From Bacteroidales bacterium (GTDB lineage: Bacteria > Bacteroidota > Bacteroidia > Bacteroidales > UBA932), in assembly GCA_015060445.1 (NCBI GenBank), contig SUYL01000015.1:32053-96052 (forward strand): a stretch of 64,000 bases of DNA. The letters run 5' to 3'. Below are positions 1 to 64,000 of this stretch, piece after piece; position 1 is the stretch's first letter, and every line of letters begins with the position of its first letter. The position numbers and the translations under genes were made by a program. The notes under the pieces are model-generated. The model had not been told where the DNA came from. It was given only the letters and a program-made list of their open reading frames with translations, and made no database searches.

Positions 1-4
1 TGTA

Positions 5-745
5 ATGAAGAAGACCTTGGAAATGATAGGGGAATACTGCCTGCTTATGCTCAAAGTGTTCCAGAAACCGGAAAAATGGAGAATTTTCTTCAAACAGTGT
101 GTTGTTGAGGCGCAGAAACTCACACTTGATTCAATACCACTTATAAGTGTGATTTCTGTATTTATTGGGGCCGTTGCCGTTATACAGACAGTAAACAATC
201 TGGAGAGCCCGTTCATACCAAAAATGTATGTTGGCTATATGGCAAGGGAGATTCTGGTGCTTGAGTTCTGTTCTACAATGGTGGCGCTCATATTGGCCGG
301 AAAAATAGGATCCAACATAGCATCTGAAATAGGCAGTATGCGCATTACCGAGCAGATAGATGCAATGGACATTATGGGAGTGAATTCTGCCAACTACCTT
401 ATCCTTCCCAAAATTGTAAGTTCAGTGGTATTGAGCCCGTTTGTAATGCTCTCAAGTTTTGTAATAGGACTTTTGGGTGGAGCGCTCATAATTGCGGCTA
501 CAGGTGCAGTTACCATGGCCCAGTATGTAGATGGCCTGCAGTTCTCCTTTAAGATACACTATATCTATTACAGTATCTCAAAAATGGCTGTGTTCACCTT
601 CATCATAACCTCATTGGCATCCTACTTTGGGTATTACGCAAAGGGTGGATCACTTGGAGTGGGACGCTCAAGTACAAAAGCCATAGTTGCAATAAGTGTA
701 CTTATACTTGTATTTGATCTGGCTCTTACAAAATTGTTGTTGTAG
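5..745 (+). CDS. mlaE: MlaE family ABC transporter permease
   Basis: ORF of 246 aa; multi-TM permease sequence with GKIGSNIASEIGSMRITEQIDAMDIMGVN motif typical of MlaE; overlaps/adjoins MlaF-type ATPase. Confidence 0.9.
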   Translation: MKKTLEMIGEYCLLMLKVFQKPEKWRIFFKQCVVEAQKLTLDSIPLISVISVFIGAVAVIQTVNNLESPFIPKMYVGYMAREILVLEFCSTMVALILAGKIGSNIASEIGSMRITEQIDAMDIMGVNSANYLILPKIVSSVVLSPFVMLSSFVIGLLGGALIIAATGAVTMAQYVDGLQFSFKIHYIYYSISKMAVFTFIITSLASYFGYYAKGGSLGVGRSSTKAIVAISVLILVFDLALTKLLL

Positions 746-746
746 T

Positions 747-1502
747 ATGATAAGTGTAAAGAATCTGTATAAAGAGTTTGACGGGCGCACAGTCCTCAAT
801 AATATATCAATTGATTACAAGGAGGGAGAATGCTCCCTTATAATTGGAGCCAGCGGAAGCGGAAAAACCGTACTCCTGAAAAACCTTGTAGGTCTCCATA
901 CTCCCGACAGAGGTGAGATATGGTATGACGACAAATCCTTCACCACCCTTAAGGAGAAGCAGAAGAAGGCCCTCCGCAAGGAGATGGGGATGCTATTCCA
1001 GGGAAGTGCACTGTTCGATTTTGCAACCGTAGAGGAGAACATAATGTTTCCTATGGACTTCTTTACAGAGTGGAGTTATGAGGAGAAACTGGAGAGGGCA
1101 AACTTCTGCCTGAAAAGGGTAAACCTTGAGAATGCCAACAAAAAGTTCCCCAACGAATTGAGCGGCGGAATGCAGAAACGTGTTGGAATTGCCCGTGCAA
1201 TAGCCCTCAATCCCAAATACCTCTTCTGCGACGAGCCCAACTCGGGCCTTGACCCTACAACCTCAATAGTTATTGATCACCTCATTCAGGAGATTACCCA
1301 GGAGTACAACATTACCACTATCATAAACACCCACGACATGAACTCCGTAATGGAGATAGGGGACAAGATAGGCTTCATCTACAAAGGGGAAAAACTCTGG
1401 GAAGGGAGCAACAGGGAGATTCTCCACTCAGACTGCAAGGAACTCAATGACTTTGTCTTTGCCTCCAATATGGCAAAACAGTTGAAGGCGCTGATGAAAT
1501 AA
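747..1502 (+). CDS. mlaF: ABC transporter ATP-binding protein, MlaF-like
   Basis: Walker A GASGSGKT, signature LSGGMQKR, Walker B YLFCDEPNSGLDP; start MISVKNLYKEF at 747 preferred over the upstream ATG at 696. Confidence 0.9.
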   Translation: MISVKNLYKEFDGRTVLNNISIDYKEGECSLIIGASGSGKTVLLKNLVGLHTPDRGEIWYDDKSFTTLKEKQKKALRKEMGMLFQGSALFDFATVEENIMFPMDFFTEWSYEEKLERANFCLKRVNLENANKKFPNELSGGMQKRVGIARAIALNPKYLFCDEPNSGLDPTTSIVIDHLIQEITQEYNITTIINTHDMNSVMEIGDKIGFIYKGEKLWEGSNREILHSDCKELNDFVFASNMAKQLKALMK

Positions 1503-1535
1503 ATTTTTCGGAGTATTGGAGATAAGAATATCCAT

Positions 1536-1575
1536 AAAAAAGACAGAGTGACCATAGGCCACTCTGTCTTTTTTT
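1536..1575. terminator. bidirectional intrinsic terminator between convergent genes
   Basis: aaaaaagacagagtg ... cactctgtctttttt perfect arms with A/T tracts, between 1502(+) and 1591(-). Confidence 0.85.
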
Positions 1576-1590
1576 ATCTTTATAATCAAA

Positions 1591-2880
1591 TCAGTTTTCC
1601 GGGTATAGCAGATAAGGTTTTCTCTGCTCCTTGAATTTCTCTACATCCTCTGTCCACATTGCCTCAATCTCTTTTGCAGATTTGCCCTCTTTAATCATCT
1701 TTCTTACGTATGCCTGGCCTATCTCAAGTTCAAACATGTTGCGGAAGAAATGGTCTCCAAGGTTGAGGTTGGTGTAAGCGTCAACAATGTACTCAAGGTT
1801 TATACCGTCCTGGTTAATCTGTTCAATTGAAGGGTTTACAGTAAGGTCAACTCCCCAGCACTCCTTGTCCAATAGAGGAGGGTTCTTTGCTCCTGGGATG
1901 CTTCTTGGGGTGAAACTGTATTTGTAGCCCAACATGTTAGGGTGGCCGTACATCTGGAATGCCTTTGCAGTACCTCTACCCAAACTTACAGGGGTTCCCT
2001 CAAAGTAGCAGGTTGAAGGGTACAGATAGATGGCCCTCATGTCGCCCAAGTTTGGAGACGGTTTAATAGGAAGTCTGTAAAGTTTTGCGTGGGTGTAGTT
2101 CTTGCATTTTACAACTTTAAGGTCAACTTTTTTGCCAGCGGCATCTTTGTGGCCGTGCTGAAGCCAGTCGCACTCGTTTGCCATATATGCAATCTCTCCA
2201 AGGGTCATTCCGTGTACAACAGGGATTGGAAGGCTTCCTACTCCCGATTTGTATTTCTCCATGTTGAGGATAGGGCCGTCTACATAGAATCCGATAGGGT
2301 TAGGGCGGTCAAGTACTATGAACTCCTTACCCTCCATAGCACATGCGGCCATCATTTTTACCATAGTTACATAGTAAGTGTAGAAACGTACACCTACATC
2401 CTGAAGGTCAAATACCAGTACATCAAACTCGTCCATCACCTCTTTTGCAGGTTTGCCGGATTTTCCCTCATATAATGAGCGGATAGGAATACCTGTTTTA
2501 GGGTCTGTAGAACTTGATACGTGCTCGCCTGCATCTGCATCGCCTCTGAAACCGTGCTCAGGAGACATGATGCATGTTACTTTTACGTTGTGTGCAAGAA
2601 GTGTGTCAAGGACGTGTGCAGTGGCTGATGCCATACCAGACTGGTTTGAAAGGATGCATACCCTCTTTCCCTCTACAAGCGGGAGGTATTCCTCTACCTG
2701 CTGTGCTCCTGTAAGGATGTCGGTTGCATAATTCATGTTCTCCTCACCAGGGAATGTTCCCATAAGGTTGCTTGGAGTTGCTGCGGGGGTTGTCTGTACC
2801 TCAGGCTGCTTGTTCTGGGCACATGCGCATACTGCAATGCAAAGTGCTGCAGATGCCATAATTGAAAATAGTTTCTTCAT
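1591..2880 (-). CDS. DUF1343 / NamZ-type exo-beta-N-acetylmuramidase family lipoprotein
   Basis: SNQSGMA..VTCIMSPEHGFRGDADAGEHV, FDLQDVGVRFYTY motifs; signal peptide MKKLFSIMASAALCIAVCAC. Confidence 0.85.
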   Translation of the reverse strand: MKKLFSIMASAALCIAVCACAQNKQPEVQTTPAATPSNLMGTFPGEENMNYATDILTGAQQVEEYLPLVEGKRVCILSNQSGMASATAHVLDTLLAHNVKVTCIMSPEHGFRGDADAGEHVSSSTDPKTGIPIRSLYEGKSGKPAKEVMDEFDVLVFDLQDVGVRFYTYYVTMVKMMAACAMEGKEFIVLDRPNPIGFYVDGPILNMEKYKSGVGSLPIPVVHGMTLGEIAYMANECDWLQHGHKDAAGKKVDLKVVKCKNYTHAKLYRLPIKPSPNLGDMRAIYLYPSTCYFEGTPVSLGRGTAKAFQMYGHPNMLGYKYSFTPRSIPGAKNPPLLDKECWGVDLTVNPSIEQINQDGINLEYIVDAYTNLNLGDHFFRNMFELEIGQAYVRKMIKEGKSAKEIEAMWTEDVEKFKEQRKPYLLYPEN

Positions 2881-2971
2881 ATCTGTAGTAATTATTTGTC
2901 GGGAAAATAAGACCAAATACAAAGATATTCAAAAAGTTGTTTCTTTACAACCGCAAGTGGGCAAAAAGGAA

Positions 2972-3003
2972 AAGCCTGCACCGGGTTTCCCCGCCACAGG
3001 CTT
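2972..3003. terminator. intrinsic terminator-like hairpin
   Basis: aagcctg-cac-cggg-tttc-cccg-cca-caggctt, immediately downstream of the 3043..4485(-) gene. Confidence 0.6.
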
Positions 3004-3042
3004 CTCTTTTGTAGTAAGGTTATTTTTTAGGTAATTTCTCTC

Positions 3043-4485
3043 TTAGAACTGGAATCTTACAGCAACACCCGGCATGATTGCGCTCTTGGTGTAATCTGCT
3101 ACAAATGATCCGTTCTGGTATGAGCCGGTAGTTTTTTCGCCTCTCAAGTAACCTACTGAAAGGTCAACTGCAAGATTCTTCATTGGGTTCAAGGTTGCAC
3201 CTGCAGTTACTCCGTATGAATTTGCACTTGGAGTCTCAGGGTTGTAGTTGTCCATCTGTACAGGAGGGGTATCCATGTATGCACCTGCCCTTACTGTCCA
3301 GAAGTCAGAAACTACATACTGTGCACCAAGTCTTACAGCTACGGTGTTCTCGTAATCTTTTACAGATGACTGTACAATCTCACCTGCGGCAGTCTTGAAA
3401 GTGATGTCAAGTTTGTCGTATGCGCTCCAGCCTGTAATCTGAGCCTCACCGGTTAGGGTCCATGCCTGATTTGGCTTATATGCGATACCTATGCTGAAGA
3501 TGCTTGGGATTGGCATTGAAGCCTTGAACTCAGAATTATCCAACAGACCCATAGTTGTAAGTTGTGTCTGGGTACCTTTGATGGTTGCAAGGGTCTCCTG
3601 TGGAAGCATTCCCTGAAGAGGTGTGGTATCAAATGATTTGATTGCAGCAACTACGCTCTCTGCAGCGTCATTTGCATAATCCAACTCAGCCTCTCCATCC
3701 TCTACAGACAATTTAACTTTTGAGCGGTAGGTTGCACCAAGGGTAACTTTAGGTGATACATTTACAAGGATACCTACGTTAAAGCCCAAAGCAACTTTTG
3801 AAGAACCCTCAAGTTCAATTCCTACAGGAATCTGGTTGCTGAATGAGTTGATCATTCCTGGAAGTGCGCCAAGGCTGCTGAATGCAGGGTTCATCTGTGC
3901 AAGCTGGCCTGCAAGGGCACCAAGAGGAGCAAATGAGTTTGCAGCCACAAGACCTTTCTCCTGTGAGAATGAACCGAAGTCAATCATAAGGCCTGCACCA
4001 ACGCTTACAATGTCATTGATCTTGTAAGAGATTGTAGGCTGAACGTTGAATGCTTTAAGTGAAACCTCCTGGATATGTGTTGCGCCAACCCAGTTGTCAC
4101 CCCATACCATTGAGTTTCCGGCAGGGTTGGTGATGCTGATACCAACTGCAAGTTTTTCGCAAGGTTTGTATCCGAAATATCCGAATATAGGAGTGCTTAG
4201 GGGATTGTCAGTTTCGTGTTTGTAGCCAGGCTGCTCAAAGTTCACTTTGGATTTGATAAGGATTGAACCCAATGAAACATCAAATTTTGAGTTCATGTAA
4301 ACCATACCTGCAGGGTTGAACAACATGCTCTCTGCGCCAAGTTTGAGGGCTGTACCTGTGTGTGCCATACCCCACTGCCTTGAACTCTGAGAGTTGATCT
4401 GGTAACCTTCTGCATTCGCTGAAAGAACAGTCATAACGGCAGCGGCAGCAAGGACCAATTTCTTTGTGATTTTAGTAAATTTCAT
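3043..4485 (-). CDS. OmpP1/FadL family outer membrane transporter
   Basis: GYQINSQSSRQWGMAHTGTALKLGAESMLFNPAGMVYM and C-terminal beta-strand ending RFQF. Confidence 0.9.
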   Translation of the reverse strand: MKFTKITKKLVLAAAAVMTVLSANAEGYQINSQSSRQWGMAHTGTALKLGAESMLFNPAGMVYMNSKFDVSLGSILIKSKVNFEQPGYKHETDNPLSTPIFGYFGYKPCEKLAVGISITNPAGNSMVWGDNWVGATHIQEVSLKAFNVQPTISYKINDIVSVGAGLMIDFGSFSQEKGLVAANSFAPLGALAGQLAQMNPAFSSLGALPGMINSFSNQIPVGIELEGSSKVALGFNVGILVNVSPKVTLGATYRSKVKLSVEDGEAELDYANDAAESVVAAIKSFDTTPLQGMLPQETLATIKGTQTQLTTMGLLDNSEFKASMPIPSIFSIGIAYKPNQAWTLTGEAQITGWSAYDKLDITFKTAAGEIVQSSVKDYENTVAVRLGAQYVVSDFWTVRAGAYMDTPPVQMDNYNPETPSANSYGVTAGATLNPMKNLAVDLSVGYLRGEKTTGSYQNGSFVADYTKSAIMPGVAVRFQF

Positions 4486-4619
4486 AAGTTTTCAGTTTTA
4501 ATCGGCGGCAAAGGTAATTATTTTTTTTAATATACCAAATTTTGGCAAATTGTGTAAAATGCATAAAATGAGTGAGATATAATTATACTTACATATGGCC
4601 ATTGTGAAATAATAAAAAA

Positions 4620-4643
4620 AGGGGAAACCTGCTGGTTTCCCCT
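4620..4643. terminator. intrinsic terminator-like hairpin
   Basis: aggggaaacc-tgct-ggtttcccct downstream of 4669..7125(-). Confidence 0.7.
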
Positions 4644-4668
4644 AAAATTGTTTTAGGTATGTGCCTAA

Positions 4669-7125
4669 TTAGTTGTTGTTCATCTGTTTAATGTCAATTT
4701 CCTCTTTCTCTGAGTCTCCAATCAGATACTCGCAGAAGTGGTCTGCCATTCTCCAGAAGAAATATTCTGTCATGTTTCCAAATCCATGTCTCTGTCCCGG
4801 AAGGATGAGCATCTGGAAACGTTTGTTTGCTTTGATGAGCGCATCAACAACTCTCAAGGTGTTTCCAGGGTGTACATTGTTGTCAATGTCTCCGTGTACA
4901 AGCAACAGGTTGCCTTTAAGGTTTCTTGCAAGTTGCTGGTTGGTGTTTATGCTGTATTTGAATGTGGTATCACCTTTCTCAGATACCTCCTCAAGTACTC
5001 CATGGTGCTGCTCGCTCCACCAGCGGTTGTAGATGCTGTTGTCGTGGTTTCCGGCACATGAAACTGCTGCGGTAAAGAAATCGGGATATTTGAGGATTGC
5101 TGCTGTAGACATGAATCCTCCACCAGAGTGGCCGTGGATACCCACTTTCTTGCCGTTGATGAAAGGATATCTTGCTGCGAGTTGCTGTACTGCAACTTTC
5201 TTGTCTTCCAAACCATAGTCTCTAAGGTTACCGTAACCGAAGTTGTGATACCATTTTGAGCGGTTAGGGTGTCCGCCGCGGTTTCCTACTGTTACAACAA
5301 TGAAACCGAGTTGCGCAAGGCGGTCAACCCTGTCCATACCTTTGCTCCATGAAGAGTTGTTTGCCTCTGTCTGTGGGCCAGGATATACATACTCAATGAT
5401 AGGGTAGAGTTTGGTTGAATCAAAGTCAAACGGCTTGTACATTACACCGTAAAGGTCTGTAATGCCGTCACCTGCCTTAACGGTAAAAATCTCAGGGAAC
5501 TTGTATCCGCGGGCGAACAACTGGCTCAAATCTGCCTCCTCAAGGTCCATGATCTTGCGGCCGGTGTTGTCGTAAAGGGAGGTTTTAGGGGTGCAGTCAA
5601 CTCTTGAATAGTTGTTTACAAAGTAGCGGTTGTCGTCGCTCATGTTAACTTTGTTGTCGTAGTCACCCTTGTTGAGCAGTTTTACGTTGCTGCCGTCCAA
5701 GTTTGCACTGTACAGGTACATATAATATGGGTTAATCCCTTTCTCCCTGCCGCATGCAGTGAAGTAAACCACTCTCTTGGCCTCATCAATTCCCACAACA
5801 TTCTCTACGTGGAATTCACCTTTTGTAATCTGATTCTTGAGGGTTCCGTCTGCACTGTACAGATACAGGTGTGCCCATCCGTCCCTCTCAGACCAATGCA
5901 CAAACTCGCTGCCGTTGTTGAGGAAGACAAACTCCCTTGTCTCAACGTATGTATTGAGTTCTTCGTGAAGGATAGTCTTGCACTCACCTGTTGCAACATC
6001 TACAGAGCAGAGGTCAACCCTCTTCTGGTCGCGGCTCTGGCGGGTGAAGTAGAACTTGCTGTTGTCTCCCAGCCACTGCATTGGAACGTACTCCATGTAT
6101 GTCCTCTCTGTAATGGTTACAGGCTTTCTTTCAATGCTTACAGACTGGTCCTTGAATGCTGCAATGTCTATTGTCCTTGAACTCTTGTCCTCAAAATTGA
6201 ACAGGTAGAGGTACTCTTTAGGTCCCGGCTCTCCAGGCATCTGATATTTGTATCCCTCCAATTTTGGACGTGGGTTTGCAAGAACGTCAATAACCCAAAG
6301 TTCCTTAATCTTGCTCATGTCGCTTCTGGTAAGGGCAAAGTGTTTTGAGTCTGGAGACCAGCATACATACGCACCGGTACGTTTGGTGGTATCTTCCTCA
6401 TGGTTTCCACCGTACATGCCTCTTCCTGCGTAAGGGAACTCCTTGGTACCGTCGGTTGTAAGGCGGTGCTCCACAATTGTAGAGTCCTTCTCATCTTCCA
6501 TGGCCTTTTTCAGGTTCTCCATGTCCATGTACCAGAGGTTGTAGTTCTTTCCATAGATTGCATATTTGCCGTCGGGAGAAACATTTGCCCATCTTGGGTA
6601 ATCCTTCTCCTTCTCCTCTTCAGTTATATCTGTGAGTTTCCCCTGTGCAATATCCCATTTGAAACGGAATACCTTGTTCTCCTTCTGTGGTTTGCCAGGT
6701 CTTTTCTTCTCACCTTTCTTCTCTTTCTTAGGAACCATGAGGGAGGTCCTTACCTCAAATGTAAAGGCTTTGTCCTCATCTGTAAGTTCAAGCCTCTGGA
6801 GAGGGAGGTGCTGGGCATCAAACGGGTCTTTGGTAATGGCAGAAATCTCGGCTGCAAGTTTGCCCATATCCCATATTTTTCTTTTGGTACCTGCTGCAGG
6901 ATCTACAATGTAGTATTCTGTGCCGTTTGTAGTTTTATAAGTGTACCAGAACTTGTCTGAATTCTTGAACCAGTTTGGCCTTACATCTGTAGAGAAAACC
7001 ATCTGGCCCACCTTCTTTGCAGAGAATCTCTCCGCAAGTTCGTAATTGGCTTTGGTAACCGGTGTCTGCTGGGCGTATCCTACGCTACAGGCAATAAGCG
7101 CAATTGCTAATAACAGTTTTTTCAT
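4669..7125 (-). CDS. S9 family peptidase (dipeptidyl peptidase IV-like)
   Basis: GIHGHSGGGFMS nucleophile elbow, VHGDIDNNVHP, LPGQRHGF; DPPIV N-terminal propeller; signal peptide MKKLLLAIALIACSVGYAQ. Confidence 0.9.
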   Translation of the reverse strand: MKKLLLAIALIACSVGYAQQTPVTKANYELAERFSAKKVGQMVFSTDVRPNWFKNSDKFWYTYKTTNGTEYYIVDPAAGTKRKIWDMGKLAAEISAITKDPFDAQHLPLQRLELTDEDKAFTFEVRTSLMVPKKEKKGEKKRPGKPQKENKVFRFKWDIAQGKLTDITEEEKEKDYPRWANVSPDGKYAIYGKNYNLWYMDMENLKKAMEDEKDSTIVEHRLTTDGTKEFPYAGRGMYGGNHEEDTTKRTGAYVCWSPDSKHFALTRSDMSKIKELWVIDVLANPRPKLEGYKYQMPGEPGPKEYLYLFNFEDKSSRTIDIAAFKDQSVSIERKPVTITERTYMEYVPMQWLGDNSKFYFTRQSRDQKRVDLCSVDVATGECKTILHEELNTYVETREFVFLNNGSEFVHWSERDGWAHLYLYSADGTLKNQITKGEFHVENVVGIDEAKRVVYFTACGREKGINPYYMYLYSANLDGSNVKLLNKGDYDNKVNMSDDNRYFVNNYSRVDCTPKTSLYDNTGRKIMDLEEADLSQLFARGYKFPEIFTVKAGDGITDLYGVMYKPFDFDSTKLYPIIEYVYPGPQTEANNSSWSKGMDRVDRLAQLGFIVVTVGNRGGHPNRSKWYHNFGYGNLRDYGLEDKKVAVQQLAARYPFINGKKVGIHGHSGGGFMSTAAILKYPDFFTAAVSCAGNHDNSIYNRWWSEQHHGVLEEVSEKGDTTFKYSINTNQQLARNLKGNLLLVHGDIDNNVHPGNTLRVVDALIKANKRFQMLILPGQRHGFGNMTEYFFWRMADHFCEYLIGDSEKEEIDIKQMNNN

Positions 7126-7139
7126 ATATATACAGTTAG

Positions 7140-7637
7140 TTATAGTTTCCTTTCCCATTCGCCCACCTCCATATCCTTTATGGTGCCGTTCTCAATCCTG
7201 AATCTCAGGGCTGTCCTTACGTTGTGGAATCCCTGTATTCCGGCGGCACCCGGGTTTATGGTGAGGACCCTGTATTTGGGGTCGTTGATCACCTTCAGGA
7301 TATGGGAATGACCGCAGATGAAGATGTCGGGAAGATGGGCATTTATAAGTTGGAATGCCTTGAAATCATACCTCCCCGGGTAACCTCCAATGTGCATCAT
7401 GAGTATCCTCATTCCCTCCATCTCAAAAAATTGGGTGTAGGGGTGGGCCAGCCGCACCGTATGGTCATCACAGTTGCCATATACCCCGCGAAGGGGCTTG
7501 AAGGCGGCAATTGCATCGGCAGTTTCAATGTTCCCGAAATCACCGGCATGCCATATTTCATCTACCGGCTCCAGAAACTTGCGGAGTTTGTCATCAAAAA
7601 CTCCGTGGGTATCCGATATCAATCCTATATAAGCCAT
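7140..7637 (-). CDS. metallophosphoesterase, YfcE/MJ0936 family
   Basis: LISDTHG, HAGDFGN, GNCDDH, CGHSH motifs. Confidence 0.9.
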   Translation of the reverse strand: MAYIGLISDTHGVFDDKLRKFLEPVDEIWHAGDFGNIETADAIAAFKPLRGVYGNCDDHTVRLAHPYTQFFEMEGMRILMMHIGGYPGRYDFKAFQLINAHLPDIFICGHSHILKVINDPKYRVLTINPGAAGIQGFHNVRTALRFRIENGTIKDMEVGEWERKL

Positions 7638-7665
7638 ACAGTTTGACTCTCCTGCAATTGAAAGG

Positions 7666-8886
7666 TTAAAGTTTTATCACAATCTTTTTCTTGTAAAGCC
7701 ACATTGCCATGGCGGTGAATACCGCAACATATACAAGGGCAAAGATAAGTGAGGATACATTGTTGTTCTCACCAACTATAGCAACACATACATTGTTGTA
7801 GAACCAACTCAGCACACTCCAGGTCCTCTCCTTAATGGTGCCGTCTGCCATCTCAACAACTCCCTTCCATTTGATTATCTGTCCAAGCACCTTTGCAAAG
7901 AGCCCCGCCATTACAAATGCAAACAGAGGGTTCATACCCAAAGCCTTGAATGGGGTAAACACTTTCTCTTTACCTTTTACATCAATCAGATAAATGAAGA
8001 AAGCCAGCATTACAATGCTCCATCCACCGGCATACAGCACGTACGAGCCGGTCCAGAGCGCTTTTATGATAGGGTAGCAGATGCTCCATACCAACCCTGC
8101 ACCAATGCAGCACAGCCCAATGGTGTAAAGTTGTGCAACCACAGTAATTTTGTCGGGAGTCTGCTGTATTTTCTTCCCGATAAGGAATCCCAGAAGTACG
8201 GTACATGCTCCCGAGAGGGCACCGAGCAGCCCCTCCGGATCAAATGGGATACCGAATCCCTTGTAAATGTGGTCAACTCCAAAAATTGCAAGGTCTATCT
8301 TGTCTGCATTCTGCCCTGCAAGGGAGAAGGCGCCTGCAGCACCGTTCACCATCTCTGCAGATGAGTCTCCTATAAGCCACAGGATAAGCCAGTGCAACCC
8401 CATAAGAACCGCCATTGCAGGAATTATCTTTCTGCTCTTCTGCAGCCACAATGCAATGAAACCTCCAAGTACATAGCACATTGCAATCCTCTGAAGGACA
8501 CCTATAATGCGCACATGCTCAAGACGGTAAACAAAGTTGCCCCAAACGGAGAGGTCGGGGTTAGGGGAGGTAGGGTAGAAAGGGAACCAGTTGAGGCCAA
8601 AACCCACAAGGAAAATTAGGCTACCCCTCTTGAGGAGTTTCTTTACACTTGCTCCCGACAATCCCTCATTGTATTTTGCAAACGAAAAAGCCATTGCCGC
8701 TCCCACTACAAACAGGAAAAATGGGAATACAAGGTCTGTAGGGGTGCATCCTGCCCATTTGGCATGTGCCAACGGCGGAAAAATGTGTCCCCATGAACCG
8801 GGGTTGTTTACAAGAATCATACCTGCAACTGTCATACCCCTGAGCACATCAAGTGCCACGTAACGCTGAGATTTTATTTGTGTCAT
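7666..8886 (-). CDS. DUF5009 / heparan-alpha-glucosaminide N-acetyltransferase-like membrane protein
   Basis: RYVALDVLRGMTVAGMILVNNPGSW...PLAHAKWAGCTPTDLVFPFFLFVVGAAM. Confidence 0.85.
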   Translation of the reverse strand: MTQIKSQRYVALDVLRGMTVAGMILVNNPGSWGHIFPPLAHAKWAGCTPTDLVFPFFLFVVGAAMAFSFAKYNEGLSGASVKKLLKRGSLIFLVGFGLNWFPFYPTSPNPDLSVWGNFVYRLEHVRIIGVLQRIAMCYVLGGFIALWLQKSRKIIPAMAVLMGLHWLILWLIGDSSAEMVNGAAGAFSLAGQNADKIDLAIFGVDHIYKGFGIPFDPEGLLGALSGACTVLLGFLIGKKIQQTPDKITVVAQLYTIGLCCIGAGLVWSICYPIIKALWTGSYVLYAGGWSIVMLAFFIYLIDVKGKEKVFTPFKALGMNPLFAFVMAGLFAKVLGQIIKWKGVVEMADGTIKERTWSVLSWFYNNVCVAIVGENNNVSSLIFALVYVAVFTAMAMWLYKKKIVIKL

Positions 8887-9050
8887 TTTAATGGTTTGTT
8901 TTTCCAAATTTGTACAAAAATAACATGTTTTGTTGATATATTTGTAAAAAATCGCCAATCAGGGGCGCTTCCGGCTTCATACTGCATTATTCCGGGCCTT
9001 TTCCTGTTGGCACTATAATATTCCCTTTATGGAACTGTTTTATTATTCAT

Positions 9051-9911
9051 ATGGAACTCTTTTATTCAAATGAAATAAACAACGGCATCTGCACTCTAAA
9101 TGAAGAGGAGAGCAGACACTGTTCAAAAGTGCTCAGGCATGTGCCGGGAGATACGGTAAACGTTATAGACGGGTGCGGTTCCCTCTATACCTGCAGGATT
9201 ATAGAATGCGGGAAGCAGGTGGTATGTTCCGTGGAACAGGTGCAGGAAAACTTTGGCGCACACAAGTATCACCTTACAATGGCGGTGTGTCCCACAAAAA
9301 ACATAGACCGTTATGAATGGTTCCTGGAAAAGGCAACCGAGATGGGGATTGATGTTGTGGCTCCTGTAATTGGGGAGCACTCCGAGCGCAGGATAATAAA
9401 GCCTGAGCGACTTGAAAAAATATTGGTTTCTGCGGCAAAACAATCTCTCAAGGGGGCGGTACCGGTTTTGTGTGAGACTGTTCCTGTTAAAGAATTCATC
9501 CGCAATGCCGCCTCATTACCCGGGGTAAAACTTATTGCCTATTGCGGAGTGCAGGAGAAGGTAACCTTGGCTGAGGCCATAGCAATGGCCCGTGAACTCC
9601 TGCCTGTTCCCGGAAGTGCCGGTTTCCCAGAGCAGGCGGGTTACATTGGACAGGCAGGTGGTCCCTGGAGTGTCGGTTTCCCAGGGCAGGCGGGTTCCAT
9701 AGAGCAGGCGGTTCCCAAAGGGGCGGTGCAGGCATTTGAGGAAGATCTGCCGGCAATTACAATACTCATTGGCCCGGAAGGAGATTTCTCCCCTGCTGAA
9801 GTGGAGGCTGCCATGGCTGCAGGATTCCACCCTCTGACACTGGGCTCATCCCGCCTAAGAACTGAGACTGCGGCAGTTGCAGCGGTAGCGGGAGTATATT
9901 TCATGATTTAA
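9051..9911 (+). CDS. rsmE: 16S rRNA (uracil1498-N3)-methyltransferase RsmE, with an unusual tandem-repeat insert
   Basis: ESRHCSKVLRHVPGD, ATEMGIDVVAPVIGEHSE, ILIGPEGDFSPAEVEAA, LGSSRLRTETAA motifs. Confidence 0.92.
   Translation: MELFYSNEINNGICTLNEEESRHCSKVLRHVPGDTVNVIDGCGSLYTCRIIECGKQVVCSVEQVQENFGAHKYHLTMAVCPTKNIDRYEWFLEKATEMGIDVVAPVIGEHSERRIIKPERLEKILVSAAKQSLKGAVPVLCETVPVKEFIRNAASLPGVKLIAYCGVQEKVTLAEAIAMARELLPVPGSAGFPEQAGYIGQAGGPWSVGFPGQAGSIEQAVPKGAVQAFEEDLPAITILIGPEGDFSPAEVEAAMAAGFHPLTLGSSRLRTETAAVAAVAGVYFMI
9616..9724 (+). repeat. 54-bp in-frame tandem duplication (18 aa) inside rsmE
   Basis: gtgccggtttcccagagcaggcgggttacat (9616) versus gtgtcggtttcccagggcaggcgggttccat (9670). Confidence 0.85.
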
Positions 9912-10022
9912 TTAAAAGTATCTTTCCCCGGCATACTCTCTCTGGGTCGCTTCCTCAGGCAACTTTGTAAAACCCGGGCATTTTGTGTAGATTTGCATTA
10001 TGTACCTTAATGATATTGTCTT

Positions 10023-10586
10023 ATGAAAGAACAGATAGATGCAGCAATTAAAGTTTTGAAAGAGGGTGGCGTAATTCTTTATCCTACAGATACAATATGG
10101 GGGCTTGGATGTGATGCCACAAATGAGGCGGCCGTGGAGAAGGTCTTTAAAATCAAGCAGCGTGCAGACAGCAAGAGCCTTATTACGCTTGTCTGTGATT
10201 TGGATATGGTCGGGAGGTATGTAAAGGAGATTCCCGAGATAGCAATACAGTTGGTTGAGGTTAATGACAAGCCTATGACAATAATCTATCCAGGGGCAAT
10301 GGGACTGGCAAAAAATGTGGTGGCAGAAGATGGCACTGTGGGGATCCGCATTCCAAACCATGAGTTCTGCAACAAACTTATCTACAAATTCCGGAGGGCA
10401 TTGGTTTCCACCTCTGCAAATATTTCGGGAACGCCTGCTCCTGCAAGATTCGAGGATATTCCGCAGGAGATTAAGGATGCTGTTGATTTTATAGTGCCAG
10501 AGAGGTTTGAGGGGGAGTGCACCCGTTCAGCATCCCAGATTATAAAAGTTGGTTTGGGCAGTGAGATTGAAATAATCCGAGGATAG
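10023..10586 (+). CDS. tsaC: L-threonylcarbamoyladenylate synthase (TsaC/Sua5/YrdC family)
   Basis: GGVILYPTDTIWGLGCDATNEAAVEKVFKIKQR, STSANISGTPAP. Confidence 0.92.
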   Translation: MKEQIDAAIKVLKEGGVILYPTDTIWGLGCDATNEAAVEKVFKIKQRADSKSLITLVCDLDMVGRYVKEIPEIAIQLVEVNDKPMTIIYPGAMGLAKNVVAEDGTVGIRIPNHEFCNKLIYKFRRALVSTSANISGTPAPARFEDIPQEIKDAVDFIVPERFEGECTRSASQIIKVGLGSEIEIIRG

Positions 10587-10631
10587 TTGCCATCTGCGCT
10601 GGCAATTGTGCCGCCGGTGCCGGTGGTTTCA

Positions 10632-10783
10632 TCCACGCTGGAGGGTGTTTTTGTGGATGAAGTGATGTGCAGAGTTGCATTTGTCCACGCTGTAGGGTGC
10701 TTTTGTGGATGAAGCAATGTGCAGAGTTGCATTTGTCCACGCTGGAGGGTTTTTTTGTGGATGAAGTGTTTATTTTGTGAGGA
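10632..10783. repeat. 52-bp tandem repeat (3 copies, last partial)
   Basis: tccacgctgGagggtg..tttgtggatgaag..atgtgcagagttgcatttg starts at 10632, 10684, 10736; each copy contains a tccac/gtgga stem. Confidence 0.9.
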
Positions 10784-10800
10784 GGAGGGCTTCCCGAGCG

Positions 10801-10945
10801 CACCCCGAGCAACCTCGAGCGCAACCCAATGCAACCCAACGCAACCCAACGTAACCCAATGCAACCCAACGTAACCCAATGCAACCCAACGCAACCCCAA
10901 GTGCAACCCCCAACGTAACTCCGAGCGCAACCCTGAGCGTAGTCT
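10801..10945. repeat. decamer tandem array gcaacccaay
   Basis: eight consecutive 10-mers at 10821-10900 (gcaacccaat/gcaacccaac/gtaacccaat) with degenerate flanking copies. Confidence 0.9.
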
Positions 10946-10970
10946 GGGATGTGAGGCAGGTATAGCGGGG

Positions 10971-11065
10971 AGCAGGCGGCAGGGAGCGGGGCAGGTAGCA
11001 GGTGGCAGGTAGCAGGCGGCAGGCGGCAAGTAGCAGGCGGCAGGGAGCGGGGCAGGTAGCAGGTG
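10971..11065. repeat. gcaggyr heptamer-type array containing a 34-bp direct repeat
   Basis: agcaggcggcagggagcggggcaggtagcaggtg at 10971 and 11032, with gcaggta/gcaggcg units between. Confidence 0.85.
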
Positions 11066-11069
11066 ATGG

Positions 11070-12224
11070 CTATATTATTATCTCCGAGATTACCGGGTAG
11101 TGGTCTGAGAGGCTGATTTTTTGTGCGTTGTGGGTGGCGCATCCTGCGTCTTGGGGGACGAGTATGTAATCAATCCTCAGCAGGGGCCATAGGGTGGCAA
11201 AAGTGGCACCGAATCCTTTGCCGGCCTCTTCAAAGGTGTCTTTTCTGTTTTTTGCCAGTGTGTGGTATGTGAATGACATTGGGGTGTCATTGAAATCGCC
11301 GCATATTATTGCGGGCTGTGAGTGGCTGTTTATGTCATTCAGGATGCGGGCCACCTGTTCGGAGCGTTTTATGAAGGTCCCTTTCATTTTTTCGTGGGTT
11401 TCCACAATGTTCCTGGTGATTTCTCCTCCAAGGCTCTCTTCTTTTGCATTATGGATATCCCCTTCTTTTTCCCTCATCTCTTCCAGTTTGTCCGAGAACT
11501 TGTGCGCCAGTGCCGTAAATGATACATTGTATGATTCCAAATGGTTGTTGTATATCCTCAGGCTCCTTCCAAAGTGCTTTATGTCTGCGTAGATGGAGAG
11601 GTTGGTGCTGTTGGGGAAACTTATCCTGCCCCTGTCTCCCATAGGGAATTTGCTCAAAATTATATTCCCGAACAGTTTTCCGTTCCTCGCCTTGAACAGG
11701 TGGTAATGCCTGTGCGGGTATTGGCTGAAAATGGTGTCGGCCTGAGTGCGGTCTTCTACAAAGAATTCCTGCATGCATACTATATCAGGTGATTCCATTT
11801 TCAGATGATGTGCCATCTCTTTCCTGCACTCTTCTCTGGATAGTTTGTTGCCGGATGAGGAGAACATCCCTACGTTGTAACTCTCAATCTTGAGCCTTAT
11901 CCCCTCTACTTCGGGATTCTCCTTATGACCTATTTTATAGAAGAGTTCTGTATATAGGAGTGAGGGGAGCAGTGCTACAACTGTAATCCATGCACTGGCA
12001 CTGCGCCGCATCATTGCAATTGCCAGCAGGAGCAGGTTTATTGCAAAAATGGGGATAAAGTAGAGTCCGAAAAAGAGCGGCAGGGAGAATTTGGACGGGT
12101 TTACATATACTGCTATGTAAGAGAGGAACAATGCAGCGGCAGCCACAACCAGGATGGCCCTGAATGTGATTCCAAACAAAAGGGGAGATCTTTTCCTCCC
12201 CCCTATGCTCCCTTTTCTCTTCAT
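11070..12224 (-). CDS. endonuclease/exonuclease/phosphatase family membrane protein
   Basis: SYNVGMFSS..MQEFF, YNNHLES, ICGDFNDTPMSFTY, DYILVP, LSDHYPV motifs with N-terminal TM helices. Confidence 0.88.
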   Translation of the reverse strand: MKRKGSIGGRKRSPLLFGITFRAILVVAAAALFLSYIAVYVNPSKFSLPLFFGLYFIPIFAINLLLLAIAMMRRSASAWITVVALLPSLLYTELFYKIGHKENPEVEGIRLKIESYNVGMFSSSGNKLSREECRKEMAHHLKMESPDIVCMQEFFVEDRTQADTIFSQYPHRHYHLFKARNGKLFGNIILSKFPMGDRGRISFPNSTNLSIYADIKHFGRSLRIYNNHLESYNVSFTALAHKFSDKLEEMREKEGDIHNAKEESLGGEITRNIVETHEKMKGTFIKRSEQVARILNDINSHSQPAIICGDFNDTPMSFTYHTLAKNRKDTFEEAGKGFGATFATLWPLLRIDYILVPQDAGCATHNAQKISLSDHYPVISEIII

Positions 12225-12300
12225 AAATTGTACACTCTGTTATTGAACTTTACGGCACATTCCTGTACCTTAAGTCACCAGTATCTTCTGGTGTGCTGCA

Positions 12301-12975
12301 TCAATAATACATTCTGTTGTTTTTCTTCCAGTAGAGTATGAGGAAAAATCCAAAAATCATTCCTCCAAGGTGGGCAAAATGGGCTACATTTCCCCCTCTT
12401 CCCGACAGTCCCAGAAGCAGTTCAAGTGCTCCGAAGATAATTACAAACCATTTGGCCTTCAGGGCTACAGGTGGGAAGATCAGTTGCATTATATTGTCGG
12501 GAAAAAGCATTCCGTATGCGAGAAGGAGTCCGTAAATGGCTCCCGATGCACCCACGGTAGGGGTGGTGAGGAGTGCTTCTATCTCTGCTCTGGCAAACAT
12601 GTCCCCGGCGTTGAGGTCTGCTATGTATCCCTGAAGTTGCAGCCACATTACCCCCATGTGCAGCAGAGCGGCACCTATTCCGGTTACAAAGTAATAGAAC
12701 AGGAATTTCTGGCTTCCCCAAACCCTTTCAAGGACACATCCGAAAATGTACAGGGTGTACATGTTGAACAGTATATGGGTAAATCCGCCGTGCATGAACA
12801 TGTGTGTTACCAATTGGTATGGCTTGAACAACGGTGAGTCAAAATAGAACAGTGCAAAGTTCCCGTACATGAAATTGCCTGTAATCATGGTAATGATGTA
12901 CATGAGAACATTTACAAGCAAAAGGTTCTTTACAACGGGAGGCATGCTCCCCAATATTGAATTTCCTCTGAACAT
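12301..12975 (-). CDS. rhomboid family intramembrane serine protease
   Basis: THMFMHGGFTHILFNMYTLYIFG, GASGAIYGLL, HLGGMIFG motifs. Confidence 0.92.
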   Translation of the reverse strand: MFRGNSILGSMPPVVKNLLLVNVLMYIITMITGNFMYGNFALFYFDSPLFKPYQLVTHMFMHGGFTHILFNMYTLYIFGCVLERVWGSQKFLFYYFVTGIGAALLHMGVMWLQLQGYIADLNAGDMFARAEIEALLTTPTVGASGAIYGLLLAYGMLFPDNIMQLIFPPVALKAKWFVIIFGALELLLGLSGRGGNVAHFAHLGGMIFGFFLILYWKKNNRMYY

Positions 12976-12980
12976 AATAT

Positions 12981-14891
12981 TTACATTAGTTTGCCCGCAA
13001 GTTCCTCCATGGTTATTATGGCCATTGTAGGATTTCCCTGCGGAGTTCTGTTTGGTGTGCTGCAGGCAAAGAGTGAATCTATAAGTTCCTGGGCCTGGGC
13101 ACTGCCCATTGCCGAAGGCCTTCCCAATGATGATTTCCTTACCAGATCAATGGCAATCCTCTCCTTGAGTTCCTGTCCCAGATCTTTGCCGGCTTCCTGC
13201 AGTCCGGCAAGTATGGAGTCTATGCTCTCCTTTATTGGAAGATTGTATTCTGCAAATGTTGCAGGTATTCCGTAAACCACAATGCAGTTCTCTCCAAATG
13301 ACCTTATGTCAAACCCCAAACTCTTCAGCATGGTGGCATTCTCCATAAGCAGGTGGTATGAGTTGTGGTCCAAATCCATAGTTTCGGGGAACATCTGCTC
13401 CTGTATCGGCTGGTTTTCTGCATTTATTGTCTGCATGTACCTTTCAAAGAATATCCTTTCACGGGCTCTCCCTACATCAATAAGCATCAGCCCCGATTTT
13501 ACAGTTGTAAGGATGTATTTCCCCTTAAGTACTATGGTTGGGTTGGCGCATGCATTTTCCTCTCCAAAGAATCCGTCATATCCTGCACTGCCTTTTCCGG
13601 CACCAGTGTTGTCTGAAGGGTATGGAACACCTTGCCCGGCATCTGCAGGGCCAGCGGAAAAGCCACCCTCTTCAAACAGCGGATTCCCCTCAAATCTGGC
13701 GGTTGAGGCAAAATCTTCCCTGGTACTGTTCCATTCAGTTGAGGAGTTCCATCTGGCTCCGTTCTTCTTCTCTTCATCAAAAGGGTTGAAGAGCGGGTCA
13801 TAATTTATTTTTGGTGCGCTGAAAGGTCTTCCACCGCCTTGGAATCCGGTCTTGAGGACTGGGATCTCCGGTGCCCCTTCGGTATCAAAATCAATTGAAG
13901 GGACAAAAGAGCCTTCCCCAATGGCCTCCTTTACGCAGGCGGTCATTATCTCAAAGATTACCCCCTCATCCTCAAACTTTATCTCGGTTTTGCTCGGATG
14001 TATGTTTACATCTGTGCTTCCCGGTTCAATTTCAAGGAAAAGGAAATAGGAAGGGGAGGTGCTGTCGGGAATAAGATTGCCGTACCCTTTGGTTATAGCC
14101 TTGTGCAGCAGCGGACTCTTGAAGAACCTGCCGTTCACAAAAAGATACTGGTTGGGCTGGCTCTTCTTTGCAAATTCGGGGCGTCCTATGAACCCCTGTA
14201 TCTTTACAATGTTGGTCTCTGTCTGGGCAGTAATGAGGTCTTTTGCAATATCCTTTCCGCAAAGTTGGGTTATCCTCTGCTTTACAGTTGTGGCAGGGGT
14301 TGCATGGAAGATGTCCTTTGAGTTGTGGATGAGCCTGAACTCCACATCAATGCGGGTAAGGGCCACCCTTATGAACTCATTTACAATCTGCCTGTACTCC
14401 ACATTGTCCGATTTGAGGAACTTCCTCCTTGCAGGGACATTGTAGAAGATGTTCCGTACTGCAATGTTGGTTCCCACCGGGCAAGAGGTTTCGGTTTGGG
14501 AGATTATGCTGTTCTCTGCAATATGTATTTCGGTGCCGCATTCGCACTCTTTTCTGCGGGTCTTGAGGGTTACATCTGCGCAGGCTGCAATTGAGGCAAG
14601 AGCCTCACCCCTGAATCCGTAAGTTTGGATTGAGTAGAGGTCTTCCGCCTTCTCTATTTTGGAGGTGGCGTGACGTTCAAAGCACAGGGCAGCCTCCTGA
14701 GGGGTCATTCCGCATCCGTTGTCGATAACCTGTATGAGGGTACGGCCGCTGTCGTTTATTACAACAACAACGGAGGTGGCCCCGGCATCAACGGCATTCT
14801 CCATAAGTTCCTTTACAACATTGCAAGGACGCTGGATAACCTCTCCCGCGGCAATGAGATTTGATATATGGCTCGGCAGTATCTGTAGCAT
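12981..14891 (-). CDS. mutL: DNA mismatch repair protein MutL
   Basis: IAAGEVIQRPCNVVKELMENAVDAGAT, DNGCGM, GFRGEALASI; C-terminal dimerisation domain. Confidence 0.95.
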   Translation of the reverse strand: MLQILPSHISNLIAAGEVIQRPCNVVKELMENAVDAGATSVVVVINDSGRTLIQVIDNGCGMTPQEAALCFERHATSKIEKAEDLYSIQTYGFRGEALASIAACADVTLKTRRKECECGTEIHIAENSIISQTETSCPVGTNIAVRNIFYNVPARRKFLKSDNVEYRQIVNEFIRVALTRIDVEFRLIHNSKDIFHATPATTVKQRITQLCGKDIAKDLITAQTETNIVKIQGFIGRPEFAKKSQPNQYLFVNGRFFKSPLLHKAITKGYGNLIPDSTSPSYFLFLEIEPGSTDVNIHPSKTEIKFEDEGVIFEIMTACVKEAIGEGSFVPSIDFDTEGAPEIPVLKTGFQGGGRPFSAPKINYDPLFNPFDEEKKNGARWNSSTEWNSTREDFASTARFEGNPLFEEGGFSAGPADAGQGVPYPSDNTGAGKGSAGYDGFFGEENACANPTIVLKGKYILTTVKSGLMLIDVGRARERIFFERYMQTINAENQPIQEQMFPETMDLDHNSYHLLMENATMLKSLGFDIRSFGENCIVVYGIPATFAEYNLPIKESIDSILAGLQEAGKDLGQELKERIAIDLVRKSSLGRPSAMGSAQAQELIDSLFACSTPNRTPQGNPTMAIITMEELAGKLM

Positions 14892-14894
14892 CCC

Positions 14895-15182
14895 CTAAAA
14901 CAGCAATCCCATTAGTTGTGCCATATACACCGCTGCAACCAGTACTGCTGCAATTCCCAAGATTGAGAGGAACCTCATGAATGGGGTGTATTTTATCTCT
15001 TTTCTTGCAACTTCCATTCTCCTGAAAGAACCTTTGATACTTGCTCCAGGAACATATTCTCCTGCCCTTTCCCTCTCGGCTGCATCTATCTTGTTCTTGA
15101 GGGCCTCCTTCCTCTCATCATAGAAGACAGGCTGGTAGTTGAACTTTCTGATTTTCGGTTGGTGAAAAAATCCCATAGTCAA
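14895..15182 (-). CDS. small membrane protein, hypothetical
   Basis: 95-aa ORF abutting mutL; one C-terminal TM segment. Confidence 0.75.
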   Translation of the reverse strand: MTMGFFHQPKIRKFNYQPVFYDERKEALKNKIDAAERERAGEYVPGASIKGSFRRMEVARKEIKYTPFMRFLSILGIAAVLVAAVYMAQLMGLLF

Positions 15183-15243
15183 TCATTTTATCTAAACAAA
15201 CAAAGATAAAATATTTATGTTAAATTTGCTCAAAATATTTATT

Positions 15244-15723
15244 ATGGATTTGAGAATAGGAAACGGATACGATGTCCATCTTCTGGCTCCGGGGCTGGAG
15301 TTCTGGCTGGGCGGCATAAAAGTGGAACATACAAAGGGGTGTGTTGCCCATTCAGACGGGGATACCCTTATACACGCATTGTGCGACGCAATGCTGGGTG
15401 CCCTTGCGCTGGGGGATATAGGGAAGCATTTTCCCGACAATTCTCCGGAATTCAAGGGGATAGACAGCAAGATTCTCCTCTCCAGAGTAAATGCACTCAT
15501 AAAGGAGAAGGGGTATGAACTTGTAAATGCAGACTGCACAATATTGCTCCAGAAACCCAAAGTTGCCCCGTACATACTTCCAATGAGGGAGTGCTTGTCG
15601 GGAGTATTGGGAGTTGATGTGGAGAGGATATCCGTAAAGGCAACCACAACAGAAGGTGCAGGTTTTGTTGGGAGGGAAGAGGCTATTGCCGTATATGCAA
15701 CCGTACTGTTACATAAAGGATAA
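15244..15723 (+). CDS. ispF: 2-C-methyl-D-erythritol 2,4-cyclodiphosphate synthase
   Basis: RIGNGYDVHLL, HSDGDTLIHALCDAMLGALALGDIGKHFPD, KATTTEGAGFVGREEAIA. Confidence 0.95.
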   Translation: MDLRIGNGYDVHLLAPGLEFWLGGIKVEHTKGCVAHSDGDTLIHALCDAMLGALALGDIGKHFPDNSPEFKGIDSKILLSRVNALIKEKGYELVNADCTILLQKPKVAPYILPMRECLSGVLGVDVERISVKATTTEGAGFVGREEAIAVYATVLLHKG

Positions 15724-15757
15724 CCATTATTTGTTGATATAACTTAAATTTAAGAAA

Positions 15758-16456
15758 ATGAAGAGATTACTGTTTGTTCTAATGTTGTGTATCCCAATGT
15801 TGGCAATGGCCCAGGAAAAGGGAGAAGTTTATGGTTCTGTAGATTTGGGGTACAGATATATGTGGAGAGGTTTCTCCAATGGAGATGCACCCGTTGCAAT
15901 GCCCACAATAGGTTACAGCAAAGGGGGCTTTGATGTGTATGCCTGGGGTGCGTTTGCCTTTGATGACACCTACAGGGAGATAAACATTGGGGTAAGTTAT
16001 TCGTTCAGCAACTTTACATTGGAACTGGTGGATTATTTCTATCCATGGCCAGGCTCAGATTTTTTCAATTTCAGCAAGCATTCAACAACCCACACAATAG
16101 AGGCTATTGCAACATATGAACCGGTGGCTGTCCCTATGCATTTTACAATTGGCTCCATCATTTTTGGAGATGACAAGAAGTGGAACGGCAAGAATGCATT
16201 CTCTACCTATGCAGAAATGGGGTACACCCATGAGTTCAATGAAAGGAACATGCTGCAGGGAGTTGTGGGTGCCTCTCTGAACAAGAGTTTCTACAACGAT
16301 TACGGAAAAGACTTCAATCTTGTAAACCTTACTGCAGCCTACACAAGGGTGTTCAGTTTCTGGAAATTTGATGAGTTTCCCGTAACCGCATCATATACAT
16401 ACAACCCTTATCTGGAGAAATCCTACTTTAATGTAATGTTTACAGTAGGGCTGTAA
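15758..16456 (+). CDS. outer-membrane beta-barrel protein (TorF-like), hypothetical
   Basis: signal peptide MKRLLFVLMLCIPMLAMAQ; alternating beta-strand pattern with aromatic residues. Confidence 0.7.
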   Translation: MKRLLFVLMLCIPMLAMAQEKGEVYGSVDLGYRYMWRGFSNGDAPVAMPTIGYSKGGFDVYAWGAFAFDDTYREINIGVSYSFSNFTLELVDYFYPWPGSDFFNFSKHSTTHTIEAIATYEPVAVPMHFTIGSIIFGDDKKWNGKNAFSTYAEMGYTHEFNERNMLQGVVGASLNKSFYNDYGKDFNLVNLTAAYTRVFSFWKFDEFPVTASYTYNPYLEKSYFNVMFTVGL

Positions 16457-16476
16457 TTTCTTCCCGACAAAAAATA

Positions 16477-16590
16477 AATTCAGCAGGAATTTTAATCCTA
16501 CCGGCTCGAAGTCTCCTCTGCTTCGCCATTGCTGCGCAATAGCTCGCAACCGTCGAATTATGCCGGCAGGATTAAAATTCCTGCTGAATT
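16477..16590. repeat. 114-bp element with 29-bp terminal inverted repeats and nested hairpins (REP/MITE-like or dual terminator)
   Basis: aattcagcaggaattttaatcctaccggc / gccggcaggattaaaattcctgctgaatt (28/29 complementary); internal cgaag..cttcg and attgc-tgc-gcaat. Confidence 0.85.
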
Positions 16591-16641
16591 GTTTTTGGAG
16601 TATATATGGCAGGAGGGAATGGAACCCTCCTGCGATGAATG

Positions 16642-17403
16642 CTACAATCCTGCAGACCTTTTCTTGTATTCTGCAATGCATGCATCAAGACGCTCGTGGG
16701 CGGTAGTGTCGCCAGGAACGTTGTGTGAAGGGTGGATGTAAAGTTTTACACCTCTCTCTTCAAGAATCTCTGCAACTGTACAGATGGTCATCCAAACTGT
16801 GGTTACCGATGCCATGGTTGAAAGGGGTCCAACTTTGTCCTGATGTTTCTTCAACTGGCAAGATGCATCAACTATAGGGCAGCATGTGTCAACTACATAG
16901 TCTGCAATCTGGAAGAGGTTCTTTCCGCAAGAGTGGCGTGGAACCTTGTTGCCTGTCTCCGATGCAGAACCGAATACGATAACTTTCATTCCGCGTTTCT
17001 TTGCCTCCAGAGCCACATCAATGTTTACGGCGTTGATACCGGTGTGTGAGAAGATCCATACGACATCCTTCTCGTCAAAGTTCCAGCTTTTCATGATTGA
17101 CTGGCCGTAACCCTCAGCTCTCTCCAGCCATAGGAACTGATGGATACCCATCTCACCTGTAATGTGGGTGAAGAAGGTAAGAGGAAGTTCACAAAGGGGG
17201 TGAAACCCTACAAAACCACCGATTCTCGGATACATCTCTTCAATAGGGAGGTTTGCATGACCACAACCGAAAGTGTGCACCCAACGGCCTGCCTCAATGG
17301 TATCTGCCATTACTTCTGCCACTTTTCTGATATTTTCCATCTGAGTTTCCTCAATCTTGTCCATAACGCTTATAGCGTTCTTTTTCCATTCTTTTGCTAA
17401 CAT
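16642..17403 (-). CDS. SIS (sugar isomerase) domain-containing protein
   Basis: HTFGCGHANLPIEEMYPRIGG, WIFSHTGINAVNIDVALEAKKRGMKVIVFGS. Confidence 0.88.
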   Translation of the reverse strand: MLAKEWKKNAISVMDKIEETQMENIRKVAEVMADTIEAGRWVHTFGCGHANLPIEEMYPRIGGFVGFHPLCELPLTFFTHITGEMGIHQFLWLERAEGYGQSIMKSWNFDEKDVVWIFSHTGINAVNIDVALEAKKRGMKVIVFGSASETGNKVPRHSCGKNLFQIADYVVDTCCPIVDASCQLKKHQDKVGPLSTMASVTTVWMTICTVAEILEERGVKLYIHPSHNVPGDTTAHERLDACIAEYKKRSAGL

Positions 17404-17429
17404 TTTCTGAATATTTTAGGTGTTCAATA

Positions 17430-18572
17430 CTATTTCTTTGAAAGTTTTGTTGCTACGGGTACCAGTACCATCATAACGGCTATGCATATTATAAGGGTAA
17501 TTGGCAGGGTGCCGTAGTTGGCAGCGTCATATTGTACTCCAATGAACTTGTTGCCAAGAGACTGGCCGCAGAGTCCAATGAACAATGCAATTGAAAAGGC
17601 TGTGCCGCTCAGATCCTTGAATGCACCTCCAATGTAGTTGAGCACTACTGGGAAAGTTGCCCCTGCTCCAAATCCTATAAGTACCATTGCTGCGTATGCC
17701 GCAATTGCAGAAGAGGAATCAACCAGGAACAGTACCACTCCCACAAATGCGATTGTAAGATAAAGGTACAATGTTTTGAGTTCCCTGAGTTTCTGCATTA
17801 TATTTCCCAATGGGAGCCTGCCTGCAAGCATTCCAATTGTAAACCATGTCATGGCAAGTGTTGCAGTGGCATTGTCCATTCCTCCGGTATTGGTGAGGTA
17901 TTGTACTGTGAAGTTGCCGCTTGTCCCCTCAAAGGCGCACTGGAAGAAGAGTACAACTGCAAACAATATGAGTGCAGGATATTTGAGCAGCCCAAGGGAT
18001 TTTGAAACAGATACATTCTCCTGCGGTTTGGCCTTAGGGAAGGTGATGAAGAAGAATGATACTATAAACAGTGCCATAACCAGTGAAACTGCATTCAGCG
18101 GAATTCTGTAGTCGGGAATAAAATAGTTCAGCAAGGTCCATCCGAGGGCTCCTATGCAGTAGAATGCCCCAAGCAATCCAAGACGGCCTCCACGTTTGTT
18201 GTCATCGTATATGTCAGATACAAGGGCATTGGTTTCCCCGTTGAGAATGCCGCCTCCAATACCCAGCAGGAAGATGGAGGTGTGCAGCAGAGGAAGGTCA
18301 CTGAATGTTGCAAGCCCCTGTACTCCTGCCAGTGCAAACAGCGATGCAAGGATAAGGAGCCATTTGTATCCGAATTTGTCAACTATAGGGCCAAACAGGA
18401 TGGTACCTATGATTATACCTACGGACATTGTTGAGGGGAGGGCATTGGCCCCCTCCACCATTGCATTTAGGGGGCCAAGGATTGGTCCCAATGAAAGCAT
18501 TGTTACCCCAAAGAACGACATGCCGGCGCATGCGGCTGTAAATACTGGGGCGGTTGAGAGTCTTTTCTCCAT
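17430..18572 (-). CDS. MFS transporter
   Basis: 12-TM pattern, 10 bp downstream of the ROK gene and 26 bp upstream of the SIS gene. Confidence 0.88.
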   Translation of the reverse strand: MEKRLSTAPVFTAACAGMSFFGVTMLSLGPILGPLNAMVEGANALPSTMSVGIIIGTILFGPIVDKFGYKWLLILASLFALAGVQGLATFSDLPLLHTSIFLLGIGGGILNGETNALVSDIYDDNKRGGRLGLLGAFYCIGALGWTLLNYFIPDYRIPLNAVSLVMALFIVSFFFITFPKAKPQENVSVSKSLGLLKYPALILFAVVLFFQCAFEGTSGNFTVQYLTNTGGMDNATATLAMTWFTIGMLAGRLPLGNIMQKLRELKTLYLYLTIAFVGVVLFLVDSSSAIAAYAAMVLIGFGAGATFPVVLNYIGGAFKDLSGTAFSIALFIGLCGQSLGNKFIGVQYDAANYGTLPITLIICIAVMMVLVPVATKLSKK

Positions 18573-18582
18573 ATTTGTGTGT

Positions 18583-19542
18583 TTATTTCTCTTTAAATGA
18601 TTCTCTTATGGCCAGATATGCTGCACCGTAAAGGGCCGCTTCTCCGTCAACTTCCGAGGCGCTGAATTTTACCTGTTTCATAGAAATTGGCTGGCCCCAT
18701 TTGCAGGCCTCGTCATAGATTCTTGGGATAAATTTTGCCGCAGGGCCAAATACACCCCCTCCAAAGATGAACTTTTCCGGATTGAACAGGCTTACCAGAT
18801 TTGCGGCACCCATTCCCCACATCTCTATAGCCTTGTCAAGCACTTTGCGGGCAATGTGGTCTCCCTCTTCATATGCTACAAATACATCGCGGGAGGTAAC
18901 CTCTTCAGCAGGTTTTCCCGATAAGACTCCATTGTAGTTCTTCTCGCAACGGAGAGCCTTCTGAGCCTGTAGGGCAATGCCGTTCCCCGAAGCATAATGC
19001 TCAAAACAGCCGCAAGGGATATAATCTTCGTGATAAGGGTTCTGTAGGGCCATCCATCCTGTAGCGCCCACAATGTCGCTATGGCCGTGCAGTACATGTC
19101 CGTCTATGAGAATTCCCCCGCCAATGCCGGTGCCCACTGCAAGATATATTACGTTCTGGCACCCTTTTGCACCACCTTTCCAAACCTCACCAAGTACATA
19201 GCACGTGCGGTCGCTCTCTATGCTTACTTTTATTTTTGGATTTTGGATTACGCTTTCAATTCTCTTCTTGAGGGGATAGTTGTCCCAGCCCGGGATGTTG
19301 GGGGCCCAAACGGTATCTTTTTTGGAATAGACAATGCCAGGGACGCATACCCCAATGGATTTTATATTCTTTCTGGGGTTTCTTTCAAGCAGGGTGAGGA
19401 TAACTTCATTTACCAGTTTGCCCACTTTGTCGCCTTGAGCCCCACCGAGCAGTGCAACCTCTTTGTCCTTCATGTTGCCAAAGCGGTCGAAAATGGCGGC
19501 AGCAACCTTTGTGCCACCCAAATCAACTCCAATTACAGCCAT
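18583..19542 (-). CDS. ROK family sugar kinase/regulator
   Basis: GVDLGGTKVAAAIFDRFGN, VGTGIGGGILIDG, CGCFEHYASGNGI, IFGGGVFG. Confidence 0.9.
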   Translation of the reverse strand: MAVIGVDLGGTKVAAAIFDRFGNMKDKEVALLGGAQGDKVGKLVNEVILTLLERNPRKNIKSIGVCVPGIVYSKKDTVWAPNIPGWDNYPLKKRIESVIQNPKIKVSIESDRTCYVLGEVWKGGAKGCQNVIYLAVGTGIGGGILIDGHVLHGHSDIVGATGWMALQNPYHEDYIPCGCFEHYASGNGIALQAQKALRCEKNYNGVLSGKPAEEVTSRDVFVAYEEGDHIARKVLDKAIEMWGMGAANLVSLFNPEKFIFGGGVFGPAAKFIPRIYDEACKWGQPISMKQVKFSASEVDGEAALYGAAYLAIRESFKEK

Positions 19543-19616
19543 ATCCAGCGGTATTTTAAGTGTATTCAACAGCACCTGCAAGTTAGCAAATAAACTCCAA
19601 TGTGGGTCTCTTTTTT

Positions 19617-20966
19617 TTACTTTTTCCCCTCCTGCATGAAAAGTTCTTCCTTTATGAAGGCAATCTCATCTTTGGCCAGATTCCATGTGTAGGACCCCTC
19701 TTTTCCCAGAGAAAGGTATCTTTCATAGTATTTGAGGGCATTCCTGTAATCTCCTGCCACCCTTAGGCAATACCCTATACGGGCATAGAGTACAATGTGT
19801 GACGGGCCGTATTTGAGAGCCTCCCTGTAGAATTTTACAGCAGTTTTCAGAGGGGTATCATTAATCCTGATACCGGTAGTCGTGTTGTTCTGGCGCATTC
19901 CCATGTCATAGTACATTTCTCCGCGTGTGGAATATATTCCGTACATGAGGGAGGAGTCAGGGAGGACAAGTTTTACAACGGCATCAAACAGGGAGTCTGC
20001 AACCTCCACTTTGGCCATTTTGCTGTTGCAGTAAGCCCTGTTGTAGAGGAAGTCTGTGTTTTCTGCAATGTGCGGATCTTCATTTTGAGCCATGACGAAA
20101 CAGTCGTCTGCAATATGGTGTTCCATCTTCCCCATTTTGCACAATCCCATATAGTAGTATCCCGACGATTTGTCGCATCCGTACTCCACACTCCTGCGGA
20201 AGATATCATATGCTTCATCCCATTTCTTCATATTGTACAGGACAAGCCCCTTGATGGGATTAATTACAATATTAGTACTGTCGTACTGCAGGAACTCATT
20301 GGCCATTACCAGAACGGTGTCGTACATTTTCCTCTCCAGAAAGATTCTTGAGATTTTCTCAAGGGTGCGGTAATCATTCCGCTGCCCCTCATATACGGCA
20401 GAATAATAGACAAGGGCTGAGTCGTTGAGCCCCAGTTTGCTGAAACTGTTTCCAATCAAGGACATCATTGCCGGTATGGAATCTCTCCTGAGAACCCTTC
20501 TTCCGGAACTTATGCTTCCGTTGTAATCTTCCATCCTGTATTGCAGGTTTGCCTTCTGGATCAGGAAAAAGAGATTGTCGGGAGCCATTTCTGTTGCAAG
20601 GTTGTAGAAAAGTATTGCGGCATTGTTGTTCCCGTTGAGCCTGTGACACTCGCCCAAAGATGCAAGTATGGGGGCATTATTCTCCCCAAGGAGCATAATC
20701 TCCTCCAATGTTCCTATAGCCTCCTGGAATTTGTGCAGGTTCTTCTGGCAGGTTACTTTCTCTTTGAGCAGGGCAATTGTCCCGGCTGTATCCCTTACTG
20801 CGTAGAGGGAATCTATTTGGGTATTCAGAAGAGTTATGGCGTTGGTATAGTCGTAATTTGACATTAAAGTGCGCCATTGCGGGGCTTGGGCGCAAATGGC
20901 GTTTGCTGTACACAGCAGTATGGCAAGGATGGCATTTCTCATGTTGCGAAGATTTGTTTTATCCAA
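19617..20966 (-). CDS. tetratricopeptide repeat protein, secreted
   Basis: repeated TPR helices; signal peptide-like N-terminus NAILAILLCTANAICAQ. Confidence 0.8.
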   Translation of the reverse strand: MDKTNLRNMRNAILAILLCTANAICAQAPQWRTLMSNYDYTNAITLLNTQIDSLYAVRDTAGTIALLKEKVTCQKNLHKFQEAIGTLEEIMLLGENNAPILASLGECHRLNGNNNAAILFYNLATEMAPDNLFFLIQKANLQYRMEDYNGSISSGRRVLRRDSIPAMMSLIGNSFSKLGLNDSALVYYSAVYEGQRNDYRTLEKISRIFLERKMYDTVLVMANEFLQYDSTNIVINPIKGLVLYNMKKWDEAYDIFRRSVEYGCDKSSGYYYMGLCKMGKMEHHIADDCFVMAQNEDPHIAENTDFLYNRAYCNSKMAKVEVADSLFDAVVKLVLPDSSLMYGIYSTRGEMYYDMGMRQNNTTTGIRINDTPLKTAVKFYREALKYGPSHIVLYARIGYCLRVAGDYRNALKYYERYLSLGKEGSYTWNLAKDEIAFIKEELFMQEGKK

Positions 20967-21102
20967 AGATAATGAATTTTGCCTTATACAATGCTGTTGT
21001 AAGGGGGGTGTTGCATCCGAAAAAGGCTCTATACAGCCACCAGAGGGGTATTTTATCCACGTTGTTGCGTTTGTGGCACAGATGTGGTATATTTGTAGGA
21101 GT

Positions 21103-21420
21103 ATGCAGAACCGTGCCGGATATATATTGCTGTTCTACAGGAGTACAATAAAGATTGCTGTTGCAACAAGTGCCCTTGTTGCCATGTGGCAGTGCATTTC
21201 ATCTCCTGTAGGGGCACCTGCGGCATTCTTCATGAGTTATCCGGTTGTAGGGCTCGGGATGGACGGGTTTTACAGGTTTCTCTCAAAAAAGAGGATGAAT
21301 GAGTTCCATTTCTACAGAATGGGAGGATTGGGGGTACTGGAACTTTACGGGGCATCGCTGCTTATCTCCTTGTCGGTCTCTGCAGCAGGGTTGCTGTTGC
21401 TTAATTTGTGTGGAATATGA
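21103..21420 (+). CDS. small membrane protein, hypothetical
   Basis: C-terminal part of ORF 20869..21420; start at 21103 avoids overlap with the TPR gene; two TM segments; overlaps the downstream ABC ATPase start. Confidence 0.55.
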   Translation: MQNRAGYILLFYRSTIKIAVATSALVAMWQCISSPVGAPAAFFMSYPVVGLGMDGFYRFLSKKRMNEFHFYRMGGLGVLELYGASLLISLSVSAAGLLLLNLCGI

Positions 21421-22061
21421 AAGGGGGAATGGAAGTTGACAGTGTAATAATGCGCTATGGTGAGCATACGGTGCTTTCTGATGTCTATCTGAAATGCAGC
21501 GTGGGGGATATTGTAGGTATCTTTGGAAGGAACGGCAGTGGAAAGACTACTCTGTTCAACATTATCTACGGAACTTGCAAGGCAGAGAATTCATTCGTTA
21601 GGATAGACGGGCAGGTTATGGAGAAAGGGGCATTCAGGTGCGGGAAGGTGGGCTATCTTCCGCAGAATGATTTTTTTCCGGAGCATTTGAGGATAAAGGA
21701 GATTTTCTCCCTTTTGCCTCAGGGGGCTGCAGATATGGAGGATGAAGTGCTGGTAAGGGTGTGGGAGAACAGGGCAGGGGAGTTGTCGGGAGGAGAATTG
21801 AGATACCTGGAGATAATGTACATTTTGTGGAGCGGTTTCAAATATCTTATTCTCGACGAGCCTTTCAGCGGTCTGGCCCCTGTGGTGGTTGAAAAATTGC
21901 AGGGGATACTGAAGGGGTATTCTGCGGAGAAAGGGATTATAATTGCAGACCATGATTACAGGAGTGTTGCAGGGATGGTAAACCGTTTCTGTATGCTGGA
22001 TGGAGGGGCACTCAGGGAGATAGGGTCGTTGGAAGAGTTGCGGGGAATTTACTTATTATAA
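21417..22061 (+). CDS. ABC transporter ATP-binding protein
   Basis: GIFGRNGSGKTTLFNII, ELSGGELRYLEI, YLILDEPFSGLAP. Confidence 0.88.
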   Translation: MKGGMEVDSVIMRYGEHTVLSDVYLKCSVGDIVGIFGRNGSGKTTLFNIIYGTCKAENSFVRIDGQVMEKGAFRCGKVGYLPQNDFFPEHLRIKEIFSLLPQGAADMEDEVLVRVWENRAGELSGGELRYLEIMYILWSGFKYLILDEPFSGLAPVVVEKLQGILKGYSAEKGIIIADHDYRSVAGMVNRFCMLDGGALREIGSLEELRGIYLL

Positions 22062-22073
22062 AACAAGATACGT

Positions 22074-22715
22074 ATGAAAAACATAGACAAGAAATGGCTG
22101 ATTGGCCTTGTTGCTGATCTGGATATAGTTACAGATGACATGGAACATATCCATAAAAGTGAAGATTTCTCAGTTCCATCACTATTGCTTGCCTATAATG
22201 TTTTGGAGAGATTGTCGGATGTGGAAAATCTCTCTTACAGAATGGCGCAGGATAAGGAGTGGGCAGATAATTTTCTTGAAGAGGGCAAACGATACATGGA
22301 GTCATATCCTCTCTGTGGCGAAGTATTGTACAGGGTGATTGGGGAAGAACGGGTTAAAATGAAAGTTGCAGAGTATATGCTCCCTTATGTAACCGCACAT
22401 AAAGAGGCCAAGGAGGCGTTTGAGAAGGCTGAAGAGCTTCACCTGATGGCAAAGGTTGCCCACAAGGCGCAGGAGGAGGGAGGCTTTTTTGAGAAATGGA
22501 AGACCCTCAGGCAGGTGAGGAAGATGGCAGGATTCCCGCTGGAGAGGAAACGTACCGGGAATTTTGTAGCCCGCACATTTGACCTTATGGAGGAGGCCCG
22601 TATGAAGATGCGAGAAGCAGAACTCAAGATGTACGGACATAATGTGGCGTACAAATGTACTCCCGATACCTATATGAAGATTTTTGAATTGTTGAGTGAA
22701 AAATATACAGGATGA
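22074..22715 (+). CDS. hypothetical protein
   Basis: 213-aa ORF in co-directional cluster; overlaps next start by 4 bp. Confidence 0.7.
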   Translation: MKNIDKKWLIGLVADLDIVTDDMEHIHKSEDFSVPSLLLAYNVLERLSDVENLSYRMAQDKEWADNFLEEGKRYMESYPLCGEVLYRVIGEERVKMKVAEYMLPYVTAHKEAKEAFEKAEELHLMAKVAHKAQEEGGFFEKWKTLRQVRKMAGFPLERKRTGNFVARTFDLMEEARMKMREAELKMYGHNVAYKCTPDTYMKIFELLSEKYTG

Positions 22716-23092
22716 AGAGATTTCTGAATTTGTTGGCGGCAGTGTGTTGTATATGGCTGGCTGTTGCCTGTAATGCCCCTGCAGGGAAATTGAAAAGTGT
22801 GGAGAAGGCTGAGTTTGCACAGATCATTGGGGATGGCTCGGTTGTACTGCTGGATGTTAGGACTCCTCAGGAATTTGCCCAGGGGCATATTGTGGGTGCA
22901 ATAAATATTGATGTAAAGGATTCCCTCTTCATCTCCAATGTGCAGAGGCAGGTTGCTCCGGGGAGTAGGGTGGCAGTTTATTGCAGGAGCGGCCGCAGAA
23001 GCATGAGCGCAGCACAGCAAATGGTGGAGAAAGGGTATGATGTGGTGAATTTGAAGGGCGGATTTCTTGCTTGGGAAGAATCAGAGAAGTAA
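22712..23092 (+). CDS. rhodanese-like domain lipoprotein
   Basis: VLLDVRTPQEFAQGHIVGAINID, VYCRSGRRS; lipobox-like LAVACN. Confidence 0.9.
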   Translation: MKRFLNLLAAVCCIWLAVACNAPAGKLKSVEKAEFAQIIGDGSVVLLDVRTPQEFAQGHIVGAINIDVKDSLFISNVQRQVAPGSRVAVYCRSGRRSMSAAQQMVEKGYDVVNLKGGFLAWEESEK

Positions 23093-23115
23093 TTTTGCGG
23101 CAAAATCCTACAATT

Positions 23116-25017
23116 ATGATAAAGAGTTTCTTCAAACATTATATTCTGGTTTTTCTGTTCTGCATTGCGCAGAAGATTGTTTTTCTGCTGTACTACTATA
23201 AGGAGTTCTATGCAGATTGCACATTTGGGGATTTTGTGGATGTAATTTTGCACGGCATTCCGCTGGATGCCGCTGTGGCGGGTTACCTTACCGCAATTCC
23301 GGCACTGCTGCTCATTGCAAATGTGTGGTGGCAGGGGAAAGCAATGAAATATATATTCAAGGGGTACTACATTTTCTGTGCGGTGCTGCTGGCCCTGATT
23401 TTTGTGGGTGACCTTGCCTTGTACCAGTACTGGGGATTCAGGTTGGATACCACTCCGCTCTTTTACCTTAAGTCCAGCCCCAAGGATGCTTTTGCAAGTG
23501 CAACTTTCGGGATGATAGTGGCTGGGATTGTGGATCTTGCGGTGAACATTTATGTTTACCTGTGGCTGTGCAAAAAGTTCCTTGCCAGGAGGTATGATGC
23601 TCCGGTGTTCTTTAAGGTGAGGAATACCGTTGCACTCACTTTGCTTGCCGCACTGCTCTTTATTCCAATCAGAGGCGGTTTTACAGTGGCAACCCTCAAT
23701 ACCGGAAAGGTTTATTTCAGCCAGAACATGAGGTTGAACCACGCTGCAATCAATCCGGCCTTCAGTCTTCTGGAGTCCCTTTCAAAGAGCAGTTCCTTTG
23801 CAACCCAATACAGATATCATACTCCCGACAGGGCAAATGAACTGTTTGCTGCAATGCAGGATGTCTCATTGAGGGGAGAAGGTGCCCTTACCGGTGAGGA
23901 TGTGGCAGCGGACACCCATGTGGATTTGTCGGGAAGAAGGGATACCCTTCTCAAACCGGGGAAGCCTAATGTGGTGATTGTGATTCTGGAGAGTTTCCTC
24001 TCAAAGGCAATGGGGACCCTTGGGGGATTTGAAGGGGTTGCACAGAATCTGGATTCTTTGGGGGCTCAGGGTGTGCTGTTTACAAACTTCTACGCAAACA
24101 GTTTCAGGACAGACCGTGGAATTGTCTCCATTTTGAGCGGTTATCCGGCACAGCCTACAAACAGCATAATGAAATACCCGCGCAAGAGCCAGTCGTTGCC
24201 TTCAATATCAAGAAGTCTTGCACAGAACGGTTATGACCTGCAGTACATTTATGGCGGCGATGCCAACTTTACCAATATGCGCTCGTACCTTACAGCAATG
24301 GGATTTGAGAACATCATAAGCGATACCGATTTCCCAATTTCGCAGAAGTTGAGCAAATGGGGAGCGCACGATGATGTGATGTTTGACAAGATTGCCACCC
24401 AGTTGGAGCAGGGACAGGAACAGGAGCCGTTCCTTAAGGTGATACAGACCTCCAGCAGCCACGAGCCGTTTGAAGTACCGGGTTTCAACAAACTTGAGGA
24501 TATCCGTATGAACTCCGTAGCATATACCGACAGTTGCCTGCAGGTATTTGTAAACAGGTATAAAAATACCCCATATTGGGACAACACCCTGTTTGTATTT
24601 GTTCCCGACCATGCAATGCAGTATCCTGTAGATTTGGATGTATTCTCTGTAGAGAGATACAAGATACCATTGATATTCTACGGACCGGCACTTGCCTGCA
24701 GCGGAGTTAAGGTGGATGCCGTAGGTTCGCAGATAGACTTGGCGGCAACCCTTTTGGGGCAGTTGGGCATTCCGCACCAGGATTTTGCCTTCAGCAAAGA
24801 TATGCTTGATGCTGCAAATCCCCATTTCGGATTCTTTACTGTTCCCGACGCATTTGGTATGGTAACAGATTCCGGAGCGGTGGTTTTTGACAATGTTTCA
24901 GAAAAAATTTACACCTCGACCCTCTCCGATACCATCGTTCTGGAGCATGGAAAAGCATTTTTGCAAAAACTTTACGACGATTTGGACGAAAGAGGCAATA
25001 AAAAATTTGCACAATAA
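23116..25017 (+). CDS. LTA synthase family / sulfatase-like membrane protein
   Basis: PNVVIVILESFLSKAMG, NSFRTDRGIVSILSGYPAQPT, HDDVMFDKI, VPDHAM; 5 N-terminal TM segments. Confidence 0.9.
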   Translation: MIKSFFKHYILVFLFCIAQKIVFLLYYYKEFYADCTFGDFVDVILHGIPLDAAVAGYLTAIPALLLIANVWWQGKAMKYIFKGYYIFCAVLLALIFVGDLALYQYWGFRLDTTPLFYLKSSPKDAFASATFGMIVAGIVDLAVNIYVYLWLCKKFLARRYDAPVFFKVRNTVALTLLAALLFIPIRGGFTVATLNTGKVYFSQNMRLNHAAINPAFSLLESLSKSSSFATQYRYHTPDRANELFAAMQDVSLRGEGALTGEDVAADTHVDLSGRRDTLLKPGKPNVVIVILESFLSKAMGTLGGFEGVAQNLDSLGAQGVLFTNFYANSFRTDRGIVSILSGYPAQPTNSIMKYPRKSQSLPSISRSLAQNGYDLQYIYGGDANFTNMRSYLTAMGFENIISDTDFPISQKLSKWGAHDDVMFDKIATQLEQGQEQEPFLKVIQTSSSHEPFEVPGFNKLEDIRMNSVAYTDSCLQVFVNRYKNTPYWDNTLFVFVPDHAMQYPVDLDVFSVERYKIPLIFYGPALACSGVKVDAVGSQIDLAATLLGQLGIPHQDFAFSKDMLDAANPHFGFFTVPDAFGMVTDSGAVVFDNVSEKIYTSTLSDTIVLEHGKAFLQKLYDDLDERGNKKFAQ

Positions 25018-25065
25018 AAAAAAATGCATACCTTTGCAACCCGTTTGGAAATAAACGGTGCTCAT

Positions 25066-25136
25066 TGAGATATGGTGTAATGGTAGCACAAGAGATTCTG
25101 GCTCTCTTGGTTCGGGTTCGAGTCCTGATATCTCAA
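25066..25136 (+). tRNA. tRNA-Gln(CTG)
   Basis: acceptor tgagata/tatctca; anticodon arm agaga-ttCTGgc-tctct; T-arm ggttcgagtcc. Confidence 0.88.
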
Positions 25137-25145
25137 CACTATGTT

Positions 25146-25219
25146 GGCGCGATAGCTCAGCTGGTTAGAGCGCATGATTCATAATCATGAGGTCCCCAGT
25201 TCAATCCTGGGTCGCGCTA
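25146..25219 (+). tRNA. tRNA-Met(CAT)
   Basis: acceptor ggcgcga/tcgcgct; anticodon arm catga-ttCATaa-tcatg; T-arm ccagttcaatcctgg. Confidence 0.92.
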
Positions 25220-25230
25220 CTCTGAAAATT

Positions 25231-25263
25231 AAGCACTTACGATAATTCGTGAGTGCTTTTTTT
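25231..25263 (+). terminator. terminator downstream of tRNA-Met
   Basis: aagcacttacga-taat-tcgtgagtgctt followed by a T-tract. Confidence 0.8.
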
Positions 25264-25281
25264 ATATGCATTATGACAGAT

Positions 25282-25343
25282 GCGGACAAAATCTGGGACA
25301 AATTGATGTTTTTCCCATGGTTTTTGTCCGCTTTTTTTGTCCG
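25282..25343. repeat. inverted/direct repeats gcggacaaaa / ttttgtccgc (candidate integrase arm sites)
   Basis: gcggacaaaa 25282-25291, ttttgtccgc 25322-25331, second tttttttgtccg 25332-25343. Confidence 0.45.
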
Positions 25344-25380
25344 TGTTTTTATGTTGGAATGTTGACAGTTTACACATTGA

Positions 25381-25436
25381 ATAGTTATAAAAAATAAATA
25401 AAATTATAACTATATGATAAAAATATTATATCTTTG
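25381..25436 (+). promoter_or_regulatory. dyad operator plus Bacteroidetes -7 box
   Basis: ATAGTTATAA-(13 nt)-TTATAACTAT at 25381-25413; TATCTTTG at 25429-25436 matches TAnnTTTG. Confidence 0.65.
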
Positions 25437-25486
25437 TCTTTGTAATCAAGACAGAATAATTTTTAAAATTGTCAATTTTTCTAATT

Positions 25487-25798
25487 ATGAACGAAGATTT
25501 GTCTAAAATTCAAGAGTTGGCTGCACAGATGAAAACTCTCTTACCAGATGGCAAGAAAAATGCCCTGGACAAATTGTTGTTTGGACGGTTGTCCGGACGT
25601 CGGAAGAATGGTGTTGAAAAGGGAGTGGTGGTTCACCCCAAATTGGGGAGGCTCCTTACTGCAGGAAGGGCATCTGAAATCACCGGCTACACTACAGCAT
25701 GGCTGTTACAGTTGGCCAAGGCTGGCAGGATAAGGTATATCAAGCCGAAAAGAAACGTATTGTACTTCGAACAGGACATTTTGAGTTATATGAATTAA
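25487..25798 (+). CDS. excisionase-like / DUF3853-type helix-turn-helix protein
   Basis: small HTH protein (GRLLTAGRASEITGYTTAWLLQLAKAGRIRYIKPKRNVLYFEQDILSYMN) directly upstream of the integrase. Confidence 0.75.
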   Translation: MNEDLSKIQELAAQMKTLLPDGKKNALDKLLFGRLSGRRKNGVEKGVVVHPKLGRLLTAGRASEITGYTTAWLLQLAKAGRIRYIKPKRNVLYFEQDILSYMN

Positions 25799-25803
25799 CT
25801 AAA

Positions 25804-27030
25804 ATGTATGTTATGCAAAAGATTATTGGTAAAGTCAGATTGACTACGGTATTGAATACCAAGTCGGGTAAAAATGATGTTTATCCAGTCGCTGTAAGAG
25901 TGTACCATGGTGGCGTCAGAAGGTATTATAATGTGGAAGGAATATCATGTAAGGCAAGGTCCTGGCAGTATTTTTTCACCACAAGGGTAGAGAAGAGGAA
26001 AGCGGAAGCGGAGAAGGTAAAGGTGTTTTTCAATAAGGTTGCGAAGAGTGTTGCTTTTCTTGTTGAATCAGAAATATTTTCCTTTGCCAATCTGGATGAA
26101 GCCATATCAAAAGGAATTTCGCAGTATTCTTTTGTGTATGTGGATGAAGTGATAGATCTTCTTGAGAAAAGAAAAATGGAAATGCAGAAGATAAATACAG
26201 CTGCTACATATAGGGGGCTGCAGACAGCGATTAAGAAATGTTATCCAAGAAGGGTGCGTATTTGTGATGTCAATGGTAGTTGGTTGAACGATTTTGAAAA
26301 TAGACTTGTGGAGCAAGGTTGCAGTACTGCAACAGTAGGGATAAGGATGCGAACTCTGAAGCATGTTTTCAATACCCTGATAGATATGAATGTCTTGTCT
26401 GAGAAGTTATATCCATTTGTAAATTATACAATGCCTAAGGCGACAAGAAGAAAACTGGCATTGGGCAAAGAATTATTGGATAGGGTCAAAGATTCCACGG
26501 CAACAGATCAATATCTGAGCTTGTGGTTATTGTCGTATTATATGCAGGGGATCAATTTCTGTGATATGTTACGGTTAAAAAGAAGTAATGTGGAGTTGGT
26601 TACAGGTACAATCCGCTTCCATAGATTGAAGACTACCGGAAGAACAAAGTTCGATGAGGAGACAGTCATCCCAATAACGGACAATATAATTAGGGTGCTT
26701 GCAGATTTTATGGACTTAAATGAGTGGAAGAAGATTCCTGGTGATCCGTATCTTTTGCCATATCTTGATGATTCTATGGATGAGCAGACAAAATGGCGTA
26801 GGACAAAGACAATTACCAGGACGGTGAATAGAAAGCTAAAGATACTTTGTCCGGAGGGAAGAATAACCACATATTCAGCCAGGCATACCTTTACCTCCAA
26901 TATGCTGCATTTAGGGGCTTCGCTTGAGGATATAGCAAAGTGCCTTGGACATACATCAACAAACACAACAAGGTATTATTTGGACGGTTTGGACTATTCT
27001 TCAATAGCAGCTTATACAAGTCAATTATAA
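25804..27030 (+). CDS. int: tyrosine recombinase / site-specific integrase
   Basis: C-terminal TYSARHTFTSNMLHLGASLEDIAKCLGHTSTNTTRYYL (R-H-x-x-R...Y); SAM-like N-terminal core-binding domain. Confidence 0.93.
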   Translation: MYVMQKIIGKVRLTTVLNTKSGKNDVYPVAVRVYHGGVRRYYNVEGISCKARSWQYFFTTRVEKRKAEAEKVKVFFNKVAKSVAFLVESEIFSFANLDEAISKGISQYSFVYVDEVIDLLEKRKMEMQKINTAATYRGLQTAIKKCYPRRVRICDVNGSWLNDFENRLVEQGCSTATVGIRMRTLKHVFNTLIDMNVLSEKLYPFVNYTMPKATRRKLALGKELLDRVKDSTATDQYLSLWLLSYYMQGINFCDMLRLKRSNVELVTGTIRFHRLKTTGRTKFDEETVIPITDNIIRVLADFMDLNEWKKIPGDPYLLPYLDDSMDEQTKWRRTKTITRTVNRKLKILCPEGRITTYSARHTFTSNMLHLGASLEDIAKCLGHTSTNTTRYYLDGLDYSSIAAYTSQL

Positions 27031-27053
27031 TAATACAATATAATGCTAATATC

Positions 27054-27272
27054 ATGAAAAGAACAGTAGTCATTTCGGACCCTCGGGTGCTTAAGTATAT
27101 AGATCTGTACAAGTCAACACATCTTCTTGCCGGAACATATAAAGATGATTCGGATGTAGTGGAGGAGTTGTTGCTGCAGATGAGCAGTTTGCAGGTGATG
27201 GATGGAGATATGTATAATGGTTATCCTGAGAAATTAAAGGAAGAGTGTATCATTGAAATTGAAAACAAATAG
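27054..27272 (+). CDS. small hypothetical protein
   Basis: MKRTVVISDPRVLKYIDLYKSTHLL.., 72 aa, between int and ORF6N gene. Confidence 0.6.
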   Translation: MKRTVVISDPRVLKYIDLYKSTHLLAGTYKDDSDVVEELLLQMSSLQVMDGDMYNGYPEKLKEECIIEIENK

Positions 27273-27293
27273 AATGAATGGGGAGGTATAGTT

Positions 27294-27746
27294 ATGGAAC
27301 TTGAGGTAATACAAGATATGATATATGAGATACGTGGACAGAAGGTGATGCTGGATTATGACCTAGCTAAAATGTATGGAGTAGAGACAAAAAGACTTAA
27401 TGAATCTGTACGGAGAAATATTGGCAGATTTTCGGAAGATTTTATGTTTGAACTGACAAATGAGGAGTATAACTTATTGGAAGACAGTTCAAGGTCGCAA
27501 ATTGCGACCTTGAACAAAACTAGAGGACAGAATATAAAATACGCACCTTTTGCCTTTACCGAACAAGGCGTGGCTATGTTGTCATCTGTCTTGCGCTCAA
27601 AAGCTGCAAGAGAGATAAATCGTGGTATCATGCGTGCTTTTGTTTCTGTGCGTAGGATATTGTCAGTTATGCCTGGTATTGGCAGAGATGTCAAGGAGGA
27701 ATGCTCTGAAAAAGAGGCAAGAAAGAAAATAGGCTTTAACCGGTAA
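27294..27746 (+). CDS. ORF6N domain-containing protein (copy 1)
   Basis: IYEIRGQKVMLDYDLAKMYGVETKRLNESVRRN, YAPFAFTEQGVAMLSSVL, IMRAFVSVRR. Confidence 0.92.
   Translation: MELEVIQDMIYEIRGQKVMLDYDLAKMYGVETKRLNESVRRNIGRFSEDFMFELTNEEYNLLEDSSRSQIATLNKTRGQNIKYAPFAFTEQGVAMLSSVLRSKAAREINRGIMRAFVSVRRILSVMPGIGRDVKEECSEKEARKKIGFNR
27487..27515. repeat. 29-bp perfect palindrome (14-1-14) inside ORF6N copy 1
   Basis: gttcaaggtcgcaa-a-ttgcgaccttgaac. Confidence 0.95.
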
Positions 27747-27751
27747 ATGAT

Positions 27752-28732
27752 ATGAATTATATTGACTTAAACGAACTCAATTCTTATAATGTTGAATTGG
27801 ATGCCGAAAGTGGAGATTATATCCATTGCAGGAGACAATATTCGCAGACCGGAGCATTTTCCTGTACAGGGGTCAATACAATAGTGTCATCAGCTGATGT
27901 GGCTTTCCTGATGCGTTCATTGCAGGAGTATAGTGTTGAGCATTCTTTTGTGTGTTGTATTAAGGATGATGGCTCGCCATATTTGTTGCATCTCGGTATG
28001 GGAACTTTTGATGCATGTATGATAAACAAGGATACTATACGCTATACAGCAGACAGATTGGATGCAAAGCAGGTTTATATGATTCATAATCATCCATCGG
28101 GGACACTTGCTTTTGGTAAATCGGACAGGATAATGCATCATGGCCTTGAGGAGGTTCTTGGTGAAAGGATGAAAGGTAGTATAGTGATTAACACCACATC
28201 TGGTAAGTACCTTTTTGCTCAGCACAGCCAGGCTGAAGAGACAGTTAATGATATGTCAGGTGCCGATACAGCTGGTCCGGCAGTACAGGTGCTTGAGTTT
28301 GACAGGCAGGTTTTTGCCAAAGATTGGGATTATCACAATGCTGTCCATATCAGAGGATCTTATGATGTCGCTTCTTTTCTCTCATCTCAGCGCTTTGGTC
28401 ATAGAGAAAAAAGTGGAATGCTGATAATGAACAAAGGTATGAAAGTCGTGGCCAATATCCAGCTTCCATATTCAACTCTGACCAGGAGTAAAGTTGTTCA
28501 TCTTGCACCCTATATGCAGAATTGTACATGTGCTTTTGGTGGTGTGGCGGTACTGCCATATTTTACGGGCAAGGTAAGCGCAATGGCTATAAGGCTTCTG
28601 AATGCTGAGTTCAAGAAGATTTCTTCTTTTGATATGGTGGATGTGTGTCATAATATCAATGTTAAATTCCAGTCTGCTGTGGATGATAACCTGCTTAATT
28701 TTAAATCTCAAACGATTGGTCATATATTTTAA
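27752..28732 (+). CDS. RadC-like JAB domain protein
   Basis: MIHNHPSGTLAFGKSDRIMHHGLEEVLGERMKGSIVINTTSGKYLF (JAMM-like HxHPSG...SD). Confidence 0.75.
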   Translation: MNYIDLNELNSYNVELDAESGDYIHCRRQYSQTGAFSCTGVNTIVSSADVAFLMRSLQEYSVEHSFVCCIKDDGSPYLLHLGMGTFDACMINKDTIRYTADRLDAKQVYMIHNHPSGTLAFGKSDRIMHHGLEEVLGERMKGSIVINTTSGKYLFAQHSQAEETVNDMSGADTAGPAVQVLEFDRQVFAKDWDYHNAVHIRGSYDVASFLSSQRFGHREKSGMLIMNKGMKVVANIQLPYSTLTRSKVVHLAPYMQNCTCAFGGVAVLPYFTGKVSAMAIRLLNAEFKKISSFDMVDVCHNINVKFQSAVDDNLLNFKSQTIGHIF

Positions 28733-28738
28733 AGGATT

Positions 28739-29290
28739 ATGGAACTTCAGGTAATACAGAATATGATATATGAGATACGTGGACAGAAGGTGATGCTGGA
28801 CCGTGATCTTGCCAAACTTTATGGCGTGGAAACAAAAGCATTGAAGAGGAGTGTTAAGAATAATATGAAACGTTTTCCGGAGGATTTTATGTTTGTGCTG
28901 ACAAGGGAAGAGTGGGAGTCTTTGAGGTGTAAAAATTGCACCTCAAACAGTAGAGGAGGAGTGAGGTATCTCCCTTTTGCCTTTACAGAGCAGGGAGTGG
29001 CCATGCTGTCAGGACTATTGAATAGTGATACAGCGGTAAATGTAAATATTTCCATAATGAGGGCTTTTGTTTCTGTGCGTAGGATATTGTCAGTTATGCC
29101 AGGCATAAAGGATGAGATAGAAACCTTAAAAAGAAAAATGGAGGAACTTGAGAGGTGTACTCTTGAGGCGGTTAATGACCTTAGTGAGGATACCAGAAAA
29201 GAGTTGGATGATATCTATCTTGCGTTGGCCCAGTTGGCCAGTAAGCAAAAGTCTGCAGAGTCAGCGCGGAAGAGGATTGGATATAAATAA
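28739..29290 (+). CDS. ORF6N domain-containing protein (copy 2)
   Basis: IYEIRGQKVMLDRDLAKLYGVETKALKRSVKNN, YLPFAFTEQGVAMLSGLL, IMRAFVSVRR. Confidence 0.92.
   Translation: MELQVIQNMIYEIRGQKVMLDRDLAKLYGVETKALKRSVKNNMKRFPEDFMFVLTREEWESLRCKNCTSNSRGGVRYLPFAFTEQGVAMLSGLLNSDTAVNVNISIMRAFVSVRRILSVMPGIKDEIETLKRKMEELERCTLEAVNDLSEDTRKELDDIYLALAQLASKQKSAESARKRIGYK
28921..28947. repeat. 27-bp near-perfect palindrome inside ORF6N copy 2
   Basis: tttgaggtgtaa-aaa-ttgcacctcaaa; one G.T-compatible mismatch. Confidence 0.9.
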
Positions 29291-29377
29291 AACTTTGATT
29301 ATTAAATGTCTGAATACTTGTTTTTTAGAGTAATTTTTTGTAACTTTAACTATACTAATAAATTAAACTGTAATATT

Positions 29378-30898
29378 ATGAGGGCAATAGCTAAGTGTTT
29401 TTTCTTTTTTGCTGCAGTGGTACTTTTTGCAGCTTGTGAGAAGTCGGAGCTGGAGAATGATATGCCAGACAATCCATCAGAGAACACCTTGTCTTTAAAG
29501 AAGACTTCAGCGTCTCTTGAGTATCTGCAGGTGATGCTACTTAAAGATGTGGCACCACAAGGTGCGGTGTGGTCAGTGGTGGAAGGTAAGGATAACGTCG
29601 TATCTGTATTCAACGATACGCTTGTGGCCAGAGGTAAAGGTACTGCCAAAGTGATGGCGCAGCTTGGAGAACAGAAAGGTGTGATGATGGTGACTGTCAA
29701 CAGTGATGAGTATATTCCTGTCAAGACACTCAAACTGGAGGTGAATGGTAAGCAAATTGTGACCTTGTCCAATGATTCCTTGAGTAAGATTGTCTATTCG
29801 GAAGAGGTTATCAATTCTATGGCTGTTTTGCAGAGTGAAGCCATCAAAGAAATCAAGGTGGTGGGTTATGAGCCGGCAAATGCCACTTGTCCGTATATAG
29901 AGGAGGTCTATAACCTTTGGGTTGAGTATGAGTACCTCCAGGATGTTGATGGTTGGAGATATCAGTTGGAGGGCATCAACTATGCCAAGAGGGAGAATAC
30001 CGTATATTGTATGGAGGGTAGTAGTTTTGATGACATGGCTGGGAAGATAGGTGAGGGCAAGAGTGTGAAATTTGTCACCTTGCCGTTGTATGATGAGCGT
30101 GATTTTAAGAAGTACAGGGGTTACGAGCCTTGCGGTCTTGGGTTCAAGATGCAGATTCTTCCTGATGTATTACGGGTACAGGGTAGGAAGAACACAAAGG
30201 AAGCAGGACTTGAATATAATATGACGGTGTCATTATCAGACCAGCAGACAGAGGTGTTGTACAGACCATATAATGCAGGTAACCTTGAGACTGGTTGGCA
30301 GATTAAGGAGGGTAGACTGAAGTGGATCTACTTTGAAAAACCGAATAAGGTAGAAGTGGTGACCAATAATGAAATTAGAACTCCAATGAAATTTAATCCT
30401 GAGACTGGCTCTTGGGGTTACCCGGGAGTTGAGGATTCCTTTCCCGGTACATGGATAGATACTGTGCAAATTATAAATAATATTGTCATCCGTCCGGGTG
30501 AAACTATACAACTGCAGTTCAATGCTCAAGCTCCGCAAGAGTTCATTCAGACAGCAGAGTGGGGCTGTTGGGGTGGTGATGAATGCGCTGAGGATGACGG
30601 TTATCGACATGGAATAGGGGTTGAATATTGGGGACAATATATATCTCTAACGAGGGATGGTAAATTAACTTGCAGTGCAGATCTTGACCCTGAGTACATT
30701 ATAAATCCGGGCTATGTAGTAGATGGCCGGCCGATGGGGCAGCTAAAAAATTATCCACAATTATTCTCAGTTGAAATATATTTGATGCCATCCTGTAAGA
30801 AGAAGCAATATGAAAGGACATTTGTTGTCGGTGAATGGGAATATAAGCGTCCTGTTACACTTCAGGCCAGGGCATATGTACAGATAATTCCATGGTGA
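29378..30898 (+). CDS. lipoprotein, Ig-like (BIG2-type) N-terminal region, hypothetical
   Basis: MRAIAKCFFFFAAVVLFAACEKSE lipobox; single convergent gene downstream of ORF6N copy 2. Confidence 0.75.
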   Translation: MRAIAKCFFFFAAVVLFAACEKSELENDMPDNPSENTLSLKKTSASLEYLQVMLLKDVAPQGAVWSVVEGKDNVVSVFNDTLVARGKGTAKVMAQLGEQKGVMMVTVNSDEYIPVKTLKLEVNGKQIVTLSNDSLSKIVYSEEVINSMAVLQSEAIKEIKVVGYEPANATCPYIEEVYNLWVEYEYLQDVDGWRYQLEGINYAKRENTVYCMEGSSFDDMAGKIGEGKSVKFVTLPLYDERDFKKYRGYEPCGLGFKMQILPDVLRVQGRKNTKEAGLEYNMTVSLSDQQTEVLYRPYNAGNLETGWQIKEGRLKWIYFEKPNKVEVVTNNEIRTPMKFNPETGSWGYPGVEDSFPGTWIDTVQIINNIVIRPGETIQLQFNAQAPQEFIQTAEWGCWGGDECAEDDGYRHGIGVEYWGQYISLTRDGKLTCSADLDPEYIINPGYVVDGRPMGQLKNYPQLFSVEIYLMPSCKKKQYERTFVVGEWEYKRPVTLQARAYVQIIPW

Positions 30899-30937
30899 TT
30901 TTACTTTTGATAAAATTACTCCCCCCAATAAATAACT

Positions 30938-30962
30938 AACGGCAGCCAAATCGGCTGCCGTT
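30938..30962. terminator. bidirectional intrinsic terminator
   Basis: aacggcagcc-aaatc-ggctgccgtt between convergent genes. Confidence 0.8.
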
Positions 30963-30994
30963 CTCATTAAATTGAAAGCAATTCACAACCAACA

Positions 30995-33937
30995 TCAATA
31001 TATGATATCGAAGATCTGTTTCCATGTCATCGATGGTTTTCCCCAGCCGGATGCAAATATGCGTGAATATATCCAGTATAATCTGCCCGAGCTATCTGTC
31101 TTGGTTTTCTCTGATGTTTCTAGGTTAAAGTAATCAAGGTATGTCTGTGGGGCATTGTTCCCGTTGAAGGTGAATTGTGAGCCGTCAATGTACTGATATG
31201 TCTCTCCTTTGACGAATGTCCCATTCAGCTCTTCATAGAAACCGGTATGAGAAGTTTCATAGTCCTGGCCATTATAGGTGAAAGATACTTCCATCCCGGT
31301 CACTTCCCCTCCTTGCCATTTTTTACTGTCTGGATGGGATAGCAGTTTTGCAACCACCTCATTGACGTATTTGAAGTAGTACTCCCCTGTTCCATTATCA
31401 TAGCCTTGACTCTCTCTTGTCTCACTCTTGCTTACTCCTACCAGATATAGTGTCTCATAGAGGGTAATGGTACAGGTGGCAGTTGCCGTTTTGTCATTGT
31501 CTCCTGTTACGGTTGCGGTGAGTTTATATTCGCCGTTGTCGACTGCGCCCAAAGGAACTGTAAGGATACCGGTATTGGAGACAGTCATTTCTGTAGGGTT
31601 TTTGTCCCAACTCCATGATATCTGTGCCCGAGGGGATGTCTCCACCTTGAGGTCTACCACAGTTGCACTGCCTCCCATATTTGTGTGTACCTCTACACTC
31701 TCAAGCATGGTAAGCTGAGGCTTTACAGTGGCAGATATGGTGGCGGAGACGTCACTCCTGCCGGCTATGCTGATGGTAATGGTTCCTGAAGGAGGAAGGC
31801 TGCTCTCATCTTCTGTCTCGTAAATGACCCTGTTTGCTACCCCGTCATCGGTTGGTCCTACTCCAGGAATATTAGATGTCACTGTCACACCCAATGACGC
31901 TGCCCTTGCAGGGTATATGGTGTATCCGATGTCGTGGTAAAAGTTTTTGTATAGTGTGATGTTCGTTTCTGTAGGCACTATGCGCAGCTTCTCAACTGTG
32001 ACGCTGCATGTAGTGCTTACAGATCCGAGAGTGGCGGTGATGGTGGCACTTCCTGCTGTCAGTCCTTTTACTACGACTCCGGATGCATCATAACTCAATA
32101 TCTGTACAGTAGCACCATTGGATGATGTTACAGTATAATTGGCTCCTGCTGGGACCAGTTTGCTGAATTGTAGGTGTGCAGTTTCACCATCATAGAGTGT
32201 AATGGACTTTTGCATAAACTCGATTTGCCCGGCTACGACAGTCACTTCACAGAATAGATCCCAATGCCCGGATACCTTGATTCTTGTTTTCCCTGCTCCT
32301 ACTGCGGTCACTTTACCATTGGCATCCACAGTGGCCACGGCTGTATTCTCACTTGAGAATGTAGGCGTAAGTGGTGGTTTTATGGTGTAACTGATAGTAA
32401 AGCTCTCACCTGGATAGAGCGTCTTGGCAGTAGGGCTTATGCTGAATTCCTTGCTCAGTACTGTCACGCTACATGTCGCTTTCTTGCTGGTGTCATCTGT
32501 ACTTGTAGCTGTTATGGTACATGTTCCTGTTCCTTTGGCAGTAACTTTTCCATTGGCATCAACGGTAGCAACTGCATTGTTGCTGCTGCTCCAGTTGAGT
32601 GTCTTGACAGTAGCATTGGATGGTTGTACACTGGCTGACAACTGTGCAGTCTCATCTACATACATAGACAGGGTAGTGGGATTCATGGTCACTCCTGTAA
32701 CATATATCTTGCTGTCCACAGTTATGGCTACTGAAGCCGATATATTGGTGCCGTCTGTACTTATGGCAGTTATAGTACATGAGCCATCTCCTATGGCTTT
32801 TACTACACCGTTGGCATCAACGGTAGCAACTGCGTTATTGCTGCTACTCCAGTTGAGTGACTTGTTTGCAGCGGTCAGTGGCAACACAGTTGCGGTGATT
32901 TGTTTTGTAGCACCCAGTTCTGTGAACTTGTGGGATGTGGGGCTCAAGGATATTGAAGTCACAAGGTCAACTATCTCACTGTTGTCTACTCTCCATGTTG
33001 TCTCTGATACGGCACCATCTCCAGTGAAACTTACTGTGATGTTATGTTGTGTATTTCTCACCACATCGAAATTGGATGTCATGTCTTTACCCAGAAAAAA
33101 TCGGTATACTATATCACCTCTTTTCTTGGGTGATGAGTATGTGGCATTTATCTCAACATAACTGCAAGTAGATGCATATATGTTCCCTGCTTCAAATGTC
33201 TTTTCTGTTTGGATGAGGTTCCCTGGCAATAGTGTCCCTTGTTTGTTCTCATATTGGTATAGTACCACTCCTGATGTAAGTTGTCCTGCAGTAGGGTTGG
33301 TTACCTTTTCACCATCCATAGCTCCAGTTACGGATGTTATTTTGCTGTCTTTGAAAATGTTGATGTTTTTAGGAATATTTTTCAGCTGCACACTTTTTAC
33401 GTTGATTGTTACATCCGGGTTCAGCTGGTTGTAGTCTGCCCGGACTACTATTTTACTGATGCAGCGTGTCAGTGTTATTGGTAGTGACTGATTGTTGGTC
33501 AGTGTCTGCAGTCCGCTTTTGCCGCTCATCAGTACGGCTCCCGTTCCTGATGCCATCTGTGATACCGATGAGATGCTATATACAAGGTTATCCACCTCTT
33601 GAGCCGATTTTGCAGGCAGTGGCATGCCGGCATTGGCTATTGCATATACGGTATATTTCATGTTCTTGTATATGACTGCCTCTACCTGCCCGGATGAGGT
33701 ATAGTATCCGTGTGTTACAAGGTCTCCAAGTTCATTGAGAATGTACAGGTTCACGTTCTCCACCAGGGCCTCATTTACGGCTTTGGTAGACATGCCTTCA
33801 ATGGTGTAGCACATGGTGACAGCCACACTGTCCTGCTGGCCGTATGCCTTTACCATAGGATCCTGGTCGGTGTTTTCCTTGCTGCAGGAGAGCAGTAGAT
33901 ATGCCAGAATTGTTAATAGCAGAGTTAATTTACGCAT
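30995..33937 (-). CDS. large surface lipoprotein with repeated BIG2 Ig-like domains, fimbrial-locus tip/stalk-like
   Basis: lipobox LLLSCSKEN; N-terminal Mfa-like region; repeats LNWSSSNNAVATVDANGxVxAxGxGxCTITAxSTD; DNA-level repeats near 32551 and 32812. Confidence 0.8.
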   Translation of the reverse strand: MRKLTLLLTILAYLLLSCSKENTDQDPMVKAYGQQDSVAVTMCYTIEGMSTKAVNEALVENVNLYILNELGDLVTHGYYTSSGQVEAVIYKNMKYTVYAIANAGMPLPAKSAQEVDNLVYSISSVSQMASGTGAVLMSGKSGLQTLTNNQSLPITLTRCISKIVVRADYNQLNPDVTINVKSVQLKNIPKNINIFKDSKITSVTGAMDGEKVTNPTAGQLTSGVVLYQYENKQGTLLPGNLIQTEKTFEAGNIYASTCSYVEINATYSSPKKRGDIVYRFFLGKDMTSNFDVVRNTQHNITVSFTGDGAVSETTWRVDNSEIVDLVTSISLSPTSHKFTELGATKQITATVLPLTAANKSLNWSSSNNAVATVDANGVVKAIGDGSCTITAISTDGTNISASVAITVDSKIYVTGVTMNPTTLSMYVDETAQLSASVQPSNATVKTLNWSSSNNAVATVDANGKVTAKGTGTCTITATSTDDTSKKATCSVTVLSKEFSISPTAKTLYPGESFTISYTIKPPLTPTFSSENTAVATVDANGKVTAVGAGKTRIKVSGHWDLFCEVTVVAGQIEFMQKSITLYDGETAHLQFSKLVPAGANYTVTSSNGATVQILSYDASGVVVKGLTAGSATITATLGSVSTTCSVTVEKLRIVPTETNITLYKNFYHDIGYTIYPARAASLGVTVTSNIPGVGPTDDGVANRVIYETEDESSLPPSGTITISIAGRSDVSATISATVKPQLTMLESVEVHTNMGGSATVVDLKVETSPRAQISWSWDKNPTEMTVSNTGILTVPLGAVDNGEYKLTATVTGDNDKTATATCTITLYETLYLVGVSKSETRESQGYDNGTGEYYFKYVNEVVAKLLSHPDSKKWQGGEVTGMEVSFTYNGQDYETSHTGFYEELNGTFVKGETYQYIDGSQFTFNGNNAPQTYLDYFNLETSEKTKTDSSGRLYWIYSRIFASGWGKPSMTWKQIFDIIY

Positions 33938-34164
33938 ATATTTTTTCTTTAAGTTTGAATATCTTTTTATAGTCGTCATACAGCCCCAATTCTCTCAGTG
34001 CGTATATGGAAGTGTTATTGAGGGATTTTTCATGGACTATTAAAAATAGAGCCCGGTATTATGGAATGTTTTCCGGCGGCCCCATGGAAATTCAACCGCC
34101 CCGGACTCTGAATGGCAGGATTATTTACGCTCTCCATGCCTGTATTTTGTGGTTTAGGATTAGT

Positions 34165-34998
34165 TTATATTTCTATATCAACAGGGTATGTTGATGTCCA
34201 GTTTTCAATTTTTATACTGACGAAGTTGAAAGACATGTCCATTGTTATGGTTACATCCTTCAGGTCATCACTTTGCATGTTATAGTTGGCTTTCTTAAGG
34301 AACTCTCCCAATGGGAAGTCCTCTATCTTGACAGGGGTATTATCCACTGTCCCGGTTATCTTTATCAGGAGATCCTCAATATTCTCCTGTCTCATTATGC
34401 GGAAGCGGAACAGACTGTTCCCATCTGTTGTCTCCCTATCTTCCACGCTTATGCTCATATTGCCCGGTACATGACGTCTGTCAATGTATAAACCGGCAGT
34501 AGTTCCATATACATCTATATGTATGTCATCCCCTTTCTGAGGGGTGCTGTCCATGATGAAATCCATAGTGGCGAATTCCTTGTGGAGCTTTACGGTGTCA
34601 TATATGAATTCTCCGTGGGTACTGATTTTTTCGCTTGCCTGGTAGTATAGTGAATCAGATGATACTTTCCCTTTTTTTACGATGGATGAATTTAGAGTCA
34701 TATCATCTGTAACTGTCGAGGAGGACTTTATATTGCCGAATACATAGTATCTGAGTGCATCAATCCTTGGAAGCATTACTTCATGATGTGTGCGGTATTC
34801 TGATGAGTATATTGTATCTTTCAGCAGTACTTTTCCTGTGTTCTCATCAGTGAACCATATATGCAATTGTTCAATGTCTGTATTGACCGAAGAGCAATCC
34901 AGGGAAAACCAGCTCGGACAAGCCGAGCGGTCTTCGAAGATTCCTGGAGTACAGCTGCATAATATGGTTACAAGACACATTATAGCAAATCTGTTCAT
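34165..34998 (-). CDS. FimB/Mfa2-like fimbrial anchor lipoprotein
   Basis: MNRFAIMCLVTILCSCTPGIFEDRSACPSWFSLDCSSV..LPRIDALRYYVFGNIK. Confidence 0.75.
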   Translation of the reverse strand: MNRFAIMCLVTILCSCTPGIFEDRSACPSWFSLDCSSVNTDIEQLHIWFTDENTGKVLLKDTIYSSEYRTHHEVMLPRIDALRYYVFGNIKSSSTVTDDMTLNSSIVKKGKVSSDSLYYQASEKISTHGEFIYDTVKLHKEFATMDFIMDSTPQKGDDIHIDVYGTTAGLYIDRRHVPGNMSISVEDRETTDGNSLFRFRIMRQENIEDLLIKITGTVDNTPVKIEDFPLGEFLKKANYNMQSDDLKDVTITMDMSFNFVSIKIENWTSTYPVDIEI

Positions 34999-35021
34999 GT
35001 TGCAAGATTTAGATTATCATA

Positions 35022-36095
35022 TTAGAAAATTACATTTACTGTAGGTACGGTAGCCCAATCGGCAACATTCATTGTCGCTTGCATTGTTGAATGTTCTACA
35101 GGTGTGTCAGGATCCAGTGAGCCTGGTCTTAGTATGGTAACATTGATGGTGTAAGTTGTATTACGTTTGATACCCATATGGCCTACTGATGAGTTATAGC
35201 CAAAACCCTCCCTGTTGATGCTGATAGGGTAATAGTATGTATGACCGTTAAGATCTGCCTGGATTACCAGTTTTGTGAACTTCTTGTCGGCAGATTCATT
35301 GGCCAAAAGGTTCTCATAGCAGTAGAAAGTATGTGTGGTGTTGTATCCTGAATCTGTAATGGCTGTTGCTGTCTCATCGTAGAGCATTCCTGCCATTGTA
35401 CAAGCATTGATGTCTGTAGCTACAACCTTTTTTGTATTCAGTATGGTAGGAGAGGGCTGGTCGCTGCCATCATGGTACAGTTTGTCACCTGCAGCGTTGA
35501 TCAGATACATCTTAACGTTGGTAAGGGATGAACCTGCCCATGGTGTTCCGGCAAATTGTGTCTTCACACTTGCCAGTTGAACCCTTGACACAAGTCGGCT
35601 GATGGAGAATGTAACTGATGTTGTAGTCTGAAGTACAGCTTCAAGGCTACCTGTCATTGTGAAGTCCTTGTTGTTTTCAGATTGCAATGATGCTATCTGC
35701 GCTTTGAAGTCTGCCAATGTCTTTACACCTGCCCAGTTGTCACTCTTGTGGGAATTGGCTACTGCATAGATGTGTTTTTTTCCTGTGGTTGTCTTAACCT
35801 CCAAGTTTGATAGGCTTGTCAGTTCAGCAGCAGTATACATTTTGTATGCATCCAGCATGCCGGCATCTGCGCCCTCTGCACGGAACACAAAGAATTCGAG
35901 CTTTTGAACAGTATTATCATCCGCTTGTACACCGTGTGCGCCTCCTGTCGCTTTTGATTGCACCTGGTCTTCAGGTATAATGTTTATTGAAAGAATGCTC
36001 TCCTGCATCTCGTTTGAATTGTTGGCCTTTTCGCAAGAGATAGTTGTCAAGCCCATAAGAAGGGCTGAAGCCAAAATAAAAAATGTTTTTTTCAT
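35022..36095 (-). CDS. fimbrillin family (Mfa1/FimA-like) major subunit
   Basis: MKKTFFILASALLMGLTTISCEK; QKLEFFVFRAEGADAG...HIYAVANSH...FTMTGS...ISRLVSRVQLASV. Confidence 0.82.
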   Translation of the reverse strand: MKKTFFILASALLMGLTTISCEKANNSNEMQESILSINIIPEDQVQSKATGGAHGVQADDNTVQKLEFFVFRAEGADAGMLDAYKMYTAAELTSLSNLEVKTTTGKKHIYAVANSHKSDNWAGVKTLADFKAQIASLQSENNKDFTMTGSLEAVLQTTTSVTFSISRLVSRVQLASVKTQFAGTPWAGSSLTNVKMYLINAAGDKLYHDGSDQPSPTILNTKKVVATDINACTMAGMLYDETATAITDSGYNTTHTFYCYENLLANESADKKFTKLVIQADLNGHTYYYPISINREGFGYNSSVGHMGIKRNTTYTINVTILRPGSLDPDTPVEHSTMQATMNVADWATVPTVNVIF

Positions 36096-36105
36096 GTTTT
36101 TTGTA

Positions 36106-38067
36106 TTAAATGGTGTCTAAATGTTTGTCAAGGGCATATTTCTTTATCAGTTGTGATACTTCAGGATCAAGGTTGCCTCGATGTCTCATAGAGTAGTCCT
36201 GCTCTACGCTTTGCAGGAAATGTTCTATAGCTTTTTGTTCTTTGCCTAACCGGGCATACACTACAGCAAGCATATAGTCTCTCTGAGCAGAACGGGGGAG
36301 GGTTGTCAGTACTGAGAGTGCGCTTTGATTATAGTCCATACATACGAAGGCTACGGCTGAGTTGTAGTCCATATAAGGTCTAAGAAGTTTTACGGCACTT
36401 TCATAATCCCTGTCTTCAAGGGCTTGTACACCTTGCATATATACCGAGTCAATCTCTGTGGTGTGGACTGTATCTTTGATCATGCCTTTCCTATGCAGGA
36501 AGAAGTCAAATTTTACGGTTCTCAGTTTTGCATATAACTCACTGCGTATATACTTGTAGTCTTTTGTCTGTTGAAGAGCTTTCTCCCTTTCATCAAGGTC
36601 CTCCACTTCCAGGCATTTGAGAATGCTTTCCCTGTCAATTAGTGATGTATCTTTATCAATCAGCTCCTTCAGTGTATCCCATTCTTCCGGGTGTGAATGT
36701 GTAAGTATGCCAATATCCTGGATCTCACTTTGTCTCATCTTCCCATCGCCCTCAGTGGTGAGGTCTATTACAAACATTGAATTCGCTACACTATCCCGGT
36801 AATCTTGTATGAATCGGTTGAAGTAATATTTGATGGACTGTGCTCTATTTTCAGCAAGTTTTGCGTTGGATGCAACTGTACCTTCAGGTGAGCAGCTTGC
36901 CGTAATGAGCAGTGAGTCCACTATGTAATCTTCTGCGGAGAGTACTGTGCGGATATTGTTTTTTATTCGGGCAATCTCTTTAGAGTTATTAGACAGAGTG
37001 TCATCTATATCATATCTGCCTACTTTGAATGCAATGTTTGCAGCTGTGTTGGCTTCAGCATTGCGATGAACCACTTTCTGAATATATCTTGGAGATTGGT
37101 CTGTGAATGCAGACATGGAACTGATATAGAATGTAAGAGGAGCTGTCTGAGGCATGGTATATATCCTGTCGTAACTGCCAGCTTCATATATTTCCCCTTT
37201 CAATACCATTTCTACTTTACGAAGGTTACGCCTTGTCTTGACAGGTTGCACGTAGTTGTACCGTATGGTGCCGTCAGCATTATTGATGACAGAATCCAAT
37301 CGGACGCCAACAAGTTTTATGGGATCTGTGACGTATCTGGCAAACATCTCATCCATCTTCTCCTTTTTCTTGTTGTTCTTCCTTACCAAGGAGTGCCTGG
37401 TGTAATAGTCCACAGCCTGTGCTTCAGTTACACCGAACGCAGTCCCGGTCTTCTGTCTGCTTCCTCTGAAAAATGACGACTTCTCCCTGTTTACATTCCT
37501 TTCCAGGAAAACTGTCAACAGGTGATCTTTTGTAAATGTCTTGTAGAAATCAGCGGTATCGGAGATGATTGTCTCAAGATACTTGTTATACTGAGCATAT
37601 CCTTTTTGCTGCCCCTCCCTGTATTTTGCGCCGGTGATCAGCAGTTCATCAAGGTTCAATGTGTCTTCGAGAATGCGGAACTGTGGCTGGAAACGTAGTT
37701 GCCAGTCTTCATCCTGCATTTCTTTAGGTACGATAATGTCAAATGAGATATCAACATATCCGTTCCTCTCGGCCAGATGTCTGAACTTAGCTTCTACCAC
37801 TATGGCATTGAGCTGCTCAACTGCAACCATCTCACCACTCTCTTCATCCTTGACAGCATTCATTATTATGCTTTCTCCTTTTATGTTCTGTATCTCCACC
37901 TTCGTTGTGGTATCTGCCATATATAGTTGCTGCATCTGTTGGCTGTCCTCACTCATGGCCACTGATGCCTGTAGATGCTCCTTTTTGATTTTTTTTATTT
38001 TCTGCTGTGTCGAGCAACCCATCATGATGACTGACAACAGTAGAATTGTATATGTAATTTTTCTCAT
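36106..38067 (-). CDS. fimbrial-locus outer-membrane lipoprotein with OmpA-like and TPR-like regions
   Basis: lipobox MMGCSTQ; VDSLLITASCSPEGTVASNAKLAENRAQSIKYYF OmpA-like segment; TPR-like C-terminus. Confidence 0.75.
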   Translation of the reverse strand: MRKITYTILLLSVIMMGCSTQQKIKKIKKEHLQASVAMSEDSQQMQQLYMADTTTKVEIQNIKGESIIMNAVKDEESGEMVAVEQLNAIVVEAKFRHLAERNGYVDISFDIIVPKEMQDEDWQLRFQPQFRILEDTLNLDELLITGAKYREGQQKGYAQYNKYLETIISDTADFYKTFTKDHLLTVFLERNVNREKSSFFRGSRQKTGTAFGVTEAQAVDYYTRHSLVRKNNKKKEKMDEMFARYVTDPIKLVGVRLDSVINNADGTIRYNYVQPVKTRRNLRKVEMVLKGEIYEAGSYDRIYTMPQTAPLTFYISSMSAFTDQSPRYIQKVVHRNAEANTAANIAFKVGRYDIDDTLSNNSKEIARIKNNIRTVLSAEDYIVDSLLITASCSPEGTVASNAKLAENRAQSIKYYFNRFIQDYRDSVANSMFVIDLTTEGDGKMRQSEIQDIGILTHSHPEEWDTLKELIDKDTSLIDRESILKCLEVEDLDEREKALQQTKDYKYIRSELYAKLRTVKFDFFLHRKGMIKDTVHTTEIDSVYMQGVQALEDRDYESAVKLLRPYMDYNSAVAFVCMDYNQSALSVLTTLPRSAQRDYMLAVVYARLGKEQKAIEHFLQSVEQDYSMRHRGNLDPEVSQLIKKYALDKHLDTI

Positions 38068-38090
38068 TTCTTATTAAATCAAGTGTTTTT

Positions 38091-38930
38091 TCAGGCTGTT
38101 TTGATTGACTTGTATATGTCATACAGGAATATTCTGTCTTCTTCTTTTGTTGTGTTTACGATTACCTCGAGTAGTTTGTCAGCATCTATCTTCGGAGTGA
38201 TGGATTCTGTCAGTACTTTTGTCGGGTTCTGATGTCCTGCAAAGGCACTTATAAATAGGGAAGCCTTTTTTGTGGGCTGTCTTATGCTGCTGAACAGCTT
38301 CATCACTCCATCAATGGAGAAGTATCTTTTAGGTGTGGCATTATCTGATGCTGTACTGTCTGAGAACCAGTATATATATCGTTTGAAGTGAGGCTCGCTC
38401 AGTTTTTTCCTCAGATGGCTTCCCCAGACCTCGCATGCTTTCATGATGTCCTTCACCTTGTAATATATATTGCCATTGTAATGTACTGTCATCACAGGAT
38501 GTCCGCCTATGCTTATCAGTTCCGGTGTATGATGCCCGGGCATTATGTTGCGCCCGGCAATATATCGTTGTGATTTGAAAGTGTTGTTCTCAACCTTCCC
38601 CATCAGCAGCAGCTCCTTGATGCGGTCATTGCACCAGATGTAGAAAGATGGAGATAACCATTGAGCAAATAATAATGCCAGATCTTCATTTAAAAAAGTT
38701 CCTTGTATTCTATTGCCACCTTGAATAATTTTAATTAACCCCGTTCGGGGAATTCCCCGAACGGCAGATAATGAGGTAATTAGCTCTTCGGTTTGTTGTA
38801 GGCGTAGCCAATCACTTGGTTGTTTTCCAAATGGCTTTGCCATCTGTGTAGCGTTTATCATTGTGGTTTCACCCACTTGAAATGATATGGAATTGTCGTT
38901 GTAGTTAAATATTTTCAGATTCTTTCCCAT
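38091..38930 (-). CDS. KilA-N domain-containing protein embedded in the fimbrial operon
   Basis: INATQMAKPFGKQPSDWLRLQQTEELI...GTFLNEDLALLFAQWLSPSFYIWCNDRIKELL. Confidence 0.9.
   Translation of the reverse strand: MGKNLKIFNYNDNSISFQVGETTMINATQMAKPFGKQPSDWLRLQQTEELITSLSAVRGIPRTGLIKIIQGGNRIQGTFLNEDLALLFAQWLSPSFYIWCNDRIKELLLMGKVENNTFKSQRYIAGRNIMPGHHTPELISIGGHPVMTVHYNGNIYYKVKDIMKACEVWGSHLRKKLSEPHFKRYIYWFSDSTASDNATPKRYFSIDGVMKLFSSIRQPTKKASLFISAFAGHQNPTKVLTESITPKIDADKLLEVIVNTTKEEDRIFLYDIYKSIKTA
38741..38764. repeat. 24-bp perfect palindrome inside KilA-N gene
   Basis: ccgttcggggaattccccgaacgg, encoding AVRGIPRT. Confidence 0.95.
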
Positions 38931-38933
38931 AAC

Positions 38934-39497
38934 CTAGAATAAGTATGATAGTTTTACAAGCAGTTCATTTGGGCCTACATATATCTGTTTTTGTCTGCCT
39001 TCTTCTACTCGTCCACATTTGGGACATGAGTAGGTTATATATCTGTTTGGGCCAACCATAAGTCCAAATCCGAAATCCATATTCAGGTGCTTGTTCAATA
39101 GCCAGGAATATCCTGCTCCAAGAGAGAACCCATATACCTTCCCCTCCCATGTCTTGGTCTTGATTATACCTCCCGTGTTATATTTGGTGAATTGGGCACT
39201 GGCTGATGCCCACCAACCAGTATATACATGCCATGGGTAATATCGTGTACCTGCGGCAAATGTCAACTGTCTGTTTTGCATATGCTTCTCATTCGGCTGA
39301 TTATTTCTGAAGGTCCATGGATTGTATTTGCCTTGTATATACACAGTCCAGTTTTTTGCAACGGCATATGATATGTCCATGTTAGCAGTTAAGAAATTAG
39401 CGTAAGACAGCAGATTGGTGCCTACTGCTACCTTTTGGGCATGGCCTTGATAGGCTATGGCCATTAGTGCCAAGAAAAGAAAAAATAGTTTTTTCAT
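38934..39497 (-). CDS. DUF3575 domain-containing fimbrial-locus protein
   Basis: QKVAVGTNLLSYANFLTANMDISYAVAKNWTVYIQGKYNPWTF...YYPWHVYTGWWASASAQ. Confidence 0.85.
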   Translation of the reverse strand: MKKLFFLFLALMAIAYQGHAQKVAVGTNLLSYANFLTANMDISYAVAKNWTVYIQGKYNPWTFRNNQPNEKHMQNRQLTFAAGTRYYPWHVYTGWWASASAQFTKYNTGGIIKTKTWEGKVYGFSLGAGYSWLLNKHLNMDFGFGLMVGPNRYITYSCPKCGRVEEGRQKQIYVGPNELLVKLSYLF

Positions 39498-39499
39498 AA

Positions 39500-39964
39500 T
39501 TATATTCCTTCCACTGTTATTATTTGCAGATTGTATTGTTTCCAGTCATATGTATATGTTGTCTCTTCCATTGCCTTTATAATGATGTTAGCCTCTGTGG
39601 CGTAATGGCTGTTGCTGAGATTTATACATACTTTGTTTATCCCTTTTTTTGATGGAGTGAAACCTATCTGTAGCTGTTTGTCAATGGTGGGGTTGAATGT
39701 GTAAGGTTCTACAGTGGGTGTACCATTGATAATGAGGGTGTCAGCCAAAGAATTGTTAATTCTGTATTGCAGCAGTATGTCCTCATCTGCCAGATAATTA
39801 TCTATGCTCAGCTTGAGCATCAGATGTTCATTTGTCCATGTTGTGGTATCTGCGGGCGTATACGTCGCAGTGAATGAATAGTCATTTACTGGCAATTCCT
39901 TTTGTTCGCAGGAAATTAAAACAGCTGCTGCAATTACCATATATGTAAGTATTCTTATTTTCAT
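39500..39964 (-). CDS. traQ: conjugal transfer protein TraQ (DUF3872)
   Basis: lipoprotein; last gene of tra run; ADTTTWTNEHLMLKLSID..FTPSKKGINKVCI. Confidence 0.8.
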   Translation of the reverse strand: MKIRILTYMVIAAAVLISCEQKELPVNDYSFTATYTPADTTTWTNEHLMLKLSIDNYLADEDILLQYRINNSLADTLIINGTPTVEPYTFNPTIDKQLQIGFTPSKKGINKVCINLSNSHYATEANIIIKAMEETTYTYDWKQYNLQIITVEGI

Positions 39965-40518
39965 TTTATCAGATATTTAAGTCCTATTGTTATTGTTGTG
40001 TTATGTGGTTGCATGAGGTCCGAGTGTACAAAAATCATATCCTGTATTTGTGCTGTGAACCCGAAATTCTTGGATACATATATGTCCATTCTGAAGGTGG
40101 GGACAAGGGCATATGATATCTCCTCCGTCTTCTTGAGTGTTATTCCTGAAGTAAGTTGACTGTTCCCGTTATTGCCCTGTGTATAGCCTATTGCAGCATT
40201 CGCTCCGGCATACATTATCAGTGTCCGGGTATAGTTCTGCAGCAACTTTTGACTGTATCCTCCGGATAACAAATAATTGCGTATATCAGCTCTATTGTTG
40301 CGGTATTCGCCCTTATAGCTGTTATACAGGAAACTGACATCCATAGTGCCGGTCTTTCTATAGTTATAATAGTTGAGTCCCATTGTCCATCCATTGTCGG
40401 CATTGGCATTTATGCCGTAAGTCAGTGATGCAGCGTGCTGGCCTTTGTTGCCACGTTGTGCTGATGCTCCGCTGGCCAGCAGCAGGAATAGCATGGCTGT
40501 GATTATCTTCTTTTTCAT
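39961..40518 (-). CDS. traO: conjugal transfer protein TraO
   Basis: MKKKIITAMLFLLLASGASAQRGNKGQHAASLTYG..LNYYNY; position after TraN. Confidence 0.85.
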   Translation of the reverse strand: MKKKIITAMLFLLLASGASAQRGNKGQHAASLTYGINANADNGWTMGLNYYNYRKTGTMDVSFLYNSYKGEYRNNRADIRNYLLSGGYSQKLLQNYTRTLIMYAGANAAIGYTQGNNGNSQLTSGITLKKTEEISYALVPTFRMDIYVSKNFGFTAQIQDMIFVHSDLMQPHNTTITIGLKYLIK

Positions 40519-41306
40519 TGTATTGTGTATTTTTTTGCGTTTGCAATGTCTTTGCTGTCTATTTTCAAGGAGACATTTCTATAACCATCTGTCTCATATA
40601 TGTTGACCTGTAGCTGCTTACCCTCTGATATTGTTAGCTTTTCGAACGCATAAGTGGCTGTTGTACGGTTGCCTGGAGCCACACTGAGATGACCATAACG
40701 CTCGTCTGGAACTAGGACGATGTCTTGTGCTGTACTCCTGCTTTGAGTAATGTCTGCCATTACGAATGTCACATCACAACTGTAACTTATGGAAGACTTG
40801 TTTTTGATGCCTACGGTTATATATACCTTGTTGTGGCAGGTGTATATATTGTCAATATTGAATTCAATTCTAAGTGTCTTGTCATAAATATGGTTCAATG
40901 ATGCTTTAGAACCGTTTATGGCAACTATGACAGAATTTCCTCCTGAAGGTATAGTGGCGTCTGAGGATGTAACATCATGCTTTTGACCCTCTTTTTGGCG
41001 TATTATGTATTTTTTAAGGTGAGGAGTATATCTGACTATGTATGTGGTCAGATTTTCATCCTTGGTCATGACTGTAAGAGTCGTTTCCCCTTGGAAGGGA
41101 GCTGATGCCTTGATGCGTAATAGGGAAGGTACGCTGGGTGCGGCGGCTGCAACTATAGCATTGCTACCCAGGTCGCAATATATTATGTCGGATGCACACT
41201 GCAGATGGAGGGTAGTAGTTTCGTTGACGTAAAGAGTATCCTGTCCCATTGAACTGGTGTAGGACAGTAATGTCATGACTGTTGCGATTGTCAAATTCCT
41301 GATCAT
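40515..41306 (-). CDS. traN: conjugative transposon protein TraN (DUF4138)
   Basis: YVNETTTLHLQCASDIIYCDLGS..VRYTPHLKKY. Confidence 0.85.
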   Translation of the reverse strand: MIRNLTIATVMTLLSYTSSMGQDTLYVNETTTLHLQCASDIIYCDLGSNAIVAAAAPSVPSLLRIKASAPFQGETTLTVMTKDENLTTYIVRYTPHLKKYIIRQKEGQKHDVTSSDATIPSGGNSVIVAINGSKASLNHIYDKTLRIEFNIDNIYTCHNKVYITVGIKNKSSISYSCDVTFVMADITQSRSTAQDIVLVPDERYGHLSVAPGNRTTATYAFEKLTISEGKQLQVNIYETDGYRNVSLKIDSKDIANAKKYTIQ

Positions 41307-42364
41307 TGTAAGTATATCTGGTAATCTTTTGGTAGGGTTATCACTTGTTGCTTTTCTTTGGCTGCTCGGTTGCCCATACGGCTAGTTGAACGAATTATCG
41401 TACCTGCCGTTCTGTTGGCCATACTGGCCAGCTGGCCTACCATATTGGTTGCTGCTGAAACAGCTTCATCTGTTATCTGTTCCGATGTTTCATCTACTGT
41501 ATATGCCAGTCCTTTGTATCCATCAGTGTCATATGCGGCCCAGTTGACAGGCAGGACTTTCCCATTATAGTTGATACTGGATATATACAGTTGCAACCTG
41601 TTGTCATCAATCTTTGCTATTGCATATACATACGTGTTCTTAGGCAGTATCATATTGCCTGTTCCTGTTGGGGTTTCCTGGAGTAACCGCAACTGCACCT
41701 TGTCTCCTGCACATATTTTTGTCTCGGTTGTGGTTGCTGCTTTTATTGGATTGTGTGTTGTTATACCACCTCCGACAACTGTAATGAAGCCTCCGGTTGA
41801 AGTGCCTGTTTCAGGGGCCTGTGATTGTATAGTTTCCGGCTTCTGCTCTGATTGTTGCTTGTCTGTAGACTCTTCTTTGCCGTAGAGTTTCTCAAGCAGA
41901 TAGTCATATCTCTCCTGCCATTCTTCCTTGCCGGATGTGTCAGAAATGCCTTTGCTTGTAGATGAAGGAACAGGCTTTGCTGTAACCTTTTTCTTTTTCT
42001 CATTTCTTGTACCATCAGATACCTTCTCTTGCAGCTTTGTGGTAATTCTTTCCACAGCCTGTTGTTGCTGTCGCATTGTTTCTTGGGCATTGATGACAGA
42101 TTCATCTGCAGCAGTTGTATCTGTAGCTCCAGATGATAAGTCTGCCAGATAAGCATCATAGCTTTTTACAGTGCGTCCGGATTCATATGCCTTTATTTTG
42201 GCACGTGGTATATCATTTGTGGCGGCATCGGGCAATTCTACTTTTACCGGTGTGTCTGATTCCTTGCCAGAAATTCCTGTTATAATGTGGATGAGCATTG
42301 CTGCAATGGCTATTGTAATGATGCCGAATAATGTCAGCAGTAGCATTTTCTTTTTCTTCTCCAT
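41303..42364 (-). CDS. traM: conjugative transposon protein TraM
   Basis: KVQLRLLQETPTGTGNMILPKNTYVYAIAKIDDNRLQLYISSINYNGKVLPV. Confidence 0.88.
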   Translation of the reverse strand: MEKKKKMLLLTLFGIITIAIAAMLIHIITGISGKESDTPVKVELPDAATNDIPRAKIKAYESGRTVKSYDAYLADLSSGATDTTAADESVINAQETMRQQQQAVERITTKLQEKVSDGTRNEKKKKVTAKPVPSSTSKGISDTSGKEEWQERYDYLLEKLYGKEESTDKQQSEQKPETIQSQAPETGTSTGGFITVVGGGITTHNPIKAATTTETKICAGDKVQLRLLQETPTGTGNMILPKNTYVYAIAKIDDNRLQLYISSINYNGKVLPVNWAAYDTDGYKGLAYTVDETSEQITDEAVSAATNMVGQLASMANRTAGTIIRSTSRMGNRAAKEKQQVITLPKDYQIYLQ

Positions 42365-42366
42365 TA

Positions 42367-42996
42367 TTACCTTATTTTTTCTTTTCTTGTGTCATTATTT
42401 ATTATCTCAAGCTTTTCCAGTAATAAACCATGGGGATTAGCATCACTGCGAGCTATCTCACGCACAGTACATGTGGTGATCAGGTCTTTTACAACTAATG
42501 AGTTGCTTCTGACGATATACATAGTAGCATATGTACGTGCATTGTATGGGTAAATGCTGAAATCAATTTTGATGCTGTCAACAGTCAGGGACTGGCTTAT
42601 TGAGGCATTGATTAGCCTTGAGTAGTAACCTTGCTCCTGTAGGTCATTATAATGTTCATATGCCCTCCTGTCTGCAAGATTAAGGGCTGCATTGATATTA
42701 TGTTCTATACTTTCCACATTTGGGGCAAGGGTAAAGAAGAGTTCATGGAATCGTGTAATATGGTCCTTAACTTCGATTGGTTTATTGGCCACCTTATCGC
42801 TTTGTAGAGCCAGCAGAAGACTCTTGCCCTGGTCTAGAACGTATATTTTTTCACGCTGTTTCTCCGCATATTGCAGGGCTGACACAATGGATGTTATTGC
42901 TATAATGCCACTTGACACCATAGCAGTCAGGGCTATTATTTTTATGCCCTTGAATGAATTTTCTATTCTGCTGAAAGCCTTTATTGTCTTTTCCAT
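42367..42996 (-). CDS. traK: conjugative transposon protein TraK
   Basis: KIIALTAMVSSGIIAITSIVSALQYAEKQREKIYVLDQGKSLLLALQSD. Confidence 0.88.
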   Translation of the reverse strand: MEKTIKAFSRIENSFKGIKIIALTAMVSSGIIAITSIVSALQYAEKQREKIYVLDQGKSLLLALQSDKVANKPIEVKDHITRFHELFFTLAPNVESIEHNINAALNLADRRAYEHYNDLQEQGYYSRLINASISQSLTVDSIKIDFSIYPYNARTYATMYIVRSNSLVVKDLITTCTVREIARSDANPHGLLLEKLEIINNDTRKEKIR

Positions 42997-42998
42997 AT

Positions 42999-43928
42999 TT
43001 ATCCTAAGAATCTTTTGAAGAATGCAGTTGCTGCAATTGCCCCTCTTTTTGCTCCTGCGGCACTATTTACACCGGCTTTGTTAACTGCTGCGTTGAACCC
43101 TGTACCACCGGTGCTTTCTACTACCCACTCCGCTATGGTTGGTATCTTGAACAGACCGATGACTGATACGATGCTCACGCATAGAAGGGTGAGCTGGGGA
43201 GACGTAATCGTTCTTTCTTCTTTCAATGCTGTCTCAAGTATGATATTACCGATACTTCCAGTAAGGAATATGAATATCTGTGCAAGAGGCTGCCACAACA
43301 TAATCTGGATGTATCTGGCAAACCAGCTGGTAATACCGCTGCGGAACGATGGTATGATTGCCAGGGCAAAGGTGATCGGCCCGGTAAGAGATAACAGCAT
43401 CATGTATATTATTGACAGGAAAGAAACAAACACTTGAGCCACATGTGTAAGAAGATTTACAAGCCAAATCATGATGTTCATACAGGATCTTTCTATCCAT
43501 CCGGGCATCTCGGCTCTGGATACATTACTGGCCTGGTATTTGGCATCCATATCAGCGATATCTGTATTGTCAACATCAGTTGCTTCTTCTTCATACTCAA
43601 TGGCTGCTTTTATCCTTTTGTTGAGCAATTCCCTTTCCGATTTCATGTCATCACATATGTTGCTCATCCATTTCGTTGTGGCCTGTGATATACCATCAAG
43701 CGGTGCTATTACCAGTTGTGGAAAGACACTGAGCACAAATGCTATACAGAATGGCCTTAAGGCCAGACCTAAATCAAAACCTCCTTTGATATAACTCTCA
43801 TAACACACAGTGACAATAAGGATAGTTGCTGCTATGCCGCCTATCCCGGATGCAACATACTGGAATTGTGGAAATACATCATCCAGTAGTAGTGATTTGA
43901 GGTTATATAGTTCTTGTAGAAAATCCAT
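42999..43928 (-). CDS. traJ: conjugative transposon protein TraJ
   Basis: multi-TM protein; LTGPITFALAIIPSFRSGITSWFARYIQIMLWQPLAQIFIFL. Confidence 0.88.
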   Translation of the reverse strand: MDFLQELYNLKSLLLDDVFPQFQYVASGIGGIAATILIVTVCYESYIKGGFDLGLALRPFCIAFVLSVFPQLVIAPLDGISQATTKWMSNICDDMKSERELLNKRIKAAIEYEEEATDVDNTDIADMDAKYQASNVSRAEMPGWIERSCMNIMIWLVNLLTHVAQVFVSFLSIIYMMLLSLTGPITFALAIIPSFRSGITSWFARYIQIMLWQPLAQIFIFLTGSIGNIILETALKEERTITSPQLTLLCVSIVSVIGLFKIPTIAEWVVESTGGTGFNAAVNKAGVNSAAGAKRGAIAATAFFKRFLG

Positions 43929-43934
43929 TATAAA

Positions 43935-44534
43935 TTATAATACGCTGTTTAATAGTCTGAGGTCGTTGTCAAGCTGGTTCTGATAGTATAGGTCATCCAT
44001 GAGACGGCGGCCATAATATCGGATATTGTTATAGTTGCGGCAGGCCTTGTTGTGGAGTTCGTTGACAAACTTCAACCGCTCGGCATCATTCATCTCATAT
44101 ACATTGTCAGTAATCAGATCCTCCAGCTCAATCACATACTTGGTGCTTGCGCAGAACAGTGAGTAAAGATTGGCTATATGTCTTGTCTTTTTCAAGTTGG
44201 AGAACTTGCTTTCCATGAGAACTTTGGCCAATTTGGTGTATTCATTGCCTGTCATAACAGAGTAGGATAGTATTTCCAATACCTTAGTTCCGTTGCTTAT
44301 CTTTTTCTTCACCTGTTGCATGCGGTTAACATTCTCAATGGCAATATCCAGCATGTGGCTTGTTTTCTCAACGCTCTCCAGTGCTGCAGCAAGGTTCTCT
44401 GATGAGACTCCCACTTCCTCAAGGCTGTTGGCAATGGCTGTAATCTCTCCCATTACATCATGCACTATCCACTGAGCCTTTGCATTTGTGCCAATAAAAA
44501 TATTGAGGCATATAATGATAAATACTCGTTTCAT
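43935..44534 (-). CDS. traI: conjugal transfer protein TraI (Bacteroidetes nomenclature)
   Basis: MKRVFIIICLNIFIGTNAKAQWIVHD..; start inside the ATGA overlap with TraG. Confidence 0.75.
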   Translation of the reverse strand: MKRVFIIICLNIFIGTNAKAQWIVHDVMGEITAIANSLEEVGVSSENLAAALESVEKTSHMLDIAIENVNRMQQVKKKISNGTKVLEILSYSVMTGNEYTKLAKVLMESKFSNLKKTRHIANLYSLFCASTKYVIELEDLITDNVYEMNDAERLKFVNELHNKACRNYNNIRYYGRRLMDDLYYQNQLDNDLRLLNSVL

Positions 44535-44535
44535 A

Positions 44536-46941
44536 TCAATGGTCTTGTGTAAGGTTATCAATTGCGTGTATATAACTTCCCCCACATTTTTCCACCTCAT
44601 TTTTGAGGAGGACTTGTTCACTGCGTGTAGTGGTATAAGCCCAATATGCCTGTGGGGATGTTTCTATTGCATAGACATATTTGTGTGAACCGATGCATAT
44701 GTATGCTTCTCTGTATTTATATCGGCGGTCAAGATCTTTGTTGATTGAAAAGATCAGGTTCTTGTCTTGATTATTGAGTGCCAGGATGGCTGCAATGTCA
44801 TCATATTTGTCTTTAAGAGATTTCTGGTCTAACAGAATTCGGATGGCAGAGTTGTTTATTATAGCCTGTTTTACTACAGGTGAGGATATGATGTCTTCCA
44901 CTTCTTGAGTGACAACCATGGCCTGAGCATTATGCTTTCTTGCGGTTTTCCATAGCCATTGTATCCATCCCTCCATTTCTGGTGAGGAGATTGCTTTCCA
45001 AGCCTCTTCAATAAGCATTATTTTCCGTTCCTTGACAGCCTTCATCTTGTCGGCAAATAGTTTTGTAATCAGCAATGTAATAATGGGGAACAGGACCTCA
45101 TTATTGGAGATGCTGTCGATTTCAAACAATACGAATCTTTTCGTGCTAAGGTTGATGTTTTGCTTATTGTTAAGCAATGTGCTATACTTACCTCCAAGGC
45201 AAAAAGGTTTAAGAGCTATCAGAAGATCCTTAATGGCAAAGCCACATGAGGCGATATCATCAGCTTTGGCAATTGACCATGTATCATTCAGCCAATTGCG
45301 GAAGTTATCCATGGTGCGGTCGCACCAGGTACCTTCGGACAGGTACAACTCTATAGCCTCATATAACAGTGCATCCTCTGCGGCTGAGGGAGACTTTTTC
45401 TTCCAGATACAGTATATCAGTGACAGAAGAAATGTCTTGTCTTCTTCACTAGTGACGTTCAGGAATGGGTTGAATGAAAATGGATAGTCATCAGCATTAT
45501 AGTATATGCCGTCATTACCATTTGTTTGTTCACGTATAATCTGGCACAAGGAAAAATACGAGTTGCCCTGATCAATGAGCACACAATGTGCCTGGTCCCT
45601 ATAATAGGACTGGGTAATGTACTCGTTTGTTAAAAATGATTTGCCGGATCCTGACGGCCCCAGCGTGAAAATATTATAGTTTGTAATCAGTCCTCTTTCC
45701 TGTGCGACAGTGGATAGGTCAATGGCTACTGGCACATGGGTTGTCCTGTCGGTAACATAGAATGAACCGTTTTTTATGCCTGTGGATGCTGTTTCCAAGG
45801 ATGCTAATGAGGTTGCAACCTGTAATGACTGTGTCATATATTCTTCATCTGGAAGATCTGCGCTGTTCCCTGGTATACTTGCCCAGTAGGGAACAGGGCA
45901 GTTATAGCCATTTTTACGAAGATGTATTCCATGTCTGAGGAGTGACGTGACCAAATTATTGATATCCGTACTTCCTTCCACCAATATTTGTACTGAAAAT
46001 CTTACTGTCTGCAGATTGTTTTCTGCAACCTCTTCCATATATTCGCTTATGTGTTCGTAGTGTGTCGCATTGTCTGCAGAGATACCGCTCATGGACCGCA
46101 GGAAACGGGATTTGCTTTCCAATCGTGACATGGCTTTGTTGCTGTCCACTATTTTGATATACTGGTTGACGATGTGGTTCGAGGCTATGTTATAGCCAAT
46201 TTGCGCTAGGATGCTGGAGTACATTTTGGTTGTATCAGTTGAGAGTATCCTGTCAATGACATTTTCCTCAAAACTGTTGGGCATGTCTTTCAGGGATGTG
46301 ACGGACAGGTTATATATTTCTCTGTCGGAAATTTTAACCTTGTCAGGCTGCAGCTGGATATCCTCCAGTATGTATTGCTCATTATTGCAGAAATTTATGA
46401 TTTTCCCTGATATGTCATTTATCTCATTAGGAGTAAGCTTGCGTAACTGCATTAGCCTCTTGTCAGATGTTAACATATTGACAGCCTGCTCCACGCTGTC
46501 CACAAATGTATATATGTCTGCCTGTACCTTCTGTGTAAAGATATTGCCTCTTGTTAGGATACTGCCCAATGAGGAGATATCCTGCCTGTTGCGGTGTGGC
46601 ATGGTGAACTGCAATAGTGATGTATGTTGCAGATATTGACGATGGTTGAAATGGCTGTTATAGCATTGAATCAGATATCCATCATCCTTATTGCCCATCT
46701 CGTTATGGGTAGAGAAATATATGTCCTGCTTGAGTATTATTGTCCCGACAGGCAATGTGCCAAATGCACGTATCAGCAGCTGGCGCATCTCACTATATTC
46801 ATCAGCTGAAAGGCTGTTCTTGGCTGGCAATGACATCAGATAGCATATGCATATGTCTCCGCTTTTGCCTATTATGCATTCTTCATTTACTTCCAGCACT
46901 GGGTACAGATCCTGGTATTCAACTTTCCTTATCGTCTGCAT
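44536..46941 (-). CDS. traG: TraG family conjugative transposon ATPase (VirB4-like)
   Basis: FTLGPSGSGKSFLTNEYI, IMLIEEAWKAISS, VTQEVEDI. Confidence 0.93.
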   Translation of the reverse strand: MQTIRKVEYQDLYPVLEVNEECIIGKSGDICICYLMSLPAKNSLSADEYSEMRQLLIRAFGTLPVGTIILKQDIYFSTHNEMGNKDDGYLIQCYNSHFNHRQYLQHTSLLQFTMPHRNRQDISSLGSILTRGNIFTQKVQADIYTFVDSVEQAVNMLTSDKRLMQLRKLTPNEINDISGKIINFCNNEQYILEDIQLQPDKVKISDREIYNLSVTSLKDMPNSFEENVIDRILSTDTTKMYSSILAQIGYNIASNHIVNQYIKIVDSNKAMSRLESKSRFLRSMSGISADNATHYEHISEYMEEVAENNLQTVRFSVQILVEGSTDINNLVTSLLRHGIHLRKNGYNCPVPYWASIPGNSADLPDEEYMTQSLQVATSLASLETASTGIKNGSFYVTDRTTHVPVAIDLSTVAQERGLITNYNIFTLGPSGSGKSFLTNEYITQSYYRDQAHCVLIDQGNSYFSLCQIIREQTNGNDGIYYNADDYPFSFNPFLNVTSEEDKTFLLSLIYCIWKKKSPSAAEDALLYEAIELYLSEGTWCDRTMDNFRNWLNDTWSIAKADDIASCGFAIKDLLIALKPFCLGGKYSTLLNNKQNINLSTKRFVLFEIDSISNNEVLFPIITLLITKLFADKMKAVKERKIMLIEEAWKAISSPEMEGWIQWLWKTARKHNAQAMVVTQEVEDIISSPVVKQAIINNSAIRILLDQKSLKDKYDDIAAILALNNQDKNLIFSINKDLDRRYKYREAYICIGSHKYVYAIETSPQAYWAYTTTRSEQVLLKNEVEKCGGSYIHAIDNLTQDH

Positions 46942-47198
46942 ATGTAGTAGTTCATTTTTCTTTTTGAGGCAATCTTTGTGGCAGCCTTACCTTTGGCGGA
47001 AGCAGACATTAAATACAGTACAACAGCCGTAGTGCTGCTGCATAGTATGGCAAGCATCAGAATAGCAGGTATATTTGCTGATAGGCAGATGAAAGTGATG
47101 ATAAGTGCAATCACTATCCATAATGCCAGGAAAAGAAGATATGTCCCTTCTATTCTCATCCAGCTTACTTTGGAGTCAAGGCTTTTGTTTACTTCCAT
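46929..47198 (-). CDS. traF: TraF (DUF4133-like)
   Basis: two-TM small protein between TraE and TraG. Confidence 0.8.
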   Translation of the reverse strand: MEVNKSLDSKVSWMRIEGTYLLFLALWIVIALIITFICLSANIPAILMLAILCSSTTAVVLYLMSASAKGKAATKIASKRKMNYYICRR

Positions 47199-47210
47199 AA
47201 TTGTCTTTCA

Positions 47211-47531
47211 TCAGATGTTGAACATCTGTTTTATAGCATATAGAGCAATGCAGATGAAAGCCAGAATTCCGAACCATGAAAGGGATTTTTTCCACCCCTG
47301 CCCGTGCTCATCTGTGTACAATTGATAAGCTGTTATTATTAGGCCTATCAATGCCCCAAGCCCGAATAGCGTCATGGCTATGTTCAATGCGCTGCTGTAT
47401 ATGCTGGCTAATTGTGATTCTACTTCTGTCAATCCTGATGAGATGTCGATTGTTTGTGCAGATACTGCATGTGGTGCCAGTAAAAGTATTGCGCTAATAC
47501 TGACCGCTAAGTGTCTTGAAGTTCTTTTCAT
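47211..47531 (-). CDS. traE: TraE (DUF4134-like)
   Basis: ISSGLTEVESQLASIYSSALNIAMTLFGLGALIGLI. Confidence 0.85.
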   Translation of the reverse strand: MKRTSRHLAVSISAILLLAPHAVSAQTIDISSGLTEVESQLASIYSSALNIAMTLFGLGALIGLIITAYQLYTDEHGQGWKKSLSWFGILAFICIALYAIKQMFNI

Positions 47532-47751
47532 AATCTTCTATTTCTTTTTCTGTTATTGCAAAATCCAGCGTTGACAGTTCAAGGGCTTGTGACTGTTCTT
47601 CTCCCAGTTCTTTTAGAGAATAATCTGGTTTAAGATCAGTAAAGCCATCTGTTATTTTATAGGTCACTCTTTTGATTATTGGACTGTCTGATGTTATTTT
47701 TGGAGGAGATATTCTTTGCTTCTTCCTCCAGAATCCTAAGATTTTCATCAT
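47494..47751 (-). CDS. small tra-operon protein, hypothetical
   Basis: 85-aa ORF overlapping neighbours in the run. Confidence 0.5.
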   Translation of the reverse strand: MMKILGFWRKKQRISPPKITSDSPIIKRVTYKITDGFTDLKPDYSLKELGEEQSQALELSTLDFAITEKEIEDYEKNFKTLSGQY

Positions 47752-47965
47752 AGTATGTTTTGTACCGTAATTTCAACTCAGGATCATACTCTGTGCATTT
47801 TTCAAGCAGGTATATCACGAAGGCATTCCTTGATTTGCCTAACGCTGCAGCAAGATTCTTTATTGTCAGTTCCCTGGCACGGCTTGATATCTTGTAGAAT
47901 GATCTGTTTGTTTTGAAACTGTTTTTTGATATGTCTGATTTGAAATTATATTCGCGTCTACTCAT
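47657..47965 (-). CDS. DUF3408-type / TraB-like protein
   Basis: position directly after the ParA-type TraA; basic protein with SRARELTIKNLAAALGKSRNAFVIYLLE. Confidence 0.55.
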   Translation of the reverse strand: MSRREYNFKSDISKNSFKTNRSFYKISSRARELTIKNLAAALGKSRNAFVIYLLEKCTEYDPELKLRYKTYYDENLRILEEEAKNISSKNNIRQSNNQKSDL

Positions 47966-47972
47966 ATTGGTA

Positions 47973-48683
47973 TTATTCTGAGATTATTTCTTTAAAGATT
48001 GTATCGTAGTTAAGTTTCTTGTCCAGGATGGTTTTCTCCGGATAGCATAGTGTCGATTTTATGAATATCGTGTCACTGCCGTACTCCCTTCTCATGTATG
48101 AGGTGCTTTTAACCTTATTTTTGCATACTTGTAGGCCATATTTCTGTTCTATGGTTTGGGTATGCTCTTTATATATTTCTTCTTTTTCATGGAAGAGGAC
48201 ATTGTTCCATAAGAGTCTTACACTTGGTATGTAATGCATCAGCTGGGTAGCTGCTTTTATATTGCTAACAATTACTGATGTATCCATAATTGTTGGCAGG
48301 ATGGCAAGGTCTATGAATTTAGCCTTGATAAGAGATATTGCATTGCTATCAGTTAAAGAACCAGGATAGTCAATGACAATAAAGTCAAAGATGTCTTCTT
48401 TTTTCAGCCGTATAAGGTTTTGTTTTTCTTCCTCTGTGCCTAGTTTGATTATAGGATAAATAGAGTTGTTGCCAGAAGGAAGATGGCGGTCAATCATTTC
48501 CGGTGACTTTTCGTATTCGCTGATCTCCCTTTGACGTAGGTTGAATAGGTTATAGGCAGGGGCATCGGCATCAACGCAGAGTACTTTTTTCTTCTCTTTA
48601 TTGAGCCATGATGAGAACAGTACGGCAATGGATGTTTTTCCTGTCCCCCCCTTAACGGTGAAAAATGCAATTGTTTTTGCCAT
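47973..48683 (-). CDS. traA: ParA family ATPase (TraA)
   Basis: FFTVKGGTGKTSIAVLFSSWLNKEKKKVLCVDADAPAYNLF; IVIDYPG. Confidence 0.9.
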   Translation of the reverse strand: MAKTIAFFTVKGGTGKTSIAVLFSSWLNKEKKKVLCVDADAPAYNLFNLRQREISEYEKSPEMIDRHLPSGNNSIYPIIKLGTEEEKQNLIRLKKEDIFDFIVIDYPGSLTDSNAISLIKAKFIDLAILPTIMDTSVIVSNIKAATQLMHYIPSVRLLWNNVLFHEKEEIYKEHTQTIEQKYGLQVCKNKVKSTSYMRREYGSDTIFIKSTLCYPEKTILDKKLNYDTIFKEIISE

Positions 48684-48751
48684 GGTTTAAAATTTTACAC
48701 AAAGATATAATAACAATGCGATAAAAAACAAAAAAATTAATCAAATAGATA

Positions 48752-48778
48752 TATATTTGTGAAAAAATAGATATCTAT
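48752..48778 (+). promoter_or_regulatory. -7 box TATATTTG followed by 12-bp palindrome atagatatctat abutting the start codon
   Basis: TATATTTG 48752-48759; atagatatctat 48767-48778, in the divergent traA/ardC-like intergenic region. Confidence 0.55.
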
Positions 48779-49792
48779 ATGAATAAGACACTTGAAAAAC
48801 TGGCGGAAGCATATACTTCTGCTTTGATGGAGAAATTCAATGATGAACTCTTCTGGGAGAAACCATGGTTCAATGTCAGTGCTTATCCTGTCAACCTTCG
48901 TGGTACCGGATACAGAGGCGCAAATCTTTTTCTTCTTTCATTGGCAATGGACATGAAAGGTTACGGATTACCTGTATATCTCACATATAACCAAGCACAG
49001 AAACTTGGTGTAAGTATTCTCAAGGGACAGAGAGGATGGCCAGTGCAGCACTATATCTGTTATCATAAAGATGAAAATGGAAAATATATTCCCGATGATC
49101 AGTTCCAGAAGATGACTAAGGAGCAACAGGAGCAGTGTACTACCAAAGTGAAGCTGTCATACTATGTTGTTTTCAATATATGTCAAACAAATATGCAGGA
49201 AGTGAGACCTGAGATATATGATAAATTCCAGCAGAAGTTCTGTGTTACAAATATGGTCCAGGGAGAAAGTCACGTTATGCTTGATAAACAGTTGCAAGGT
49301 GATTGGATATGCCCTGTTCACGAGCAGCGTTCAAATCAAGCTTATTATGCACCTAAAGACAACCATATTGTACTGCCGTTAAGGGAGCAGTTCAGTCAGA
49401 TGGCGCAGTTCTACAGTACAGCTCTGCATGAAATGGCTCACAGCACCATGCATCCTGATGCTTGTCCTCGCAAGACGAAGGCTCCTGAAAGAGTTGACTC
49501 ATATGGCCATGAGGAACTTATTGCGGAATTGTCTGCTGGTTTGACTGGTCTCTCCATAGGCGTGGAGCAGACTCCTCAGCAGAATAATATTGCCTACTTG
49601 AAATGTTGGCTGGAGAATATGAAGCAGGATCCTCAGTATATCTTCAATGTGCTTGCGGATGCCAAAGCGGTGACGCAGTTCATGACAGGACATTTCGGTC
49701 TTGAGATTGGCCAAAACCAGAAGGAGGAGATGGATGATATCTCTATTCCGGAGGATCTGAAACATGATAAAAAGAAAAACCTGAAATTATAG
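48779..49792 (+). CDS. ArdC-like ssDNA-binding / zincin-like metallopeptidase antirestriction protein
   Basis: NLRGTGYRGANLFLLSL, LHEMAHSTMH, SYGHEELIAELSAG. Confidence 0.88.
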   Translation: MNKTLEKLAEAYTSALMEKFNDELFWEKPWFNVSAYPVNLRGTGYRGANLFLLSLAMDMKGYGLPVYLTYNQAQKLGVSILKGQRGWPVQHYICYHKDENGKYIPDDQFQKMTKEQQEQCTTKVKLSYYVVFNICQTNMQEVRPEIYDKFQQKFCVTNMVQGESHVMLDKQLQGDWICPVHEQRSNQAYYAPKDNHIVLPLREQFSQMAQFYSTALHEMAHSTMHPDACPRKTKAPERVDSYGHEELIAELSAGLTGLSIGVEQTPQQNNIAYLKCWLENMKQDPQYIFNVLADAKAVTQFMTGHFGLEIGQNQKEEMDDISIPEDLKHDKKKNLKL

Positions 49793-49796
49793 TGAT

Positions 49797-50012
49797 ATGA
49801 CAAAGTTAGATTTGATTCAAAGAATTATTGAAAAAGAGTTTGACAATGATTCAAACCTTAATGCGGAACAAGTGCTGCAGGAATTGATGGCTGCCCATGC
49901 CTATCTTTTTGAAAATTATTACAGGCATGAGGTAAATTATGAAGGCTCAGATGACTATTTCAGACTTTACAGCTGCATAACCGGATATATCAACGATAAG
50001 ATTAACGGGTAG
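49797..50012 (+). CDS. hypothetical protein
   Basis: 71-aa ORF packed between ardC-like and rep genes. Confidence 0.6.
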   Translation: MTKLDLIQRIIEKEFDNDSNLNAEQVLQELMAAHAYLFENYYRHEVNYEGSDDYFRLYSCITGYINDKING

Positions 50013-50013
50013 T

Positions 50014-51141
50014 ATGGAAAGGGCGAAAAAGATAGTCGAAGGGAAGGCGATTCTGGAAAGGAAGGGATTGCCTCGTACAAAGAAATCAGTTGTATTGCCT
50101 GAAAACATAACATGGCTTAAACAACCTAATCTAATCACTTTTATGTCACATGATTTTCGCCTGATGCAGATGAGGCTGCTGATTCTGGTAGTGGAGAAAA
50201 TGCAGAAAGTGATAGAGGAGAGCATCCAGAACTATGAGAAATATGGTGTCTCATCAGCTGATGGACAACTGTCACTTTTTGGTGATATGGGCGGTAATGT
50301 GTCTTTAGAAATTCCTTATAAAGATTTGGGTGTAGGCCCTGATCAATATAATACAGTTAAACCTTTGATAAAAAAATTGTGCAGCATACCAGTTGAAGTG
50401 GAGACGATAAATCCAAAGACTGGGGAACCGAGGTGGACTATTGCTGGATTGATTGCAAAGGCACATGTGGAAAAGAAATACTCAAGGCATTGTATCATTG
50501 AGATAGACAGGGATATTCTCAAGCTGTTTTATCAGGCAGACAAAGGATTCACAAAATATATCAAAGAAATAGCTTTCAATGCCACAAGCAAGTACACAAT
50601 ACGAATGTACATGTTGGTGTCAAGTTGGCGGGAAAAGGGAGGATTTTCCATTCGTTTGAACAAATTCAGGAAGGTGATGAATCTGGGCAGGAAATATAAG
50701 GACTATAAGGACCTTTACAGATGGGTGATAAGACCGGCATATGAAGAACTATTTGAGAAGGCAAATTGTTGGTTTGAAGTGGCAGAAGTATATAATTCTA
50801 TGTCCGATAAGGAACCGTATAAACTTAATTTTAAAGTTGTGAGGGCCGTGGTGACACAAAAGGAAAAGGAATTTCTTGAGATTCAGAGAAGAAATATTGA
50901 AACAGTATGCAAAAGGGAGTTCAGTATGGATGATGCTCGTTTGTCACAAATAATTACAAGGTTGACATTGGATAATGTAGCCAGAGTTAACCAAAAGATT
51001 GCGGAACTTGTGAAAAGAACTGAAATAAATGGTGACAGTATCAATGATGTGTGTTCATACGCTTTTACTGTGATAACAAAGGAACTGGAATACAGTTTTG
51101 GTATGGACGGAGAACCTCTTGAAATAGATGAAATGTTTTGA
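50014..51141 (+). CDS. Rep_3/RepB-type replication initiation protein
   Basis: two winged-helix-like region, LSLFGDMGG..ISWREKGGFSIRLNKFRKVMNLGRKYKDYKDLYRWVIRPAYEEL; downstream iterons. Confidence 0.88.
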   Translation: MERAKKIVEGKAILERKGLPRTKKSVVLPENITWLKQPNLITFMSHDFRLMQMRLLILVVEKMQKVIEESIQNYEKYGVSSADGQLSLFGDMGGNVSLEIPYKDLGVGPDQYNTVKPLIKKLCSIPVEVETINPKTGEPRWTIAGLIAKAHVEKKYSRHCIIEIDRDILKLFYQADKGFTKYIKEIAFNATSKYTIRMYMLVSSWREKGGFSIRLNKFRKVMNLGRKYKDYKDLYRWVIRPAYEELFEKANCWFEVAEVYNSMSDKEPYKLNFKVVRAVVTQKEKEFLEIQRRNIETVCKREFSMDDARLSQIITRLTLDNVARVNQKIAELVKRTEINGDSINDVCSYAFTVITKELEYSFGMDGEPLEIDEMF

Positions 51142-51154
51142 TTCGGGGTGAAAT

Positions 51155-51558
51155 GTTGACATTTTCTCCCTAAGTTATGGAGAAAGTTGATAATTTCTCC
51201 CTGAAATGTTGATATTTTCTCCCTGGAAAATAAGTGAAAGTTGACATTTTCTCCCTGTAAAGTTGACATTTTCTCCCCGATTTTTCTAATTAGTAGATTG
51301 GTAATCAGAATGATAAACCCTCAAAAATGCCCCTACTACTATCTAATACTTGATATATACAACCTTTTTACAACTGTTAAAAAATGGTTCTTTAAACGAG
51401 AAAAGAATTGCTTTTTGAATGAAAAAATGTCAATTAGTGTCATTAAATATAGGTCTTTTCAGGCACTTCTTAGAAAAATGCCTGAAAAAAGAAGAAAAAA
51501 GTTGACATTTTCTCCCTGTAGAATTATTCTAAATTAAAAAAGTTGACATTTTCTCCCT
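51155..51558. repeat. iteron array gttgacattttctccct (7 copies)
   Basis: starts at 51155, 51186, 51208, 51240, 51262, 51501, 51542. Confidence 0.92.
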
Positions 51559-51852
51559 GAAAGGTATATAATTATATGTTATTCAATATTTTGAAATAAA
51601 ATAGGTTCTAAGCATAAAATTTTGCAATTCTAAAGCTGAACAAGGTAATCTTTAAAACTTGGGTTTTTGTCCCTTGTTGTTCTTAAACACCATATAATCA
51701 GCGAATTGTAAACGAGTGTTTCTTCAGCATACAAGTTGCTGTTATTCAGTCTTTTGTTCAAAAAACAGCTTTTTACTGAGAAATTCTAATATTTTTCTGG
51801 TTTCTACCCTGTTCCAATAAATCAATTGCAAAGGTAGGTCGTGTCACCGCAT

Positions 51853-51935
51853 TGGCAAGGTCAAGCTGTGTTTGTGGCAAAATCTCCACCTGTACAGGTA
51901 GTATTTCCCCACAAAACCTTGACTGTGCATTGCCA
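51853..51935. promoter_or_regulatory. nested inverted-repeat structure upstream of ssb (candidate ssDNA promoter or structured RNA)
   Basis: TGGCAA/TTGCCA, GTCAAG/CTTGAC, TTTGTGG/CCACAAA nested around the palindrome ACCTGTACAGGT. Confidence 0.6.
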
Positions 51936-52000
51936 CTACTCCTTTTGAGCAATGAATTTATTGTTTAACAGGGATATGAAGTCCCACAAAAAAGAAAAAC

Positions 52001-52324
52001 ATGAATAAAAACAAAGTTATTCTGTCTGGGAAGGTAGGACAAGATGCCAGAATCATTAACCTGCCTGATGGTGCTCAAGTAGCTCGTTTCATTTTGGCAA
52101 CAAGTGAAGTTGTTAAGGGCCGCAATGGGAACATAAGTGTAGAAACGCAATGGCATAATGTTGTTGCATGGAACAACAATGGTATCGAAGACCTGAAGTC
52201 TATTGTTGGCGGTGTAGAACTTGAGCTTGAAGGTAAACTGAGATATATCAAATATACATCTGCAGATGGAACTTCACGAAGCCTTACAGAGATTGTCGCT
52301 ACGCAGATTCTTCTTGTCAAATGA
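52001..52324 (+). CDS. ssb: single-stranded DNA-binding protein
   Basis: NKVILSGKVGQDARIINLPDGAQVARFILATSE..TQWHNVVAW. Confidence 0.92.
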   Translation: MNKNKVILSGKVGQDARIINLPDGAQVARFILATSEVVKGRNGNISVETQWHNVVAWNNNGIEDLKSIVGGVELELEGKLRYIKYTSADGTSRSLTEIVATQILLVK

Positions 52325-52346
52325 ACCAAGGGTGCTTTTTGCACCC

Positions 52347-52607
52347 TTAGTCTTTATGTTGTTCCACCCACTCTGTTAGGATGTCATTTATTATTCTGTT
52401 AAGTGGTGTTGCCTTGCCATCCTCTTCTTCTTTTTTTAGGAGATATTTTTTTAGAGCATATTTGTTTTCTGTGCTGATTCTGACGCACTCGGTGAGTGCT
52501 GATACTCCTGTCATTTCTTTTTTCTTTTTCTCTGGTTTTTCTGTTGGAGTTTTTGAGTCAAGAAAAGTTGATGAGAATTCATCAGTGTTTATTTGTAATT
52601 TGCTCAT
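52347..52607 (-). CDS. small ribbon-helix-helix-like / DUF3408-type protein
   Basis: 86 aa; VRISTENKYALKKYLLKKEEEDGKATPLNRIINDILTEWV. Confidence 0.55.
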   Translation of the reverse strand: MSKLQINTDEFSSTFLDSKTPTEKPEKKKKEMTGVSALTECVRISTENKYALKKYLLKKEEEDGKATPLNRIINDILTEWVEQHKD

Positions 52608-52616
52608 AATTGATTA

Positions 52617-52781
52617 TGTGATTATGTGATTTATCTATTATAATATTATGCGCTTAGTTACTTTTGCGTTTTTGTGATTGTGCGACTTATCTATATTGCA
52701 ATTTTGCTCCCTTGCTATTATACGCATTGTTTATAATGCGATATATCAATTCTGCGACTACGCTCCTTGTCTATTTTGCGA
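52617..52781. repeat. TGYGA-box array upstream of the 52347..52607(-) gene
   Basis: TGCGA at 52681, 52737, 52753, 52777; TGTGA at 52617, 52625, 52674; longer unit TGYGAYTTATCTAT at 52625 and 52681. Confidence 0.65.
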
Positions 52782-52852
52782 CTTTGTGCAAAGATATAAA
52801 TAATATCAATATGTTAAAAAACAAAATAAATCATATCAATAAGATTATTTTA

Positions 52853-52860
52853 TATCTTTG
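52853..52860 (+). promoter_or_regulatory. Bacteroidetes -7 box for the mobilisation operon
   Basis: TATCTTTG (TAnnTTTG). Confidence 0.55.
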
Positions 52861-52924
52861 CGCCGGGAAGTGTGAAAGGTATAAAAGCAAGATGTGTGTT
52901 TGTATGACAAAACACTATCTTGCA

Positions 52925-52989
52925 CGGTATGAATACCGCGGAAATTGCGACACTTTGTGTCGGGAAAATAAACTCGCAACTCGTTTATT
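52925..52989. other. oriT: candidate oriT with three adjacent inverted repeats
   Basis: cggtat-ga-ataccg; cgacac-ttt-gtgtcg; aataaac-tcgcaactc-gtttatt, immediately 5' of the mobilisation genes. Confidence 0.6.
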
Positions 52990-52992
52990 CAT

Positions 52993-53388
52993 ATGAAAAC
53001 AGATTGTAGAACCAGGAGACTTAATATACGTCTTACAGAGCTGGAATACATAGATTTTAGGCATAGGATGGAGGATGCCGGGTATAAATCCGTCTCAAGG
53101 TATATAAGAAAAAAACTTTTTTCAACCCGGGTTATGCCGGTGCGTAGGGCAGTACAGGAGGAGAAGGTGTTGGAAAGTATGAGGTTGTTGGTAGCGGAGG
53201 TGAAGAAGATAGGTGTAAATTATAATCAGGTTGTCAAGAGTTACAATGCCTCCAAGAACAAAATCAGTTCTTATGGTACGGAAAGGAAAATGAATGAATT
53301 GTATAAAATGACGAGTTTGTTGGTGAAAGAAATCCAACTTGTCAAGGAACTGCTGGTAGGTAATAGTAATGGTAATCAAAATTCATAA
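52993..53388 (+). CDS. plasmid mobilisation relaxosome accessory protein (MobC/MobA-like)
   Basis: RRLNIRLTELEYIDFRHRMEDAGYKSVSRYIRKKLF..VKKIGVNYNQVVKSYN. Confidence 0.88.
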   Translation: MKTDCRTRRLNIRLTELEYIDFRHRMEDAGYKSVSRYIRKKLFSTRVMPVRRAVQEEKVLESMRLLVAEVKKIGVNYNQVVKSYNASKNKISSYGTERKMNELYKMTSLLVKEIQLVKELLVGNSNGNQNS

Positions 53389-54496
53389 AGCAGCACAGGT
53401 TCATGCGAGCTTGAATTATCTTGTCTCTAAAATGGGTATTGAGGATAATAAGATTATAGCATATAATAATATTACTCCTCAAGGGCCTTCGGAAAGAGAT
53501 ATTATTGATGCCCTGAAAAATGAATTTAGTAAATTGGACCGGGCAAACATAAGAACAGATAATATATCTTTTCATGCATCTATAAATCCTACAGAAGAGG
53601 AGCTTAAGAGAATTGATATACAGGAGTTGTGCAAGGAGTATATGGTACGACTGGGATATGCAGCACAACCCTATATAGTAGTTGAGCATAATGATACTGG
53701 TCGCCGTCACTATCATATTATATCTCACCGGGTCCAGCCAAATGGAAAAAAAATTAATGATTATAATGAGAGGAGAAAAACCAATAATTATGTTAAGGAA
53801 CTTAACCAAGTAATGCGAAGGTCCCAGCTTCAGCATGAGAATATAATCCCACTTTATTTTACTCCAGGCAGAAGGCGCAAGGATATGATTGCCCAGATTG
53901 TGACGGACACAGCTGGCAGATATAGATATGATAATATCTTCGAGCTTCAAAAGATATTGCTGGACAGAAATATTGAACTTATAGAAAGGGACGGGCACTT
54001 TATTGCAGCAGGAATAGATATGGGAAGGAGGACCAGGGCTGTAAAGGTAGAATTTGAATTCAGACAGCAAGTCAACACATATATGGGAAAGAGGACCAGG
54101 GAAAGGATGTGTAATATTATAAAGTTCGCATTGGAACATTCAATGTCGGAATTGCATGCGAGGCGAATATTGGCCAAATATCAATTGGGCGTACAGTTCC
54201 TAAAAAATGATGATGGCCGAATATATGGTGTATATTATATTGACCATAAAAATTGCAGAATAGTTAAAGGTTCTGTTCTGTCTCATGATGTCTCAGCTGC
54301 ATTGTGGAACGGCAAGCAGGGAGAGTGGCAGAGGGTACGGTATGTGCCTTATCAGGAAAGCGTACAGACATACCAGTGCCTCAGCTGGGAGATGGCCAAT
54401 GTGTTTCTGTACAATAGATGGAGCAATGACAATAATCTGTCACGAAGGGATCTGTATTATTCAAGCAAGCGTGAAAATAATAGGAGGATATTATGA
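53369..54496 (+). CDS. relaxase/mobilisation nuclease
   Basis: SFHASINPTEEE, YIVVEHNDTGRRHYHIISHRV (HxH relaxase motif). Confidence 0.92.
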   Translation: MVIKIHKAAQVHASLNYLVSKMGIEDNKIIAYNNITPQGPSERDIIDALKNEFSKLDRANIRTDNISFHASINPTEEELKRIDIQELCKEYMVRLGYAAQPYIVVEHNDTGRRHYHIISHRVQPNGKKINDYNERRKTNNYVKELNQVMRRSQLQHENIIPLYFTPGRRRKDMIAQIVTDTAGRYRYDNIFELQKILLDRNIELIERDGHFIAAGIDMGRRTRAVKVEFEFRQQVNTYMGKRTRERMCNIIKFALEHSMSELHARRILAKYQLGVQFLKNDDGRIYGVYYIDHKNCRIVKGSVLSHDVSAALWNGKQGEWQRVRYVPYQESVQTYQCLSWEMANVFLYNRWSNDNNLSRRDLYYSSKRENNRRIL

Positions 54497-56373
54497 GAAA
54501 AAGTGTTTTATCAATATTTTGGCTGGTGTCATTGGTGATTATGGCATTTCATACAATTCTTCATAATTATACTGTATTCAATAATGGAGAGACGATAAGG
54601 GTAATTGCAGCTTTGGGTTATAAATTAGGGTTGTCTGACTATATTTTTGTAAAATCACTAGTGGTATTGTCAGTCGTCTTGGCAGGTTTGGGTTCTACTG
54701 TAGTTAGAAAAACAAATATAACAAGGCAAATTTCAATTTTTTGTATAGCAACGCTGCTGTTTTATCTTATAGGATTTATGGAGCCGGGGATATATTATAT
54801 GGCTTGCAGTCTGTTGCTTTATCTTCAGTTGTGTGCTTCTGCATATCTTATTGGTGGGTATATTGGTCTTGGAAATATTGTAGATAATTCAGATGCCATT
54901 GTTAAAGTTAATTTTATGCAGGAGACAAGAAAAATTGAAAATGATGATTCCGTAAACATCCCGACCAAATTTAGCTATAACGGCAAGGAGTATGATGGAT
55001 GGATCAATTGTGTCAACTGTTTCAGGGCATCAATGGTGCTTGGTACACCAGGTAGTGGAAAGACCTTTTCTTTCTATTACCATTTTATTGAACAGATGAT
55101 ATCCAAGGGATACTGTGGGTTATGTTATGATTTCAAATATCCGGACTTGAGTAAAATAGTATACAACATAATGCTCGACAGGGTGGGGAATTGGGGTAAG
55201 ATGCCAAAATTTTATGTCATAAATTTTGATGACCCAACCAAAACCAATCGTTGTAATCCGTTGAATCCTCATTTTATGACGGATATAATTGATGCTTATG
55301 AAGCTGCATATATGGTGATGATAAATCTCAATAAGACTTGGATACAGAAACAAGGAGACTTCTTTGTTGAATCGGCCATAGTCTTTTTTACTGCAATTAT
55401 ATGGTACCTTAAATTGTATGAAGGAGGAAAATACTGCACATTACCTCATGCAATAGAGTTGCTCATGCAACCATACGAGGCTGTATTTAGTATGTTGCAA
55501 AAAGAGGAGGATGTGAAGAATTACATGTCTCCTTTTATTAATGCAATGGAGGGAAATGCACAGGATCAGTTGCAGGGGCAAATAGCATCAGCACAGATTC
55601 CATTGACACGTTTGTCATCGCCATCTGTATATTGGGCCATGTCCGGAGATGATTTTACATTGGACATAAATAATCCTTTGGAACCTAAGATAGTGTGTAT
55701 TGGAAATAATCCCGACAGGCAGACAATATATGCTGCAGCTCTTTCCTTATACACAAGCAGAATCTTCAAGATTATCAATAAACCAGGTAAACAAAAGAGT
55801 TTTGTGTTATTGGATGAGTTGCCAACAATATATCTGAAAGGGTTGGATAATTTGATTGCAACTGCAAGGAGCAATAGGGTGGCAATTGTTGCAGGAGCGC
55901 AGGATCTATCGCAGATTGTTAGGGATTATGGTGAGAAAGAAGCGGATGTAATCATCAACACTATCGGTAATGTCTTTTCTGGGCAAGTTAAGGGAAGAAC
56001 TGCCAAAATGTTGGCTGAGACATTTGGAAAGATTCACGTCAATAAAAAAGGCCTGTCTGTGAATGACAGAGATTCATCGCAAAGCATGAGTTTCAATACC
56101 AACCTTGAAGATATGATACCTGCAAGTATTATATCAACACTTTCTCAAGGTAGTTTTGTGGGACAGGTAGCAGACAATTGGGGGCAGGAAATCAGCCAGA
56201 AATTCTTTCACGCTAGGGTTTTGGCCAATCAAAATGTGTTGCATAATATGAAATACTACAAAGAAATACCACCTTTGGCGGAGGCGGAAGGTGGTAGTAT
56301 GTATGATATTGTCAAGCAGAACTATCACAGAATCAAGCATGAGATAAGCCAGATGGTTGAACCTTATCTATGA
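54493..56373 (+). CDS. type IV secretory coupling protein (TraG/TraD, MobC-like)
   Basis: MVLGTPGSGKTFSFYYHFIEQ, FVLLDELPTIYLKGLDNLIATARSNRVAIVAGAQDLSQ. Confidence 0.92.
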   Translation: MRKSVLSIFWLVSLVIMAFHTILHNYTVFNNGETIRVIAALGYKLGLSDYIFVKSLVVLSVVLAGLGSTVVRKTNITRQISIFCIATLLFYLIGFMEPGIYYMACSLLLYLQLCASAYLIGGYIGLGNIVDNSDAIVKVNFMQETRKIENDDSVNIPTKFSYNGKEYDGWINCVNCFRASMVLGTPGSGKTFSFYYHFIEQMISKGYCGLCYDFKYPDLSKIVYNIMLDRVGNWGKMPKFYVINFDDPTKTNRCNPLNPHFMTDIIDAYEAAYMVMINLNKTWIQKQGDFFVESAIVFFTAIIWYLKLYEGGKYCTLPHAIELLMQPYEAVFSMLQKEEDVKNYMSPFINAMEGNAQDQLQGQIASAQIPLTRLSSPSVYWAMSGDDFTLDINNPLEPKIVCIGNNPDRQTIYAAALSLYTSRIFKIINKPGKQKSFVLLDELPTIYLKGLDNLIATARSNRVAIVAGAQDLSQIVRDYGEKEADVIINTIGNVFSGQVKGRTAKMLAETFGKIHVNKKGLSVNDRDSSQSMSFNTNLEDMIPASIISTLSQGSFVGQVADNWGQEISQKFFHARVLANQNVLHNMKYYKEIPPLAEAEGGSMYDIVKQNYHRIKHEISQMVEPYL

Positions 56374-56733
56374 TTGCTGGCTCTCCATCTGGGCAATCTT
56401 CTTTTTTAATTGCATGATAGTGGCGGCTTGGTCTTCTATAACCTTATTCAATTTTCTGTTTGTCTTGATAAGTTCGCTGTATCCCTTGTCTGTGAGATCT
56501 TTGTCCACAAAGTCATATACGAAATCTTTACCTATATGATTACCTATGACTATCATCTCATGGAGAGTGAAGTCCTGATCACTGCACTTGCGACTTACCG
56601 ATACGTATGCAAGATCCATAATTTGCATTATTTCCTTGCGTGTGATGCCGCCTCTTTTGAATAGCCCCATCATATACTTTGAGTATTCTTTAAGTTGGTC
56701 AGGATTTCTATTCTCTTTTATTATCTTTCTCAT
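56368..56733 (-). CDS. HTH-like/coiled-coil small protein, possible regulator
   Basis: GITRKEIMQIMDLAYVSVSRKCS...coiled-coil C-terminus; divergent from primase gene. Confidence 0.6.
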   Translation of the reverse strand: MRKIIKENRNPDQLKEYSKYMMGLFKRGGITRKEIMQIMDLAYVSVSRKCSDQDFTLHEMIVIGNHIGKDFVYDFVDKDLTDKGYSELIKTNRKLNKVIEDQAATIMQLKKKIAQMESQQS

Positions 56734-56781
56734 ATCATTATTTTTGGTCCAGAGTCATATTATAACAAGCGAATACATCAA

Positions 56782-56838
56782 ATAATTATAAAAAGAGTCA
56801 AAAGTTATAATTATATGATAAAAAATTATGTATATTTG
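56782..56838 (+). promoter_or_regulatory. dyad operator plus -7 box upstream of primase gene (homologous to 25381-25436)
   Basis: ATAATTATAA-(13 nt)-TTATAATTAT at 56782-56814; TATATTTG 56831-56838. Confidence 0.65.
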
Positions 56839-56867
56839 TGTGTGTTAACTCGTTAGTCACTTTACAA

Positions 56868-57758
56868 ATGTACGAAAATAACAGCGATTTGGAGTTTTTG
56901 AAATCCAAAATTTCAATAATCGATTATCTATTGCAAAACAATGTACATCCTGTATCACTTAAAGGTAATTATGCCTTGTTCCATGCTCCATACCGACAGG
57001 ACAGGAATCCGTCATGTATAGTATATCCTGTCACCAATACATTTAAGGATATGTCAACTGGGCAAGGCGGCGATATAATTGAGCTGGTCCGGTTGATACA
57101 CAATTGTGGTTTTAAGGAAGCACTTGATAAGTTACGTACTTGCAGCTGTTCTCCGGTGGAGCAACTACCCCAGAGGAAACCATCAGAATTATCTATCATA
57201 GAGGTAAAACGTATTTTCAGTTGGCCACTGAAGAAATATATACTTAAGAGGGGTATTTCATCCAATACAGCAAACCGTTATTGCAATGAAGTGGCATTTG
57301 CCAATGGTAACAGCGGAAAACAGTATTACGCCATTGGGTTTAAAAATGACAAAGGAGGATATGAGCTGCGTAATGAACATTTTAAAGGATGTAATGGCAA
57401 ATACATTACAACAATCGTCGAGAAAAGCGACAGTAAGGATTTTATGATTTTTGAAGGTTTTTTTGATTATCTGTCATATAAGGAACTGTTCAGAGACAAT
57501 TCGCAGTGTAATGCCATTATCCTCAATTCGCTTGCTATGTTGCCTGTTGCTCTAAAAAAACTGCATGAAGTTGGAGCCAATAAGATATTTGCTTGTCTGG
57601 ATGCAGATTGTGAAGGGAAAAAAGCTTTTGTGAAAATAGCTGATATCTATGGTGACAATGCTATTGATATGTCCGGATACTACGGCCAGCACAATTTTAA
57701 GGATCTCAACGAATATCTGATGAATGTAAAAAAAAACACTAAAAAAATGAGCCTATGA
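56868..57758 (+). CDS. CHC2 zinc finger / Toprim DNA primase
   Basis: YALFHAPYRQDRNPSCIVYPVTNTFKDMSTGQGGDIIELVR; FEGFFDYLS; FACLDADCEGK. Confidence 0.9.
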   Translation: MYENNSDLEFLKSKISIIDYLLQNNVHPVSLKGNYALFHAPYRQDRNPSCIVYPVTNTFKDMSTGQGGDIIELVRLIHNCGFKEALDKLRTCSCSPVEQLPQRKPSELSIIEVKRIFSWPLKKYILKRGISSNTANRYCNEVAFANGNSGKQYYAIGFKNDKGGYELRNEHFKGCNGKYITTIVEKSDSKDFMIFEGFFDYLSYKELFRDNSQCNAIILNSLAMLPVALKKLHEVGANKIFACLDADCEGKKAFVKIADIYGDNAIDMSGYYGQHNFKDLNEYLMNVKKNTKKMSL

Positions 57759-58072
57759 AAAATCTTACCATTAAGGCCTACAGAGAAGGACAAGGACCTG
57801 TATTTATCTTAATTATTCCTAAGGTTGATGCAGTGAAAAAAGTCGAGATAGATGGAATAATTTCTGATATCATCAACAGGATACTGTCAAATAAGCCTGA
57901 GGGCAATACATTGAAGGTTGACCTTAAAATTAAATATGAAGATACCAAAGACAATTACTCGTTATCCATGACAGATGACAGGCATTTGACTTTGCTTAAG
58001 CAGGAGTTTATGAGTGATGTCAGATTGCAGCAGATGGGTATACAACAGCATGGTTTAAGAAAAATCCTATAG
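57755..58072 (+). CDS. hypothetical protein
   Basis: 105-aa ORF, overlaps primase stop. Confidence 0.65.
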   Translation: MKNLTIKAYREGQGPVFILIIPKVDAVKKVEIDGIISDIINRILSNKPEGNTLKVDLKIKYEDTKDNYSLSMTDDRHLTLLKQEFMSDVRLQQMGIQQHGLRKIL

Positions 58073-58074
58073 CT

Positions 58075-58644
58075 ATGAAAAAGGTGAAAACAGAAAACGG
58101 AAATTATTTGGTAATGGTAAACAGTACCATATGGATGAGCCCGGATAATCCTGAAATATTGGGAGCAATTACTGAAGACGGGCGGTATAAGGTATATAAT
58201 GGAGAAGATTCAATGATGTTCAGTGTGAAAAATGGTAAAATAGATGGGGAATTCATCCAGTATGATGCCAATATTGGGCGTGTGGCTGAGGGGACTTATG
58301 TAAATGGCCAGAAAGAAGGTTTTTGGATGGAAAAGGATATGGACAGATATGAGCAGCACGGATACTATAAGAACGGTAAAAGAGAGGGCAAATGGGGCAC
58401 TTACTATTCTTCAGGTAAGATTATGTCTGTTACTCCATATGATGAGGGCTACATCAATGGTATAGAAAGGCATTATCATAAAAACGGGAAAAGGAAATTT
58501 AAGGTGAGAATCATAAATAATAGAGCCAATGGCTGGGGGGATTTTTACGATGAAAGAGGGGAATTGATCAAGAAATGTTACTATCGGGATGGTAGCATTA
58601 CAAATGAGATCAGTTATGAACACCAAAAAAAGATAGGACTATGA
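58075..58644 (+). CDS. MORN-repeat / YwqK-like protein
   Basis: repeats EGTYVNGQKEGFWMEK, GYYKNGKREGKWGTYYSSGK, GIERHYHKNGKRKFK. Confidence 0.8.
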   Translation: MKKVKTENGNYLVMVNSTIWMSPDNPEILGAITEDGRYKVYNGEDSMMFSVKNGKIDGEFIQYDANIGRVAEGTYVNGQKEGFWMEKDMDRYEQHGYYKNGKREGKWGTYYSSGKIMSVTPYDEGYINGIERHYHKNGKRKFKVRIINNRANGWGDFYDERGELIKKCYYRDGSITNEISYEHQKKIGL

Positions 58645-58820
58645 CATATATGTTGGAAGGCAGAAATTCCTGCGCTCGAGAGGCAGCTTTGAAAGCTTTG
58701 GAAAAAGTCAAGCAATTGGAGACCGTAAGGCATGCTGAAATGGTTTCCATCAGGGTGGACAATCGGACGGTAGTAAGTATGTCCTATGCAAAGGCAAAGA
58801 GAAAAAGACTTATTGAATAA
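58641..58820 (+). CDS. 59-aa small protein (below the ORF-track cutoff)
   Basis: MTYMLEGRNSCAREAALKALEKVKQLETVRHAEMVSIRVDNRTVVSMSYAKAKRKRLIE*; ATGA overlap with upstream stop. Confidence 0.6.
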   Translation: MTYMLEGRNSCAREAALKALEKVKQLETVRHAEMVSIRVDNRTVVSMSYAKAKRKRLIE

Positions 58821-58838
58821 CTTAAAAAAATTGAGAAA

Positions 58839-59486
58839 ATGGCAAAACTGACAATTGAGGATCTTCCATGGGAAGAGATGAAACAACTGGGAATTACCAA
58901 AGAAGTACTGGAAAAGACAAATAATCTTGAGACCCTTTTGAATTATGGAAAAACGGATTTATTGGCAATAAAAGGGAAATTGCCCAATGTTGAGATAACA
59001 GGGGGACATGCCAAATTCTTTATGCGCAGCAATTCAGAGGGAAAGCCAGAACTGAGGGTGGAACTGTGCAGAAAATTCCCGAATTTCAAATCTGCAATAT
59101 ATGGCCAATATCTTACAGAAGAGCAGCAGAATACCATTAAGGATGGAGGATGTGCCAAGTTGACTTGCAATACATCCAATGGCGAGCTAAATCTGTTGGT
59201 GTCATTGGATAAGGATACCAACCAACTCAATCATGTGGAGGTTGGGAAGGCGCATGTCCCGGATAAAATAGCCGGAGCGGAAATATCGCAGATGCAAAAA
59301 GATATGCTACTTGGCGGTATGAAGGTAAAGATTGATGGTATGAAAAATAAGGAAGGACAAGCAATAAATGCATCCGTAGCATATAATGCTGTCACCAAGG
59401 GGCTTGTGTTTATTTTTGATAATAATGAAGGAAGGACAGTTGATAAGAGCAATAAAAGGACTGTAAAGAAAACACAGAATCTTTAA
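58839..59486 (+). CDS. DUF4099/DUF3945-type ICE protein
   Basis: IEDLPWEEMKQLGITKEVLEKTNNLETLLNYGKTDLL (DUF4099-like), DUF3945-like remainder. Confidence 0.75.
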   Translation: MAKLTIEDLPWEEMKQLGITKEVLEKTNNLETLLNYGKTDLLAIKGKLPNVEITGGHAKFFMRSNSEGKPELRVELCRKFPNFKSAIYGQYLTEEQQNTIKDGGCAKLTCNTSNGELNLLVSLDKDTNQLNHVEVGKAHVPDKIAGAEISQMQKDMLLGGMKVKIDGMKNKEGQAINASVAYNAVTKGLVFIFDNNEGRTVDKSNKRTVKKTQNL

Positions 59487-59537
59487 AATTACTGCAGCCT
59501 GTCGTTTTCTTTGCGGCAGGCTATTTTTATTCATATC

Positions 59538-61025
59538 ATGATTGAACGTCTATTTTACTATACCAGTGAAAGGATTGTAGTTGCTCAGAAAATGGTCAAG
59601 GCAACTGGAGAGCAATGGATGGGTGTCCTTAATGGAAAAATAAGCAAGGAGGAGGATAAGATATTGGGACTCGAGGAATATCTCAAGAGAAATTCTAGAA
59701 ATATGATTACCAAAGAGGATCTCATCGCACAAATCAAAATGAACCGTCTCCATTTGGAAGAACATGTATTGGAAGGGGAAGGAATAAATACCTTGAGATT
59801 GCAGTACGCCACACCAGGACTGACAAATTATAAGGAGATAGTTATATCATCTCCAGATATTGCCAGATATAGGACGGATGATGTGCATTTTACTGATGTC
59901 GCTGATGACCGTACCATCTGCTGGTGCCGGTGTGCTGATATGTTTGAAGGAGATAAGAAGATACTGTTGATAGATGAGATGCAGTCATCCAGACACCAGG
60001 ATGCAAGGGAATATGGATATGATACTGACTTGCAGCCGAACTATTATTCATATAATGTGATTGAAAAATTATTGGCAGATGCTGCAGATGTAGGGGACTA
60101 TATGGCGAGATTGGAGAAATATATAAATTCTGTAGTTGACTATGAAACTAAGTTGGAACTGTCTATTCCGGATGCCCCATTTCATAAATGGTGGGAGTTC
60201 CTTTCCAAAAGGATGTTGCATTATGCTGTTTATAATGGCTATGACAGCATTAGGATAGTGGGTGGGGAAAAGCAGATGAGAAGATATTCATTGGGCAGTG
60301 GCAATAAAGGGTTGCAGGCATTGTACGATGATGTGATTATGGGGTATTTCAAAAAATATCTGAAAAAATGGAAAATAAGGCCAGTATATACATCCGGCTA
60401 TTGGAATATATACATGTCAGATGAGCTCAAACATGATATTATAAATCTGTTGCAGCCTTTGTTCCGTTTAGGTGCCGCAGTACGGGAGTCTGATAAATAT
60501 GTCATAGATGAGGACATTATGAAAAAAATGTCAATGGCTGGGATAGAACCTCTTGATGTGGCTCAAGTACAGGATAACAGGACAATACTTGGCTTTTATG
60601 ATGGAGCATATGACAAGATATATGTCATTCCAGAAAACCATATGGATTTGAATGATTTGTCAAATACGATAGTGCATGAAGTGATAGGACACAGAGGATT
60701 GAAAAATTTAATGGGAAGCCGATATAATGCATTCCTGAATGCAATCTATCATGATGTCATGGACCCTGCGGCAAAAAAGGTATATATGAGCAGGTGCAAA
60801 AATAAATATGTAGCGGCAGAGGAGTTCTGTGCGGATGCCTTGGAGAAGTTGCCTGAAGAATCATCAATCGTGTCCAGGATAATTGGGACAATCAGACTTT
60901 GGTTGTTTAAGTCAGGTTGGAATATAAAGATGTCTGAACACGATTTATATTGCTTACTAAGTAAATCGTACAATTCTAATAGACTGTATGCAGGATACGG
61001 GAAAAGAATTGGAAAACATTTATAA
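59538..61025 (+). CDS. polyvalent-type ICE protein with zincin-like motif
   Basis: LLIDEMQSSRHQDAREYGYD; TIVHEVIGHRGL (HExxH); C-terminus homologous to the fragment at 62950-63100. Confidence 0.65.
   Translation: MIERLFYYTSERIVVAQKMVKATGEQWMGVLNGKISKEEDKILGLEEYLKRNSRNMITKEDLIAQIKMNRLHLEEHVLEGEGINTLRLQYATPGLTNYKEIVISSPDIARYRTDDVHFTDVADDRTICWCRCADMFEGDKKILLIDEMQSSRHQDAREYGYDTDLQPNYYSYNVIEKLLADAADVGDYMARLEKYINSVVDYETKLELSIPDAPFHKWWEFLSKRMLHYAVYNGYDSIRIVGGEKQMRRYSLGSGNKGLQALYDDVIMGYFKKYLKKWKIRPVYTSGYWNIYMSDELKHDIINLLQPLFRLGAAVRESDKYVIDEDIMKKMSMAGIEPLDVAQVQDNRTILGFYDGAYDKIYVIPENHMDLNDLSNTIVHEVIGHRGLKNLMGSRYNAFLNAIYHDVMDPAAKKVYMSRCKNKYVAAEEFCADALEKLPEESSIVSRIIGTIRLWLFKSGWNIKMSEHDLYCLLSKSYNSNRLYAGYGKRIGKHL
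60817..60923 (+). repeat. ~107-bp direct repeat, copy 1 (3' end of polyvalent gene)
   Basis: cagaggagttctgtgcggatgcc...ttggttgtttaagtcaggttggaat. Confidence 0.95.
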
Positions 61026-61094
61026 AAAGAGTTATTATAATTATTGTTAATGCTAATATTTTGTATTAAACGATATTATAATTACTTTTGTTGT

Positions 61095-61415
61095 ATGATT
61101 AAAGAATCGATAAACAGAATGCCCGTTTCCCAAGTGGTAATTATATTGGGTAAACGCTTTAAAGAGTACAGACTCTCGTATAATTTGACACAAAAGGAAG
61201 TGTCAGAACAGACCGGTATCAATATTATAACAATAAGAAAGTTTGAGAATGGACAGTTGTATAATATAACTCTTCAGACATTCCTGAGGCTTCTTAAGAT
61301 TCTTGACAGAATGGAGTATATAGAAGAACTGCTCCCTGAGATACCGATGTCTGCATATATGTATGATATGGTAACAAGTAACAAACCAAGAAGAGCAAGA
61401 AATGTTAAAAAATAA
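61095..61415 (+). CDS. hipB: HipB-like XRE family antitoxin
   Basis: GKRFKEYRLSYNLTQKEVSEQTGINIITIRKFENG; overlaps hipA. Confidence 0.88.
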   Translation: MIKESINRMPVSQVVIILGKRFKEYRLSYNLTQKEVSEQTGINIITIRKFENGQLYNITLQTFLRLLKILDRMEYIEELLPEIPMSAYMYDMVTSNKPRRARNVKK

Positions 61416-62940
61416 AATCAATGTAATGCTTTGGGGCGAGCCTGTCGGGAAGCTCTATTGGGATACCAGAGGAAACCGGGCCATATTTACATATGATCCG
61501 GCTTTTGTGGGAAAGGGTATCGACATTTCACCTTTGAAGAATTCTATAAAAGGGCCCATGGGTAGAGGTTTGCCGGTTGTGGGAAACAGGGATGAGTTAT
61601 ATAAGGGGCTGCCTGAATTCTTATCAGATTCTTTACCTGATAAATGGGGAAGTAAGGTATTTGAGCACTGGGCGATAAGAAATAAAATACCTCTCCGCAT
61701 GTTAAATTCTGTTGATATGCTTTCTTTTATAGGAAAGAGGGCAATGGGAGCATTGGAGTTCGAACCGGATGTGGAGAATATGTCAACAGAGAAGGATCTG
61801 AGAATAGAAGAGTTGTATCGTATATCCAAAGATATTTTTGAGAGCAGAAGCCATGCTGTAATAAGGCCTGAAGATGACCTTACCTTACAGGCTTTGTATG
61901 AAATTGGCACTTCAGCAGGAGGCATGCACCCAAAAGCCATCATTGCAATCAATGAGAAAGGAGATGTAAAAAGTGGACAGATTGCATTGGGGGAAGATTT
62001 TAAGTACTATATCTTGAAATTTGCTGAAAAAGATGACTTCCCATACACCTTAATTGAGAAGACATATTATGATATGGCAACAACTGCAAATATTGTAATG
62101 ATGCCGTCATCCTTGTTTAAGGTGGAAGGTGTGAATCATTTCCTTACAGAAAGGTACGATAGACAGAACGGGGAGAAGAAACATGTACAGACATTGGCGG
62201 CCATCAATCCTGGTGTGGATAGTTATGAGGGGCTTTTTGATACTGCATTTAATTTGAATATTCCGGAACAAGAGATTAGAGAACTCTTCAGACGCATGGT
62301 GTTTAATGTTTTTGCGGCGAATGTGGATGATCATGTAAAAAATTTCTCGTTCATGATGGAAAAGGATGGTACCTGGCATGTAACACCAGCATATGATTTG
62401 ATGTTTACTGTAAATATTGGTGGAATGGGATATGAAAATTGCCATTCATTGACAATTGCCGGAAAAAACAGTGACATAGATATAAATGATCTGACCAATT
62501 TCGCAGGTATGTATGCAATCAAGAATGCAGGTAAGATATTGGATGAGGTGGCATCTGCTGTAGTTCAATTCCGGAATATTGCAAAGGCCAATGGTGTGGA
62601 TGAATTCTGGGTAGATAAGATTGAAGGATATCTCCATGATCTTGTGCCTGACAAGTATAGGCAGAAGATGACAGGATATCTTCCTACTGTAGTGGAACCA
62701 TATCAAACTGAAGAGGGGTTTGAAGTTGAGCAATTCTGCTTGACAGAAACAATCAAACATGACTTCCATGTAGAAGCAAAAATTAACGGGAAATGGTATA
62801 AATATATAGTTGGCCATAAAAAGGACTTGGCTAAAGAAATCATTGCTGCAGGAAGAGATAAGATGCCAGTGGAGAAAAAGAAAGCGTTGATAAGAGAATT
62901 GCTTATCCCAAAGATGCAAAGCCGAAAACTTGGATTATAG
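61402..62940 (+). CDS. hipA: HipA family kinase toxin
   Basis: LPDKWGSKVFEHW, FIGKRAMGALEFEP, GTSAGGMHPKAIIAI, FNVFAANVDDHVKNFSFMM..WHVTPAYDLMFT. Confidence 0.92.
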   Translation: MLKNKINVMLWGEPVGKLYWDTRGNRAIFTYDPAFVGKGIDISPLKNSIKGPMGRGLPVVGNRDELYKGLPEFLSDSLPDKWGSKVFEHWAIRNKIPLRMLNSVDMLSFIGKRAMGALEFEPDVENMSTEKDLRIEELYRISKDIFESRSHAVIRPEDDLTLQALYEIGTSAGGMHPKAIIAINEKGDVKSGQIALGEDFKYYILKFAEKDDFPYTLIEKTYYDMATTANIVMMPSSLFKVEGVNHFLTERYDRQNGEKKHVQTLAAINPGVDSYEGLFDTAFNLNIPEQEIRELFRRMVFNVFAANVDDHVKNFSFMMEKDGTWHVTPAYDLMFTVNIGGMGYENCHSLTIAGKNSDIDINDLTNFAGMYAIKNAGKILDEVASAVVQFRNIAKANGVDEFWVDKIEGYLHDLVPDKYRQKMTGYLPTVVEPYQTEEGFEVEQFCLTETIKHDFHVEAKINGKWYKYIVGHKKDLAKEIIAAGRDKMPVEKKKALIRELLIPKMQSRKLGL

Positions 62941-62949
62941 ATCAAAAAC

Positions 62950-63100
62950 CAGAGGAGTTCTGTGCGGATGCCTTGGAGAAGTTGCCTGAAGAATCATCAA
63001 TCGTGTCCAGGATAATTGGGACAATCAGACTTTGGTTGTGTTTAAGTCAGGTTGGAATGTTATAATGTCTCAAAGAGAATTGTATCTTATTATGAAATAG
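62950..63100 (+). pseudogene. truncated 3' remnant of a polyvalent-gene homolog
   Basis: 62950-63058 near-identical to 60817-60923 with a 2-bp insertion, then a diverged tail FKSGWNVIMSQRELYLIMK*. Confidence 0.85.
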
Positions 63101-63188
63101 CAGACAAGAATGGACTCTTGAGAAGGATGACTGTAGCAGAGCGAAATACTTTACAAAAAACTTTGTACTTTTGAGGAGCGTATGAAAA

Positions 63189-63791
63189 TTATTGGCCAAT
63201 ATTTTGAAGAGTCTGATAATTGCTGTAAAAAATATAGAAGAAATATACAATAATTGGGAGCAAACTAATTAACTTTGTTGTACGGTCTTCGGAGATGTGA
63301 GGCTTATGGATTGTTATTAAGAATACCGTAATCAGAGCAGTACAAAGTGTGCATACATCTATGTAAAAGAAATGGGACATCAAGTCTTTAAGATTAATAA
63401 GTATTTGACGTTTATCCAAAAGAGAAAGTGCTAATAAGTGGTCGTTTTCGTATAAATATAAAGTCTTTAAAGCCTCTCCGATACCAAATCCTAATAATAT
63501 ATAACTATGGTTTGGCAAATAGATATTTATTAAATCTCTATATGTATAAGATGGCGATAAAAATTTAGCGCAGAAAATGCACATAAAAGCGATTAAAGTT
63601 AAGATAATATAAGATATACATGCTTCTACGATAAATCCAATGATAGATACAACTTTATAAAAACTTATATTCGTGCCTATAGGTATATTCCCATCATTAA
63701 TTTGTATATCGATATGTATATTTTGTCTGATTATAGAACAGGTTATAATCAGTAAAAAATAAAATAAACTGTGGCAGAGAAACTTTTTCAT
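63189..63791 (-). CDS. multi-pass membrane protein, hypothetical
   Basis: 200 aa, about 5 TM segments; start overlaps the upstream stop (TAATG). Confidence 0.7.
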   Translation of the reverse strand: MKKFLCHSLFYFLLIITCSIIRQNIHIDIQINDGNIPIGTNISFYKVVSIIGFIVEACISYIILTLIAFMCIFCAKFLSPSYTYRDLINIYLPNHSYILLGFGIGEALKTLYLYENDHLLALSLLDKRQILINLKDLMSHFFYIDVCTLCTALITVFLITIHKPHISEDRTTKLISLLPIIVYFFYIFYSNYQTLQNIGQ

Positions 63792-64000
63792 TATATATAT
63801 TTTATACAGAATGCCTCTATAATTCCAGCAAATAATAATAACATTGTGGGTATAATAAATAAATTAACATGTGGTAAAGTTCCCTTTGAAAAACTATTAC
63901 GATACAAGTCCTGATACAATCTATATCCCTTTAGGCCTATTCCTGTAAATAGCACTAATGCCAAAATTTCAAAAATTCCATGACCAATAAGGAATTTTAA
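63791..64000 (-). CDS. SpoIIM-like membrane protein (partial, runs off window)
   Basis: reverse-strand LKFLIGHGIFEILALVLFTGIGLKGYRLYQDLYRNSFSKGTLPHVNLFIIPTMLLLFAGIIEAFCIKYI*; GHGIFEI resembles SpoIIM-family motif. Confidence 0.6.
   Translation of the reverse strand, partial: LKFLIGHGIFEILALVLFTGIGLKGYRLYQDLYRNSFSKGTLPHVNLFIIPTMLLLFAGIIEAFCIKYI

Follow-up and report, generated by a model that had tools for sequence, protein, structure and literature searches.

In-frame DNA palindromes at one position of ORF6N, KilA-N, Bro-N and DinD genes: a candidate self-recognition site within DNA-binding-domain codons

Introduction

KilA-N, ORF6N and Bro-N domains are common in bacterial genomes as well as in phages and large DNA viruses, but to our knowledge few of them have an assigned DNA target or role. 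Dyad operators within coding sequence are represented by lac O2 and gal OI, which are intragenic auxiliary sites paired with a promoter-proximal one. Rickettsia palindromic elements are in-frame palindromes that occur as mobile repeats across unrelated genes. Roi of HK022, a Rha/ANT-type phage protein, is reported to bind a site inside its own gene (Clerget and Boccard 1996); that site is not known to have been described as a feature of a superfamily. In the case of BstA, whose domain is KilA-N-like, self-recognition is allele-specific and acts through DNA: the responsible element, aba, overlaps bstA itself, spans positions -29 to +34 of the gene and requires direct CCCGCC repeats for its function (PMC8585504).

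The genes described here resemble the BstA/aba system in combining a KilA-N-like domain with a putative self-recognition element at the DNA level within the protein's own gene. The family dyads are likewise under a DNA-level constraint, and suppression of the protein by the dyad would be an analogy with aba. However, BstA is a two-domain protein of 307 aa, whereas the ORF6N proteins of our window are 150 and 183 aa long with one Pfam domain, and aba lies at the 5' end with terminal CCCGCC direct repeats, whereas the window dyads are inverted repeats located ~165-220 nt inside their genes. The same dyad was not found in HK022 roi, BTP1 rha or bstA: the corresponding position of bstA is free of palindromes, and roi has no strong one (best score 6). 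As with lac O2 and gal OI, a dyad within coding sequence is accompanied in some family genes by an upstream and possibly promoter-proximal copy, but those operators are single cases in regulated enzyme genes, while the family dyads lie in the DNA-binding domain of the putative regulator itself. With the Rickettsia elements they share the in-frame position within coding sequences, yet they are restricted to one superfamily and to one position. No earlier description of in-frame dyads in these genes was found in the searchable literature.

Results

Three palindromes in the window

The window (the whole 64 kb stretch of DNA that was analysed) contains the following genes and palindromes.

25699..27030, + strand: tyrosine recombinase (Pfam Phage_integrase, 1.3e-15), just upstream of ORF6N-1; context
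27294..27746, + strand: ORF6N-1 gene, ORF of 150 aa (Pfam ORF6N, 5.2e-34)
27487..27515, strandless: palindrome 1, gttcaaggtcgcaa-a-ttgcgaccttgaac, inside ORF6N-1, codes for SSRSQIATLN
27752..28732, + strand: RadC-like gene (Pfam RadC, 1e-07) between the two ORF6N genes; context, outside the dyad feature
28739..29290, + strand: ORF6N-2 gene, ORF of 183 aa (Pfam ORF6N, 9e-37)
28921..28947, strandless: palindrome 2, tttgaggtgtaaaaattgcacctcaaa, inside ORF6N-2, codes for SLRCKNCTSN
38091..38930, - strand: KilA-N gene, ORF of 279 aa (Pfam KilA-N, 2.7e-22)
38741..38764, strandless: palindrome 3, ccgttcggggaattccccgaacgg, inside the KilA-N gene, codes for AVRGIPRTG

The ORF6N domain (PF10543) is recognized in both ORF6N proteins at 116.8 and 125.7 bits (cut-off 27.8) and the KilA-N domain (PF04383) in the KilA-N protein at 79.1 bits (cut-off 23.8). 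The preliminary description had given the sequences and coordinates of the palindromes, which agree exactly with ours in all three genes. It had also placed a palindrome at an equivalent domain position in every gene of this superfamily within a putative ICE. A search of the window found no ORF6N or KilA-N family gene beyond the three, all of which carry a palindrome, and each dyad lies between a domain helix and the FTEQG / GTF block.

Palindrome 1 has 14/14 pairs flanking one central base and palindrome 3 has 12/12 pairs; none of 1000 synonymous shuffles of either gene is as good. Palindrome 2 is paired at 11/13 positions, with one T.G and, if the centre is taken as one base, a central A.A; synonymous shuffles of ORF6N-2 are as good in 3/1000 cases by pairs and in 8/1000 by best score. 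The complete 64 kb contains only four palindromes with a score of at least 11 (loop of at most 5), two of which are among the three listed above. The dyad is absent from the three nearest relatives found for the window KilA-N subfamily (L158, L159 and L390), and the window KilA-N dyad is therefore less backed by relatives than the ORF6N dyads.

The dyad across four families

The dyad is wider in occurrence than the three window genes in which it was first noted, and its conservation as DNA extends to the equivalent position of ORF6N, KilA-N, Bro-N and DinD genes. It is present in 130/141 non-redundant ORF6N genes from many phyla and in 63/70 KilA-N genes, i.e. in most members of both families. 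Synonymous shuffles are far less palindromic: mean palindromicity is 11.3 against 5.0 in the shuffles for ORF6N, where 111/141 genes beat all 60 shuffles, and 12.0 against 5.2 for KilA-N (56/70 genes beat all 60). Neither of the two outcomes that the preliminary description had named as refuting it, equal palindromicity of the shuffles and absence of the dyad from most members, was obtained. The ORF6N result holds when 14 loci fetched via a palindrome pattern (L085-L098) are left out. Bro-N and DinD genes, E. coli K-12 dinD included, have the same dyad at the corresponding position, and several Bro-N relatives lack it. The cores are conserved in sequence, GAATTC in KilA-N and CACAA.TTGTG in ORF6N, and perfect arms reach up to 19 bp. 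Comparable palindromes are absent elsewhere within the same genes.

Covariation of the arms

At third codon positions of the four families, Watson-Crick pairs number 1620 where 663 are expected, while G.T (38 against 314), A.C (42 against 331) and other pairings (29 against 421) are depleted; the result is the same for ORF6N without any palindrome-score filter. Because G.T and A.C are equally depleted, the constraint lies on DNA and not on pairing within the sense-strand mRNA. Covariation of the arms, which the preliminary description had suspected, is borne out here as well as by comparison with permuted half-sites (z=27 and 16, in sets pre-filtered on score) and by compensated changes. With rising divergence compensated changes increase while uncompensated ones plateau at about two, and L103 and L122, whose flanks are 85% identical, differ by three compensated changes and zero uncompensated ones. 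The dyad is also retained across reading frames ('VVTNCDHLK' in L047, 'VITNCDNLP' in L014). A protein-level cause is ruled out by this persistence in other frames and at synonymous sites.

Template switching between the arms could keep any palindrome perfect without selection, and such mutational upkeep would yield compensated double changes with no G.U intermediates, as observed. However, it does not account for the constant position across the four families or for the copies upstream of the genes described below, nor does it explain why these genes have no comparable palindromes at other positions. We consider it very improbable as the cause, though it may act in addition to selection.

Upstream copies, spacing and genome-wide distribution

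The same site types recur upstream of the start codon with about 20-fold enrichment, the copies lying about 20-130 nt ahead of some family genes. In the -400..-150 interval, 30 ORF6N sites are found against 1.4 expected from other positions (28 sites in 24 genes when pattern-fetched loci are excluded), and 8 KilA-N sites against 0.33 expected. The symmetry of the upstream half-sites is above chance (z=6.1). Among ORF6N sites with CAA/TTG cores, the spacer is 1 nt in 84/85 internal sites and exactly 1 nt in 16/17 upstream non-coding sites; ORF6N sites thus show the fixed dyad spacing looked for in an autoregulatory operator.

The preliminary description had proposed selection at the DNA or RNA level, and it is the DNA part that holds. 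In favour of an mRNA hairpin governing translation or mRNA stability, the dyads are transcribed and leaders could hold the upstream copies. But G.U is depleted as much as A.C mismatches at synonymous sites, and this intolerance together with the rigid spacer leads us to reject an mRNA hairpin as the main explanation; the chance that it is correct seems to us minimal. A known RNA family is likewise rejected, as an Rfam search gave zero matches at the gathering score.

A DNA hairpin or cruciform, or a single-stranded hairpin in transfer or replication, would be read by shape and would allow any complementary arms. In agreement with this, the arms covary with their sequence free, reach 19 bp when perfect and can differ within a locus, as between the internal site and a pair of upstream sites in L045, L015 and L147. 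However, the 1-nt spacer of the non-coding sites leaves no loop of its own, and the cores are conserved. We regard a structure read by shape as rather unlikely.

Across 299 genomes the KilA-type pattern gave 20 sites, 18 of the 19 examined loci being inside KilA-N genes, and the reversed pattern gave zero sites in the same scan. ORF6N-type sites lie nearly all within or adjoining ORF6N genes. This distribution, in which the sites are nearly confined to family genes and their immediate surroundings, leads us to reject a dispersed mobile palindrome of the Rickettsia type. It is also conceivable that the site is bound by a different protein (a host factor, a competing repressor or a mobile-element recombinase), which has the family genes as its targets. 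Upstream variants fall in the internal-site repertoire of other members, a pattern that would fit paralogues binding one another's genes, and for a small number of sites (L277, L297, L318) no family gene lies inside about 1.5 kb. On the other hand, an unsystematic look noticed no constant partner gene, and the site type shifts with the family of the host gene. We consider a foreign binder distinctly unlikely.

Discussion

We propose that the palindrome is a double-stranded dyad site bound by the product of the gene in which it lies, and that codons for the DNA-binding domain of this product also spell out the site. From the sequence comparisons we hold this to be somewhat probable, because changes in one arm are matched in the other as the protein sequence diverges, and it is favoured by the extra upstream copies, the fixed spacing and the lack of dispersed sites. 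For the same reasons a self-binding operator, which was among the three mechanisms suggested in the preliminary description, fits best of the three. The encoded protein would bind the palindrome, probably as a homodimer. It might repress its own gene by occluding the site near the promoter, while the intragenic copy acts as a second operator or roadblock. Alternatively, the site might serve allele-specific self-recognition of the carrier element, as aba does for the KilA-N-like BstA. The varying arms would reflect a drifting or diversifying specificity.

Several observations count against a self-site. The variable arms of upstream sites resemble those of the gene's own internal site weakly in ORF6N (p about 0.01) and not at all in KilA-N, whereas a strict one-protein-one-sequence code predicts otherwise; a self-specific arm code linking both kinds of site was thus rejected. 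No more than about 17% of the ORF6N genes have an identified upstream site, and a simple dimer would not be expected to need arms that reach 19 bp. Dyads are missing or poor in L158, L159, L390, several Bro-N genes, roi, rha, bstA and the majority dinD allele class.

A broader proposal, which we offer tentatively as a possibility, is that across the superfamily the segment coding for part of the DNA-binding domain is the domain's own target and acts as a self/non-self label for mobile elements. Since codon sequence and recognition sequence would be one, a change of specificity would rewrite peptide and target together. If true, this would be a rare DNA dyad long maintained in coding sequence while arms and peptide change jointly. 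As each gene comes with a built-in candidate target, the question of targets becomes directly testable, also in E. coli K-12 dinD.

dinD is an E. coli SOS gene that has been known for long and whose function is unclear. It exists in two allele classes with different N-terminal domains, one having replaced the other together with its dyad, and the majority class has a poor dyad (10/16). Such a swap is what could be expected if the palindrome were a recombination site for domain exchange, the third mechanism put forward earlier. However, one exchange breakpoint is close to the start codon and the other around codon 80, both away from the palindrome, and the dyads differ between the alleles and so offer no shared homology for recombination. 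This is the sole swap found, and we give a recombination site hardly any credence.

A sequence search found no solved structures of relatives, and a fold search gave weak matches only, with the Dachshund/Ski DNA-binding fold on top. AlphaFold models (pLDDT 78-79) are suggestive only; in these, the palindrome-coded segment is predicted to form a helix end and a disordered loop in ORF6N and a short helix ahead of the wing in KilA-N.

Palindromes within the DNA-binding domain genes

The three palindromes named in the preliminary description are present in the window; two lie within ORF6N genes and the third within a KilA-N gene. Their coordinates, and those of a gene between the ORF6N pair, are:

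27487–27515, palindrome in ORF6N-1
27752–28732, RadC-like gene located between the two ORF6N genes
28921–28947, palindrome in ORF6N-2
38741–38764, palindrome in the KilA-N gene

Shuffling of synonymous codons in each of these genes produced an equally good dyad in 0 of 1000 trials for ORF6N-1, 3 of 1000 for ORF6N-2 and 0 of 1000 for KilA-N. Palindromes with a score of at least 11 and a loop of at most 5 occur at only four places in the whole 64 kb, two of which are the dyads described here. The nearest relatives of the window KilA-N gene, which belongs to a poorly sampled subfamily, are without the dyad. The two window ORF6N genes have nearly identical stretches in common (MIYEIRGQKVMLD, RAFVSVRRILSVMPG). 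A strong inverted repeat at 1536–1574, having 18-nt arms with A and T runs on its flanks, is probably a bidirectional terminator.

Similarity at the protein level or a Pfam profile match was used to gather ORF6N and KilA-N genes from genome collections and viral contigs, many of the sequences being from Bacteroidota and metagenome assemblies. Almost all ORF6N genes, from many phyla, carry a dyad in the DNA before the FTEQG block, typically of the form TTGAGGTCACAA-N-TTGTGACCTCAA with many variants. The expectation that most family members possess the dyad is borne out in the non-redundant sets, where a score of at least 8 is reached by 130 of 141 ORF6N genes (leaving aside L085–L098, loci collected by palindrome pattern) and by 63 of 70 KilA-N genes. 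Mean scores are 11.3 for ORF6N and 12.0 for KilA-N, versus 5.0 and 5.2 in synonymous shuffles, while the strongest palindrome outside the dyad averages about 6.4 in these genes. KilA-N dyads have TTTTAA-N5-TCGAATTCGA-N5-TTAAAA in common, and their centre usually lies 33 codons upstream of the GRYGGT motif. Bro-N genes carry CTGTCGACAA-N-TTGTCGACAG-type dyads at the equivalent place, and DinD-type genes have GACCATTT...AAATGGTC dyads with varying middles (tgaccatttcgagga-GA-tcctcgatatggtca in E. coli K-12 dinD). Some ORF6N genes (loci L008 and L074) contain an in-frame stop in or beside an intact dyad. No description of such palindromes was found in the open-access papers searched.

Constraint acts on DNA

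Third codon positions of the arms in the four families (ORF6N, KilA-N, Bro-N and DinD) form 1620 Watson-Crick pairs against 663 expected from codon usage, whereas G.T (38 versus 314), A.C (42 versus 331) and other mismatches (29 versus 421) are depleted. A protein-level cause is excluded by these synonymous sites and by dyads kept in another reading frame, as in ORF6N genes encoding VITNCDNLP or VVTNCDHLK in place of LRSQFVTS. Selection had been proposed at the DNA or RNA level; as G.T is as rare as A.C, pairing of the sense-strand RNA is not selected, and the DNA level stands. The suggested covariation of the arms is also confirmed. The more the flanking protein has diverged, the more compensated changes are seen, and uncompensated ones flatten near two. 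Permutation of half-sites at internal sites gives z=27 for ORF6N and 16 for KilA-N in sets filtered on palindrome score; the third-position test on ORF6N with no such filter, which agrees with the four-family result, is therefore the cleaner figure.

Exchange of the domain in E. coli dinD

Of 5426 complete E. coli genomes, 4651 contain a match to dinD, and in 2749 records the first 440 bases are only 60–80% identical to K-12. Five alleles were read, four of them in the divergent class. These four have a different N-terminal domain, with 53–70% identity up to about nucleotide 240, while the rest of the gene is 92–100% identical and the upstream region is conserved. E. coli dinD is dimorphic (alleles L357 1261–2085 and L398–L402): many strains carry a replacement N-terminal domain of about 240 bp, with the remainder of the gene and its upstream region nearly unchanged. 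The DNA-binding domain and the dyad are swapped as a single block, with breakpoints away from the dyad. The dyad of the divergent allele is weak (10 of 16 pairs), which counts against strict conservation.

Upstream copies and probable self-recognition

Scanning of the flanks with a weight matrix built from internal sites, demanding a partly palindromic site, reveals a cluster 150–400 nt ahead of the internal site, which puts it some 20–130 nt upstream of the start codon. The −400 to −150 interval holds 30 ORF6N sites (1.4 expected) and 8 KilA-N sites (0.33 expected); 28 of the ORF6N sites, in 24 genes, remain without the pattern-fetched loci. Scoring the half-sites independently, with no demand for palindromy, gives a 38-fold upstream enrichment, and these half-sites are symmetric above chance (z=6.1). 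A 1-nt spacer separates the arms in 16 of 17 upstream non-coding ORF6N sites and is likewise the rule in internal ones. When 299 Bacteroidota genomes were scanned for the exact patterns, family sites lay almost only inside or adjoining family genes, which argues for a local, self-directed site with no visible regulon; the reversed control pattern occurs nowhere for KilA-N and at one place for ORF6N. At L277, L297 and L318, family-type palindromes occur where tblastn detects neither an ORF6N nor a KilA-N gene within about 1.5 kb.

Rigid spacing, absence of wobble, conserved cores, copies ahead of the start codon and restriction of each site to its own locus are traits expected if the product of the gene holding the dyad bound it as an operator. 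KilA-N has been described as a DNA-binding domain, and the related protein BstA is suppressed, in an allele-specific and DNA-based manner, by an element within the bstA gene (PMC8585504). Taken together, these traits and precedents suggest that the dyad is probably a self-recognition site. However, upstream and internal arms differ within one locus at L045, L015 and L147, each site being self-complementary, and upstream arms resemble the gene's own internal arms weakly. Both features fit a simple operator poorly, and a DNA hairpin or cruciform as the functional form is retained as a less likely alternative. A self-recognition dyad may serve autoregulation or aba-like self-immunity, and the data fit both alike.

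Putative promoter regions at L045, L015, L110, L275 and L147 contain two palindromic sites whose arms differ, each self-complementary. At L122, three ORF6N-type palindromes are clustered 331–401 nt downstream of the ORF6N dyad. The KilA-N gene of L128 has an ORF6N-type palindrome, ttaagatcacagActgtgaccttaa, about 290 nt before its KilA-N dyad, which hints at cross-family sites.

Follow-up and report, generated by a model that had tools for sequence, protein, structure and literature searches.

The conjugation genes of a gut Bacteroidales mobile element continue directly into a predicted type V pilus operon, and the recurrent fusion of such gene sets in other Bacteroidales suggests, as far as gene content and order can tell, that the pilus helps donors keep hold of recipients. 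The window analyzed is a stretch of 64,000 nucleotides from a Bacteroidales bacterium (GTDB lineage UBA932; assembly GCA_015060445.1, contig SUYL01000015.1, forward-strand positions 32,053 to 96,052), in which all genes from position 48683 down to 30995, about 17.7 kb, lie on the minus strand, with parA first and the gene for a BIG2-repeat protein last. The order is parA and the tra genes through traQ, followed by DUF3575, KilA-N, TPR lipoprotein, fimA, mfa2 and BIG2. Conjugative elements of Bacteroidota disseminate genes for resistance and fitness in the gut, and to our knowledge it is not established by what means their donors keep recipients in place while conjugating. Pili encoded within transfer operons, as seen in several independent arrangements, are a concrete and testable candidate for this task and, if the proposal is true, the spread of adhesive surface structures would be tied to the spread of mobile elements.

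The run opens with a parA/traA-like ATPase gene (AAA_31, ParA; 47973..48683), followed by small traB/traC-like ORFs in overlapping frames (47494..47965), which have no Pfam match and are conserved in a diverged copy of the element in genome G023. Family matches above cut-off were obtained for traF (DUF4133; 46929..47198), for traJ (VirB6/TrbL, PF07863 and PF04610; 42999..43928) and for the VirB4-type ATPase gene traG (TIGR03783, 564 bits; 44536..46941), while traM (VirB10-like, PF12508; 41303..42364), traN (DUF4138, VirB9-like, PF13595; 40515..41306) and traO (PF10626, 74.8 bits; 39961..40518) were also assigned to Pfam families. The Pfam match of traE (DUF4134-like; 47211..47531) falls under the cut-off (E 2.7e-4), and phmmer links this gene to TraE of other elements, as it links traK (42367..42996) to TraK (E 2e-60) and traI (DUF4141-like; 43935..44621) to its counterparts; the true start of traI is likely internal to the ORF, giving 198 aa as in G023. 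The last gene of the series (39500..39964), encoding a lipoprotein, had been labeled traQ in the initial annotation; its position and size fit the name, but no Pfam match was found even at E<=1 and the similarity to true TraQ is marginal.

The coordinates and gaps of the initial annotation were all correct when ORFs and gaps were rechecked on the sequence. Only 2 bp lie between traQ (39964-39500) and the first fimbrial gene, DUF3575 (38934..39497), for a predicted outer-membrane protein (PF12099, 133 bits), and 3 bp between the latter and the KilA-N gene (PF04383; 38091..38930). The TPR lipoprotein gene (36106..38067) begins after 23 bp, fimA (35022..36095) after 10 bp and mfa2 (34165..34998) after a further 23 bp. 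The sole sizeable gap in the fimbrial part is the 227 bp before the BIG2 gene (30995..33937), all others being at most 23 bp; this length follows from taking the start at the lipoprotein signal MRKLTLLLTILAYLLLSC at 33937, the ORF itself opening at 33979.

Judged by its genes and models, the predicted type V pilus set is complete, with a FimA stalk, an Mfa2-type anchor and a tip pilin with Ig repeats. The FimA-type major pilin matches PF06321 (E 7e-13; 49.4 bits against a cut-off of 21.4) and P. gingivalis FimA structures. The anchor pilin (277 aa) belongs to no sequence family, but the Mfa2-like label given to it earlier is borne out by fold, since its AlphaFold model (pLDDT 87) was matched by Foldseek to the P. 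gingivalis Mfa2 anchor 5nfi (E 6e-12, TM 0.62); its C16 is invariant in 23 homologues. A cysteine lipobox can be read directly from the sequences of the fimA, mfa2 and BIG2 products. The BIG2 protein (980 aa) carries four Big_2 Ig repeats (E 2e-43) and is probably the tip adhesin, as its residues 36-319 were assigned a type V pilin fold by VIA-align, with the Mfa3 tip among the best matches (Z 16.7, rmsd 3.5, 238 aligned). The same method gave Z 15.7 for a Big_2 domain; a fold is thus assigned for the pilin domain and the Big_2 repeats, the last ~150 residues having none. Foldseek with the whole protein returned Ig-repeat chains only, at low TM, the pilin domain coming from VIA-align. The constant partner of fimA and mfa2 is the 653-aa lipoprotein, described at first as OmpA-like; Pfam gave only a weak TPR match and not OmpA.

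The run belongs to a ~45-kb integrative conjugative element, integrated into a tRNA-Met gene at its 3' end. The left attachment site (attL, 25173..25220, plus strand) is a 48-bp repeat of the 3' end of tRNA-Met(CAT) (gene 25146-25220), with the element's tyrosine integrase (PF00589; 25699..27030, plus strand) beside it; attR lies outside the window, at G000:C55:1046-1093 (G000 being the window's genome), and the repeat is also found on contig C29 of a second genome, G016. On the plus strand are also a Rep_3 replication initiator (PF01051; 50014..51141) with iterons at 51151-51576, and a mobilization block (52993..56373; PF03432, PF02534) of mobA, the relaxase gene mobB (53369-54496) and the coupling-protein gene (54493-56373). 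Despite the Rep_3 gene and iterons, a plain plasmid is ruled out for the window's copy by the chromosomal flanks and att repeats. A search for viral relatives by way of TraO found none.

Two further genomes carry the tra/fimbrial run, which rules out an assembly chimera as its origin. The copy in G016, which represents a second species, has element pieces totaling 45.4 kb that are ~99% identical (96-99.6%) to the window's. Identity between the two genomes changes at a sharp edge at the tRNA, from ~79% on its left, in the chromosome, to 98-100% on its right. Because the element is ~99% and the chromosome ~79% identical, this comparison indicates that the element, tra/fimbrial run included, moved between the two species recently. 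G023 carries the third, diverged copy at the same site (TraG 81% identical in amino acids). Between G000 and G023 most genes either approach saturation at synonymous sites or allow no estimate there; where estimable, dN/dS is 0.025-0.16 for tra and fimbrial genes alike (0.03 for the TPR lipoprotein), with KilA-N at 0.26. By this measure the fimbrial genes appear about as constrained as the tra genes, under purifying selection.

The initial annotation had proposed that tra and fimbrial genes are co-transcribed, and this claim is well supported by sequence signals that are conserved at the head, at the junctions and at the tail of the run. A Bacteroidota-type promoter, TTTG-N21-TATCTTTG (48700..48732, minus strand), precedes parA by 16 bp and is kept in G023 (L045:6234); the run has no other full motif of this kind on its minus strand, none being observed in the interior. 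The gaps of 2, 3, 23 and 10 bp from traQ through fimA are identical in G000 and G023, and after the BIG2 gene the run is closed by a putative intrinsic terminator with an 11-bp stem (30938..30962, minus strand), a hairpin, AACGGCAGCCGATTTGGCTGCCGTT, identical in all three copies. That the sole full promoter motif heads the run and is kept in G023, that junction lengths are kept despite near-saturated synonymous sites, and that one hairpin is common to the three copies all support co-transcription, and the tra and fimbrial genes are very probably transcribed as one unit. The traQ/DUF3575 junction, where no terminator had been seen earlier, proved to hold no sizeable one. A sigma-70-type promoter scan is uninformative for this phylum, and the Bacteroidota motif used instead has limited sensitivity; its absence from the junction is weak evidence, because upstream of stand-alone fimbrial operons of the genus the exact motif is also absent in 7 of 10 cases.

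A survey of other elements, one of the checks proposed in the initial annotation, found that tra/fimbrial linkage recurs in several gene orders and is not a single event; the window's fusion as a unique case is ruled out by its recurrence elsewhere in Bacteroidales. The fimbrial genes follow traQ in the window, G016 and G023, and follow traN in L104 and in G343 (L145-146). They stand between traG and traI in G054 (L050) and G338 (L147), before parA/traE/traG in L139 and in the annotated Bacteroides plasmids L002 and L004, and after a coupling-protein gene in plasmid L003. The tra/fimbrial runs are contiguous in L104, L139, L050, L147, L145-146 and the Bacteroides plasmids L002 and L004. About 44 TraG loci were counted over 393 Bacteroidales genomes, and four of them (G000, G054, G338, G343) have a full-length copy of the lipoprotein on the same strand within ~12 kb, where 0.14 would be expected (P ~1e-5) from a random-placement null that takes no account of cargo clustering on mobile elements. 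With G000 left out, three linked loci stand against 0.12 expected (P ~3e-4), cargo clustering again being ignored by random placement. Most tra operons in the unbiased sample are without fimbrial genes, so the pilus is not generally needed by the tra machinery. Loci in twelve genomes that pair TraO with fimbrial genes but have no further tra gene close by were excluded from the tra-linked count; TraO alone as proof of linkage is ruled out, a TraG match being present in only 5 of the 12. Two weak cases (G251, G227) were also left out of the count.

Within the genus, a full-length TraG match was found in 3 of 39 genomes (split over two contig ends in G016), and in all three tra is fused to fimbriae. 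The operon of DUF3575, lipoprotein, fimA and mfa2, with or without BIG2, often occurs in the genus with no tra genes, and the window's own genome has another fimbrial operon on contig C28. On a quick tree of 98 lipoproteins, tra-linkage requires at least six state changes; operons scored there as "not linked" are those whose fetched flank holds no tra gene, the contig being short in some cases. The three lipoproteins of the window's kind form one clade, and since their nearest neighbors are stand-alone operons of the same genus (support 87), the fimbrial part of the window probably derives from a resident stand-alone operon of the genus.

The element has the tra series, the relaxase and coupling protein, and the integrase with att sites of a CTnDOT-type integrative conjugative element. 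With the CTnDOT-type (TIGR03783/MPF_B) elements of Bacteroidales it shares the order traE-F-G-I-J-K-M-N-O, a relaxase and coupling protein on the opposite strand, a tyrosine integrase and a chromosomal att site. It differs from them in a distant TraG (564 bits, compared with ~1,600 for typical members), in an operon that continues into a type V pilus, and in the presence of a Rep_3 gene with iterons. The type V (FimA/Mfa1) pili of Porphyromonas and Bacteroides likewise consist of stalk, anchor and tip lipoproteins, whose folds are solved there and taken here from genes and models; unlike them, the window's set has no recognized promoter region of its own, is fused to a conjugation operon, has a tip with a string of Big_2 domains, and is encoded together with a TPR lipoprotein and a KilA-N protein.

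Coyne et al. reportedly described fimbriae on conjugative elements of Bacteroidales in 2014. The presence of fimbriae on such elements is already documented (PMC8102008, PMC12056005), and PMC12056005 also cites a preprint of 2024 about a conjugative plasmid that forms biofilm. As in the window, fimbrillin genes are carried by a conjugative element in pMMCAT and other fimbriae-bearing megaplasmids of Bacteroidales (PMC8102008, PMC12056005), but the fimbrial locus is described there as possible variable cargo rather than as a section of the tra operon. No description of tra genes and fimbriae in one operon was found in the literature searched, most subscription papers and preprints lying outside its scope. 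Similar arrangements are those of the Bacteroides plasmids pBFS01_1 (NZ_CP036547) and pBuniCL06T06-1 (NZ_CP072237), where DUF3575, TPR lipoprotein and fimbrial genes run directly into a VirB4/TraG gene on one strand; unlike in the window, the fimbrial genes precede the tra genes, and the lipoprotein is ~31-33% identical to the window's. Two tra/fimbrial arrangements lie on plasmids of cultured Bacteroides and are open to ordinary deletion and mating work.

From this organization we infer co-transcription in the cell, pilus assembly and a role in mating. The parA promoter would drive the mating-channel genes from parA to traQ, and the same transcript would run on into the type V pilus operon and end at the single terminator. 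Activation of transfer would thus also equip the donor with an adhesive pilus of the element's own, attached to the outer membrane, which may promote contact with recipients or neighboring cells. Recipient contact seems the most economical purpose by analogy with two other systems. The type IV pilus of the IncI2 plasmid TP114 stabilizes mating pairs in Enterobacteria (PMC9045228), and it is likewise element-encoded, but its pilus type and host group are unrelated and its function has been shown. The Ig-like protein RSP of IncHI plasmids is a large surface protein encoded in the tra region and needed for liquid conjugation (PMC6764697); unlike the predicted tip adhesin, it is exported by the plasmid's type IV system and is not described as part of a pilus. 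A role in mating gains weight because the tra/fimbria linkage is repeated and the predicted pilus is complete with a tip adhesin, and it is the best reading, with about an even chance of being correct.

Its main rival is that the pilus is colonization or biofilm cargo serving adhesion of the host cell to surfaces or partners, wholly or partly co-transcribed with tra, the operon being a convenient parking site. This is possible, if on balance doubtful: pMMCAT, as a conjugative element, carries fimbriae genes (PMC8102008), a strain bearing it sticks more to plastic (PMC12056005), and the same fimbrial operon is widespread in the genus without tra genes; yet insertion inside or against tra operons is repeated, in several orders and without an intergenic region of its own, and cargo of this kind would imply fimbrial expression mainly at the time of transfer. 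A distinctly unlikely explanation is that the fimbrial genes have their own unrecognized promoter within traQ or DUF3575, so that adjacency has no functional meaning and the operon end is a tolerated insertion site. Motifs do predict Bacteroidota promoters poorly, as the stand-alone operons illustrate, but the junction lengths kept across near-saturated divergence, the shared terminator and head promoter, and the recurrence of the fusion in unrelated elements all speak against it. Surface proteins encoded by elements block redundant mating in other conjugative systems, but a structure for exclusion or protection (blocking redundant mating, or masking or decoying phage receptors) instead of recipient attraction is highly improbable here, where the gene set specifies an entire pilus ending in a long tip of Ig repeats, which is adhesin anatomy. 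If the mating role is extended beyond this element, type V pili might be a recruited mating-contact organelle in a sizeable subset of Bacteroidota conjugation systems, with fimbrial operons having entered tra operons on several independent occasions and with the tip adhesin determining which recipients are caught, a proposal that is tentative and rather doubtful at this breadth.

Between the copies of G000 and G016, divergence within the run is greatest in the tip-adhesin gene (bins of 85-94% identity) and in the KilA-N DNA-binding segment (38636-38817), which was exchanged between element copies, whereas aligned blocks over the other genes from traG to mfa2 are 99.1-99.6% identical. Beside the proposed purpose of recipient contact, this divergence between recent copies is a further hint.

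Judging from the aligned sequences, the points at which the two otherwise roughly 99% identical copies of the element, that of the window's genome (G000) and that of a second species (G016), have exchanged DNA are antirepressor-type genes, with KilA-N, ORF6N or AntA domains. Comparison of the elements shows that the DNA-binding segment of KilA-N (window 38636-38817) has been replaced between the two copies, and that the first ORF6N gene (27292-27600) retains 72-91% identity. The gap between mfa2 and the BIG2 gene (window 34000-34200) is occupied in G016 by an ORF6N-AntA gene, and in the diverged copy of a third genome, G023, by a KilA-N fragment and a 666-aa ORF6N/AntA fusion. The KilA-N coding sequence of the window also contains a perfect 22-bp palindrome, CGTTCGGGGAATTCCCCGAACG (38742-38763), which recurs at L046:1185, within the second of G023's KilA-N fragments, and was not found in the G016 element copy.

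Two further regions diverge between G000 and G016, most of the element being about 99% identical. The Rep_3 gene and its iteron region (50200-51600) show 83-94% identity, perhaps reflecting selection for compatibility among related elements, and the BIG2 tip-adhesin gene falls to 85-94% (bins 31600-32000 and 33600-34200), its operon neighbours being less divergent between these recent copies.

Convergent with the operon terminator lies a plus-strand gene (29306-30898) for a putative 530-aa lipoprotein, which matched no Pfam family and is kept in both G016 and G023. Near 30624-30892, G016 carries about 4 kb absent from the window (G016:C8 96872-100855; L159/L048), including a HipA-like gene. 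At 61044-62940 in the window, a HipA-like kinase gene comes after a helix-turn-helix gene; the two, both named by eye, probably form a toxin-antitoxin pair belonging to the element.

Elsewhere, a TraO-family gene precedes DUF3575, lipoprotein, fimA and mfa2 genes in numerous genomes of uncultured Bacteroidales, Cryptobacteroides-like ones among them (loci L070, L072, L074, L083, L084, L088, L089, L100, L125 and L129). These loci have no other tra genes nearby and often adjoin mobA/mobB and a Rep_3 gene; they may be mobilizable or decayed fimbrial elements, or TraO may be employed by the fimbriae.
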